Shown: positions 1 to 64,000 of the stretch, one piece after another
How positions within the stretch are numbered: position 1 is the stretch's first letter
Layout of the letters: every line of letters starts with the position of its first letter
Source: Cheilinus undulatus
Lineage: Eukaryota > Chordata > Actinopteri > Labriformes > Labridae
Assembly: GCF_018320785.1 (NCBI RefSeq)
Contig: NC_054872.1
Coordinates: forward strand, 40,226,551-40,290,550
Reading direction: 5' to 3'
Length of the DNA: 64,000 nt
Made by a program: the position numbers and the translations under genes
Notes under the pieces: generated by a model
Databases searched by the model: none
Seen by the model: only the letters and a program-made list of their open reading frames with translations
Told to the model about the DNA's origin: nothing

Positions 1-126
1 AAAAGACACAAACGTATGTCAGAGAAGCTCACTTTTGATGCTTTGTTCTTAAATATCCTCTAATTTTGATATTAGACAAAGATAGCCTGATCACATATAA
101 AATGTAGTTTTTAAATGATGATTGCA

Positions 127-1312
127 GGGGAAAAGCCATCCAAACCCACCCGGTCCTATGTGAAAAAGAAATTGCCCACCCTTGTTAAATCATGAATTAA
201 CTGTAATCAACCACATTGTTGGAAAGCTGAGCTCAATTTCACTATCCACACCCAGGCCTGATTACTGCCAGACCTGTCGAATCCCTTAAATAAAGCCTGT
301 CTGACAGTGAAGTTGGTTTAGATATCTCAAACAACAACACATCATGCCACCACCTAAAGAAATTCAAGAACAAATGAGGAAAAAGTCACTGATTTCTATT
401 AGTCTAGAAAGGTTAACAAAGCCATTTCCATTTCTCCAGCAAACTACGGTGAGAATCATTGCCCACAAATGGAGAAAACTTGGAACAGTGGTGTTCCCCC
501 CCAGGAGTGGCCGGCCTACCAAAATTACTCCAAGAGTGAACTCATCCAGAAGGTCACAAAAGAACCCAGAACATTGTCAGACCTGCAGGCCTCACTTGGC
601 TTAGTTAAAGGCAGAGTTCAGGATTTAACAGTAAGAAAGAGACCGGGCAAAAATGGCATCCATGGGAGAGTTCCAAGGCCAAAACCAGTGCTGACCAAAA
701 AGAACACAAAGGCTCTTCTCACATTTGCTAAATGACATCTTGATGATCCTCAAGACTTTAGGGAAAATATTTGGTGGACTAATGAGACGAAAGTTGGACT
801 TTTCCTCTCCATTAGACTTACAAAGAATTTCTTAAAAAGATCATCATACCAACAGTCAAACATGGTGCTGGTAGTGTGATGGTCTGGGGCTGCTTGCTGC
901 TTCAGGGCCTGGATGACTTGCTGTAATTGATGGAACCATGAGTTCCGGTCTCTAACAGAAAATCCTGATGGAGAATGTGCAGCCATCAGTTTATAACCAC
1001 AATGATCCCAAACACACCAGCAAGTCCACCTCTGAATGGCATAAAAAAATAAAACAGGTTTTCAAGTGGTCAAGTCTGGACTTAAAACTGATTGAGATGC
1101 TGGAAAACCCTCCAACATGACTGAAATAAAACAATTCTGCAAGAAGAGTGGGCCAAAAATCCCCCACAGTGATGTGAAAGACTCACTGCCAGTTATTGCA
1201 AACACTAGCTTGCAGTTTTTGCTGCAGAGAGGGGCACAACCAGTTATTAGGTTTAGGCAATTACAATTTCACATAGGGCCAGGTAGGTTCGGACGGCTTT
1301 TTTGTCCTTTAT
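127..1312 (+). mobile_element. Degraded Tc1-like DNA transposon
   Basis: The two ends are imperfect inverted repeats: the block near 127-175, containing CCTATGTGAAA, matches in reverse the block near 1250-1312, containing TTTCACATAGG. Between them lies a decayed Tc1-type transposase. The same right-end sequence recurs as a solitary fragment in gene B (about 33546-33600) and gene D (about 62396-62470). The outermost bases and TA target duplication are not clear, so the ends are approximate. Confidence 0.7.
344..1250 (+). pseudogene. Tc1-like transposase pseudogene
   Basis: The first frame (344-604) starts MPPPKEIQEQ and reads through the N-terminal helix-turn-helix region (TVRIIAHKWRK, then a GRPTK-like linker). 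A shifted frame continues at about 600-735. Further on, pieces of the DDE catalytic region are recognisable in changing frames: TNETKVGLF near 780, KHGAGSVMVWG near 860 and NHNDPKHT near 1000. Several frameshifts and stops separate these blocks, so no active transposase is made. It is a cut-and-paste transposase remnant with no host role visible. Confidence 0.75.
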
Positions 1313-2797
1313 AAATTAAATCATGATCATAAAACTGCATTCTGTATTTACTCGGGTGATCTTTTTCTAATATAAAAATTAGTTTGATGAGCAAACATGT
1401 TAAACATAAACCAGGAAGGGGAAAAATACTTTTACATGGCACTTGAAAACACTTGACTAAATCATACTTAGAATAGGAGTAAAAACCTGCCTAGTCAGCA
1501 GTAATGTACATCATGTTTACTAGTAAACTGCTGGTTTCTATAGTCCATTTATCAAGTCTGTTACAAGATGTTTCCCACAAAAAGAAAGCAATCAATATCC
1601 TGTATCCTACCTTAACATGATCAGGTTAAAGATTAATTTATTTTACTTAAAGAATTTGCATTTTTATAAACTTATCTAATCTAAATCCTGCACACTTACC
1701 CACAGATCTGGAGAAAAGGCAGCAATGTGATGAAAATGTTTCGTCTCAGTTGCCAGACGCAGATCCTTCTGTGGTCCTGCAGCCCCGGCAGTGTCAGCTT
1801 GATCTATTTAAAGTGTTTGCTCTGCCAGTGGAACATTGTAATCCTGTTAGCTTAGCCTTAATCCACGTTCACTTTCAGCGCATACATGCATGAGCACTGC
1901 TTGTGCAGCAGCGTATAAAAAGGCATGTGTTTACAAGACAGAAAATATGAACACACAATTTAATTGAGGGATTTTTTTCATTTTAATTTTGACAATGATC
2001 ATCTGCCTCAGACAGTGTAAATAGTCTTAACGACAAAAAGAGTAGCCACCACCAACTAGTATAGAGACTCAACTTATGCTATGGGAATTTATTTAAACAT
2101 TATTCTTTTAAATGTTTTAAAATGTTTTGCTTTATTTATAGTTGGACTGATGGATGTATGGGGTTGGATAGTTTTGTTTCTGCAAAGAAAAATGCTCTTT
2201 AAAGAGATAATAAAGACAACCTTGAACCTTGATGTAAAAAAAATCACATAAAAAAAGAGAAGCCAATACCAGCCAGTGTGGCCATGAAGTAGTTTATAAA
2301 GAAACTGACTGCTGAAAAAGTAAAGTTCACACCATCCTATCATTATAATTCAATAATGGGATTTTTTGATAAAATATATGACAGCCTTCGGCTCTATGAT
2401 GGCAACCCACACCAACCAAAAAAGTCGATTACTTAGACGTCACCAAAATATTGCTTCATGATCTGAAAAGGACCAGGCATTTAAACTGATTTACACTGAT
2501 GTAACTGAAACACTGATTTTAAATTTTCAATATCAAGTGGAGGCATCCATTGTTAAAAACTGAGGCCAATGCAGAGTGTCCAGCAGAGGCTGAACAACTG
2601 CGAGTCACATAAACACCCATAATAACATTTTTACAGCTGGAAAAAACATACTACAGCATAATTTGAAAAATGGCTTTGGTCAGAATGTCTTTATGAGCAC
2701 ACTCTGAAGAGGACTGAATTTTTTTAACTTTGATTTTAAGGATATAGATTATATATAACTGAGGGCATGGCTGATATGACATCAGGCCAGCAGGAGG
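1313..2797. other. Gene-free stretch
   Basis: AT-rich sequence with no convincing coding exon on either strand and no recognisable repeat family. The short open frames here have no domain motifs and no matching splice sites. Confidence 0.5.
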
Positions 2798-2805
2798 GTT
2801 TGTGC

Positions 2806-4688
2806 CAGGGCCGGTTCTAGGCATGCATACATGAGGGGGCAGGTAGAAATGTGAAGGGGGCAGCATGCGTACACATCATGCTCCAGCATATTTTTTGTTG
2901 TTGTTGTCTGTGAGGTACCAGCAGCATCACTGCTACTGGTACAGGCAGGAGCAGCACTTTTAAAAGCTCTGAAAAATGGATGCATCGTGCAGAACTGAAG
3001 GAAACTTTAAGTCCAATGGCAAAATTGTGTTTCATGCTTCGCTGTCATGATCAGTTTGAGTTTGTAGAAAATAGATGCAGAAACGCACATGAAGCTCTTT
3101 ATGAGCTGCTGAAAGCAGTGGGAATGGATGAGAGTAAAAGTTTTGTAAAAATTACTGTGATTATTATTATCATTACTATTATTATTATTATTATCATCAT
3201 CAAACCACCTCAAACCAGCATGCAGAACTAGAGACTGGGTGGGGCTTTCTGTAGCAGGCATGAAAACGGGTCAGGGGTGAAAAACGTGAGAAGGATACAA
3301 CCCCTCTAGGGGGGTCCGGGGGAATTCTCCCCTGTAAGAAAATTTTGAATATTTCATATTTAAAAGTGTCAATCTGGTGCATTTTGAGAGAAAAATCAAG
3401 CAGAATTACAAGACAGTATGAATGTATAATAAAGTATCTATCTATACATGGTCACATTATGCTTTATAAAAAATGAGACTGACAACTTCTCTCATGAAAT
3501 GCGCAACAGAACAACTTTAATTTAGTCGCTCAGATGTGCAAATGGCCTGTCAGTATTATCATCAAATACAGACCCTGACAATGACAAGCCTCAGACCACA
3601 TTTATGTATGACAGGCTGTATATGCTAACCAGCCAAGCCTCTCCATACACAGCTCACTGCGCAATCAGTGTTGCCAGATACAGCTGATAGTTTCCAGCCC
3701 AAAACTTGTCCAAAAACCGCCAGAGTGCACAAAACAGCCCAATAATCAATATTTAGTGCTTTTCTTTTGATGAACGAACAAAACTCCATAAAAGTCCACT
3801 GACAGCTTAAGTACACCAAAAATAACTCCTATAATGACAAGCAACAACAGTCAACCATCACAACATACTGATTTCAGGTGCATGACCACCACCTGCATCT
3901 CTATTCCTCCAAAAAACGGCAGATCTTATGAAGCTCAACAACATAACAGAATTAATCTGTATATTTCATATCATCAATACAGTAACTGGTTAGGGTTAAA
4001 CACACACTCCACTTTCAGAGAGATAAATACACTTATCACAATTATTATAATTTACAGGAGACAGACATGACTGTATTATCTCACCTTTAGAGTTGGGGGT
4101 TGCTCCTTTAACACTGATGAAGAGCACAGAAACATCTGATCATAACATCTGTCTACATCAGCGTATGTGGCAGCTGGGTGTGCAGTTCAATAACATGAGG
4201 CTAATGCATAACTCCTCTCACCAGAATGTGTTGCTAGCTATAATGTAAAACACTGAAGCGTTCGACTTTTTGTTTACTTTATCAGGACCCCCACTCTTCC
4301 TACACAACAGGATGTTTTCCAGCTTCTTTATCGTCTTTATCGGTCTCCGAGAGTTTAGCTCTCTTGCAGACACACACGCACACACATATAAACACGCACG
4401 GCACGACATGCACAACCATCTCTCGCTCGCGCCCGCGCTCCCTCCAGTGAACTCTACAGGATACTCAGAGTGACTGACAGGTTACAGAAGCGCTGGGTGT
4501 TTCCTGGGAGGAGGGTCTATGCTGACTGCAGACAGTAGATCCCCGGACGGCTGTGTGCCACAGCACGGAGCGGAGTGGAGAGAGCGATGAGGAAGCTTGT
4601 GCCCTTTTCGGCGGATTTGGTTTGAGGGGGCAAGGCATTTGTTTGAGGGGGCGTTGCCCCCTCTTGCCCCTGCGTATAGCCAGCCCCG
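2806..4688. mobile_element. hAT-type DNA transposon, non-autonomous, with 8-bp target duplication
   Basis: The element starts CAGGGCCGG and ends CCAGCCCCG, with imperfect inverted termini that both run into a GAGGGGGCA block. It is flanked by identical 8-bp copies of GTTTGTGC at 2798-2805 and 4689-4696, which is the size typical of the hAT superfamily. The roughly 1.88-kb interior has no intact transposase. An ATT/ATC microsatellite lies inside at about 3160-3202. Confidence 0.75.
3160..3202. repeat. ATT/ATC microsatellite
   Basis: Short run of ATT and ATC triplets inside the hAT-like element. Confidence 0.85.
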
Positions 4689-4712
4689 GTTTGTGCCCAC
4701 TTCAGCTTCACC

Positions 4713-5270
4713 TTACATTGCAAAGCACATGGATACGCCTGTTTCTGGGTTTCTCACTGCCGAATCCATCTTGCAAAGCTCCCATCTGAACCGTTTGGGC
4801 CCGGTTAGAAAGTGACAGGGCCAATCAGCGACGAGGGGCAGTGCTTTCAGGTGCGGTGGAGTTGTGACGTAAGCAAGCAGCAACAAGAGACCTGTGAAAT
4901 TATGGCGGAAGAGATTAGCGTGGATGCTGCTAAAGCACCAGTTTTATCAGAACTTTATAACATTTCTTTGTTAAAAGAAGAACAAAGAACCGCAGTGCGT
5001 TGTTTTCTTTTTTAAAACGACTAAAGTCATGTACTGACATGTCTGCATTGTTTATCTTATGCAGTTCTCTAAGGAGTTTACTCCTTCGGTAGGAGCGCAC
5101 CTCGGTTTGGGGCTACAATGTGTTTTGTTGCTCTGATTGACCCGTAAAGATGTGACAGAGCGTCCAATCACCCTCCGAGTTTTTTTTTTTTTCAAAGGCT
5201 CTGCCCTTTCCCAAATGCTGTCTGTGAGTCGTTCATCAGATGGATGTGTGAAACACATCGTGCCAGGTTA
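4713..5270 (+). mobile_element. Repeat family carrying a helicase-like N-terminal fragment, copy 1
   Basis: Closely similar to 31194-31748. Both begin with a GCAAAGCA..ATGGATACGCC block and end near CAGATGGATGTGTGAAACAC followed by CAGGTTA. An open frame at 4902-5015 starts MAEEISVDAAKAPVLSEL and continues LLKEEQRTAVRCFLF. The LKEEQRxAxxxFL pattern resembles the segment just before Walker A in RecQ-like helicases, but the rest of any such gene is absent. This looks like an internally deleted transposon that keeps the 5' end of its gene. The superfamily is not determined. Confidence 0.55.
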
Positions 5271-6332
5271 CCGTAAAACACCAAATAATAGCCCAGGCAT
5301 TTATTTGTCTCAATCACTGAGCAGACCAGGTGTTTATTTGGGACCAGGCTGCTATTTGGAACAAGCATTTAATTCCTTTCTCACAAAAATCTTGCTTAGC
5401 AAAAATTGGAAAAATATGGTAAATGTAATCAAACGATTTATTTACACCAGTATGAATATCACTTTTACATTTTTAAGACAAGATTACAGTATCATAGTTA
5501 TACTTTTGTCTTCCTCTGTCTACTCAACACTCTCTAAACACTTTAAATACTGGTAAGGAACTAAACAAACACAAAGTTGACGACAGACAGTTTAAAGTTA
5601 ATGTCGTACTTTTTCATTTTTTAGCTGCACCGGGGTATGGCGCTGCTATCTCACTTGAGAAAACGAGCAAGGGACGGGGGTGCCCCAGCCAATGAGGAGG
5701 CTAGTACTCGCAGCCAATCAGGCTCAGGTCAGAGGAAGCGTTCCTATTGGCCGCTGTAGCTTCCGTATCTCAGCTCTGTGAGAAGTTGATTCAATGGCGG
5801 AATTACGGCGGTGTTCAGTAATACCCATCTGCAGCCGCGGCCACCGTACAAAACACGCCACCTACAAAACACGCCCACTTGTCTGGTTAGGTTTTGGGGT
5901 GGCTCATTGGGGTAGGCGTGGATTGTACGGAGCGGCTGCGGCTGCAGCTGCAGCTAGACCCTTCTCGCGGTGTTCGGTCCCGTGTAGGATTTGTTCATGA
6001 TGAGATGAAGTGTTTTCTTGCCTGTGATTCGGCCGTTGATTTCAGTGGAAAAGCAGAGCAAAATCCCTCCACACCGCTTTTCCAACGTGAGTATACTATT
6101 CAGCGGACATTTTCACGCGTGAGGAGACACGTAAAGAAAGGGGCGGAGCTACGGAGCTCAAACAGGGAGAAGAACAGGAGGGGGAGTTTTGAGTTGATTT
6201 TATACGGTTCTCATCTCATTTCAGTCACATATCGGAGCTGTAAATAAATAACACCCGGCATTTATTTGGAACAGGCGTTTATTTGTTAAAATGTAGTGCC
6301 ACACCCGGCGATTATTTGGTGTTTTACGGTAA
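5268..6332. mobile_element. TIR DNA transposon (TTACCGTAAAACACC ends)
   Basis: Perfect 15-bp inverted termini, TTACCGTAAAACACC at 5268-5282 and its complement at 6318-6332, extend with few changes through CAAATAAT. Subterminal GCATTTATTTG-like motifs repeat near both ends. The interior is GC-rich with a GCTGCGGCTGCAGCTGC run near 5936-5954. It has no recognisable transposase and so is non-autonomous. It abuts the end of the neighbouring helicase-fragment repeat, suggesting insertion at that edge. Confidence 0.8.
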
Positions 6333-7787
6333 GCTTCACCAGTGGTGTCTGAAAAAATTAGTTTGAGGCTGTGATTTCATCGTAACAGCCACAGGTTGGC
6401 CTTAAAGACGAGGTAACCATATGGCTGATGTTCACCTTTTTAAGGTACTTGCAAATAAGACAATACCCAAGTGTTTTACATCAAAGTGTTCAGGACAGTC
6501 TCAGCTTTATGAAAACTGGAGCCCATTTTTGTCCCAGAGGAGTGTGAAGATTTATTTATGTAAATGCAATCTTTGAAAATGGTGAATCTCTTGTGAAAAC
6601 ACCTTCACGCACGAATTGTTTTGGTGCTTAAAATAGGTTGACCAAAGTCATAGCTTCACAAAATTAGTGGAAAATATGAATAAAATAATAGGTAAGTGCA
6701 GAAAACAAGTCTGAAATAACATTTTGTCATATTGTTATTGAGCATAAATGTTGTCTGTCATTCTATTTTCACCATAATCACTGCTTCTCTGCATTTGTTT
6801 AAAGGCTTCTGCAACATTTAAACGCTTCGCCGCCATTTTCATTTTGAACTCTCTCCGCTCTCCCCTGTCTCTTGCCTTACCTCTCCAGCAAAAACTGTGG
6901 GAGGGAGGGCATTGGGGATTCAAGAGTTTAACTGGTTGAGAAGGTTAACGGACAAAGGATTCAACAAATTTGGATGTGCAAGTTGATGGACAAAAGATTC
7001 CTTCAATGACGCACAGTGAGAGGCAACCACATGTGCCCATTGCTTTCTTAATGGCCCTGTAACTCCGGCTGTGAATCACGTGAAATGGCAAGTGAGGGAG
7101 GAAGTGAAAGATGAGATTCTCCCATTCACAGAAGTGTTTAAACTTGCATTCGTACGACGTAAAATGACAAAGATAATATTAAAAACAGCAAAATTGCAAC
7201 AGTGATTTTACACTTGCATAATAAAGTGATTAACCAATTTGCCTGGTATGCAGACGATCAATATCACGAACAATTTAGTCTTGCAGACATCCTTCTACTC
7301 ATCTAAGTAAGAGTACTGAGTCTGACACTGAGCTTGGAGGCTAGCAGCGCCCCTTTAACAACTTTTACCCTCGTTTTGTCACAAACCTGCTTTTAATTAA
7401 AACTAGTCAGCAAATATAGCATACCTTAAGGGGTGAGCAGGAGTAATGTCACAAACAAGCCTGTTTTATGATTTTTTTTTTTTTTTTACATGAATCACAG
7501 AAGCTACTTTCAGTTTAAGAGCCAGTTTCCTTTCTTCTAGTTTTGTTGTTTTTTTTACCACACATTTATAGAGCCAATCTGGGAGCAAATAAAGAGCCGT
7601 TTGAGAGCTTAAAACCAGCACTTAGTACAGAGCTGAGCTAAATGATCCTGATCTGGATCATCACAATGAGTGAGGTCAAATAGGCAGCAGCTGTGCAAAA
7701 GCTATGTCAGGGGTTCCCGTGCCAAACTGTGATAAAAACCACCCAGACCTGACCTAGGTGTGTCATTGTTTCTCTGTGTGCTTTTCT

Positions 7788-7819
<32 letters not shown>

Positions 7820-9084
7820 CATTTTGAACGGCTGGCACAACTGTACACAGCAGATAACTTGTATTTTGGTACAGAATCACTTCCTCTCCCTAATCTGGAG
7901 TTCTCTGACATGACGTCTTCCTAATCAGACTCTAAACTGAACCTTCAGAGATTTTTATTTTCCTAATGTGGTTACCTCCCTCCTTCTGTGTTGACATAAA
8001 GAAAGCCCAGTTTCCCTGTTTCATTTTCTTTTCCCTATAAAAAAATGTTATAAAAGTTCTCACAATCACTTCCTTTACTAATAAAGAGGAACAAAGTAGT
8101 GCAGAGCTGAAGGGGAATGCATACTGTTTGAGAAAAATGAGCCAAGGTGTAATTTTTTTTTTTTTTTTTTCATTTTAGAGGAAGCCAGCATACAAATCAC
8201 CCGAAACTTGGTTGGGGTTTCAGAAGTTATTTTGGTGCATGTACCCTTAAAGATGGCTTCCTGTTTGACAGTGGAAACAGTGCTGTAGAATCATGCCATT
8301 TTGACACTAATAAACAGTGTGTGAGCTCAATCAAAGAGTAAAATACTGGGACTTAAATTCAGTGGCTGATTATTTATAAAATATCTAAATTTGTTGGTCC
8401 TGCAGATGTGTTAGTAAATCAGCCAAAGGTGCACTGTTCTACCACAAAGGCTTTAAAAGCTCTTTTTTTGAAGCACGCCAGTCCTTTGTTGTTGATATTC
8501 AGGTTTTTTTTGGACAATCCCTTGATTGTTTTTAAGGCATTATGTATGCTACAGATGAGTTTATTTCTGTTTGTAACTAGGAATGGTGAATAAACATGGT
8601 GAGCAGTAGAGAAGGATGGGCTGCCTGCTTTTATACATCAATATGAGAAGATAAGGTGAGGTAGAAAGAGCTCTAAAGATTCATTTTTACCAAGCAGTCC
8701 AGTTTGGTGCAGTTCAGCTCAGTAAACCCTGATATTGCATGTGTTTCTACAGACATCTGTACCCTTAAGGCTCATTTATGCTCTTCATCTGAAACACATG
8801 CAGACACAGCTTACAGATGCAGACCAAACATTGCAAAAACACAGCTAATCATGGAAGCAGCGTTGAGCAATGTAGTCAACAGTTCAAGCAACAAAATAAT
8901 GGCAGAACTGTCTGAGGAAATGTTGCGAAATATGTCTTGCATCCAATTCTTTGTCAAAAGGGCACCTGGACTCGGTTGAGGTTCTTGACGAAGAATTTGA
9001 TAACTACATAGACATAATGTCCTGCAATAAAAAGAAAGCCCACTTGGAGTTTGCAAAGAACTCAAGTGAAAGCCAAGCAGGCTT
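6333..9084. other. Gene-free stretch with homopolymer tracts
   Basis: No coding exon is supported. Long T runs occur at about 7470-7490, 7791-7820 and 8152-8170. An open frame at 8704-8979 has no known motif and no splice context, and is left unassigned. Confidence 0.5.
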
Positions 9085-9425
9085 TCATGTATTTTGCACT
9101 TCTATCTGGCCGCTGTGCCATAAAGCCCAGATCAGTGGAGGGCCGCAGTGATGGTTGTCCTTTCAGGAACTTTGTCTCATCTCCACCCAGATCTCTGCAG
9201 CTCAGTGACCATCAGGTTCTTGGTCACCTGTCTTACTAAAGCCCTTCTCCCCCCATTGGTCAGACAACCAGCTCTTGGATGAGTCCTGGTTGTACCAAAC
9301 TTCTTCCATTTGAGAGTTCTGGAGGCCACTGTGCTCTTCCTTTGACCTCATGGCTTGGCTTTTGCTCTGATATGCATTGACAGATAGGAGGCCCTCTATA
9401 GAGAGGTGTGCACCTTTTCAAATCA
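9085..9425. repeat. Interspersed repeat fragment, internally deleted
   Basis: The sequence around TGGTTGTACCAAACTTC, GGCCACTGTGCTCTT and TTTGACCTCATGGCTTGG is a familiar fish interspersed repeat. I recognise the sequence but cannot assign its class with certainty. The block between the second and third motifs is shorter than usual, so this copy is deleted. Confidence 0.5.
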
Positions 9426-10699
9426 GGTCCAGTTTAAAAAATAAAGCATAAAACAACAGAAGACTTCTGTGAAGGTTAAGAAAATTTCCAGACCTGCTTG
9501 TTCACTCCTGATCCTTGCAATAGGAAGTTTTCCTGTAGTTTGTCTGCCAGTCAACCAGGGTAGGAGGGAAAAAAAACTAAAATGGCTGTCTGAGGCGGCA
9601 GACCCACGCCTAAGCAGCGCCACCGAGGAACTCACACTCCCATTGATTACTATGGTGTTCAAAATTTCGAAGTCCGACAAAAAAATGAAAGGGTGCACAG
9701 ATCATCACCAAAATCTAACAGATTCTTCCCTTTCATTATCCCAATATTCCCTGAAAGTTTGGTGAAAATACAACTTTCCATTCTCGAGTTATCTTGTACA
9801 CATACAAACAAACAAACGAACAAACAAAGATACAGAACCCTTTACATAACCCCCTGCCGATTTCACCGGCATGGGTAATTAAGATGAAAAGCCCTGCTAT
9901 TTGCATTCACACCTGCAGCTCACCTGGTAAAATTCAGGACATTTTCAAGAGTTTTGTGCAAGTGTGAATAAAGTTTAAGCTGAATTCATATCAAATCTGA
10001 CTTGTGAATGGTATCAGCCCTCTCGTCCACTTCTAAGAAATAAAGGAATTAAGAAATCAGCAAATATTTACCTGCTGTATCGCTTTAATTTTCTGTAAAC
10101 ATCATGTGAATTTTCTACCTTCATACAGTGCCTCAAAAGCAATAAAAAACACATTTAATTCTTGGTAAATAAATGCAATTTAGGCCCTATGGTCCCATGT
10201 AACTACACAGTTTCAATAATCTATGTAATATGAAAAATAAAAAAATATCAAGCTTTACTTTTTACATGCAGAAGTAGATACATCATATGACATAAAATGT
10301 ATTGCATCAATAAAATCATAAAAACAGTTGGCAAACAAAAAATAAAAGTGAGATTGTGATAGAATATGGCATTTAGCTGCACTCGAGGTTTTATATTTGA
10401 AGTATCCAGGAGTTATAATTATGTTGATAACATAAGACTTATACATTATGGCATTAAGATTTGTTGAAGGATTACTAATGTAAAGATTCTGATGGCCTTT
10501 GTTAAACTACTGAGTACAGCTTTGCGCATTCAGCAAAAGTCTTTAACTGTTAAAACAATAACTACATGTTTTTTTTACCTGGGGATTTAAGAATGCTGCA
10601 TACAGCAATGCAAACCCCAAACAAACCCCACACTGCAAACATAAAACATACAAATGGATAAAAAAGAACAAATCACAGAAGTTGAAAATAGTCAAGCTC
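9426..10699. other. Gene-free stretch downstream of gene A
   Basis: No exon is seen. A repeat-like segment at about 9750-9885 contains a CAAA-rich run and ends in a CCTGCCGATTTCACCGGCATGG block resembling a fish interspersed repeat end. The part nearest 10699 should include the 3' UTR of gene A, but no convincing minus-strand polyadenylation site was picked. Confidence 0.4.
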
Positions 10700-11059
10700 C
10701 TAAGCAATGTTCTCTTCACTCTGAGCCAGTATATCTTTGATGTTGGAATACAACGCTACATCCTCACCTTCCCCATCATCTATCACACACTCCTTCATTC
10801 TCTCTCCTGTCATCTCCTCTTCCTCTTTACCCTCTTCACCTTGTCTGACCTTTGCATCTCCTCTTTTGATTTCAGCGTAATCTGTGTCTGTGCTTTCTTG
10901 TGGCGCCCCTGCCTCTTCGGAACTTCTCCTTTTGATCCTGGAGAAATCCAGGTTGGAATAATCCACATCTGCTTTCCCTGCTGCCTCGCCTTCTCCTCCT
11001 CCTTCTGGGGCCTCATGGTCGATGGCGTGATGATTTTCCACTGCTTGACCAACCTCTAT
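10700..11059 (-). CDS. Gene A ITIM tail exon
   Basis: Last coding exon, phase 0, 119 residues and stop. It is strongly acidic with three spaced tyrosine motifs: [16 protein letters not shown] and LYSNIKDI. The first fits the ITIM consensus V-x-Y-x-x-L. The second fits T-x-Y-x-x-I. The first and third also fit the Grb2 SH2 pattern YxN. The acceptor TATCTGACAG precedes it, and a foldback MITE lies about 160 bp upstream in the intron. Confidence 0.88.
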   Translation of the reverse strand: MEVGQAVENHHAIDHEAPEGGGEGEAAGKADVDYSNLDFSRIKRRSSEEAGAPQESTDTDYAEIKRGDAKVRQGEEGKEEEEMTGERMKECVIDDGEGEDVALYSNIKDILAQSEENIA

Positions 11060-14000
11060 CTGTCAGATACAACACAGAAATGTTAACAAAGGTTTATCAG
11101 CCGCTATTACATTGATAAGCATTTATTTATACACCGTCTGTGCCGACTGCAGGGGAAATTAGCATCCAACAATAATTTAGCATCCAACACTGAATTCACA
11201 GAAATCTGATATAAATTTAGCACAAAAAGTGAGTAAATTTGTGTTTGGTAGATTGGCAGTAAATCTTATACGGTCTGAAAGCCTGTTAATATCCTGTTTC
11301 CTGTTTGGCATTGGCAGAAAAAAATTAGGAAAATTTTCATGGGCACAACCCACACTCTCAGCTCTGCTGCTCATCCCACAAAGACATGTTCCTTACAAAT
11401 GTGGCACCATTTTAAAGAGAAATAAAAAGGCATCAAATGATATACAATTTACTGACAGGAAGAATTGTTACAACAAAGAAATAATCTACCAAACACAAAT
11501 TTACTTACTTTATGTGCAAAGTTTATATTTACCAAACAATATTGTGTTTTATTTAGTTGTGTAAAACTAAAATGTAGATTTGATAACTGGTTATCAACAA
11601 AACATGGCTACTTCACCAATGATGTTGCAATATTTTATTTGTTTTATTTCACACGCTCATATCAAAATTGAGTGGCTTAATGTTAAAGACGGTTTCATGA
11701 TCAACTTTTTTTTACTGCTTGAAAAAACTCATTAAAAATGTATTATTATCTGAGTAATTTCACCATATTAATGACATTATTTTCATGTTCAAGGAAACAG
11801 GTTTTAAATTTAACTACTGTTGAAATGAATCTAAAATGTACAAGAAAAACAAGTTGCAGCTTATTGGTCAAACTATTTTAAAACTATAATTTTTTTATTT
11901 TAAAGAGCCAGCCATGATGAAGAGACGGGTCAGTGGAAAGCCCTGCTGTGGCAGTAAAGTTATCTGAATCTAAATGTAACAACCATATTTTATGGCTGAT
12001 TTTAGCCCATAGAGGAACCGGTGTTTGCCATTATAGCTGCACTGCTTTTTATCTCAGTGCAATGTTTCAGTTTCACCACTAGGTGTCACTAAAGTTTCAG
12101 CTCCTATATTTCACAGCTCTAACTAATGCAGCGATCCCTAAAGTGGGGCTCGTGACCCCTAGAGGACGACCAAAACAATGACAGGGGCATCAGAAAGTCT
12201 GAATAAAAATGCACCATGGTTTGTCTTTCTCTACCAAAGAACGATAGAATAGTTTTGAATTTCATTAGTTTTTATTTTTATTCTGTTTTCTCTTTTTGTT
12301 TTCAATTTTAGTTTAGTTTTTCCTCTGGTTTGCTAGGTTAGTTTTGATTTTGCAAAAATGCTTTGTTTTAGTTCAATTTTAATCAGTTTTTAGTGTTTGT
12401 TTTTTCAATAATATGAACCATAAGGGGCAGGAAACATCATCTATTAATTAAATACACTCAAATAAGCTACTTTTCACTCCTCACTTATTTGAACATGTCA
12501 GTCAGTGTGCTGCTGTCAAAGACAAAAACTAAGGAGATTTTTTCCTTAGCTTTGTTTTATTTTAGTTAGTATTGTAAACACACAATAAAGTTTGTGTTTA
12601 TGCCTCATTTCATTTTTAGTTTACAATTAGTCGTAAAGCTAAAATGCCTTTTAAAAGATGGCCTTTTTTGAGAGATGGGACAGTGTGGACAGTGTGGAGT
12701 CAGCCCCATTCTCGCCTCCCTCCACAGCTCAATGTTCATTTTAGAATTCACTTTAAAATTTCATGGATTGTTCTGAAACTGTTCAACAGATCAGCCCCCC
12801 AGTACATTTCTGACCCTTTAGCAGTTTACACCCTGTCCACACCTTTGAGATCTGCTCATCAGCTCCACCTTGTTCTCCCAAAGACCAGATTAAAAACCTG
12901 AAGGGATTGGGTGTTTTCTGTTCTGTCTCCTAAACTGTGGAATAGCTGCGTCTGGAATTCAGAATGTCCCCCACCCTACCCACTTTTAAATCGCATCTTT
13001 AAACATCTTCCTATTCATCAGCTTGAGAGCAGCATGTGTATTTTATTTTCTCAAAACTTGCTTTCATTTGTTTTTATTGCTTCTGTGTTTTATATTATTT
13101 CAGTCGCTTCTAAGTTTTTATGTATTCGATGGAGTTTTTATGTCTTGTATAGTTTTGTGTTTTTATAAAAGTGTTTAGTTCCTGTGAAGCACTTTGGTTT
13201 AAGTTATGTTTTTAAAATGTGCCATATAAAAAAGTTGAGTGGGATTGGAATAGTTTTACTTAACTAAAAGTATCTGAACATTTAAGTTTTAGTTGGTTTT
13301 TAGTTTTACTAAACAACAATAACCTTGCTACCAAATTATGGGGAAATTTGTAGACTTCTGTTTCAGTATAGGGCTTACATTGAATCTACACCTCATTACT
13401 TCTCAAACAAAGACAAAAATATGAGTCATAGCTCGCCCTTAGCTTTATAATGGATATTAAAGAGAGCCACACTCTCTCCTTTAGTCAATCCTATAATGTG
13501 AGATAGGTGTTTCTTTGTGTACTGATGTGCTTATGTATTGATGTGTATGGTGGTGTGTGGGGAATGGAGGGGACCTGACAGAAAAAGTCTGGGACCCACT
13601 GAACGGTTGTGTTGTAAGCTCTGTTGTATGAAAAGGTTACCAGTGGATCTTCTTGACTTGTCACCATCTCCAGATCTTCAGCAAAATTCCCATAGATCTT
13701 TGTTTTTCTCCTGCAGAGTAGAAGCAGCAACATTAACATCCAAATATCAGCCAAAGATGATAAAATCACATTCAAACATTTTTTTTTAACATTTTACAAT
13801 ACTAATAATAAATCATAAAGCAAGGTGTACAGCTTCAAACATATTTTCTAACTATTATGCATGGAGAAAGCCTTGAAATTAAGATATACAACATCAAAAA
13901 AGGACAAAGCATGAATGCAACATGAGCATACCTGTGGCATTTTCTCACCAAACAGCAGGTGATTGCAGAGAGGAGAGCGCCGATCAAAAAGGCGATGACA

Positions 14001-17000
14001 ATCTCTAGCCGTGTCACAGCTCTGATCAATCTCTTGTATAGTTCTGGAGACGAGATCAAAAAATATGCCAAACAGGGTCAGTCTATGACAGCACTGTACT
14101 TTCTGAACTATGGGTGTCTAAATAAAAAAGAGGTTTAAGGACAGAGCATGCAGAAGTTGTGCAGGTACCTTCATCTTCTTGTGTTGCTTTCATTATGAAG
14201 AGTGTCTTTTTTACTTCTCCATATTTATTTCTGCTAACACAGTCAGTCCCATTGCCATTCTGGTTTTTAACAGGCAGGATGAAGGTGCTGTTGACTGTGT
14301 GGTTTAACTTGGTGGTAATGACAGTGAAGTGTGTGTGGTTCTCTAAAAGAGGCCATTTGATAAACGGCAAGGGATCCCCTTTGCTGATGCACATGCAGGT
14401 CAGGACCTTTAGGTCATTTTTGCAGCTAGAGCTTTGCAAGATCTTTGGACGGGCTGCAAAAAGCACAAAATCATACATACATTAAGATGGAGTTGATAGA
14501 AAATAACAATAGTTTTTGTTTGTTTAAGGTTGAACAAAACAATATACACTAAGTTCCTCCAGAGCTCTCATTTTAAACTCATTCAACCAATAATATTTCA
14601 TTCTTTTTAAAGTTGAAGATTCATTTTCTTCAGGAGCAAAACCGGCCCTGTAGACAGAAAGGTAAATAGATTTTGCTGAAAAGCAGAACAACCACCTATA
14701 GTGCCTTTAGTCTTCATCTTATTCATCTCAATTGCATTAAATTAAAGAATACCCACCAGGAAATGTCAGAGCTCCCTGTACAAAATCAGGGTTGATAAAG
14801 TTAGATGACATTTTGTTAGAGATCAAGAACAGGTCTCTTATCTAGAGCTCTCTGTTTACAGAACAACGACTTTCAGTTCCTTAGATGCAAATTGTCTGTG
14901 CAGATTCTTGGTGCTGTGTACTTACGGTTCACTGTTACCTTTACTTCCTCCTTCAGGATTTTTTTGAGGTGTTTTGCTGTACAAATGTACAGTCCAGATT
15001 GTTCGGGTTTCACTGAAGAGATGACGAGTGTGGCTGATCTAGTGTCGTTGGCCAGGTGTTTGGTTGAGCCGTTTTTAGTCCATGCAACATTAGACAGAGG
15101 GAAACTGTCGACACTGCAGGCCAGGTTCAGAGTATCACCCGTACTCACATCTCTCTCTCCAGTGATTTCAAGTTTCTTGACATCTTAGAGAGAAAACATT
15201 TGTAGAATCATTATTCACACACCGCCTTAATAAGTCAGAGAATAAGAGCCTTCTCATTGACTCTCTGCTGGTATACATTAGTTTTATTATACAGGTTTAT
15301 TCTTCAAGGTATTTAAGTCAGCATGACAGGACCAGAAGTTCAAAGAGGGTGTCTAATAAAGACAAAATGTTATAAGCACATGGTCATCTGTTGAAAGCTG
15401 TGACCAAGCTGTGTCTATGGTAGGAAACAAAGCCAAGAAAAGGTGCAAAAATGTACAGTATGTGAGCGTTTCTGCATAAGATAAGGCCTTCCCTTGATGT
15501 CCTGTATGATAACTTCTGCTTTTTGCAGTCAAAAATGTCGCCTTATGTTTACAGCTTGATATGAATAAAGTCCCTGCAGCTCATGTATTTTGATAATTAA
15601 TGTACAGGGTTGGCTTTTTAAAAGCTCATCCATGATGACATCAGAGCTGAGAGTTTTGAACCAAATAGCAAAACTGGGATGTGGCTGAGTGACTGGCATG
15701 TAAATGCATAGTAGCTATTTTAAAGGAGACTGAAGGCCAACTTCAGCACCATTTCCTTTCTGTTACTAGACTGACTGAAAGTTAGCACTCTTTCACAACC
15801 TGTTTGGTTTAGTTGATGCTAAATTGAGTCTTTCTGTCAAACCAAGTTGGTTTGTTTGTGAACCCTGATACCAACTGAACAGCCACACAAAGATTACTTG
15901 AAAAGCTGGGTCTCTGTCTGCCTTTATTCAGACTCTGGTGCATTTAATTTGCACGGCAATAAAAGCAGCTGCTTTAGCCAGTGAAATGTGTTAAAATCCA
16001 CAGGCAGACCTTAAAGGAACCCTGCATGATCAGACAAGTTCATCTTATCAGATAGATATGTGTATCTCTTATATGTATATTCAACCAAGTAACTCTCTAG
16101 ATGTCTGCATTTTAAGCAAATTAGTAAAATAGGTTTTGTCTGCTCTGAGGCAGCCAAAATTATATTTGCAAAAACATGATAAAGCAGTTCTTAAGTAGTT
16201 TTTCCAAAGGTCTTTTGATAAGAAAAGCATGCGTAGGTCCTCTTGAGGACTTGATTGCAGTTTGTCACTTTTTCTTCTCTCTTGGGTTCTGGGTGGGCTC
16301 TGCTTTTTTAGGTACGTGTAGGGGGGCTCCAGTACTCATTACTTTTTTCGTTATAACGAGTAATGTAACGTGTTTGTTTTACATTTTAAATAATCAGTTA
16401 TTAGTCACTTTTATTACCTCCACCAAGGAGGTCATGTGATTGGCACGGTTTGTTACTTAGTTAGTTTGTTAGCAGCGTAACTCAAAAAGTTATGCTGTTA
16501 CGAATTTTGATGAAATTTTCAGGAAATGTCATAAATGGCATAAGAAGAACTGATTAGATTTTAGGAATGATCAGGGTCACCGTCTAGATCTAGGAATTTT
16601 TTAAAGGATTCTTTACTATTGGGAGATAGGGCTAATGGCGGAAGTCTGTGCTCTCTGGTGCTTTTCTAGTTATGAAAGTAATCTGTTACTAAAAGAAAAA
16701 TATGTCCTTTTTTACAACCAACAAGTGGAAAGAGTGGTTAAAGAGTTTTGATATTTAGTAAAAGTACTCTAACGTGTGAGTTTTAGAGAACGGTAATGCA
16801 GTAACATAACCAATCAATTTTCGCATTAACGCAGTAATCTAACAAGTTAATTTCAAAAGTAATGCTACCCAACACTGCAGCAAAACGCGCTGCTAGGCTG
16901 AAACAGGCGTGAAACAGCTGAAACTACAAAAATACAGCAGTGGCCAGATGACATCACACTACCAGATGGTGTCTTGGTGAGTTTTTAAGTTCAAATTTAC

Positions 17001-20000
17001 TCAAATGCAGATATCTAGTGAGTAAATTGGTTCAATTTACATATAAGAGTTATAAATATCTATCTAATAAGATGAACTTGTCTGATACTGCAGGGTTCCT
17101 TCAAGGATCCTCATAAACAATATCATAAGTGTTACTTTTATTGTCATATATCGAGCCGCTGTTTATATGAAAATATTGCAAAAGTAAAGACCTTCCTGCA
17201 TTTCCCACACATAAGTAGATTTTACCACTCTCAGGTATGCCTTCATGAACAGTATATTAATTTGTTCATTTAGGAGAAAACATCAGTTGATAAGTGGACT
17301 TTTGCTCTCTCTGTGACAAAAACGCATTACTGCGGACCACACTCAGTGCAGCCCTCTTATAAACAAACTGGTTGTTTTGGGATTTTTCCAGTTAAATGTC
17401 ATCTTCTTTCTTTTTCTTTTTCTTTAAATTTTAACTTTATATATTATGTAATTTTGGTAACGTTATGACATATATTTAGATTATTTTCATACATGACATA
17501 ATTACTGTTATGTTTCCTCAAATGATTTGTAGATCAGATCATTGGGTCGAAAACTGAAAAAACAGATTTCAGTTTTTTGTACCAAATCTAAAAGGTCATA
17601 AACTGTAGTAAAGACTACAGTAAAAATTATTCTACTTTATAAAGTGTAAGCATGTTTTCCCCTGAAATATTTAGTGTATATTTATTTTGCAATCACAACC
17701 GGCAATGAACCTGATAGTAGTTGATATCGGGCAGTTTTGTTTTATTTGTAGAGTTTTGTGTTTTATGTGTCACAAGCAGAGGTTATGAAACCAGAAGAAT
17801 AAAACACCCCTAAAAATGTGGGCAAAAACTGATCCAGTCACAGAAAGCTCTAACCTAGATCAAGTCTAAGACAATAAAATAAAAATTTGACTTATGAAAA
17901 GTCATGAAATATTGATTTTTACTCACAGGTCACATTGAGAGTCTGCGTTTCCGCTGTGGTTGTTTCATTTGTGAAGCTGACCTGACAGGTGATCCTCCCG
18001 CCGTGGTGCGTAGCTGAAGAGTTAAATGTTAGTTTTGAGCTATAACGCGTATTGGATGTGTTTCCTGTGATTGGAGTGTCATTTTTTCCTGATCCTTCCC
18101 ATGTCCAGGTAAATTTAGGAGCAGATCCAGAGCAGAGGCCAGGAGCGGTGCAGGTCAATGTTGTTTGTTGTCCCTCTGTCAAAGGAGGAATCTTCAGGCT
18201 GGGCCGCTGACTCAGATCTACAATGAAGATGATGAAGCATACTGAAGAATTTACATCAGTGTGATATTAATTCTAAGGGGAATGAGTAAAGTAGACTTTA
18301 GGATGACTGTTTACTTCAAGTTTGTAGCCATCATGGCCAAGGTTTAGTCTAGAAAAGCCAGTCCTGCTAGATTTAGATTCTTCTCTTCCATCTCCCTTTG
18401 GATGATTTGACATTTGTTTTTTAATATCCGTGACTCATGTGGATGGTTAGCAGACATTAGTAGAGCTACTGTTACAACTCTCTGGATATCTAACTGGACT
18501 ACTGTCCTTGTCCCATTATACAAGCACTGGGGAAAACTGATTTATCAATGCAAGTATGTCTGACGCCAATACAGTAGGAGGCACACCCTTTCAGCTAGTT
18601 ATGATTGGACGTCTTCTGGCCGACCATGCAAACAGCTACAACTAGCAAACAGTGGAAACATGGACAATTTTACACCTCTCTACATTTTGGATTTACATTA
18701 TGAAGACTGCACATCAGTTACCATTACTTATAATCTGACGTTTAATTGTTAATAGAGTAAAAATAATTGAATAAGAATTAAAAACAGAGATGCCAAGAAA
18801 ACAAAAGACAACCTTGCAAGTTCAGTGACTTAAGAATTGTCCCTGAACACTGTCACAATAAAAGCATTGTGTGAAAATGGGATTAGAGTCTCCAAATAAA
18901 CAAACTATTAAAGCTTTTACTTTGAAAAACACAGCTTTTGATGAACTGACAGGCATAACACACTCCAGCGCTGTAAAATCTGACTCCAGCACACAGACGA
19001 TTTTCTGTACCTGTCAGATTATGAATGGGTGTTCAGTGGATTCAAAGTGAACTACGCTCACGGGCCGGGAGACTAGTTAGGGTTGAGGGAGAGCTGAATG
19101 GAGCAATGTACAGAGATCTTCAATGAAAACCTGTTCTGCAGCACACAGGACCTCAGACAGGGCTGAACGTTCTCCTCCCAAACATGACAATGAGCTTAAC
19201 CACACAGCCAAGACAACACAGGAGTGGCTTAGGGACAACTCTGTGAATATCCTGGAGCGGCCCGGCCAAGAGCCCTGACTTGAGAGTAGGAGGTAGACAT
19301 GGATTTAGTGCGATGTTGTTTTCAGATGTTTTCTATGTAAGGGGAGTCCAAACTTTTTTCAGTGAGGGCCACATACAGAAATATATCATTAGCCTCACAG
19401 CACAAATACCTTAGTCATATTTCAGGGTATTAGAAAAAAAAAAAAACATATTTTGGCAAACAAATAGGACATTTTTATACTGTAACAGTAAGTTTTACCA
19501 GATGTGCAAACAAGTTCCTTAAAAAGAAAAGCCACAACAAGGACTGCATAACAAATAAAAATGACTTAACAGATAATAAAGATAATGGTTAATAGAAGAT
19601 TTAGGCCTATAGTAACAATGGACAGTAACATGCACTCTGGTTGGAAGAGGATATATGGGCAAGAATGTACAATGAATCAGCAGTGTAAGGAGGATGGAGT
19701 TAGCCAGATGGCACAATTTGGCAGAAAAAAAAAAAGACTTAGGCAATTATGTTAGGAGGCTATTCATATACGGGTGGTGGGGCCACTTTCATATACCTCA
19801 CCTTGAGTACTGTATATTAGAGTTAGTAAAACCAGTCTATGGTAGGTTGAGATATTTAGTTAATGGTTGGCAAGACAAAAAGCTGATCATTTTTAGGACT
19901 GTGGGGATGCCATGTTCAGCCCTGGCTACCTCTGGCTCTGCCTCTGTAATACTACTGGTACTGTTATTTGCTGCCGTAAGTAATAAAAGCATTATAAATC

Positions 20001-21224
20001 AAGAGATCTCTATCATTTTGGTTGCCAATGGGTTAGCCATATACCGCATTGTCTCAATTTAGATAACAAACAAAACATCAATAAATCCCAATCAAAAATT
20101 GACTACTGGTCGCCATAGTTTTGACACCCCTGCTCTATATGTTTGTGTTGTATGCCTGTAACTCAGCTGTCTACTCAGAGTAATTTATGTTTTTTTTAAA
20201 GACTTATTTTGGGCATTTTATGCCTTTCTTGACAGAGGAGGACATTGGACAGAATCGTAAACGGGTGACAGAGTTGGGAGAAACATGCGGGAAAGTGCAA
20301 CAGAGTAATTTATGTTTTGCCTGTTTTCAGCCTTGTTTAAATTTCCACAGGTCAACCAAAGAGCCAAACATTATAGCAATGAGAAAAGCATGCTGCAGTG
20401 GTGCTTCATACCTTTAACAGTGAGAGTTGCTCTGCAAATGTTTGTTGTTCCATTCAGCGGTATGAGCTGATATGATCCAGAGTCAGACTTTCTGAGGTCA
20501 TTGATAACAATGCTGCAATTCCTCCGACTCAGATCACGCTCCAGCAGTGACACTCGTCCTCTGAACCCAGGCCGAGTCTCTGGACTGGAGTTGTTTAAGC
20601 GGAGAATCGCATCGGAATCAGTGCAGTTCTGTTCACATTTGTACCAAACTGCAGATCCCAGAGTGAAGCCAGAATCATCAGATAGATAACACGGTATCAC
20701 AGCACAGAGTCCAGCCTCTGCTGTTATTTCTTTTGTTTTTTCTGGCGATGCACCTGAAAGTAAAGCAAGAAGGGAGATTACAAACAGATGTGCATAGATA
20801 ATGTTTGCGCCTCGTGATACAGTACTGACTAAGAACAACTACTTGTACAAGAAACAAAACTGGCATGTGGCTAAACTCTAAGGTTAAATAACTGTTTTCA
20901 TCAACTGTTTCCTGATGCATGAGGCTGATATGGCTTTAGCCAGTCATAGTGTCTTCTTCCCCTCTTATTACAACAACCAGTAATGCATGTTTTATAATGA
21001 CTTAACAGAGTATTATTGTTAAAAAAAACAATAAAATGTATTCAGAAATGTATTAAACATTTTTAGTTTTGCAAGTCATGCAATTTTGTTGCAAGAAAGA
21101 AACACATCAGCTCGTCTTATCTGAGCAAATTTTCAAAAGGTGCATTAAAGCTTCATACTGTACCTCCATAAGCATGGTGTCTCCTCACACTGAAGAGCAG
21201 GGTCGTCCAAAGAAGAATAAACAT
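10700..21224 (-). CDS. Gene A: Siglec-like (CD22/CD33-like) inhibitory receptor, V + 3 C2
   Basis: Spliced exons, 5' to 3': signal 21224-21164, V-set 20753-20412, C2 18217-17927, C2 15183-14926, C2 14453-14169, membrane 14043-13932, juxtamembrane 13710-13641, tail 11059-10700. All junctions are GT-AG. Ig exons are phase 1, the membrane exon ends in phase 2, and the sum closes at 592 codons. The start ATG opens a leader [13 protein letters not shown]. The V domain has Siglec cysteines (GLCAVIPC, C37/C42; RRNC, C100), the second domain has TAPGLCSGS, and the fourth has LTCMCISKG. The membrane span is about residues 427-445. Tail tyrosines are Y507 (VDYSNL, ITIM), Y534 (TDYAEI, ITSM-like) and Y577 (LYSNI). 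By family it should be a cell-surface receptor recruiting SH2 phosphatases. Oddly, the sialic-acid arginine is Ile118 and the N-terminal cysteine pair of B and C is missing. The ligand is therefore uncertain. Confidence 0.88.
11216..11540. mobile_element. Foldback MITE in gene A intron
   Basis: The left end (TTTAGCAC...AAATTTGTGTTTGGTAGATT) is the inverted image of the right end (AATCTACCAAACACAAATTT...). The interior shares TGTGGCACCATTTTAAAG and CTCATCCCACAAA with the family member at 28888-29283. Confidence 0.7.
12640..13230 (+). mobile_element. L2/CR1-like LINE 3' fragment
   Basis: Two frames of a decayed ORF2 C-terminus can be read. The first, at about 12730-12900, includes [16 protein letters not shown] and LPKTRLKT. 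The second, after a stop and shift at about 12902, includes [12 protein letters not shown]. This order (AP-Y--D, then PRTRLKT, then FS---P-LWN) is the familiar end of fish L2/CR1-type ORF2 proteins. A tail near 13180-13235 (GTGAAGCACTTTGGTTT, then TGCCATATAAAA) matches their 3' UTR style. It is inserted in the intron before the gene A tail exon. Confidence 0.7.
16320..16880. mobile_element. TIR MITE split by a second repeat
   Basis: The left part (CCAGTACTCATTACTTTTTTCG, 16320-16416) and right part (16677-16880, ending AAAGTAATGCTACCCAACACTG) resemble the two ends of one fish MITE with TAATGTAAC-like internal motifs. The piece between them is an unrelated repeat, so this is a nested insertion in a gene A intron. 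Confidence 0.5.
16417..16676 (+). repeat. Interspersed repeat with ACCTCC...GGAGGT end, copy 1
   Basis: Starts TTACCTCCACCAAGGAGGTC and continues through AAAAAGTTATG...TTTGATGAAATTTTCAGG and ATGGCGGAAGTCTG. The reverse complement of the same family lies at 25738-26030. It interrupts a MITE and is therefore the younger insertion. Confidence 0.65.
19340..20133. mobile_element. hAT-like non-autonomous element
   Basis: The left end is AAGGGGAGTCCAAACTTTTTTC followed by GAGGGCCACAT, and the right end is TTTTGACACCCCTG. This pair of termini is common in fish and other vertebrate hAT elements. The flanks TTCTATGT and CTCTATAT may be a worn 8-bp target duplication. It lies in the intron between the gene A V and first C2 exons, and no transposase is intact. 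Confidence 0.6.
20190..20300 (-). repeat. SINE body fragment without tRNA head
   Basis: TTTTGGGCATTTTATG..GAGGAGGAC..GGACAGAATCG..ACATGCGGGAAAG matches the body of the SINE at 26062-26246 in the same orientation, but the tRNA-derived head is missing. Confidence 0.6.
20412..20753 (-). CDS. Gene A V-set Ig exon lacking the Siglec arginine
   Basis: Phase 1-1 exon encoding residues 21-134. B-strand GLCAVIPC and E-strand RRNCSIVI give the Siglec-type cysteine pattern, and CEQNC supplies the C-C' loop pair also seen in genes B and C. The F strand reads [12 protein letters not shown], so isoleucine stands where B and C have arginine (YQFRA, YQLRV). The region after the F strand is shorter than in B and C and carries an extra cysteine (NICRATL). 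Confidence 0.88.
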
Positions 21225-23214
21225 CCTTTTCGGGTGTTTTAGACAGCTGATTCCAAAAACTCACTCCTTAAGCTCTCGATAACACTTGAAAAATGTTTAA
21301 CAGACAAAGGGGAAGTTTGGTTTACTGAACTGGGCACAGAGAGTCGTCAGAGCTGAGAGTGCAGCGTCAATACAGGATGTTTCATGTTCACTATTTTTAT
21401 ATGTGAAAGTATTTGAATACTGCTTTCCCCAGAGGCCACAGCATGGGTGAATGATGGCAGCTCAGCAAGAGATCAGCAATATAAGTCACAGATCTTTGCA
21501 TATCAATCTTCTCCTTCGTAGATTATTAGAGGTTGTAACCAGTCTTATTACCAGACTTAAATGAAATAAAACTTTAAGGATGCTGTAAGAGTCAACGCAT
21601 GTTAGCCGGTAGATTCAAGAATTTTCACTACAGTCAAACTGTTGTGAACTCAAACTGTTTCACACAGACCTTAAAACAGGATGTTGCACATTTGGTTATT
21701 CCATAGTTGCTTCATTTAAATTTAGCTACCACTTCCCTTCTGAGCTAATATTTTCAAGAGCCACCAAGCTCTGCCTGCCTTTAATAATTGATCTCTGACT
21801 TTGACAAGCTTAAGCTCAGACTAATAATCACAATTGTTCAAACACTCGGTCACTACATTTCACACCTACTCCCCCTTCTACTTTCAGAAAAAGCTTTTTT
21901 TGACCAGCCTGGACTTTTAAAATTACTCAACATGATACTCAGGCTTTTCAAAACTTAGAGTCAAACATATTTTTCAAAGAGGGCAAATGATGCATGGTAC
22001 CTGTTTTTCTCTTCCTCTCTTCAGTGTCTGCAGAGTCACAGCTCTAAACCGATTCTTCCTCTCCTCACTTTCTTCCTTTTCCTGCTTTGTTCATTTTTTT
22101 TTTCATGCAGAGTTGATGCGTTTCTTTACATACAGCTGCAGTTTTCTTCTGTCATCTCATTTTACAGATCTGCAGGTATTCTTTGAAATTTTTACTTCTG
22201 AGAGAGGTGATGTTTTCCGAGTGTTGGTGCTATTGAAAAAATAAATAAATAAAAGGTGGATGCAAAGGCTTCGAAAGGAAGAAGTTTGGTGACTGCACAA
22301 ATACAAGAAAAAAATCTGGTCACAGTAAGAAAAAAATTAAACAAACTCATGGCTATTAAATAGTGATACTGCGAGGATCACTATGAGGATTAAACCACGT
22401 GGTTCACAGTCACACTGAGTGTTAGATAATAAAGGTTGGGTGTTCAAATGCTGTCAGTTTCCAATAAGTGACGTCTTTAGTTCACTGCTGAGTGAAGTGC
22501 ATGCGTTTCTGCTAAGTCATTGGAAAATAAGCTTAAAAGTTAAGCAACGCATTAACCGGAAATTTTTGGTGAAATAAAACAAAAGAGCAGCTGAATCTTT
22601 CTGTACATTAACTGAAGTGTACGGGAACACTGCATGCCACGTGCACATGTGTTGAATGGCACAAAAGATTTAGTGAAGGAAGAGAAGATGTCCAAGACCA
22701 TGAATGTTCTGGGTGCCTGAGCTCATCAAAAAGATGATTTAACAAACTGAACAAACTGTTCCAAACAATCAACGACTTAGATTGAGTAAATTCATCTTGT
22801 TTTCTTATGTTGATGATTTTTTTTTTCCTTTTTTTCAGACAAATGAAGCTTAGCACACGTTCAAGCAGTGAGACCATTTCACTCACCTGCCTGCCTTTTC
22901 CCACACCTGTTCCTACTCTAGTAATGTTGGCATGGACGTACTCCCATAAGTTCTGAGCCAGTTCCTTTCAGCCACAACCTCTCTCAATCCGATCACCCTG
23001 CATCTGTCATATTTTCAAATCTGTTTTTCTTTCCTCCACAGTCGGTCTATTGTTTCAGTGCGACTGCTGCAACCCTCCTCCCCAGCCACCTCCATTACAT
23101 CTCATCAGTGTCCAGGTCAAGCTCCTCCGTGAATCCTGCATCCCTTCAATGCTACTTCCAATCATCCAAATAAAACACTGAAAGCCTTGGAGAAACTTGA
23201 GAAAGTCTGTAATC
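21225..23214. promoter_or_regulatory. Gene A upstream region with possible noncoding first exon
   Basis: By position this holds the gene A promoter. On the minus strand a purine-rich segment at about 22090-22001 ends in a good donor (AACAG|GTACC). It shares the GGAAGAATC-GTTT block with a segment at the same place upstream of gene B, so it may be a 5' UTR exon. No TATA box or clear ETS site was found here, unlike B and C. The rest shows no coding exon. Confidence 0.35.
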
Positions 23215-25300
23215 CTGTGGCTGAAGGTGATTGAAAACTGACTGGCAGTCCAAAGGTTCCTGGTTCAAAACTAATCCAGGTGGGGCTGGTTGATTTTGAA
23301 GTCCATTGTCCAAAGGAAGTAATGAAAACCTCAGACGTTCATCTGTTACTCTTTCTGTAGTCTAGAGTGATCCAGGACTGCCAGGGAGACTGCAGGGTCC
23401 AGGTTCAAATCTTAACACTTTGTCAGTTTTCAAGATTGAATCCAAAGAAAGAAAGGAGAATCATTCTGGGCTTCTAGAGATGTCAGTCTATGTGGCCAAG
23501 AGGAAGAGAGGACTGTCTGAAGGTGGCAGGTTCAAATCTTACTTTGGCTTGGTCAAATTTCAAGCTTTGACTCCAAATAAAGAAGAGACACCCCTGGAAG
23601 ACTACTGCAAGTGACTGTTTCTGTAGTCTAGTGAGATAAATGATTGCTTGGGAGTCTGAAGGTTGTGGGTTCAAGTCTTACCATGGTTAGGTCAGTTTTC
23701 AAGATTTGAGTCTACAGGGAGAATGTAAAAACCTTTGGAGGACTTCAGCAAATGTCTTTCTCTGTGGCCTTGGGAGAAAATGGGCTGCCTGGTAAACAGG
23801 AGGGTTGCTGGTTCAAGTCTTCCCATGGCTTGGTGAGAACTTGAGTTCAAAGTGAGAAGGGGAAAACCTCTGGAAGTCTAGGGGAGAGGTTGTGAATTTT
23901 AAAGTCCTACATCCCAAATGAAGAGGATAAAAGCGCCAGGAGAAGATCCCCCAGTGTGAAAGGTACCGGTGGCGCAGTGGGTTTAGCGCACTCTCAAGCA
24001 CCCAAGCAGGCACGAGCACCTGTGGTGGGAGAGGCTGGGGTTCGGAACTCAGTGCAGTCGGTACCTGGATCAAGCAGTGCCCTGTGGGATGGGGTCAGGG
24101 GGGGCCGTGTCCCCCCTGGTGTTCCAAGACATGTATCAGCAGGGGTTATGAAAAAATTTTTAAAATAAAAAGTTGTTTATTGATAGTCATTGCCAACTTT
24201 AGTTATCACCTACTACACATGTCTTCATTGGTGACAACTGTAGTTGCTTGCTATTGTTGGTGATGACTATAGTAGGCAACATCTTTCTTCTATGACTAAA
24301 GTAGGTGGCCAAAGTTGACAACAATTACTGATGGTAATAACTTTCATAGGTGGCAACAACAGTTGTCGCCAATGAAAACAAGTATTTGTCATCACCAATA
24401 ATAGCAGGCGACGACTATATTCCAAGGTAACTACACCAATGAAGACATGTATAGTAGGTGGTGACTAAAGTTGGCAATGAATATCAACAACTTTTTATTT
24501 AAAATTTTTTTTCATAACCCCTGCTGATACATGTCTTGAAACGCCAGGGGGGAAACGGCCCCCCCTGACCCCATCCCACAGGGCACTGTTTGATCCAGGT
24601 GCCGGCTGCACTGAGTTCCGAACCCCAGCCTCTCCCGCCACATGTGCTCGTGCCTGCTTGGGTGCTTGAGAGTGCGCTAAACCCACTGCGCCACCAGTAC
24701 CTTTCACACTGGGGGATCTTCTCCTGGCGCTTTTATCCTCTTCATTTGGGATGTAGGACTTTAAAATTCACAACCTCCACCCCTAGACTCACCAAGCCAT
24801 GGGAAGACTTGAACCAGCAACCTCCCGATTCTCCTGCTTACCAGGCATCCCGCTCTCTCCCAAGGCCACAGAGAAAGACATTTGTGGAAGTCCAAAGGTT
24901 TTTACATTCTACCTGTAGACTCAAATCTTGAAAACTGACCTAACCATGGTAAGACTTGAACCCACAACCTTCAGACTCCCAAGCAATCCTTTATCTCACT
25001 AGACTACAGAAACGGACACTTGCAGTGGTCTTCCAGGGGTGTCTCTTCTTTATTTGGAGTCAAAGCTTGAAATTTGACCAAGCCAAAGTAAGATTTGAAC
25101 CTGCCACCTTCAGACTCCCAGACAGAGCTCTACCTCCCAAGCTCAGATAGACAGACACCTATCATCTCCTAAAGCCTTTCCTTTCTTTCTTCAGATCCAG
25201 CTCTTAAAAACATGACCAAACCAAAGAAAGCTTTGAACCTGCAACCTTCAGACTCCCAGACAGACCTCTCTTCTGCTTGACCACAAAGATTCTTAGATAG
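23215..25300. repeat. Large palindrome of tRNA-like tandem modules
   Basis: The left arm (about 23215-24330) and right arm (about 24330-25300) are inverted copies. For example 23944-23967 mirrors 24697-24720, and 24171-24225 mirrors about 24439-24495. Within each arm, modules spaced about 127-142 bp each carry a B-box-like GGTTCAAGTC. In the left arm these sit near 23262, 23402, 23529, 23668 and 23810; in the right arm their complements sit near 24811, 24955, 25092 and 25230. The innermost module (about 23960-24060) has a tRNA-like A box (GTGGCGCAGTGGG) and B box (GGTTCGGAAC). The centre is rich in GTTGTC/GACAAC motifs. Confidence 0.8.
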
Positions 25301-25737
25301 TTGTTGCCAACTTTAGTCGCCTAACATAGATGTCGTGTAAGATAGTTGTTGGTAGGATAGATACTCTCATACAAGTAAGAAACAATTAAACGAGTTCAAA
25401 TGTTTATTTTATCAGAAACAGGTACACATGAAGTGTTTAGCTCTTACTCAATAAAGCAAAAGCTTACATAATGATGATAGTAATAAATTTAACACTTGAC
25501 TATGCAAGAATACTGAGTTAACCTTAACAAGGTGGGACGTGATATTAAACAAGGAAAAAAGTCATGATTAAAAAAACGTTCAAGGCAGGAGATAAAAAGT
25601 CCGAGTAGATCAGTGAGGTCAGCTCCTCTGTCCATACAGAGATCGGTGCATCATTGTCCTTTGGTCAGCTGTTTATCTGGATCTGTCCTTTCAAAAACAG
25701 AATGAGAACAAAATTCAAAAAATTCAAACTCTATAAA

Positions 25738-26030
25738 CTCCAAAACTTTGAATAGAAACACACCCAAAATGCTGCTGAGATTGAAGTTGCTCATGTCCGC
25801 CATCTCCTGGTGTAAAGTGGTAACAGCGCAGACCTCCAGAATCCTTTAAAAAATTCTTGAATCCATACGGTAATCCGGACCACTCCCAAAATCTAATCAG
25901 CTCCTCCTTATGCCACTTCTGCCATTTCCTGAAAATGTCATCAAAATCCATCCACAACTTTTTGAGATATGTTGCTAACAAACTAACAAACCCAACCGCT
26001 CACATGACCTCCTTGGCGGAGGTAAAAATG
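25738..26030 (-). repeat. Interspersed repeat with ACCTCC...GGAGGT end, copy 2
   Basis: Reverse complement of the family seen at 16417-16676. Its end TGACCTCCTTGGCGGAGGT lies at about 26006-26024, and the body contains TTTCCTGAAAATGTCATCAAAAT. Not a gene. Confidence 0.65.
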
Positions 26031-26061
26031 GTTTCATTCACCAAGACAACACACCAGCTTA

Positions 26062-26246
26062 CACTGTGCTTTCTTTTTTTTAAGATTTAATTTTGGGCAT
26101 TTATAAGATGGAGGAGGACAGTGGATAGAGTCGGAAACAGGTCAAGAGTGGGGGAGAGACATGCGGTAAAGGGCCTCAGGCCAGATTCGAACCCGGGCCG
26201 CCTGCGTACATGGGAGCGCCTTTAACCACAAGGCCACCTGCTCCCC
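26062..26246 (-). repeat. tRNA-derived SINE
   Basis: On the minus strand the head reads GGGGAGCAGGTGGCC, with an A-box-like GTGGCCTTGTGGTT and a B box GGGTTCGAATC, followed by a unique body and a TTAAATCTTAAAA tail. This is the structure of a tRNA-headed SINE. It does not fold as a complete functional tRNA because the 3' acceptor half is replaced by the SINE body. Confidence 0.75.
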
Positions 26247-26985
26247 TATTTTTTTTATTACACTGTTGCCACTTTATACCAATTTGACCAATTTTTAATC
26301 CTTTTTCATCACTATTAAACATCAATGTTGCTAATTTTAGCACATTTTTGCCACTTAAAACCCATTTTATACCCTTTCCACCATTTTATCTGCCTGTTTT
26401 TGTCACTTCTAAACCAATTCTGGCCATTTTCTGCAACTGTTGCCTCATTATTGCCACTATTAACCACTTTTGACACCCCTTTTTGCCCATTTTAACCACA
26501 GTTAACCTATTTTTGCCAGTTCATATCAATTTTTCATCCCAGTCCACCTAATTTCCCTCAATTTTTTTGCACTTTAAAGCCGTTTCAGCCACTTTTTAAT
26601 CCACTTTTCTTGCCAGTCTAATCCATTTTGGCCACTTTTAACCCATTTATGTTCTTTAAAAATCCAATTTCAACACATTTTCCACCATTTTTTGCCATTA
26701 TTCACTGACTTAAGCAACATCTTTTACCCATTTTAAATATATATTTAACAAAAGTTATTCCATTTTAAGCTTAACTTCCCAATGGACCATGATTTTGCAG
26801 GCCCCCAGTTTGGCTGGATCCCCAAAACCTTCCTGTTTATCCCCTCTTATGGGCAGCCTTGTCTCCACATGACTATTCTAGGATGATCATGGCCTCGTTC
26901 AACCACCTTCAGGTACAGTGGAGGTCCCCGGTCTCTGGCACCTTTATTTTGGGGGTCCCAGGCTGAAAAGGTTGAGAACTCCTGT
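26247..26985. mobile_element. hAT-like element with degenerate GGCAAAA/TTTTGCC minisatellite
   Basis: The right end (CCCAGGCTGAAAAGGTTGAGAACTCCTG, 26951-26980) is the complement of the left end of the element in gene B at 34878-35831. The interior repeats variants of TTTTGCCACTTTTAACCCAT over about 500 bp, just as the gene B copy does on the other strand. It is an inverted copy of the same family. Confidence 0.65.
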
Positions 26986-28233
26986 CCTAAGATCACATTT
27001 GTGCTCAAAGGAACACATTTACATTCTGTGTCAGTTGATGCAGAGGAGGAGGATATTGAAGGAGACATACACCGAAAAATGTTTACATTCAATAAAACTG
27101 TATCAGAGCATTAGTCTTGCTTTTTAACGGCCATACCTCACATATTTTCATTGTTCTTTTTATTACCAGTAGAGGTGATTTGTCTCTCCTCAACATTTTC
27201 ACTCTGATGGTTTCAACATGCAATCAAGAACCCAGATTAACCAGTGGGTGCTGCTGTAGAGGCATTTTTCTGCCTCTGAATGCTGTTGTCATGTCTGTAC
27301 AAGAACAGATCATGTAAATGACACCGTGATGTTTGAGTCAAATACTCTGCAAGCTAAATTTCCTACAGCTCAGTATCAAACTACATACACTGATATTCCT
27401 GCATTCCTGCTTAACTGTAGTCTTTTGATTTCCTACCTTCACTTAACCTGTAAAGCAACTCTGTTCTCACAGCTTACTTGAATAGCAGGCATATTGCATC
27501 TATTACTTTCAGTGCTAACAAAATCCACTTGATGACAGCACTAGACCCAGAATGAACAGGCATGGCAGAATATTAAACTGCAAAGAAGCTCCCGGAGAAG
27601 CTCTGAGATTCTTTTGTAGACAGTATCTGCCACTATTCCCTTTCTGAGCCATGTTAGCATGCTTAGCTTTCAATCATATCACCTCCCTTTCAGAAACTAT
27701 GGCTCAGTGAAATAGTGGATATTGAATCTAAGATGATTTCAGGGTGCTGTGAAACTGGGCCTACTTGGAGCATTAAAAAAGTTGCATTTGGATGTGTTAG
27801 TAATAAAGGAAATCTTGAAAGAAAGAATGACAGAGATACCCAAATGTCAATCAAAGCAAGCTAAAAAGCCACAAAAAGTCCTGAATGGAAAAACAACAGG
27901 TGCAAAGGAAAGGCTTTTTGTTGTTGCTTTTGGCCCAGATGAATTGTTGTGTGGGTGTCTCCTCTGCTATTGGTTGAATAGATTTCAAACTGTAAGATAC
28001 TTACTTATGTTTAAACAATGACATGTATGTTAAAAAGCCCTTGTGGTTTTGAAGAAAGTAAAAACATTTTATTTATAGCTCTATTTTAAAACCCACAAAA
28101 ACTTTAAAACAGCTTAATAACAAGAAAATTATAAAAGCAATCCTAAAAAGACAATAGATAAAACACTGGAAGCTGGTGTAATATCACAAGCAAGCCTTAA
28201 AACTGAGCTCAAACAAACTGGATCTGAGTTTAG
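26986..28233. other. Gene-free stretch
   Basis: No exon with splice signals or known domain is seen. The 90-codon open frame at 27749-28021 is lysine-rich and unrecognised, and I do not call it a gene. Confidence 0.4.
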
Positions 28234-28602
28234 TACAGTGGTTCTCAACTGGTCTGCCATCAGGACTCACCCACTACCCTTTAAGAGAAACCACAACCCC
28301 AACTTTTAAGATATCCAACCACTGATGAAATATTTTGCAGTTTGGACTCAAAATGGAACACAACATACTCGAACAAAGAGACAAATGTTAAAAAAGTACA
28401 TCATTACAGAAGAACATACATGCATCTTATGTACTCCATTTTCCCAAGACAGTTTTGAAAGATGGAATTGTTTGAAGAAATTCAGTGTTTTCTCTGGAAG
28501 ATCACTTTATATCACAAGAAAAGGAGATAATTAGTTATTACTTCTCATTGTCACTTAGATTCGTCATCCAATTTAAGGTCCCACTTGAAAACCACTGGTT
28601 GA
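28234..28602. mobile_element. hAT-like MITE (CAGTGGTTCTCAAC ends)
   Basis: Left end CAGTGGTTCTCAACTGGTCT with a following CAGGACTCACCCAC block, right end GAAAACCACTGGTTGAG. These termini form an imperfect inverted pair of a widespread fish MITE type. There is no coding capacity. Confidence 0.5.
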
Positions 28603-28887
28603 GTGCATTTAAATTTGCTACATTTATTCATCAAGAAGATCTTTAAAAATGAAAATGCAAAATGAAAAAGAAATAAAGACATTCTTGCACATGCATAAAA
28701 TTGTCAATATCAAATAAAACAAAAAAACAGGCATGCATGAATGGCACTTAATGAACAACAAACTTGCACTCATGTTTGATAAAATCGTGGCCTAAAAGCT
28801 TGTGTGTACGTTTCGTCACATATTTTTCAAATTGTTTTGCCTCAACTTCAAAATTTATTTGAAAGTTAGTCTCTGCAGTCGACATAA

Positions 28888-29283
28888 ACTTAGCGCCCAA
28901 AGAGAGGAAATTTGTGTTTGGTAGGTTATTTCTTTGTTGTAACAATGCTTCTTGGCAATAAATCTTATACTGTTGGAAAGCCTGTTTATTTCCCTTTAAA
29001 TGGTGCCACATTTGTTAGGAACACGCATTTGTGGGATGAGCAGCAGAGCTGAGTATAAACGTAAAATTTGCCAAACAGCTTATTCTGCCATTGACTCCTG
29101 TTTGGTTTCATCAAGTAGGTTGGATGATTGAAGTCTGAAGATACAAGATATATTGGCCATTTTACAATTTATCAAGAAGAGAAATGAACAAACTTTACAA
29201 CTGTATAAGATTTACTGCCAGGAAGCATTGATAGAACAAAGAAAGAATCTAACAAACCCAAATTTCCTTACTTTCTGTGCTAC
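28888..29283. mobile_element. Foldback MITE abutting the gene B stop codon
   Basis: The left arm (TTAGCGCCCAAAGAGAGGAA, then ATTTGTGTTTGGTAGG, then GGCAATAAATCTTATAC) is mirrored by the right arm (GTATAAGATTTACTGCC, then AAACCCAAATTTCC, then CTGTGCTAC). Arms are about 85 bp or more. Same family as 11216-11540. Its right edge is about 5 bp from the gene B stop codon at 29288-29290. Confidence 0.7.
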
Positions 29284-29287
29284 GTTG

Positions 29288-29680
29288 TTACCCCATTAAA
29301 TCCTTCACATTGGAATACAACGCCTCCTCCTCCTCCTTTTGTGGGCTGCAATCATCCTTCTCCTCTCCCATCATCCCCTCCTCTACTTCAATTCCCTCCA
29401 ACATTTCATCTTGCTCAGCGCTGTCATTACCCTGACTCTCCTCTGTTTTGTCTCTCTTAATTTCGGCATACTCTGTCTCTGTTGACTCTTGAAAACGCCC
29501 TGCCCTTGCAGGGCTCCTCCTTGCCATCAGAGAGAAGTCAAGGTCTGAATATTCCACATCTCTTGGTTCAACATCAGCACCAGAGGCTGATTGCAAAGCA
29601 GCTTGAGCAGCTTGAGCTCCTCCGTTTGCTTCATCTTGGCTGTGAGTCTCATGGTTTCCCATTGCTGGACCAACATCCAT
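29288..29680 (-). CDS. Gene B ITIM tail exon
   Basis: Phase-0 final exon, 130 residues and stop. Motifs are VEYSDLDF, TEYAEIKR and LYSNVKDL, separated by long glutamate-rich linkers. The stop follows only LMG after the third motif, shorter than in genes A and C, and lies next to the MITE at 28888-29283. Confidence 0.9.
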   Translation of the reverse strand: MDVGPAMGNHETHSQDEANGGAQAAQAALQSASGADVEPRDVEYSDLDFSLMARRSPARAGRFQESTETEYAEIKRDKTEESQGNDSAEQDEMLEGIEVEEGMMGEEKDDCSPQKEEEEALYSNVKDLMG

Positions 29681-32600
29681 CTGTCAAACACAACAAAGAC
29701 ACTACAGTTTGTTTTTGTAACAAGGGTTAATGGCTATTTCTATAGTATTCATCTTTATGATTTAAACCAACCAAATGCTGAGACTTTAATAACAGAAATC
29801 CTGTTTCTTAATTGGCTTAAGTCTGAAAATCACAAAACTGCTGTTAATTCATCAAACTGACCAAGCCTGATTTTATCCTGGTTTTTTGTAAAGATTGTCT
29901 TTGTTTGATATGTTGAGCAGTTTTCATAAATTCCAACTGAAATACAGAGCGATGGAGCCAGTGTTTCCCGCAGGAATTTAGGAGACTATGGTGGGGGGAC
30001 TCGAACAATCTATGGAGGTCTGGGGACATGTTCCCTGAAGATAAATGTGGATGTTTTGAAGTCAAATTGGTTGTACCAGCAAGGAAGTTGGGCTAGACAG
30101 TGTAACAGATGGGTCCAGTTTCTCTGTAGAATTTAGTGTGTTTTTTGGTCAAAATGGGCCACAAAACAATGTTGACTCAAACATATGCACTACTGAACAC
30201 TTTTGTAGCATTTTATTTTTTACCCACAAAGCCTCTGTGTTGTTGTCACTGTTTTGCTTCTGCAGACATTTCCTGAAACGACCCTGTGTTTACAAGATAC
30301 TTTTTCAAAACGAGACAGAAATATATTGTTTTCATCTCTGTGTGATCAAGGCCCAAGAGTGTTAAGACACAAAGATTGGATTTCACTTTACAGGAAGTTT
30401 AAGAATAAAAAGTAACAGTTACCTTGTTTAGGATTGAAATGGGTTGAGTAGTCATCATCTCCAGATTCTCTTGTTCCACATTTCCAGACCTGTTGTCTTT
30501 TTTCCTGCAAAGAAAATTCAGACACACAATAATTTATTAGTAAACAATTCAAAATAAAAGACACCATAAAGAGGGTTTTTTTTTCTACAAGGACACAATT
30601 AAGAATTTTTGATTATTCATGAACTTTGCATTGACACAGTTGGTCCCATGGTGGGTCATATGGCCACTAGGAGGGCACACAGCTATGACAGTGGGCTCAG
30701 TATGATAAGCCACATACTGTCCAACCAATATTTTCTCTGTGTACATTTATGAAAGGGTCATATGTTGATGAGTGTGAGGATGAGTGGGTGGCAGGCTGAA
30801 ATATTTTCATCAGCTAAAGAGAGGCCAGGCAGAAGAATTTTGGGAACCACTGCATTTTCATCTTTAATGTAAGTGGTCTATCACAAAAGATTTTTTTAAT
30901 CGTAATCCTTCCTACTAAGAAGAAAATGACCTATTATATTGTTTAAGATATAACAGATATAAACTGTATTTCGTCTCTAGGCTCGCAGCACAGAAGACAA
31001 TTTCCAAATCCTAAAAACATGAGACAACAGATATAAGGAGAAAACAATTTTTCATCTTGTAATCTTCTGAGCATGCACACTAGACGACTCAGCCAGACTG
31101 AGACCACTGAGACCACACACCTGCTGACCTGCCAACGATCTTGCCTGATTACTTGACTTTAAAAGAAAATCAAACATGGATGTCTATTGGCTTTAACCTT
31201 GCAAAGCAGATGGATACGCCCATTTCCTTGTTTTTCACTGGCGAATTCATCTTGTTAAGCTCCCATCTAAACCGTTTGGGCCCGGTTAGAAAGTGACAGG
31301 ACCAATCAGTGACGAGGGGTATTTCAGGCGCAGCAGAGTTGTGATGTAAACAAGCAGCAGTAAGAGCTGGTGCACTTATGGTGGAAGAGCTTAGCGTGGA
31401 TGCTGCTAAAGCGCCAGTTCTATCAGAACTTGACAACATTTCTTTGTTAAAAGAAGAACAAAGAACAGCAGTGAGTTGTTTTCTTTTCAAAAACGACAAA
31501 AGTCGAGTACTAACATGTCTATAGTCACCATGTTTTGTGTTATTCCACAGTAGCTGCGCACGTGCAGCTCGATTGCAGGTACATCACGTTTTGTTGCTCT
31601 GATTGGCCTGTAGAGATGTGACAGACAAAACGTTCATCCAGTCACACTCCGAGTTTTTTTCAAATCCTCTGCCTTTTCTCAAACGTTTCCTATTGAAGCT
31701 TTCCCAGATGGATGTGTGAAACACATCCATCTGGCGTGTCAGGTTATATGGTCTTGCTGTCCCTACACAATAAGCTGTCCTGGCATGCGTAGCAGCAAAA
31801 ATCAGGACAGCAGAATCAGGATGAAATCCTGGCTGGAATGAAGGTACACTTTTGTTTAGCTTGTGCGGTGAAAATGCATAAGAGCCGGTTGGTGATGCTA
31901 ACCAGTCAGCTCACTCTCATTGGTTGTTGTGGGGATTCTGTCTGAGGCATTTTGACCTCAAATAAAACATGTTTCATATTTATGATTCAGGATTTATGAC
32001 ACAATTTGGAACAGTAAAATTATCATGTTGACATACTTGAGGATTATTCAGACAAATATTCATTTGTGGCAAGCCCCCACTCGGGATACGCCCCCAAGAT
32101 CATCAGGGGAGGAAAATCTGGCCTCAAACTGGTCTTAAAATCTTGTAGTGTTTGGCCAGCCTAAGTGATGCTTCACAGAATCACCAGCCTGGGTTTAAAC
32201 TCCACTGAAGCTGACACAATACTGATTTATTTTCTGTCCTGCCTCATCATCCCAAACCTATGTAAAGACTCAATTTAGTGTTTCAGTGTAAGTGGTTTCA
32301 GAGTGATTTGTGGGATTTTCTTGGGTTTAACACAAACAGATGTTATAATAAAAGGGGAAAAGAGGACAGAATGTTCACTCTGACGGCCAAAATAAAACAG
32401 CAACCACAACAAACTATCAGATACAAAAACCCTCCAGATATATTTTGGAAAATAGAAAAGAATTCACTGTTTTAGTATGTAAAATGAATAGAATACAAAA
32501 ACACAGGTGTGGTACTTTCTGACGGACAGAGGTGTATGGATGATAAAAAGAAGCCCAGATTTGCCAGGAAAATTAATTTGAAAGTTTACCTGCAGTACTT

Positions 32601-35600
32601 TTGGACCAAACAGCAGATGGTTGCTGAAAGAATGACACCAATCAAAAACCCAGTGATGACTTGTAGCCATTTAACAGTTTTCAAAACTGTCTCGAGTGGA
32701 TCTGCAATGAAAGGGAACAGTTTCTTTAAAATAAACAGTTCAAAAGCTGTGATACCTACTACTTTGAATTCATATACATATATATTTATATTCATATTTA
32801 TTTTGAAATACAGAAAATAACATGAATAGCTGATCTTCTGTGGAAAGATTGGTTGTCAGCACTTACACTCTGGTTTTAGCACATCTTTGGTCACATTGTG
32901 TACATTGACTGTCAGGTTCTTTTTTACATTTTCAATGTCATTGCTGCTGATGCACTCTAAAGTGGTGTAGTTCTGATCTTCTAGAGTCACAGTAATGCTG
33001 ACGTTGACTGTGTTGTTGGACTGGCTAGTTGTGAGACAGTACTTGGGGTGGTTCTTCACCAGCGGCCATCTGATGGTTGGTAAAGGAAACCCCTCACTGA
33101 TGCACACACAGGTCAGCTTCTTTGACTGAAGCACACACGTTGAGCTGTTAAAGATCCTTGGTGAAACTGCAACACATGAGAAATATCTCAACATCCTAGC
33201 AAGCAGAGTAAGGTGATAAAAACACAAGTTTTCTCGAAAGGAAACTACTTACAAGCCAGAATCACTTCAGTCTCTGCTGTCAGATTAGAGATCTGATGTG
33301 ATGCTGTGCAGATGTATTTTCCATAATGTTCTGCTGACATGCTGGTGATGGAGAGGTTTGCAGTTCCAGTGCCACGCTTCAGGATTTTATTTGAGCCCTC
33401 TTTGGTCCATGTGATAACAGATGGAGGGAAACTGTCAACACTGCAGGTCAGATTTAGGTCACCACCCTCTTGAACAGCTCTCTTTCCAGTGATGACGAGG
33501 GTCTTGACATCTAAGGGCGACACAAACAGTTATTAGATTTAGAGGGCAATTACTTTATCACATAGGGCCAGGATGGCTTTTTCACTTTAATATATGAAAT
33601 AATCATTTAAAACTGTATTTTTATTTCTGTCCATATTAAACCCTCTGGAGTCTATGGACGTGTTGGTGCATCCAAATCTTGTGACCTATTTAAGATGACA
33701 TAGAAGAAAGATGCAGCTTCAAAAAGTCTCTGTTTCAAACTATATACCAGTTTTCAAATGACGCTGATAGGCCAAGGAAAACCAGACTTATGTTAAATAA
33801 TTTACGCCATGCAATGTTAAATATAACTTTTTTTCATTCATTATTTAAAATGTAACTTTTTTTTTGCATTCTAAGTTATAAAAGTGGTTCATCAAACATG
33901 TTTGTGTTTTTTTTACATTTAAAAAAATCCAACTTTTTCCTAATCGGATTTAATTTTTTTGTGATTTTTGGTCAAAGGTGTTAATACAGTATTTCAAAAT
34001 GGAAAAAATGACTGTAAAATCGCACATGTGGGGATGTACTTAAAGCTAATACCAAACAATGCAAGGTAAACAGTTTTTAAGGTGAATATAAAGGGAAACA
34101 TCAAAAGTACTTAAAAAATTATACCCTTGACCCCAGAGGGTTAAATTTGTTTGATGATCTGAAACATTTAACTGTGAAAAATATAAAAGAAAAAAATCAG
34201 GAAGGAGAAGGGCGTTTTTTACAGCACTGTATATGAAGTCAGTCAGAGGAAGCAGCATAATTCAAAACTTCAACAAGTTTATCTCTCTGCCTCTAAGGTG
34301 GTGTCCTGGACTTTTCTGAGTTTGGTGGCCCTGGCCTGATTCTGCACAATCTCCCACCTGAGAGGAGGGGGTAAACCCCCATGATGTCTCTTTAAATGTC
34401 TTTTGTTGTATTGTGCAGAATCTTCACTGTTAGATTATGGATGGTGGAAGAGACTCCCCCAACATGTCTAATTCTAAATTTGACAGGTGAAGCAGAGAAA
34501 TTACAGAGATGAAGCCCAGTTCAATCAGTTTAAACAACCATAACTGCTTACTGCAAACATTCTGGATGAATAATGATAGAAATGTATCATCCTAGGGATA
34601 TTAAAGAATCCTAAACAAAAGCACCAATCTGATCAAACACCATCAGCAGAGAAGAGGAAAAACACTGCTGAAAAGGATGAAACAGATGAGATAATAAACT
34701 AAAAGTAACAATAGATCTGCTGTTGGGACTGGATGCTCTGTCACTCTTATTTTAAAAGGGATTATTTCAAACACAGAGGAAAGAGGCTCTCTTTTTACTC
34801 ATTTAAAAATGTAAGGACCAGCTACTTTAAAGTGCTATAAGATGCTTAAAAGCAGGACCTCATATTCAGATGATTTACAGCAGGGGTTCTCAACCTTTTC
34901 AGCCTGCGACCCCCAAAACAAAGGTGCCAGAGACCGGGGAACCCCCACTGTACCTAAAGGTGGTTGAACAGCCATGCCAATTAAGAATAGTCATGTGCAG
35001 ACAGTGCTGCCCATAAGGGGGGTTAAAGGGGAAGGTTTCTGGGACCCAGCCAAACTGTGGCCCCATGGAAGTCAGATAAATCATGGCCCATTGTGAAGTT
35101 AAGCTGTGAAAACCATATTTTATATTTGACCTAAATAATAACCACTCTAATCAAAGAAACAAATCTAGTAATGTGTGTAGTAAATAGCCTTCTTAAAATG
35201 AAAATAACTTTAGTAAAAACATATTCAAAATGGGTAAAAACTGCTTAAATTAGTTAGTAATGGCAAAACAGTGGTGGAAAAGGTGTTAAAATTGTATTGT
35301 TAAAGAACACAAATTGGCTAAAAGTGGCAAAAACTAGATAAAAGTGGCAAAAAATAACCAGAAATTGATTAAATTGACAAAAACATGCAAAAAAAAAAAG
35401 TGGTAAAAGTGGATTAAAAAGTGGCTTAAATGGCTTCAAAGTGCAATTAGGTGGACTGGGATGAAACATTGATATAAACTGGCAAAAATGGGATAACTGG
35501 GGTTAAAATAGGCAAAAAAGGGTGTAAAAAGTGGTTAATAGTGGCAATATTGAGGCAACAATTGGCAGAAAGTGGCAAGAATTGGATCAGAAGTGACAAA

Positions 35601-37302
35601 ATCAGGCAGAAAAAAGTGGTGGAAAGGGTATAAGATTAACACAATTGGGTTTTAAGTGGCAATAATGTGCTAAAATTGGCAACATTGGTGTTAAAAGGTG
35701 ATTAAAAGATGTTAAAATTTGTTACATTTGGTTTAAAGTGGCAACAGTGTTATTTTAAAGGCATCTGGTGACCCCCTCTCAGTGTTTCGCGACCCCCAAT
35801 GGGGTCCCGACCCCAAGGTTGAGAACCACTGATTTAGATGACTGCTAAACAGAGCTAGATGATGATAATATAGATTCTTCAGAGTAAAAATAACTGATCA
35901 GTATAAATATTGTTACTCACAGGCCACACTCAGAGTCTCTGTCTTCTCTGTTGTGATGTTGTTTTTGAAGATGACTTTACAGGTTACATCAGTGCCATGA
36001 TGCTCTGCAGAGGGTGTAAAACTCAAAGTTGAGTTGTATCTCTTTGTGACAGCAGTCACAGTCTCAGTGAAAGCAGTGATGTTTCCTGTGATGTGGGAGT
36101 TCTTCTCTCCTCGTCCAATCCTCCAGGTGATCTCAGGAGCAGATCCAGAGCAGAGACCAGGAGCGGTGCAGATCAGTGTGGACTGCTGTCCCTCTGTCAG
36201 AGGAGGAACCATCACTGAGGGCTTCTGGGTCAGAGCTGATGGAGAAGAGACCCAACATTTACTTTGATTCAGGATAAAATAATATAATCTGAGATTTTGA
36301 TGAGCTTATGAGTTGAATTAACAACAGGAAATGCTGGAATTCAGATATGATGCTTACAGAGATCAATACATGCTAAAACATTTTGGTCTCACTTAAGAAT
36401 TTAACATAATGATGTACAGTATGTGTAGGTGAACTGTTTTTGTGTGTCATACCTTTGACAGACACGGCGGTTTTTTTAGTAAACATCCATCCATCTTTTT
36501 TTCCACCAGTCATGGTCCCCTCAGCTCTAAACTGATAATATCCAGAGTCTGACTCAGTCAGGTGGTTGATGATGATGCTGCAGTCCTTCTTGGTCACATC
36601 AGGCTCCAACAGTGACACTCTACCTTTGAACCCAGACTTAACTTTTATTCCAGGCACAGTATTATTGAATATCACGTCTGAGACACCACATTTTGTTGTA
36701 GCTGGTTCACATTTATACCAAACAATATGTTTGGCCGTAAAGGTAGAACTGGTATTAAAAGAACACGGTATCACAACACAGAGTCCAGCCTCTGCTGTCA
36801 CGGTTTCTTTACTCAGATTGATACAGAAGTCAGTCGTTTGGCATGTCCATTGCCTCTCTAATGCACCTGTAAAAACAGAGAGAAATGCAGAAATAAAAAC
36901 ACAGGGTTTGATAAATCTTGGTTAGTTATAAGGTTGGATGCTGCTCCTGGTAGTGCATCAGTAAAACTTTGTTTTAAACAGCTGTAGTCAGCAGCTCTCA
37001 GCAAATGTCACAACATCTCAGCAGCTATCCTATCATTTTATCCAAAATGTGTTTCATTTAAACCAGTTAATCATAAAAGTTTAACCATTAAACACAAGAG
37101 TTACTATGTATAATGACATTTAAAATTTTTGTTTGGCATGTTAAAAAAGAACACATGATCTACATTTTTGTCATTCCAAGTATTTGTCTGTCGTATCCTA
37201 ATTAATATAATGGTCAACATGTCTTTCATAAACATACAGACCTGTATTTGCATTGATGCCTCTCACAGAGAAAAGCACAGTCGCCAAGATGAGAGCAAAC
37301 AT
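29288..37302 (-). CDS. Gene B: Siglec-like inhibitory receptor, V + 3 C2
   Basis: Exons, 5' to 3': signal 37302-37242, V-set 36866-36453, C2 36235-35921, C2 33510-33253, C2 33166-32867, membrane 32701-32590, juxtamembrane 30504-30423, tail 29680-29288. Phases match throughout and the sum closes at 644 codons. The leader starts MFALILATVLFSV. The V domain keeps the Siglec arginine (YYQFRA, Arg134), a G-strand-region tryptophan (Trp147) and an N-terminal cysteine pair (C29, C35). Domain 2 has TAPGLCSGS and the last C2 has LTCVCISEGFPLP. The membrane span is about 462-482. Tail tyrosines are Y558 (VEYSDL, ITIM), Y585 (TEYAEI) and Y636 (LYSNV). It probably binds sialylated glycans and inhibits the cell that carries it, by family knowledge. 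The juxtamembrane exon has NLEMMT, the counterpart of LEMVT in A and C. Confidence 0.9.
31194..31748 (+). mobile_element. Repeat family carrying a helicase-like N-terminal fragment, copy 2
   Basis: Second copy of the family at 4713-5270, in the gene B intron between the juxtamembrane and membrane exons. The 5' block GCAAAGCAGATGGATACGCC and the internal coding remnant align with copy 1, but the ATG has become GTG (TTATGGTGGAAGAGC). The 3' end carries a perfect hairpin, CAGATGGATGTGT then TTC-type loop then ACACATCCATCTG, at about 31704-31733. AACCT / AGGTT bases close both ends. Confidence 0.6.
33546..33600. repeat. Solitary Tc1-like end in gene B intron
   Basis: GGCAATTACTTTATCACATAG and GGGCCAGGATGGC match the right end of the degraded Tc1-like element at 127-1312. 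The same relic sits at the same place in gene D (62396-62470), so it predates the B/D duplication. Confidence 0.6.
33640..34140. mobile_element. MITE flanked by TTAA (CCCTCTGG ends)
   Basis: Begins ACCCTCTGGAGTC after TTAA (33636-33639) and ends GACCCCAGAGGG before TTAA (34141-34144). Inverted termini with a TTAA duplication point to a piggyBac- or Kolobok-type family. A decayed orthologous copy occupies gene D at about 62492-63025. Confidence 0.65.
34878..35831. mobile_element. hAT-like element inserted in gene B after the B/D duplication
   Basis: Begins CAGCAGGGGTTCTCAACC and ends GGTTGAGAACCACTG, with ATTTA on both sides (34873-34877 and 35832-35836). Gene D has the uninterrupted site with one ATTTA at 63763-63767, which fixes the ends exactly. 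Its interior is a degenerate minisatellite of GTGGCAAAAATGGGTTAAAA variants over about 500 bp. Confidence 0.85.
36453..36866 (-). CDS. Gene B V-set Ig exon with Siglec arginine
   Basis: Phase 1-1 exon, residues 21-158. An N-terminal extension with WTCQTTDFC precedes the domain. GLCVVIPC (C50, C55) and KKDC (C116) give the intra-sheet and inter-domain cysteines expected of Siglecs. YQFRA places Arg134 at the sialic-acid salt-bridge position by alignment to mammalian Siglecs (GSYFFR-type motif). KCEP..KC is the loop cysteine pair shared with gene C. Confidence 0.9.
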
Positions 37303-37686
37303 CCTGAGAGACTGAGTCTCTCCCTCCACAGGAAGAACTTTTCTTCTCAGCAGTACAAACTTTGAAGACAAAAATATCCTTCAGTTACTAAAACTCACCC
37401 AGAAACTCCATCAAAGGTGAATTCCAGATTTAAGTACAGTTTTAAAAACAGCCCAGGCAGTCGTATTTTCTGGTCAAACTTCTTCAAGCTACAAATGCTG
37501 CACACATTTTCTTAGAATTTTTTTCATCTGTACTAGAAGCTTTGGATTTAACAGCTCGCAAGATTCTCAAAATAAATATTAACAAACCTCAACATACCAG
37601 ATATTCCCACATTGTGTATCACAAACACTGTACGACTGTTTATTATTACATAAAAATGATAATAAAAAGGGTGAATTCTGTTTTAC

Positions 37687-37813
37687 CTCTCTTCTTATTC
37701 TCCTCTGAGTCTACAGTGATCTCTGCTGAGAGTCTCTGCATCAAACTGATTCTTCCTCTCGTTCTCTTCTTCTTGTTCTTCTCTCTGTGCACTTCAATGA
37801 GTTTCCAGGAAGT
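37687..37813 (-). promoter_or_regulatory. Gene B candidate 5' UTR exon and ETS/PU.1-type site
   Basis: On the minus strand a purine-rich stretch ends in a donor AAGAGAG|GTAAAA at 37687. About 120 bp upstream is CAGGAAGT (37806-37813, read on the plus strand), a good ETS/PU.1 core. Gene C has the same arrangement (49792 and 49887-49894). PU.1 sites drive many myeloid and B-cell genes, which would suit a Siglec. Inference only. Confidence 0.4.
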
Positions 37814-38016
37814 ATCACACTGCTGGCTCTTGGTGCCATGCAAAACAGCTACAGTCTACAAGTATCACATATGATGTGACAAAATAGAGTTAATCTTTTT
37901 ATATCTTTCAATCCCACTTTTGAGTGAGGAACTTTGAGAAAGATAAATCTCTGAACATGATTAAAAAACAGTCATGCTGTAATCTACCAATCATTCTTTT
38001 AACTTTAATTTTTGTA

Positions 38017-38489
38017 CAGTGCTTAACAAATTTATTAGACCACCTGTCATATTTGTCTCAGAGACCATCCAGCATCATGAAATGCTTTAATGCGGACTCT
38101 GTCATTTTCAGTCAGCTCTCCACGTTTTACCATTTTGAACAGGAATGAGGGATTTCAAACTGAATTCACCCAAATTTGAGCCGGCTCACTGGGCTTCTCT
38201 GAGAAGTCGGAAATTAATCAAGCATAACATTCAACCACAAAAACTAAATTTTCTGTTCAAATCAAAACTTCTGGTAAATCAGTACATTTGAAAATTCATG
38301 GATAACAATAATAATTATATTTTAGCATTAAAAATATCATCTGGGTTAAAGAGCTTCTACATATTGGTGTATTAACCATTGCAGAAACATAAAAAAAGAT
38401 TTTGGTAATTACCAATGCTGTTAATTTAGGGCAGCTGTGGCATCAAACTTACTTTGGTTGGGGTGGTCTAATAAATTTGTTAAGCACTG
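38017..38489. mobile_element. Tc1/mariner-type MITE with TA target sites
   Basis: Inverted termini CAGTGCTTAACAAATTTATT...AGACCACC and their complement at 38458-38489, each bordered by TA (38015-38016 and 38490-38491). The 473-bp interior has no transposase. Confidence 0.8.
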
Positions 38490-38491
38490 TA

Positions 38492-41400
38492 TATAATGTG
38501 CATATTTGGGTGTATTTGGTTTAAATTTCCATGCTATTCATTGCACATCTCTTTCTGATGTTTGAAGAGTGTAGTGTCAAAATTCTTCATGTCACGTTTC
38601 AACAAAGTCCTGGGTGAATGTCAGCCAAAACATTGCCTTAAATGGTATCAGTTATTTTTATAAAAACTTCCTCTTCACACTTTAAGCTACAAGATTGCAG
38701 CTATTTCTGACAGGCCACAAGTTTTTGTCAAGACCAGTTAGTTCCCACAGGCCAGTTAAACACTCAGAAGTGCAGAATGCATCAGAAGTCATCAAACCAT
38801 TAATGTTACAAACATATATGGTTTCATACTGCTTCAATTGCGAACTGTAATGAGGTTTAAAAAGTTAAAATGGAGTAAGCTTTGACTGGTTATGGAGATA
38901 AACATTTGCAGAATTTTGGAATTAAGGAAACCAGGGCATCCTCTTCATTTAATAAAACAGATCATGTTCAGGATTTGTTAAGTTTAAATAGATAGTTTGA
39001 ATGAATTATGTATGTCTGATTTTAATGCTTTAACATGGCTCCACTGGAAACTTGATTCTTATTGTCAAATCCACCATTGGACTGAAGATATGTAAACATC
39101 TTTATCTGCAGGGCTCAAAATGCTATACAAATGCACCATGGAAGACAAAATCTATATTTGGTTCTTAGTTCCACTGAAGCCTTACACAGATTTCTAAAAT
39201 GCCACTGTATTTTGTCCTTTTCCAGATTTTTGTGCCTTATTTTGTTGACAGGGAATTTAAAGATAGATGGTAAATGTGAGGAGGAAAGGAATAGACTTAC
39301 TTAAAAGGGTTTTTGTTCTTTTCATTTTCTGGATAACATTTTTCTTTTGTTTTTATTTTATCGAAGGGCTGAGGCTGGGAGTCAAAGCAGTCGTATATAG
39401 GACTGTAGTTTCTGTATATCAGGAATCTGCTCTAGGACGGAGCAACAACGTCTCGTAGATGTCCATGGCAACGGCTGAGAGAAATCAATGGTAGAATATC
39501 ACTGAAACTGGATTAAATGTGACAAATTTTCACCAAAAAATAAAACACTAAAAGATCAAAAATTAGTGGCAAATAGTTGCATATGTTTCTGTGTACTGTC
39601 TCTTATGTTTACATAAAGATGATGGTCTCATCTCCTGTAATCATCATAGTGGAAGAAAAGCATCTGTTGAATTGTTCTAAATCCTTAACATTTTCAAACA
39701 GATATGTACTTCAGTTAAAACCAAACAAAAAAGCTTTAAAAAATGTACTGATCTGTGTTCCTGTAGTCCTCTTGTTTGCCTGTCACATTTGAGAGCAGTA
39801 ACCGCAATGCACAGTGGTAAATATTGCAGGGCCATCAGTTGTTCACTACTTTTGCAATGCATTGTGGGATAGATTGAGTACACTATATAGTGTTTAACAA
39901 TGCTCACTCAGAAATCAGACTGAATAGGGGGTGATGTGGGACACAGTCTTAAAGATTTTGCCCTTTTTTCGTTGGATATCCTCTAGGAAGTAGCGTAACT
40001 CTTTCAGTGTTCATTCATCCATGTATTATTGGCAGTGGTTTTCAAACAGTTTTTGCCCAAGGAACACATAATAGCAAGCCAAAATCTCAAGCCATACCAC
40101 ATTTATATCAGTGCAAATCAGCCGCTGTAATGCATGATACAGTATCTTTAGTTGTTGCACAGTTGTAGTGATAACGTATGGTTGAACAAATTTCAAATAC
40201 TTACTGACTTACATCTGAGAACGCTGTATTATGGTATCGAGAAAGACATGAAAACAAAGATCTGAACACATGCTCACACTTTTCTAGCCACAGACATCCC
40301 CAGAAACAATCAGTACCATTGTTATAATGAGTACAGCAGTGCAGTAAGCTAACTGCTAACCTCAGCATGGTAACCTCCACACAGTCGTAATGCTAACATG
40401 CCGATTTTTAGCAGGTATTACATTTACCATCTTCACCTCTTTGGTAAAACATTTAGGCATGCCAACTTCAGCAAAGTTGGTAAACACCTATCAAAGTTTT
40501 AGGGCAGACATAAAGGTACTAAATTTTATTGCAATCTTTAGGGATTTCACTCAGAACACACCTGAACTCATTTATGGAAAAAAAAGAAGATGAACAAAGT
40601 CTGCATAATCTCTCAGTAATCTTCTAAAGTTAGAACAGTGGTTCCTAAACTTTTTCTGCCAGGCCCCCCCTTTGGCAGATGAAAATATTTTCAGCCCACC
40701 CCCAACTGTACAAATAAACATGTAAAAATATGTGAATGTGCAGCAAACACACCATCAGTCAGTATATTTGGCAATAATTTCAAATTTTTTAATTTACTAC
40801 AACATAGAACCTCAAAATTTGTCGAAATACCAACAACCATTGCCCAAGACAAAAATATAATTTTCAGTAGATGAATAATTCCCTGAAAATGAAAGGTTAG
40901 TGAACATTTGTCATGATTTATTAAAGTCCTGCAATAATTTCAGTGATGACTGTCGTCTCGTTTTGTGCCACAGATCTTCTGGGGGCCTGGGTGCAGTTGT
41001 GAGACCGCCACTCTCAGTTCATTTTCAATGTCCAGCTTTGATCTGTATTTTTATATTACATATTACGTATATTACATATTTTACATTTATATATTATTTG
41101 TAGGTTAAAGCAGAAAAAAACTATCTCACACTGGGAGGATGCTGCAAAAGTGCCGAGTTTGGCCGAGGCTCTAATTTCTAGCAGGGGCAACTCCTTTTCC
41201 AATCCTATTTAAAAAGGGAGAGGCACCCTGCTGAAGACCTCTACGGTGGGTGTTTCGGGCTCATTTGTTGCAGACCTCTACAATGGGGCAACCTCGACCT
41301 TGAGGCAGGAAGTGCTGTACTAACCCCTTGTTTTATTTTAGTTTGTGGTGTGTTATATTTCATCATATCTCCCTCCCCCGTACCCTAACCCTAACCTTTA

Positions 41401-42339
41401 TGGTTCAGGTGCCTAACCCTAACCCTCTTTGGGTTTCCTTTAGTTTGTGCTGTGTTAAATCTAAATTTATCCCCCTCAGTAAATTTTCAATTTTAATCTA
41501 TAAAATTCTACTGTTGTGAAAAACATCCTTTTACCATAACCTCTGACAGAGAGCAGAAAACATACGTCATTCAGTACATCACTCTAGTTCCAGCTTGGGT
41601 AATATATGTCACATCCAACCCCACAGTCAAGGTCCCCCAGTTGTAGAGGTCTACAGCCAGATCCGCTTCCAAAGTGTAGGCAATGTCTTGGCCTAGAGCT
41701 GCAACCACATCATTGCATCCTAGTAAACATCACTGAACTGCTCCCACCCTTCAGGGCTTGGCCATCAGCTGGTGTTGCTTTGCTTTAGATTGTCAAACCC
41801 CCCCATCATGACATCATGCCCCCATGACCCACTTTGGGGTTCCCGTTTTTCCATACAAAGGCAATTACAGCTGATAATTAAAGTCTTCATTAGGCAGAAA
41901 TCCAGCAACAAATGCTCATTCTAGTTAAACATAAAATTAAAAAAAAAAAAAATTAAAAAAGAGCATCTTCAACAAAAATACAGTTAAGTTATAGTAGAAA
42001 GGACAGTGGTGGTACTCTTCTGACATCCTTTGGACCCTTCTCAACATCAGCTCTTTCATGGATGTCTCAACTTATCCACACAGTTTATCCAAAGTCACAT
42101 TAAAGGAACATTGTTACTTCAGCGAACTGATTTCAACAGCTATGGCAATGTGGAGAAGTTTCTCAGGTACTTCAGGTCTTCCTAGTCTATATTTGGCATT
42201 AGAAGGTCACAGTAGTTTGGTACAAATGCTTTCCTGGGTTGTTATTCACTCACTGGAAAAAACAATCCATCATCAGACCATCATAGCAAGATGATCAGAT
42301 CCAGAAACCTTATCTCAAACTCATAATCCAGCACTGTCT
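38492..42339. other. Intergenic region between genes B and C
   Basis: No coding exon is supported. It contains MITE-end-like pieces (CAGTGGTTTTCAAAC near 40033, CAGTGGTTCCTAAAC near 40635), short CCCTAA repeats (41382-41426) and an A-rich tract near 41938-41960. The last part should hold the 3' UTR of gene C. Confidence 0.4.
41382..41426. repeat. Short interstitial telomere-like repeats
   Basis: Two short runs of CCCTAA units, about 15 bases each, separated by about 14 bases. Confidence 0.6.
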
Positions 42340-42714
42340 TCAAATGTCATTAATTAGATCCTTCATGTTAGAGTACACTGCCATTTCCTCCCCTTCCTCC
42401 TCTTCTGGACCATAATCCTCAACCTCCTCTACCATCTCCTCTTCTTTGGCCTCCAACACTCCATCCTCTTCTCCACCATTGTCGTTTCCTTGTGGATTTA
42501 TGCCTCTCTTTATTTCAGCGTACTCTGTAGTTGTGGTCTCTTTCTTCTTTGGTGCCTTCCTTTTCAACACAGAGAAATCAATACTGGCATACTCCACTTC
42601 ATTTGGTCCACCATCCAGATGAAGGGCTGCTTCCTCCTCTGCCACTGCTCCTCCTGCTTCTGTCACCTCTTGTTCATATGTCTGATCATCTTCCACCTCT
42701 TGGTTTGCATCGAT
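42340..42714 (-). CDS. Gene C ITIM tail exon
   Basis: Phase-0 final exon, 124 residues and stop (TGA). Motifs are VEYASIDF, TEYAEIKR and VYSNMKDL with acidic linkers. YSNM fits both Grb2 (YxN) and PI3-kinase p85 (YxxM) binding patterns, which differs from A and B. Confidence 0.9.
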   Translation of the reverse strand: MDANQEVEDDQTYEQEVTEAGGAVAEEEAALHLDGGPNEVEYASIDFSVLKRKAPKKKETTTTEYAEIKRGINPQGNDNGGEEDGVLEAKEEEMVEEVEDYGPEEEEGEEMAVYSNMKDLINDI

Positions 42715-45700
42715 CTGTAAAGTTCAAGAGAATTTCAAGACAATTCAGAAGACAATCATTAGTTTCTAAAACTCAAGCATTCTTTTCAAAAAGCTTAGAG
42801 TAGCACTGAAAGATGGTTAAGACACTACACCCCTAAAAAATGTGTTTCTCTAAAAAAGGATGAAGCCAGTAGAAAGGCTGAGGATAGCTATTATCTGCTT
42901 GCATTTATAATGCACCCTGCTGCTGCTAGCAAAGCTTAACTTCCTCCACCCCAGCCTCCTCCTTTATAGCATAAAGCTTGTTGCACCCTCAGTCAGTTTC
43001 AGATTCATGCTATTATGGAGTAATTGCTTCTGAACTCAGTTTACTGTATTCAGTTTGCATTTTTATAAATGTATCCATGCACTCCCTGGAAAGTCAAAGT
43101 GTGCATTTTTTTTTTAATTGGGGTTATCTCATTGTGCCAAACAAGGCATTGATAAAATAATGAACAGTCTGACAAATGCATTAATTCCTTACAGGTGCAA
43201 AATGAATTTAGTATATAGTGTATATATAATATATATCAAAGTATGCATCTTTTTGAACAGAGCTTTTGAACAAAGCTGTATATCCATTTTGCAATAAAAA
43301 GGTCAAATGTATGATGAGTGTTCCAGACTGAAATGTGATTGGAAGGCACCAGAGTGTGAACCATAATTGGGTTACTTTTTTGATGTTTGTTTTTGTGTTA
43401 TTCATCAAAATCAACACATGATTTGGACAGCCCTAGTAAAGACTGTAGCAGACTCTGTTATCAGTGGATCTCAGCCTCTTTTAAATATTGCAAAAATCAT
43501 GCATGTAACAGTTAGGATCAAGGATTCTGATTTTTCCTTAACCTCACTGTGTAACCACTGTCTCTTGATGGCCAACTGAGTGAGGACAATGAACAATGAA
43601 AGCCACATTCATTATTTCCATTCACACCATGCATTTTGCAGCAAATTAAATGCTTTAACTGTTAAACTTGATTGCTGAATGAATTTTTATTACCAGTGGA
43701 CCCTCCTGATTGGTCACCATCTCCAAAGTGTGATCCAAATTTCTCCTCTGTCTTCTTCCAAAAGAAATAGAACAAAGAATGTCAATTTATATTTGACTAT
43801 CATCCAAATTAAAAAAAAAAAAACTTCAAGAAACATTTATTGGAAGTGTACCTGTGGCACTTTGTTGCCAACAAGCAAAGGACAGCTGAAAGAAGTACAC
43901 CAATCAAAAAGGCAAGGATGACCTCAAGCTGTGAAAACATTTTCAATACTCTGGATTTTTCTGCAATCAAGAGATAAATAAGAAAAACGTCAAAATCACT
44001 TTGAGTTAAAGTGATCATGCTAGTGAAATTCAAAATATAAAATACAGTTTCTTATACACAAAGGTTAAATTAGTCTGTAGTTTTCAGTAGCAGAAATGGC
44101 GAAGTACAGAACATCTACCTTCTGCTTTTGAAGTGTTATTTTGGATAATGAGATTTCCTTTAGCTTCTCTGTTTCCGTTGCTGCTGATACACTCAGCAGA
44201 AGTGATGAGATCTTTTACAGTAAGTGTTATGGTGCTGTTGACAGTGTGGTTTTTCACTGTTGTCATAACAGAGTACTCAGTATAGTTGCTTAAAAGTGGC
44301 CATTTCATGGTGGGTAAAGGGAAACCCTCACTGATGCACACACAAGTCAAAACCCCGGACCGAATCTCACATCCAGAGTTTTCAAAGATGCTGCGAAACA
44401 CTGCGAACATAAAAACATCACAAACAAATGCTACTAGTGTCATATCTGATTTGCAGTCTCTCTAAAAAATATAAGTGCGACTACTTACAAGTCACAGTAA
44501 CATCAGTGAACACAGTGACAGTTGTGTTCTGGTGTTTTGCCGTACAGATGTACTTTCCAGAGTTTTCTGTCTGTACATTAGGGATGACAAGTTCGGCTGA
44601 TTCAGTGTCGTTCTGCTGGTCAGTGTCGGAACCAAGAATAGACCATGTGATATGAGACGGAGGAAAACTTTCAACACTGCAGGTCAGATTCAGTGTGTCT
44701 CCTTTAGTCAGAGTAGTATTTCCAGTGATTACAGGTGCTCTCATATCTGTGAAGAAAGTTTAAAACTTAATTTGACATGTTTTAACAAAAAGGGAGGAAG
44801 TTGAATTTTCAGAAATCGTTGACTGTAGAAGGGTGTCCAAATGAGGAGCTTTTTTAAATGACCTGCAGCAAGAGTTAAAATTTGAAATGAAATTTAGCCA
44901 GCATTAAACTTAAAGACCCTGTAAAGTAAAAATAAATCTGTATTTAGGTTTGTTGTATGATAGATCACTGTGTTATGAACCCCCAGGTCAAATTTCAGTC
45001 ACATAAAGCATCTCCACGCCCAGCTGAAACCACGCCCACTCAGGACACAGGTAGTCTGCAGCATTAACCCCCTCACTCATGGTGTCATACTTGGAAAAAT
45101 ATTTTCCCCTAAGAACATGAACCAATAAACAAAAAATGCATAACTATAACTTTGCAATGAAAAATGAACATTATAGAACGGTACAAGAGTACAAGACTGA
45201 ATTCCTTTGCACAAAATGGACCAGAAGTCCCTGCTCCAGGTGACTGCTTCCTTCCACAATATTGTAGTGTTAGAGGGGCGGGGACATTCTCTACTGTGGG
45301 CTCATGACATCGTGAGCCCACATATTGGCCCCCGCCCACATGAAACCAAGCCAGGAAAGAGATGAAATGGCCAACATTTCTAGAATGTTAAGACAAAAAC
45401 TTTGGATTTCACTTTACAGGGTCTTTGAAGCTTGATCTTGGCTATACTACACTTCTTGTATTTGAAACTAGGCTGTGCTGCTGTGTTTATGCTTTCAAAA
45501 AACATTCAGGCAAGAAGAAATTGTGTACATACTTTTTTCAGAACTATCATGCATTGGTGCTCTATAAATAAAAGGATCTTGCCTTGCAGAAGGGGTTGGG
45601 CTTTATGAGAAAAAAATAATATTGTATATGTTATGCACAAATGAAAAGAAATATGTGGTATGCCTCTACATAACAGACATATTTCAACTAAAAATATTAA

Positions 45701-48700
45701 AGCAGCATGATATACATAGTACTATATCATTTGCATAATCAGTATGAAATAAGTGCTCAATGTCTTATCAGTTAGAAAATGTATGAAGGTTTTTACATGC
45801 ATTCATTATCTTAAGCATTTTTACCTCACCACTAGATGGCACCAAAGCCAAAACACACTCAAACTGTAGTTATCAGCTTAAACAGACAACATATTTTTTA
45901 TGCTTCACATCTGGCACCTGTGAGGCTTATAGTCATTAGGACTGTACGTTTTCAAGAAAAAAAAAAAGCTTCTATTGGCAAGAGGATTTAATTTCTATTT
46001 CAGTTTAACACCAAAGCACAGACTGTTCATTGGCTGAAGTCTGGTGGTCAAAATAACTGCAGAACTGAGGCTGCTAGGTAAGCTGTAGCTGTTGTCAGCT
46101 ATAAACACACCATGCCAGTTAATTAATGATAAAAAGGAATTTGCTTTACACTTACATATCACTTCTACGTTGACCTTTTTAATCAGGGTGTTGTTCAGGT
46201 GTTTTGCTGTGCAGATGTACCATCCTGAATCATTTGCTGTCATATTTAATATGGACAAAGCCGCCTCTCGAACTCCTTCCTGCAGATATGTGTCAGTTCT
46301 CTTTGCCAGGTGAGCTGGAGTGTCAACTTGGACATCTGCCTCTGATCCATTTAGCATAGTATTGTTGGAAAATGTAGCCCATGTGACAAAAGATGGAGGA
46401 ATACTTTCCACCTTGCAGGTTAGATGTAGCGGCTCACCCTCCCTTACACTTGTATTTCCAGTGATTTCAGCTTCCTTCACATCTGTCAGACAAATGTAAT
46501 GCAACACAATGAAAAGACAACACTCATTTACACCTTTATGCTCACAAACACTTTAGATGCTAAATGCTGGAAAGAAAATGAAAGAAATGATGAGCTTGTG
46601 CTACTCACAGGTCACATTTATTGTCACCGTCTCCTCTGTAGACGCCCCTTCTGTAAAGCTGACCTTACAGGTGATATTGGCGCCATGATGCTGTGCAGAG
46701 GGTGTAAAAGTCAAAGTTGAGCTGTGTCTTTGTGTGAAAGCAGTAAGGCGCTCAGTCTTGAAATCAGTAATGTTTCCTGTAATGTAGGAATCAATCTCTC
46801 TTTCTCCTCCACTCCACATCCAGGTGATCTCAGGTGGAGATCCAGAGCAGAGACCAGGAGCAGTACAGGTCAGTGAGGCCTGCTGCCCCTCTATCAGAGG
46901 AGGAACCATCACTGCAGGCTTCTGGGTCAGATCTAAAAACAAAGAGAAGTTCAAATCAAATGTAGGAGTTTTATTTGGGAAAAGCTACAGCTTTTACAGG
47001 CTGCTAATAGATGTCAACAAATGTCAAAAATTACTTCATACTCCACAGAAAATGTAAACAGCTTCAATATGTGTTTGTGGTTCATTTGCTAAACAATAAA
47101 GACCCTGGCTTACCTTTAACATAGACAGTTGATCTGGTGTTATACTGAAATCTGTCAGAGTATCCTCGCCAATTAAGACCATTAACTCGAAGCTGATAAG
47201 ATCCAGAGTCAGATGCAGTCAGGTCGTTGATGATGATGCTGCAGTTCCTATGAAAAATGTCGGGCTCCAACTGTGACACTCTACCTCTGAACTCGTGCTG
47301 AATCTTATAAGAGTTTCTGCTGAATATCACATCTAAATCACCACATCTTTGTTTTGATGGTTCACATTTGAACCATACAATATTCTGGGGAGCAAAGCTA
47401 GAACTTGTAGTAAAAGAACATGGAATCACAACACAGAGACCAGCCTCTGCTGTTATTTCTCCATCACTGAGAGTGATACAGAAGTTGTCTTCTTTACAGG
47501 AAGTTTCACTTTTCATTGATACACCTGAAAAGGCAAAAAGTGAGACACAAAATCATGCATGGGTAGGCGAGTTGCAGCTTTCTTCCAACAGTAAACACTG
47601 CTTTCTTCTCTAGCAAAACTATATCACTCATACCAGCTACTTCTGTCCCAAGTGACAGTTTTTTAAACTACAGAGGGAAATCTGACTGTTGGTCTCAGCT
47701 TCTGCCTGAGAATGCAGATACGCTGATATTCCTTTAGATATATTGATATTATTGATATTTCTTTATTCATATTAAATTAATAAAATAAAAATTAACAGAG
47801 TTGCCAAAAATCAAGATATGATCGGCAAAAAAGTCATGTTTTTTGGGGGGGGGGGGTTTGAATTAAAAATCTGTTCCTTCACACAACTGCTAGTTGAGAC
47901 TTAAACCTACAAAAATATCTATTTCACATAATCATAAAAAAAACCTTGCTTGCTCCCTCTTGCGCACATCAGATGGAAATAAATAACTAAGACCTAAAAA
48001 AGCCACAAGTCACAAAAGAGCCAGTGGATCAGTGGTGCCCAACCTTTTTTCATCAGGACCCTACTTCTAAGAGCTAAGAAGAGCTAAGCGCCCCAGGACC
48101 CACTTGGAAAAAGTGCACATCAATTTAAATTATTTTCACTGACAAAATCCCAACAAATCTACAGACACATGTTCTAGAAAAAGGATCAATGCATAAATTA
48201 TTTGTTATTATGACAGTGTATTAGGGACACTAAAATAACAACAACATAGAGGATCTGTTCATTTTCAAGAATAAACTCAAAAATCTTATGTTTATTAAGT
48301 CTTTAATTATCTCTTTCTCGATGTGTGGGGCCCTTTCCTAACTCATTGGATGGATACCAAGGACTGAGCTGTTTCATCTATTTAAGAACAAGAATATATG
48401 GTATTGTCTGCTTAGATTTCCAGGAGTATATGTTGTTGTTCCTGTTCATGTTTTTGTTTCTTTGTCCATTCTGGCTTAAGTTGAGCATTATTGCTAAAAG
48501 ATGGACTTTCTGTTGTGTTGGTTAAAAAAAAAGATGCATAACTGAGCAGGCTGTGAATTAATGTACATTTTATAACATTTTATAACAATTTGTAATGACA
48601 TAACTGACCGTAAATGTGTTATCAAAAACAATTATTTAAAAAGTCTTTCATTTACAAGAACTATAAAACTATAAAATCCATAAAGGTATGTCAACCAGAA

Positions 48701-49313
48701 AATTGAATTTTCTGAGACTAAAAAGCTGAAAATCCAACCACTATTTTAAGTTTGGTCTCCTGTAAATTTCTTTTAAAAATATTGTAAATTTAAAGCATTT
48801 TAAAAACTTCAACTTTTTCAAATCTTAATGTCAAAATTTAAAGTGTTTTAAACTCTGATATGTTGAGTTTGTGTCCTGTAAATTTGCAACCTTTTAAACT
48901 CCTTTTGATTTTTTCACTTTTGTTGCCTAAAAATGAACAGATCCTCTTAATTTTTCTCTTAGGGTGGCCCTAATACACTGCTGTACATTATGCTTCTAGT
49001 CATAATTTAAAAAACAAAACAAAACAATATATGTACATCTTTATTTGACAACATCAGAGCAGACAAGGTCCCAAACCTCCCCTAAAATCTTTGGCACTAT
49101 CAAAGGCACTAAGGTGCTCTGTAGAGCTCTGCTAAAATAGCTGCTTAATCTAGGCTTGGAGAAAGCAAATCCTTGTGAACTGTGCATTAATGTTAGGTGT
49201 TTTGTTAATGTTTTTTTTGTTTGCATCATAAGATTAAAATAAATTTACATACCTGTGTCTGCATTGCTGCCACTCACAGAGAAAAGCAGAGTCATCCATA
49301 TGAGAACAAACAT
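42340..49313 (-). CDS. Gene C: Siglec-like inhibitory receptor, V + 4 C2
   Basis: Exons, 5' to 3': signal 49313-49253, V-set 47524-47114, C2 46932-46609, extra C2 46482-46156, C2 44746-44489, C2 44400-44119, membrane 43960-43852, juxtamembrane 43754-43694, tail 42714-42340. All junctions are in phase and the sum closes at 735 codons. The leader starts MFVLIWMTLLFSV. The V domain has GLCVVIPC, RNC and the Siglec arginine (YQLRV, Arg133), with the N-terminal pair C30/C36. Domain 2 has TAPGLCSGS and the last C2 has LTCVCISEGFPLP. The membrane span is about 566-586. The juxtamembrane exon ends LEMVTNQEGPL. Tail tyrosines are Y653 (VEYASI, ITIM), Y676 (TEYAEI) and Y725 (VYSNM). The extra C2 exon makes it the longest ectodomain of the array. 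Confidence 0.9.
44912..45426. mobile_element. TIR element in gene C intron (AAAGACCCTGTAAAGT ends)
   Basis: AAAGACCCTGTAAAGTAAAA at the left matches in reverse TTTCACTTTACAGGGTCTTT at the right. The interior has a near-palindrome TGTGGGCTCATGACATCG / TGAGCCCACA. A fragment of the same right end occurs near 30362-30395 in gene B. Confidence 0.7.
46156..46482 (-). CDS. Gene C extra, lengthened C2 Ig exon
   Basis: Phase 1-1 exon of 327 nt. It has the usual C2 cysteines (LTCKVES and WYICTAKH) and WYIC-type F strand, but an insert of about 25-30 residues in the middle (around VQVDTPAHLAKRTDTYLQE). Its start (VKEAEITGN) and end resemble the exon at 44746-44489, so it most likely arose by exon duplication within the gene. 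Genes A and B have no counterpart between their first and second C2 exons. Confidence 0.88.
47114..47524 (-). CDS. Gene C V-set Ig exon with Siglec arginine
   Basis: Phase 1-1 exon, residues 21-157. C30 and C36 sit in an N-terminal extension, C51/C56 in GLCVVIPC and C115 in RNCSIII. KCEP..RC gives the loop pair. DSGSYQLRVNG places Arg133 at the sialic-acid position. The F-G region has aromatic residues (Trp139, Tyr142, Phe146, Tyr148) of the kind that contact the glycan in Siglecs. Confidence 0.9.
48214..48980. mobile_element. TIR element in gene C first intron (CAGTGTATTAGGG ends)
   Basis: CAGTGTATTAGGGACAC at 48214 is mirrored by GTGGCCCTAATACACTG ending at 48980. Further in, AGAGGATCTGTTCATTTT is mirrored by AAAATGAACAGATCCTCT. 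There is no transposase frame, and the superfamily is not assigned. Confidence 0.75.
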
Positions 49314-49791
49314 CCTGATTTGAATGTTGAGACTGTCAGCCTTTCCCTCTAAAAGAAAAGATTTCACAGTGAAAGCACATTAAACATGAAGGAACTGAAC
49401 AAAAGGGAAGCATACAGCTGTAATCACAGCCCTGAGTACAGGATGTTGCATATTCAGTTATTCCAAAGTTGCATGTTTAACACACTCTACCCCAGGAGAG
49501 TGACTACACTGACAAGTTCACAGTAAAGCCTTTACACCACTCATATATTTAACTACATTAATTCATACATCAGCTCTGGTTCCTGTAAATATTAGCTAAA
49601 ACTGTTGACTGTCAGAAGTGAAGAATTTACTGAAGTCTACAGATTACAAAATCTCTCACGCATTCTCCACACTCACTTTACCAACAAATCATAAAAAATA
49701 CAAATCAAGTTTATTAAACATAAATCAGTGACAAAAGTCACTTTACTCAGTGTCGGTGTACCATCAAACAAACTTAAATGTTAAATTTTAC

Positions 49792-49894
49792 CTTTTTGTG
49801 TCTTGTTCTCCTGTCTTCCCTCCTGAAGTGTCCGCTCCCATCTGACCCTTTTCACTTATCTATTTCTCCTTTTTCTGACAAGATTTCAGGAAGT
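49792..49894 (-). promoter_or_regulatory. Gene C candidate 5' UTR exon and ETS/PU.1-type site
   Basis: A minus-strand purine-rich block ends in a donor AAAAAG|GTAAAA at 49792. CAGGAAGT at 49887-49894 (plus-strand reading) lies 95 bp further out. The acceptor before the signal exon is probably TTTTCTTTTAG near 49350. Same layout as gene B. Confidence 0.4.
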
Positions 49895-52863
49895 TTCCTC
49901 AGACCCAGCTATGTGTTACTTCTTCATTCCTTCCACATGCATGCTTAAAATACACGTCCTGTGGTTGACATTATGTTTCACATGATTGTGATTTTTTTAT
50001 TAATTTTTTAAAATGTCATTTCAATGCCTTCTTCCAAAGTTGATGGCTTGTTTGAACTATAATACTAAATATATTTTTTCAAATGAGCAGTTTCTACATC
50101 TGCAGATGTGCTTTTTTAACATGGACCCTCAGAAGACTGGCTGTGCTTCATGAAATAATAAATAAACTGTTAAAGATTGTTAAGTGTTTATTTTATCCAG
50201 TAACAAATTTGTATTTTTAATCTTCAAGTCCTCAAAGAATACTCCCTAAGTTTCCTGTTCTTTTGAACCCTCTTAATGACATTACCAAAAAGCAAAAAAT
50301 ATGAACTCTCTAAGGCCAGGCCATTCAACTGGAGGCCCTGGGGCCAGGTCAGGCCCCCAAGGTCATTTTTGTGGTCCTTTAAGTAGACTACTTATTCCTG
50401 AAGATGATCCATACAAGTTAGTTTATAAAACTTAATAAGTTTATGATACTTGTATGATCATTGGCCACCTGGTTGTCGTTGTTCATTTATGCGGCATTTA
50501 GGACACAGCAGCCTTACAGGCTTGTGCACAACAAGAGAGCTAGATCAGCACCACTACTAGGTACATGGATTTTAGGCAAAAAGAAAATAAAATGCCTTTA
50601 ATGATGGCAAAGGCCGTCAAGGTGTGTATGTTTGTGTCAACTGAGGAAGTTAAGGATGAGAAAATTAAAACAGTTTGATTGATTGACTGTAGCTATAGAA
50701 TTATTAAACAGACTCTTGTGTCCTGCCATGTCCCTCAGACCCTTCGTGATGAAGGATGTGATCTTTTTCAGGAACTTGGCCCATTTCCAAAACTAATTGA
50801 GTAGTCCTGCTCTGTTTACCTAGATTCTGAATAAACACACAATACTTGTGTCCTACAGAGAGGATCAGTCCTCAGTGAACAAATCCCAAATCTATTTCTT
50901 ATTGCCTCCACAAATCAACCGTGCAGACTGATGGGTAGCAAGAAACCAGCACTTCACCAAGGTTGTCAAGTGGGAACCCTCCTTTGTCTGTGTTTTGTCA
51001 GATTAGTCCCACGACACCTCCAGAGGACTGACCAGTGATCTCCAGCATCCCAGAGTCTACCCCCTCCCTCAGTGCCAGCTCCCACCATCCACCATGCCAA
51101 CACAGAGACCTCATTATCTTACCTACCTTACCACATGGCCCACACAGTCTAAACAGCACTACCACCTTCAGCAGACCCAGGCTCTGTACATGCCAGCTCC
51201 AGATAGTGACAATGCTGATGCTACTTTCCCTAATGCCACTCATAATTAGAACGACAGGAAGACAATTTTTTCTGGTACAAACATTACATATAAAACTTAA
51301 AAAAGTAAAAATGAGAAAATTAGAAAGAATGGAAGAGAGAGCGAGCTTCGCAGTTGGGGGGAGGATGCTCTAACTCCCCATACTCCCCTACAAGAAGAGT
51401 TAAGGGGTTTCATCAAACTTTATTTTTGCCCCCAGCTGGCATTATTCCTCCTCAACCAAATCCAGTGACTGGCCTGAACTGCTCCATCTGACATCTCCTT
51501 AACTGTCTTTCGCAAATTCTGTCCCTGCACCCCCAGCTCTGGAACCCCTAAAATACACCAGATACGTGTCTGGTCCGTCTCCGCTCCAGCACAGCTACAG
51601 AGCAGATAGGTTTTAGTTTTAGTCAAAGAGAGTGCTTCCATCAGCTCCGCTGCTCTGCATCTCTCTACCGGCAGAGCTCCTGCAGCCCGGAGCCCTCCGC
51701 AGCAGATATCTCACATTTCACCCTTTGCACCCTTAAGCTGGCCTGACTGGTGCCTGCCTAGAAACCTGCCTCCTTTAACTTTCTCTCCCTCCTAAACGAA
51801 CTGAACTGTCCTAATTCCTGCAGTTAGACTTTTCAAACCCTGTTATGCCACCATGTTTATCTATCTTGTGACAAACTGATGTCACACCCTTTAAAAATGT
51901 GCCTCAGGGTTGCTGTCCCTGAGTACAATGGACATGATGGGTCCCTGTCAGGTTCTAATAGAGTAATTTTAACTCTGTCATCATGAGTAACATTATCAGA
52001 CACGTTTCCTTCTTTTTAACTGTAACAAGAGTTTTTTGGCAATGCAAGCAGCATAAGTTTAGTGGATAATCTAACAAAACTTAATGTCATTCATCACAAA
52101 GATAAATGAAACATTCTGTATGTTATGACTGTATTTCCTCTTACTAAATGCAGGTATCAGCTCAGGAAGTACTTCTGTGTATTTGTGCATTTTTTATGCT
52201 TCATACTGTGCGATTTCTGTAGTTTTAGTTCCAATCAATGCCAAAACAGTTTCAGTAATTTGTGATCGACTCCAAACAGTTTAGCACAAGTGACTATCAA
52301 ACTCTACACGGGCTCATGGCAGAAGTGAGAAACATTTAAACACAGATTTTCATTGGTGATTGTACTGACTAAAAACATGAGCTCAGACATCAACATGCAG
52401 AGGAGATTACTTTAAACAAGATCAAAACCAAATTCTCATAAATGCAAATGAAAGCAACCTTGACATAAAGTCAGCTAACATACTGATGCATTGTATCAGT
52501 CATTTGCACATAATACAGCACAACAAATGATGAGACATAATCCCTCATGAAACACACATCTGGCTATTTAAAAAAGTTGAAGAGATTACTTGATATATGA
52601 ACACTGAGGACAATTTAATTTATTATCTGTAGAAATACTGCAGTATAGTCCTATATCAAAGTACCACTGATTCAATTTTTATTGCAGTTTTTCCCATTTT
52701 GGTCAACATAAATGTCTTTCCTACTGCATTTGAGTGTTAAATATTAACTCAATTTTAGCACATTTATCATAACACTATTCAATACATTCATCATAATACT
52801 GACATACAGTTAGGGTTCTTCATAGAGGGGGGAAGTAAAGTACAAATACCTCATTATTGTACA
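49895..52863. other. Gene-free intergenic stretch
   Basis: No receptor exon is seen. The more GC-rich block at about 50990-51780 has open frames on both strands, and the minus frame at 51420-51641 might be part of an old retroelement, but no diagnostic motif is present. Confidence 0.4.
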
Positions 52864-52865
52864 TA

Positions 52866-54483
52866 CAGTTGAAACCAGAAGATTACATACACTATATAAA
52901 AAGGCACATGAACTTTTTTTTCTCACCGTCTGACATTAAATCAGATTAAACTTTTCCTGTTTTTGGTCAGTTAGGATTACCAAAATTATTTCTATTTGCT
53001 AAATGCCAGAATAATGAGAAAAGGACTTTTCTTTAGACAATTTTTATTACGTTCTTTAAAGTCAGAAGTTTACATACACTAAGATTACTATGCCTTTAAA
53101 CAATTTGGGAAAGCCCAGATGATGATGTCATGTCTTTGGAAGCCTCTGATAGGTTTATTAACAACATTTGAGTTAATTAGAGGCACACCTGTGGATGTAT
53201 TTTAAGGCACACCTGAAACACACTGCTTCTTTGTGTAACATCATGGGAAAATCAAAAGAAATCAGCCAAGATATCAGGAAGAGAATTGTGGACTTGCACA
53301 AGTCTGGTTCATCCTTGGGTGCAATTTTTAAGATGCCTGAAGGTGCCACGTTCATCTGTTCAAACAATTATACGCAAGTATAAACACCATGGGAATGTCC
53401 AGCCATCATACCGCTCAGGAAGGAGACAGGTTCTGTGTCCCAGAGATGAACGTGCTTTGGTCTGAAAGGTGCATCTCAACCCAAGAACAAAAGCAAAAGA
53501 CCTTGTGAAGATGCTGGCTGAAGCTGGTAAGAGTGTGTCATTATCAACAGTCAAACGAGTCCTGTACTGACATGGGCTGAAAGGCCACTCTCCCAGGAAG
53601 AAGCCATTACTCCAAAAGAAACATAAAAAAGACAGATTACAGTTTGCAAATGCACACAGGGACAAAGACCTTAATTTTTGGAGACATGTTCTGTGGTCTG
53701 ACGAAACTAAAATTGAACTTTTTGGCCATAATGACCATCGTTACATTTGGAGAAAAAAGGGGGAAGCTTGCAAGCCTGAGAACATCATCCCAACTGTGAA
53801 ACATGGGGGTGGCAGCATCATGTTGTGGGGTTGTTTTGCTGCAGGAGGGACTGGTGCACTTCACAAAATAGATGGCATCATGAGGAAAGAACATTATGTG
53901 GAAATACTGAAGCAACATCTCAAGACATCAGTCAGGAAGTTAAAGCTTGGGCACAAATGGGTTTTCCAAATGGACAATGACCCTAAGCATACTGCCAAAC
54001 TGGTTACAAAGTGGCTTAAGGATAACAAAGTCAATGTTTTGGAGTGGCCTTCACAAAGCCCTGATCTCAATCCCATTGAAAATTTATGGGCAGAGCTGAA
54101 AAGGCATGTGCGAGCAAGGCGGCCTACAAACTTGGCTCAGTTACACCAGTTCTGCCAGGAGGAATGGGCCAAAATTCTTGCAAACTATTGTGAGAAGCTT
54201 GTGGAAGCATACACAAAACATTTGACCCAAGTCATACAGTTTAAAGGCAATGCTACCAAATACTAATGAAATGTATGTAAACTTCTGACTCTCAAGAAAA
54301 TAATAAAAAATTGTCTAAAAAATGATCTCTGTCATTATTCTGGCATTTAGCAAATAGAAATAATTTTGGTAATCCTAATTGACCAAAAACAGGAAAAGTT
54401 TAATCTGATTTAATGTTAGACGGTGAGAAAAAAAAGTTCATGTGCCTTTTTCTGTAGTGTATGTAAACTTCTGGTTTCAACTG
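52866..54483 (+). mobile_element. Near-full-length Tc1/Sleeping-Beauty-type transposon
   Basis: CAGTTGAAACCAGAAG at 52866 is mirrored by CTTCTGGTTTCAACTG ending at 54483, with TA on each side (52864-52865 and 54484-54485). Each inverted repeat is about 200 bp, with a second repeat copy inside (GTCAGAAGTTTACATACAC near 53061 and its complement near 54272), which is the IR/DR layout of Sleeping-Beauty-type elements. Length is 1618 bp. Confidence 0.9.
53243..54266 (+). pseudogene. Tc1-like transposase, frame broken
   Basis: The start MGKSKEISQDIRKRIVDLHK is the typical Tc1 N-terminal DNA-binding domain. A frameshift near 53340 breaks it, and fragments follow in other frames. The last frame (53796-54266) is intact for 156 residues: GGGSIMLWGCFAAGGTG, the second catalytic aspartate in MDNDPKHTAK, and the catalytic glutamate in SPDLNPIENLW. 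The first aspartate lies in SDETKIELF near 53700, in another frame. It is a recent but inactive copy. Confidence 0.88.
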
Positions 54484-54485
54484 TA

Positions 54486-56841
54486 TGTAGATTTTTCAGG
54501 TATTTGTACTTCAGAATTTATTTTTCATACAACTTTTTTACTTTGAGTCCTTACATTTGAACAAAATACAGGATTATTACCTGTTTAAACGTAAAGGAGT
54601 TACAGAAATTGTGAATATAGTTCAGTCGGAATACGATGTTCATAACTCGAAGAGATGCAGAAAGTTTTATGCACTGAGAGCTGCAGAGAGGCTTCTTTGA
54701 AATTTGGATCAACCTAGTGACCCGCCCACTAAGCTCAACTTCCTGTCAGCTAGCTAGCTAGAAATCTGGTTGACAGAAACGTAGCTTCTGCCGGTCAAGC
54801 TCTCTGTCAATCAAATGAGATGCGCCAATCAGTGCGCAGTGAGGTTTTTCCTAAATGTAATTTCAAACAATTGTGGTACAAAAAACTCACCCCTGTACAG
54901 TGAGAGCACGTGAAGACATTAGCTAATGAGACACATTGGGTTTCTTGAACCAGGCTGTAAACCGCTTTATTTCTTGTGTAAATTAACGGCTTTTTAATAT
55001 GTGTTAAGATGGGACTTCTGGTGTTCCTGCAGCCAGCCTCAAGTGGACACTCACCGTATTGCAATTTTTTGCACTTCAGCATTGGCTTCATTTTTCAGGG
55101 CCGGAGGTTTCCGCTTGATCTTTCCTGAAACGATTATGCCATATCCCACTTAACATGCATGTGTGAGCCCAGCTGTGAACAATAATAATGGCAGATTACA
55201 TGATTGTGTTCATGGCGCAGAGGCTACTCAGCCCATTATTGCTCTGACAGCAAAATCTTCTGCTCCTGTTCTATCACTGTGAGCAACAAATGGTCATGGA
55301 GACCTGCATCTGCCACGTTATTAGATCCACCACAGAGTGGAGCAGCCAGGAGAAAGTTTTTGGTATGAGAAAAGTTTTAGGTGCTCTTGCTTACTACAGA
55401 GTTTTCATTCATGCATTCATGCAATCCATTTTGAATGGTCTCTTGCTTACGAGGACATTTCTTGAAACTATCCATTTTTGCTGAGACGTTTTCAAAATGA
55501 AACAGAAATGGAACATTTTGTCTCTGTGTGGAAAAAGCCTGAAACCACATCTGTACAGGTAAGACAGAACAGCCTGTAAAAATAAAAATGATCAATATTT
55601 TCTGGTTTATTGATGTGTGTTGATTAGATTTCATTTAGGCACACAGCTCATCATGATAGATATAATAGATGTGCTTATATATGTATATAAATATACTTCT
55701 TGTAATTCTGAAATGAAATGTAATGTTTTTAAAACCTTTTCCAAGAACCTCTTCGTACATTTTAATACCCTATCGCATTTTGACTCTAACCCATTACATA
55801 AGCAACACATTTACATTTGTGTTTTTGTTCTGATTGCAAGATAAAATGTGACAACATATAAAGAAAATATTGGTAGTATTTCTTATTGTTGTACCCAAAT
55901 TAATGAAGCTTTCATGGAGCATTTTGAGACGAGACTGAGAGAATAGACATGGATTTGATACCATAAATGAGCAGGCAATCCAAAATCTGATTTCTTTTAC
56001 TGAAATAGACAGAAAACAGTCATACTGTAATCTTGAAGCACCTATTTACAAGTTTTGCACTGTAATTAAAACTTAAAAACTGGACAGCTAAGACCTTAGA
56101 GCATTGCATTTCAGATGCTTCAATACTTTTTAAAACCCTAATTTTCACTGAATTGATTTATCAACAGACCCTGCGGATACCCTGATATATCTATTTTATG
56201 AACTATAAACAAATACCCATTTTAAGATGTGTGAACTGAACTTGGAGCTATTTGCTGAAATTGGAAGATATCTTAAATGACAATTTTGGATAGGCAGAAG
56301 ATATTTTCGGACATCTGAAATGTTCTTTTTGACTAGGCGAAATTGAATTACAGGTATCTACAGTTTGAATTCCAGATAGTCAAACTTAACTTTTAAATGT
56401 TAAAACGGCTTGCCATACCTTCATGAGAGTGCAATACCCATTTTCACCGCACAAAGTGACAGCCACTCTGACGCAATCAAGGGGGGCGCTCTTTCACTTC
56501 TGGATAAAACTACCTCTACAAAATAAATAATGGAGAATTAGGACAAAAATCCCTTTAAAACCTGTGGTTGGGCCAATATAGTGCCAATAACGTGTGAACT
56601 TTTTTTTTTTTTTTTTAACAAGGAACCTTTCTGAAAAATCCATTTGTGATATTTTGATCTTCAAAATCAATTGACAGGTTTTATAACACTGTCAACATTG
56701 TGGAAAATACATATATTTTCATAGTTCTAGGTTACGTATTGAAACTTGAGGAATTTAATAAAATGCTAAATAGTGGTGATAAATGCACCCAAGGAAATTA
56801 AATTCGAATATTATCATTATCATCAACATTATTATTATTAT

Positions 56842-56882
<41 letters not shown>

Positions 56883-57740
56883 ATATTATTATTTTATTTT
56901 TTTAATATTATCTTTTTCTCTTGATTAGGCTTGGAGGAAGAACTATTCTTAAAACTTAAAAAAAAAACATAAGAATGTAAGTGTTAATGCATTTCTGATT
57001 TTCCAAGTTTTATTTGGGTGATGAAATAAGCCACTTCAGCTGTTAAATCTGTTCATTGACTATCAATTGCATAAAATTTCATTTTCAATCCATAAACAAA
57101 CTGACACAAAAACAGTTGGAAATTTAAAAAAAAAAAAAAAATCTTAAAAAGTTGTGATTGATCATAAAGAGTTACAGAAATTCCAAGATTAATCATTATT
57201 ATTCTGTCAGTAAACTGACTTTCTTTTTTGTGGGATACTTGACAAATCAATTAATGGAGACACTAAAATACAAATTTAAATGTTCTTTGTTGTTAAAAAC
57301 AGGAATACAACTATTTTTGTTATAGATTAAAAACAGAAACAATGTCAAACATTTAACTGTTTACTGCAATTTTGTTTTGATTTGGTTGTAAAATACAAGC
57401 TGACTGGAAAATCCAGTTAAGTATGTCTGTACTGGTTAAGAAATCAATCAATCAATCAATCAATCAGTTCATTCATAAACCAATAAAAATGCAATATAAT
57501 CCATTGTGATAGTTGGTGAAGCTTTAGCTATAACTAGTTCATAGAGTGAGGCCCATACATGATAATACAATTTACAAATAACATAGATAATAATAATACA
57601 CAATAATTTATTACAAATGTAATACAACCAGCAATCCTAACATTAACTCATGACTCTAAAACACCCTAAAAATCATTCTTAAGATCCTAAATGTGACACT
57701 AATACATTACCTGTAGACAATGGCACTAAGAAAATAGCAA
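54486..57740. other. Gene-free intergenic stretch with microsatellites
   Basis: No coding exon is supported. It contains a GCTAGCTAGCTAG run near 54750, an ATT/TAG triplet microsatellite at about 56828-56892 and an ATCA run at about 57442-57468. Confidence 0.45.
56828..56892. repeat. ATT then TAG triplet microsatellite
   Basis: ATT triplets followed by more than a dozen TAG triplets, then ATT again. Confidence 0.9.
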
Positions 57741-57759
57741 TCTAAAATAATTGGACAAT

Positions 57760-58060
57760 ATTTTTCATATGGGAAGCTATCAAGAAAGGATCAGAAGATG
57801 ATGGCATTTCTACTGTGCTTTCAAACTTGTCCCAGATTTGTGAACCTCTGCAGGTCACACTAAGACTTGTACATGTCAGCTTACTTTTCTTTCCTATTAG
57901 CTGTTGTCTGATCCTTTTATGATGTGCATGAGAGGGAGCACTAATAAATAAGATCACGTAGTCTATCATTGAGTCTAGAACCACAGCATCAAAACCACGG
58001 CTAAAATAGCTGACTATGACTACATCGGTAAGTATGTAGGGTCTGGTCAACAAATGTGAC
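57760..58060 (-). mobile_element. LINE ORF2 C-terminal fragment
   Basis: The minus frame contains APSHAHHKRIRQQL, then LTCTSLSVTCRGSQIWDKF and DPFLIASHMKNI. The order (histidine-rich segment, then LSV--RG---W, then a short F--A-K end) resembles the C-terminal end of fish non-LTR retrotransposon ORF2 proteins. It lies just downstream of the gene D tail exon. Confidence 0.45.
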
Positions 58061-58290
58061 AAACTTACAGTAAAACAAAATAGCCTAGGTGACCTTAAAC
58101 TACTCCAATAAAGGTGGATTTGTTGTAAGCTGAAACTGATAAAGCTGTGTAATAAAGAATGTGCTGTTTTGAAGAGAACTTAGAAATGTTAGAATAATAT
58201 TACCGTAAACAAGTAGAAAATAAGACTTCACTTATCAGTCGCACTGTCCAACCACCGTCTCCCACTTTGCACAGTGGAGGCTGACTGCTG

Positions 58291-58399
58291 TTAGTTCACA
58301 CGTTGACAGATCACATCGTACTCTCCTGATGGGTCTGTTTTCTGCAGTGACATGTAAGTTTTATCCTCCTGGTTTGGTTTCACATTTTCTCTTTTATTC
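58291..58399 (-). CDS. Gene D ITAM-like tail exon
   Basis: This 109-nt exon follows a polypyrimidine acceptor (TTTTTCTCTTCAAAG). With the TG left by the membrane exon it completes a tryptophan codon, then reads NKRENVKPNQEDKTYMSL, then QKTDPSGEYDVICQRVN and stop. Exon length (1 + 36 codons), acceptor quality and the two tyrosine motifs together make chance unlikely. Similar TYM/TYT...EYD tails are known in fish Ig-superfamily receptors, by general knowledge of the group. Confidence 0.8.
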
Positions 58400-61300
58400 C
58401 TTTGAAGAGAAAAAAAAGTTACGTGTAATGAAACATGTGTTAGCTTCTCCTACATTAAAAAGACTGCAGAGCATAAAGAGATGGTGTTCTAACATACCAC
58501 AGGAGGATCAGGCTGATTACTAAGACCAGATTCACGATGAGAGACACAGCAGCCACAACCCAGGGAAGAAGTTCATGTAGTCCACCCGACTCTGCTGCAA
58601 GAAAAGACACTGTTTTCAAGATATTAAACTGCTGTGAGTTCATATTTGTACAAAGACCAGTTTTCATTTATCCATATTTTCTTTCCTTTGATAATGAATT
58701 TTTACTTTGTGGCTGTATTTCCACAAATGCTGCAAACTGTGTCAGTGAGCTGCTTAGGTTAGGAGTTTAGAACAAGGGTTTCTGGACTTTTCAGCTCAAG
58801 ACCAAAATGAAAAGTTTGCTCTCTCCAAGGGACCCAAACTCACCATAATACATCATGTATTGCCATAATATCACCAAAAGTAAAATTATTAAAATTTTTC
58901 ATTCTTTCATTAGTTTGTGACACCTCATTTAATTTTCTAACAGCAGGATAATCATTTTGTTGCAATGTGGAACTCATGTTGATCCATTAAACACTGCAAA
59001 TAATAATTAGGCATTTCTAAAACTGTGGATACATTTTTTGTAATATTTTATAGCTGATTTAAGAAAAAAATCTATAGAGTAACTTGGTGTATACACCACA
59101 TCCAACATTTTAGACCATAAAAGGTGTGAATGAAAGACTGTATTTTTAAAACTTTGTAGTAATTGTCCAGTTTTAGCTGTATACACCATTTGTACTGTAT
59201 TGTATTCAACTAAGTCTGTACATTTTTGTATATTTAGTTGCAGAAATAGAAGATTAGTTGGTTCACAATAGGGTTTTTTACTTAAAATTTGTATGGCTTT
59301 CTTTTGAAATAGAAAATGGTTTTAAGAGTATCCTTTGGCTTTAAATGTCTGCAGCTGTTAAATCCATCCCACAAACAATATTAAAATAGTTTTAAAATGA
59401 CTTCACATTTGATCTGTTTTTACAGAAATTTACTGTCAAAATGAGTAGATAGAGGAAAAAAAGAGGCAAAGAGTATCAAAAATTTGTTACAAATGACGAA
59501 AAATAGTGCAACAATAGGAATGAAAAGTGGTTAAATAGAAGAAAAGTGACAAAAATGGATAAAAGAGTGGCACAAAGGGGATAAAAGACATGCAGGAAAA
59601 ATGGTTCAAAGGGGTTAAAGAATGGCAAAAATTGGGGTAAAGAGGCAAAAAGAATCAAAAATGGGTTAAAAGGGGCAAAAATTGGGTTTAAAGTTGCAAA
59701 AAATGTTTTTAAAAAGTAATAAAAACGGGTTAAAAAGTGGCAAAAATAGACAAGGGACAAAATGGATAGGAGTGGCAAAAATGGGTTAAAACATGCAGGA
59801 AAAGTGGTTCAAAAGGGGTTAAATCTTGCAAGATTGGGTTAAAGAGGCAAAAAGAATCAAAAATGGGTTAATTTAAATTTAATTTTCTAACAGCAGGATA
59901 ATCATTTTGTTGCAGTGTGGAACTCATGTTGATCCATTAAACACTGCAAATAATAATTAGGCATTTCTAAAACTGTGGATACATTTTTTGTAATATTTTA
60001 TAGTTGATTTAAGAAAAAAATCTATAGAGTAACTTGGTGTATACACCACATCCAACATTTTAGACCATAAAAGGTGTGAATGAAAGACTGTTTTTTTGAT
60101 ACTTTGTGGTAATTGTCCAGTTTTAGCTGTATACACCGTTTGTACTGTATTGTATTCAACTAAGTCTGTACATTTTTGTATATTTTGTTGCAGAAATAGA
60201 AGATTAGTTGGTTCACGATAGTTTTTTTGTCAAAAACTAGTACAAAATCACAGTTGTGTAGGGCCAATTCTCTGTGACTGTCAGGGGCCCAGAAAGTTCT
60301 GTTGTCAGGCCTGTCTCCTTGTGGCCTTCTGCATTACAGATAATAGGGATAGATCTCACTGGTAATGTCTAAAAATGTCCTGCGTTTTGAAAGAAAATAC
60401 AAATACTACTACAATAATACTTCAATCACACCAAACTATTTAATTTTTGTGTATTTGAAAGTCTGCCCCCCCGAGTTTCTGTTGAGACTAAATCTGGCCC
60501 TTGTGCAAATGGACTTGATGACCCCTGCTCTACACAGTACATCATGTATGGGATGATGAGTGAGTAATCGAGAGTGTACAAAGATTTCTGGTTTAAGAAA
60601 TCTTCAGCTTTTTACAGAATTGTAATAGATCTTGGCATTTTTGCTCTGACATGATTTACATGACATTTCCTATTAAGTTTATTGTCAATGATTACACCTA
60701 AAAATGTATTTTCAACACTGTTTGATTTCAGCTTCATTTATTCTAATTTTATAGCCAAGGTCTGATGCCTGGTTTCCAATAGTAATGCATTTTGTTTAAC
60801 CAAGGTGAAGGGATAATTTATTCGTTCCCCAGTATAACAGATCGTTGTATCATCAGTAAAAAAAATACACTTAAGTGACCAAGAAACCAAATAAATCATT
60901 AATATACAGTATGAACAACACGGGTCCAAGTATTGAACCCTGTGGCACACCACACATAACCTTCAAAAAGGTTGGAGTTTGTGCTCTCAATGTGGACGCA
61001 TTGATGCCTGTCCTCCAAATACCATGAGCCAGCCCTCGGATACCATATTTCTGTAATTTAAGCAATAATAACTTGTGGTCAAAGGTGTCATATGCTTTTT
61101 GTTAATCTAGAAATATCCCGACAGTGAATTCATTTCTCTCTGTGGCATTTGTAATTTGTTCTATGAAACCTATTAGTGCATGTGTTTATCACCTGACATG
61201 TAAGTGATTTAGCTGTTTTCATTTCTATAGGAAATTTTCCAGGCATGACAGATCAATTACAAATATACAGTAAGTTAAAGTCGTAACAATACAATCTATT

Positions 61301-64000
61301 TTTTATAAAATCAAAACCATTCCAGTCAGTTGATTTATTATTTATTTTTGTGCACAATATCAATTATTTCTTTTTGATTGATTGATTTTTGAACACTGAG
61401 TGAGATTTTGTACCAATAACACTACTGTTGACTCTGACTGTAACTAACTTAATTTGCTTAATTTTCCTCCACACTGACATGTGATAGTTAACACTGGATT
61501 TCATGGTATTCCACATAGCTTCTCCAAACAAATGTGCTGATCCCCAAATTTAATGGGAAATTCATGACATTACTGCATTGACCAATTAATAGCTAAGACC
61601 TATTGATTAGTAGAAATTATTGGTGATTCTGATCTAAGAAAAATCAATCAAAAATGGATGAAACCTTGAAAATGGAATATCTAAAATGTCAGCCTGATCT
61701 TCATTGGACTGTAAGGCTGTCATCACTTACCTTCTTTATTTGATGAATTGTTAATGATGACTGTCATGTTCTTTTTTACTTTTCCAATGTCATTGCTGCT
61801 GATGCATTCAAAAGTGGTGTAGTTGTGATCTTTTAGAGTCACAGTAATGCTGACGTTGACTGTGTTGTTGGACTGGCTAGTCTTGCCCCAGTACTTGGGG
61901 TGGTTCTTCACCAGCGGCCATCTGATGGTTGGTAAAGGAAACCCCTCACTGATGCACACACAGGTCAGCTTCTTTGACTGAAGCACACACGTCGAGCTGT
62001 TAAAGATCTTTGGTGAAACTGCAACACATGAGAAATATCTCAACATCCTAGCAAGCAGAGTAAGGTGATAAAAACACAAGTTTTCTCGAAAGGAAACTAC
62101 TTACAAGCCAGAATCACTTCAGTCTCTGCTGTCAGAGTAGAGATCTGGTGTGATGCTGTACAGATGTATTTTCCATAATGTTCTGCTGACATGCTGGTGA
62201 TGGAGAGGTTTGCAGTTCCAGTGCCACGGCTCAGGATTTTATTTGAGCCCTCTTTGGTCCATGTGATAACAGATGGAGGGAAACTGTCAACACTGCAGGC
62301 CAGATTTAGGCCACCACCCTCTTGAACAGCTCTCTTTCCAGTGATGATGAGGGTCTTGACATCTAAGGGCGACACAAACAGTTATTAGATTTAGAGGGCA
62401 ATTACTTTATCACATAGGGCCAGGATGGCTTTTTCACTTTAATAAATGAAATAATCATTTAAAACTGTATTTTTTATTTCTGTCCATATTCAACCCTCTG
62501 GAGTCTATGGACGTGTTGGTGCATCCAAATCTTGTGACCTATTTAAGATGACATAGAAGAAAGATGCAGCTTCAAAAAGTCTCTGTTTCAACTTGTGTTG
62601 AAAACGAGGATTTCAAACTATATACCAGTTTTTAAATTATGTTGACAGACCAAGTAAAACCAGACTTATGTTAAATAATTTACGCCATGCAATGTTGTAT
62701 ACATCTTTTTTTGCTTAATTCGTTAATGCGTTTTAAAAAATTTACCATTTTTATTTGCATTCTAAGTTATAAAAGTGGTTCATCAAACATTTTTGTGGTT
62801 TTCACATAAAAAAAATCCAACTTTTTCCTTCTGTGATTTAATGGGTTTTTTGGTGTGATTTTTTTTCAAAGGTGTTAATACAGTATTTCAAAATGAAAAA
62901 ATAACTGTAAATCACACATGTGGGGAAGAAAATAATACCAAACAATGCAAGGTAAACAGTTTTTAAGGTGAATATAAAGGTAAAAATCAAAAGTACTTAA
63001 AAAATTATACCCTTGACAACAGAGAGTTAAATTTGTTTGATTATCTGAAACATTTAACTGTGAAAAATATAAAAGAAAAAAATCAGGAAGGAGAAGGGCG
63101 TTTTTTACAGCGCTGTACATGAAGTCAGTCAGAGGAAGTAGCATAATTCAAAACTTCAACAAGTTTATTTCTCTGCCTCTAAGGTGGTGTCCTGGGCTTT
63201 TCTGAGTTTGGTGGCCCTGGCCTGATTCTGCACAATCTCCCACCTGAGAGGAGGGGGTAAACCCCATGATGTCTCTTTAAGTGTCTTTTGTTGTATTGTG
63301 CAGAATCTTCACTGTTAGATTATGGATGGTGGAAGAGACTCCCCCAACATGTCTAATTCTAAATTTGACAGGTGAAGCAGAGAAATTACAGAGATGAAGC
63401 CCAGTTCAATCAGTTTAAACAACCATAACTGCTTACTGCAAACATTCCCATTTCTGGATGAATAATGATAGAAATGTATCATCCTAGGGATATTAAAGAA
63501 TCCTAAACAAAAGCACCAATCAGATCAAACACCATCAGCAGAGAAGAGGAAAAACACTGCTGAAAAGGATGAAACAGATGAGATAAACTAAAAGTAACAA
63601 CAGATCTGCTGTTGAGACTGGACGCTCTGTCACTCTTATTTTAAAATGGATTATTTTAAACACAGAGGAAAGAGGCTCACTTTTTCCTCATCTAAAAATG
63701 TAAGGACCTACTACCTTTAAAGTGCTATAAGATGCTTAAAAGCAGGACCTCATATTCAGATGATTTAGATGACTGCTAAACAGAGCTAGATGATGATAAT
63801 ATAGATTCTTCAGAGTAAAAATAACTGATCAGTATAAATATTGTTACTCACAGGCCACACTCAGAGTCTCTGTCTTCTCTGTTGTGATGTTGTTTTTGAA
63901 GATGACTTTACAGGTGACATCAGTGCCATGATGCTCTGCAGAGGGTGTAAAACTCAAAGTTGACTTGTATCTCTTTGTGACAGCAGTCCCAGTCTCAGTG
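58291..64000 (-). CDS. Gene D (partial): Siglec-like receptor with ITAM-like tail
   Basis: Exons seen, 5' to 3': C2 from beyond 64000 to 63852, C2 62362-62105, C2 62018-61731, membrane 58594-58498, tail 58399-58291. Phases (1,1,1,2) match and the tail exon closes at a TAA. The C2 exons are near-identical to gene B (ITGKRAVQEGG, LTCVCISEGFPLP). The membrane exon (LPWVVAAVSLIVNLVLVISL) is unlike those of A, B and C and has no charged residue. The 35-residue tail holds TYMSL and EYDVI, eight residues apart from L to Y, fitting ITAM spacing. Neither tyrosine has an ITIM-type residue at -2 (K and G). It is probably an activating partner of gene B. The signal and V exons lie outside the window. An alternative is a pseudogene or fusion lacking a V domain. 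Confidence 0.82.
58498..58594 (-). CDS. Gene D transmembrane exon
   Basis: Phase 1 to phase 2 exon of 97 nt after the acceptor TTTTCTTGCAG. It encodes AESGGLHELLPW then a hydrophobic run VVAAVSLIVNLVLVISLILL. It has no lysine or arginine in the membrane, so pairing with DAP12-type adaptors is not predicted. It shares no evident similarity with the FLIG-containing membrane exons of genes A, B and C. Confidence 0.82.
58927..60229. repeat. Partial tandem duplication around a minisatellite in gene D intron
   Basis: 58927-59280 and 59877-60229 are near-identical direct repeats offset by 950 bp. Both begin ATTTAATTTTCTAACAGCAG and end GATTAGTTGGTTCAC plus a few bases. Between them, about 59510-59870 is a degenerate minisatellite of GGCAAAAATGGGTTAAA units, as in the elements at 26247-26985 and 34878-35831. 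A hAT-like end (TTTCTGGACTTTTCAGC) is at about 58780. Confidence 0.8.
60700..61112 (-). mobile_element. Non-LTR retrotransposon reverse transcriptase fragment
   Basis: On the minus strand the frame reads KAYDTFDHKLL (motif A region), LQKYGIRG, then CGVPQGSILGPVLFILYIND. After a frameshift, FTDDTTICYTGE follows (motif C, with TDD for the usual ADD). The order matches the palm of a LINE reverse transcriptase. Stops and shifts show it is dead. It lies in the long gene D intron between the last C2 and membrane exons. Confidence 0.75.
62396..63025. repeat. Gene D intron relics: Tc1-like end and TTAA MITE
   Basis: 62396-62470 is the counterpart of the solitary Tc1 end at 33546-33600, and about 62492-63025 is the counterpart of the MITE at 33640-34140, with worn ends (AACCCTCTGG and ACAGAGAGTTAA). 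Shared position shows both insertions predate the B/D duplication. Confidence 0.6.

Follow-up and report, generated by a model that had tools for sequence, protein, structure and literature searches.

A Siglec-type gene with a built-in ITAM beside an inhibitory paralogue in Cheilinus undulatus: a candidate activating partner

The question raised by this locus is whether a Siglec-type receptor gene that ends in its own ITAM (gene D) forms the activating side of a receptor pair, with a neighbour of closely similar ectodomain (gene B) on the inhibitory side. The window analysed is a 64,000-nucleotide stretch of Cheilinus undulatus DNA (40226551-40290550); all positions follow its numbering, those above 64000 lying in the flank beyond it, and genome-wide searches covered the 1.17-Gb assembly. 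We consider it probable that the product of gene D is a Siglec of the CD22/MAG group, a type I membrane protein with its own ITAM, and that it acts as the activating half of a pair with the inhibitory gene B. By analogy, the best reading of this pairing is that it is organised like CEACAM1/CEACAM3 and not like the DAP12-coupled Siglecs.

Gene D lies on the minus strand and forms a complete seven-exon frame of 513 amino acids without an internal stop, in the order signal-V-C2-C2-C2-TM-ITAM. The initial annotation had placed two C2 exons, a membrane exon and a tail exon in the window, and each lies on the minus strand where it was claimed: C2-2 at 62105-62362, C2-3 at 61731-62018, the stalk/TM exon at 58498-58594 and the cytoplasmic tail exon, with the stop codon, at 58291-58399. 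It had proposed sequence past position 64000 as the place to look for the V and signal exons and had named stops in the missing 5' exons among the grounds for refuting its reading. Both were found just beyond the edge of the window and intact (signal exon 65210-65150, V exon 64791-64378, minus strand); as they are open and free of stops, that refutation fails. The C2-1 exon (64166-63852, minus strand) spans the edge and occupies 63852-64000 within the window. Every internal junction is GT-AG, and the phases (1,1,1,1,1,2) match those of gene B through the ectodomain and TM, up to the first tail exon of gene B. The distance from gene D to gene B is about 21 kb.

The ectodomain of gene D is Siglec-type, a fold assignment made by sequence only. 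When gene D was compared with the PDB, the first 12 rows were all Siglecs (60 rows listed, the best of 78 matched), headed by MAG (101 bits), Siglec-8, Siglec-5, CD22 (66 bits), Siglec-10 and CD33; lower down, among the matches listed, were other Ig proteins and a few more Siglecs. The Pfam Ig_CD22 model scored 44.5 bits (cut-off 27), with general Ig models scoring higher. Siglecs bind sialate through an Arg on the F strand of the V-set domain, and in gene D this residue falls within QFRVE, which lines up with the FR of MAG and Siglec-8. Eight of the nine aligned V domains have this Arg, and that of gene A lacks it. Siglecs also carry an extra Cys in the V-domain B strand (CxxxPC) and a CxxPxxC motif in the first C2 domain. 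Gene D has both, as CVVIPC and CTAPGLC, which align with CVSIPC and CMVPDNC of MAG.

The surroundings of the locus point the same way as to family. A V domain at 101027-101428 (window coordinates), about 36 kb upstream of gene D, scored 154 bits to MAG in the PDB, and genes A to E therefore stand beside MAG. CD22 is kept beside MAG in mammals, and gene D has the location expected of a CD22 (Siglec-2) co-orthologue. Because its tail holds an ITAM only, without an ITIM-type tail, we do not class gene D as CD22 itself. Genes A to C are of the fish CD22-like kind.

Gene B is also encoded on the minus strand, in eight exons (37302-29288) with a 644-amino-acid product. These comprise the signal exon (37242-37302), the V exon (36453-36866, with the Arg in QFRAE), C2-1 (35921-36235), C2-2 (33253-33510), C2-3 (32867-33166), the TM exon (32590-32701) and two tail exons at 30423-30504 and 29288-29680. 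The last of these carries VEYSDL (ITIM), TEYAEI (ITSM) and YSNV, which we take to be a Grb2-type YxN motif. The ITIM/ITSM tail that had been set against the gene D ITAM is thus borne out. Inhibitory tails of the ITIM type are present in genes A, B and C alike, with VDYSNL and TDYAEI in gene A and VEYASI and TEYAEI in gene C.

The tail of gene D, NKRENVKPNQEDKTYMSLQKTDPSGEYDVICQRVN, has the form YxxL-x8-YxxI and so falls within the ITAM definition used here (YxxL/I-x6-8-YxxL/I in a cytoplasmic tail). As the initial annotation had proposed, YMSL and YDVI lack an ITIM-type residue at -2; the residues there are K and G, and neither tyrosine therefore sits in an ITIM or ITSM. No Pfam family was found in the tails of genes D and E when these were scanned alone. 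The motif exceeds what chance would give: among 100000 shuffles of each tail, the strict ITAM pattern arose 14 times for D, 207 for E, 112 for G and 19 for H. It also occurred in 23 of 2511 six-frame ORFs of a 134-kb region, three of the 23 being the D, E and E2 tails. The bare pattern is thus not rare in six-frame ORFs, and the weight is carried by gene context and conservation; presence of the motif by itself was rejected as proof, since neither the loose nor the strict pattern is rare in such ORFs.

The membrane span of gene D, LPWVVAAVSLIVNLVLVISLILLW, contains zero charged residues and one Asn, which upholds the claim that it has no basic residue and differs in this from the DAP12-coupled Siglecs; the basic TM residue of the activating members of that kind (Siglec-14, -15 and -16) is absent from the gene D span. 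In each of genes D, E, G and H the span has no K, R, H, D or E between its first and last Trp, and the Asn, within VSLxVN, is common to all four. Gene H has an Arg three residues ahead of the first span Trp, at the outer membrane edge.

How gene D came to resemble gene B can be read from the distribution of identity between them, calculated by piecewise alignment over aligned bases. The shared tract runs over 32906-37421 in gene B and 61758-65328 in gene D, both on the minus strand. At its 5' end the identity is low (5' flank 74.6%, signal exon 82.0%, intron 1 71.1%); it rises to 91.5% in the V exon (82% in protein), 94.3% in intron 2 and 98.7% in C2-1, and reaches 100% in intron 4. Intron 3 falls into two parts of 100% and 95.0%, the second dipping to 13 and 18 mismatches per 100, and has an insertion of about 950 bp in gene B alone. 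The C2 exons had been described as near copies of those of gene B, and this stands at 96.9% for C2-2 and 94.6% for C2-3 as far as 61758. The final 27 nucleotides of C2-3 lie outside the blastn match, and no blastn match of gene D to gene B was found after 61758. This position, inside the C2-3 exon, is read as the edge of a conversion or recombination. In protein the V and C2-1 domains together are 89% identical, and near-identical ectodomains with opposite tails lie in one cluster. The unevenness of the tract, measured as variance per 100 bases, was reached in none of 2000 shuffles, nor was the longest identical run of 233 (0/2000), although such shuffling gauges evenness only and rate differences could contribute. 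Without gene conversion it is difficult to see why intron 1 should stand at 71% when the introns next to it stand at 94-100%, and conversion is the best reading of the patchwork, ahead of one simple, recent duplication.

The coding differences between B and D amount to 16.5 synonymous over 303 sites and 55.5 nonsynonymous over 993 sites, so that dN and dS are equal within error when all exons are compared (Fisher p 0.89). This equality fits relaxed constraint and counts against gene D as an activating half. For the V exon, dN was 0.098 and dS 0.063; positive selection on V was dropped as an explanation, since no difference between the two was seen (Fisher p 0.53, calculated from rounded counts). 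The V exon of gene D is the least gene B-like of the four Ig exons and, with 18% of its residues different, the ligands of B and D may differ, overlapping rather than matching.

The TM and tail of gene D are not confined to gene D. A genome search with this module gave eight matches at E up to 10: D itself (two exons), the tail of a relic (E2), the TM and tail of gene E, one match at each of two distant sites of the same contig, at a remove of 330-370 kb (E 8e-4 and 5e-3), and a single match on contig C7 at chance level (E 1.8). With the gene H module, six matches were obtained at E up to 1, namely H and G (TM and tail each) and the tails of D and E2. Genes G and H, the Siglec-like genes at the two distant sites, are intact, with products of 390 and 395 amino acids, signal-V-C2-C2-TM-ITAM architecture and GT-AG sites. 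In the alignment rows of G and H, and in the H query, an additional Arg stands where TM and tail meet, the tail ORF having been read from its first codon; the ITAM is unaffected. All five homologous tail units (D, E, E2, G and H), one of them a relic (E2) and one belonging to a gene with a stop (E), keep the ITAM as Y-x-x-[LI]-x8-YDVI, although the spacer itself differs at most positions. The view of gene D as a gene B ectodomain joined to an ITAM tail is thus supported, with the refinement that gene D is no isolated case, since the module is shared by E, E2, G and H.

Across 121 bp, made up of the 3' part of the gene D TM exon and the first bases of the intron that follows, identity to gene E is 81.8%. 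The C2-1 exon of gene E, a gene of the same kind as gene D, is interrupted by an in-frame TGA, which counts against the activating-half reading; no C2-2 match was found in gene E. The TM exon of relic E2 is broken.

The history of the tails can be set against that of the ectodomains. In a tree of V plus C2-1 with nine rows (MAG by V only), genes A to E stand apart from G, H, MAG and G2, a gene that adjoins G, with support of 99/98; none of the remaining inner forks is starred, and of six, four are open. Placing the ITAM label on this tree needs four changes, of which the starred branches alone force two, and none of 200 bootstrap trees (0%) needed only one. The label is no more clustered than when shuffled (shuffling gave a mean of 2.9 changes, with values as low in 500 of 500 shuffles). 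The TM-tail of gene D is 45-47% identical to those of G and H, against about 25% for the ectodomains, and no blastp match of it to the gene B TM-tail was found at E up to 10. With the TM-tail like that of G and H and the ectodomain like that of B, ectodomain and tail histories differ. Exon exchange between clusters can account for this, as can an old ITIM/ITAM pair whose ectodomains were homogenised within each cluster; stronger constraint on the short tail can account for it in part.

Other explanations for gene D concern both its origin and its function. One is that a single recent tandem copy placed the 5' half of B ahead of an ITAM tail, with no later conversion. The shared tract would suit such an event, with a start some 118 bp ahead of the ATG and one sharp end inside the C2-3 exon; yet divergence that ranges from 71% identity in intron 1 to 100% in intron 4 (0/2000 shuffles) makes this origin unlikely to us, unless rates differ strongly. 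That gene D is an assembly artefact, a misplaced allele or collapsed haplotype of gene B, is suggested by the 98-100% identity over some stretches. We regard it as extremely improbable. The divergence of intron 1, of the 5' flank and of the tail led us to reject the haplotype: neither the TM nor the tail of gene D matches B, identity in intron 1 is no higher than 71% and the insertion of about 950 bp is in B alone.

As to function, gene D could be a decaying or silent duplicate that makes no protein or has no selected function. The near equality of dN and dS would be expected of such a gene, and its neighbours include the TGA of gene E and the broken TM of relic E2, but 513 codons have stayed without a stop or frameshift despite about 55 nonsynonymous ectodomain differences from B, all internal splice sites are GT-AG, and G and H are likewise intact; we think decay quite improbable. 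Gene D could also be an endocytic or dampening receptor, relying on AP-2 uptake motifs or on weak inhibitory ITAM signalling, and not a true activator. Both YMSL and YDVI fit the Yxx-hydrophobic uptake pattern. Against this, the x8 tandem spacing is kept in all five module copies although the spacer changes, and such spacing is important where tandem SH2 domains dock but is not known to be so for AP-2. The ITAM-like motifs of mammalian CEACAMs are discussed, in the matched text of one source, as possible internalisation signals (PMC2832619). Overall, an uptake or dampening role for gene D seems to us rather unlikely, if less so than decay.

On the preferred reading of gene D as an activating partner of gene B, we infer that the two would be expressed and paired in one cell. 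The V domain of gene D would recognise the class of glycans that gene B would also bind, sialylated or from pathogens, and clustering would lead Src-family kinases to phosphorylate both tyrosines of YMSL-x8-YDVI. Syk could then dock on the tail through its tandem SH2 domains, and signalling would result in cell activation or target engulfment without DAP12 or FcR-gamma. Gene B, engaging the same ligand class, would recruit SHP phosphatases via its ITIM/ITSM and oppose gene D.

Comparison with known systems draws here on matched passages of the papers cited. The closest likeness is to CEACAM1/CEACAM3-type pairs, in which inhibitory and built-in ITAM-type receptors have near-identical ectodomains homogenised by conversion and recombination, and for which gene conversion and tail-exon replacement are described (PMC2832619). 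These pairs are CEACAMs, whereas gene D is a Siglec, and the eutherian ITAM-like motif is YxxLx7YxxI/M in four tail exons, compared with YxxLx8YxxI in one for gene D (PMC2832619). Siglec-11/Siglec-16 (PMC5701461) and Siglec-5/14 (named in PMC2832619) resemble B and D as inhibitory/activating Siglec pairs whose ectodomain exons are homogenised by conversion; for the Siglec-11/16 pair, conversion is reported together with relaxed constraint (PMC5701461). However, the activating Siglecs of mammals signal with DAP10/12, which they engage by a charged residue in the TM (PMC7226832, PMC2832619), whereas gene D has an uncharged span and its own ITAM. Among fish Ig receptors, the teleost NILT and NITR families include a few members with a built-in ITAM and relatives with ITIMs, but their V domains belong to different families, and they have one or two Ig domains (PMC3022915). 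Fish CD22 and other fish Siglecs share the ectodomain type of gene D (PMC7226832, PMC12837193, PMC6362898); they are described with ITIMs or, for Siglec-15, with DAP10/12 (PMC7226832, PMC12837193), salmon has unusually many CD22-like paralogues (PMC6362898), and a Siglec with its own ITAM is absent from the matched descriptions (PMC7226832, PMC12837193, PMC6362898). Fc receptors offer the likeness of a single-chain ITAM versus ITIM pair and differ in having an unrelated ligand.

In the open full-text literature (titles, abstract starts and the matches listed), no report of a Siglec with its own ITAM was found, although deposited predicted proteins may well exist. Built-in ITAMs already have a precedent in fish, in the NILTs and in a small number of NITRs. 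The activating Siglecs described in the passages cited depend on an adaptor; a Siglec with its own ITAM, twinned by conversion with an ITIM partner beside MAG, would indicate that fish came to paired Siglecs by another route, in parallel to CEACAM1/CEACAM3. The CD22-like paralogues of fish are poorly understood, and gene D offers a specific candidate for an activating member among them, the B/D locus being a place for testing conversion-driven pairing across species. More tentatively, and we would put it somewhat below an even chance, fish Siglec clusters may draw repeatedly on one inherited TM-ITAM cassette to make activating partners of local inhibitory Siglecs, the built-in ITAM being old and mammals having re-invented activation via DAP12. 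In the two clusters, some 330-370 kb from each other, the ectodomains would then have stayed similar to those of the inhibitory partners nearby, with retention of the TM-ITAM cassette in both. If so, Siglecs with a built-in ITAM would be an old teleost solution, perhaps older still. A second pair may exist beyond B and D, in the cluster that repeats the arrangement, with G2 as candidate inhibitory partner of G and H, although it is less sure than B/D: G2 has V plus C2-1 protein identities of 72% to G and 71% to H, a distinct TM candidate and a tail frame with the ITIM-type motif VIYADV.

Past the end of the window, two further units with an ITAM tail lie at higher coordinates than gene D, the minus-strand Siglec-like gene with a built-in ITAM. 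E2 (67115-67404, window coordinates throughout unless stated), which lies between genes D and E, is a relic in which the TM exon is broken and the frame of the ITAM tail is open. Gene E (68497-74039) combines a Siglec-like V domain with an ITAM tail of sequence YVSLQRNVLSPEYDVI; it carries an in-frame TGA at 72983-72985, and no match for a C2-2 exon was found. Two intact ITAM receptors, G and H, are present in a second Siglec-like cluster on the same contig (C8 39917589-39928178 and 39956017-39960354) together with G2, a relative of ITIM type.

A MAG-like gene, with its V domain at ~101027-101428 (154 bits against MAG) and the remainder at lower coordinates, sits past the window end and upstream of the receptor cluster, which therefore adjoins MAG. 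On the downstream side, a further Ig gene or genes (-23628 to -5853) were noted, with a distant V-like domain and one frame containing LNYTQV and IEYSDV.

The V domain of gene A (20413-20751) is missing the F-strand arginine, taken as sialate-binding in Siglecs, that is present in all eight of the other aligned V domains; it reads SYQLIP at that place. On this sequence difference, gene A may not bind sialic acid.

The long intron before the TM exon of gene D contains two direct copies of 353 bp (58927-60228; 96.9% identical) and, near 61.0 kb, a putative reverse-transcriptase fragment judged by eye. Intron 3 of gene B, the proposed ITIM/ITSM partner of gene D, has an insertion of ~950 bp (34878-35829) that gene D does not have; some segments of this insertion have counterparts at 26260-26984, arranged in inverted order and 82-86% identical. 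At 52838-54511, inverted repeats of ~240 bp (90.9%) flank a stretch that is presumably Tc1/mariner-like.
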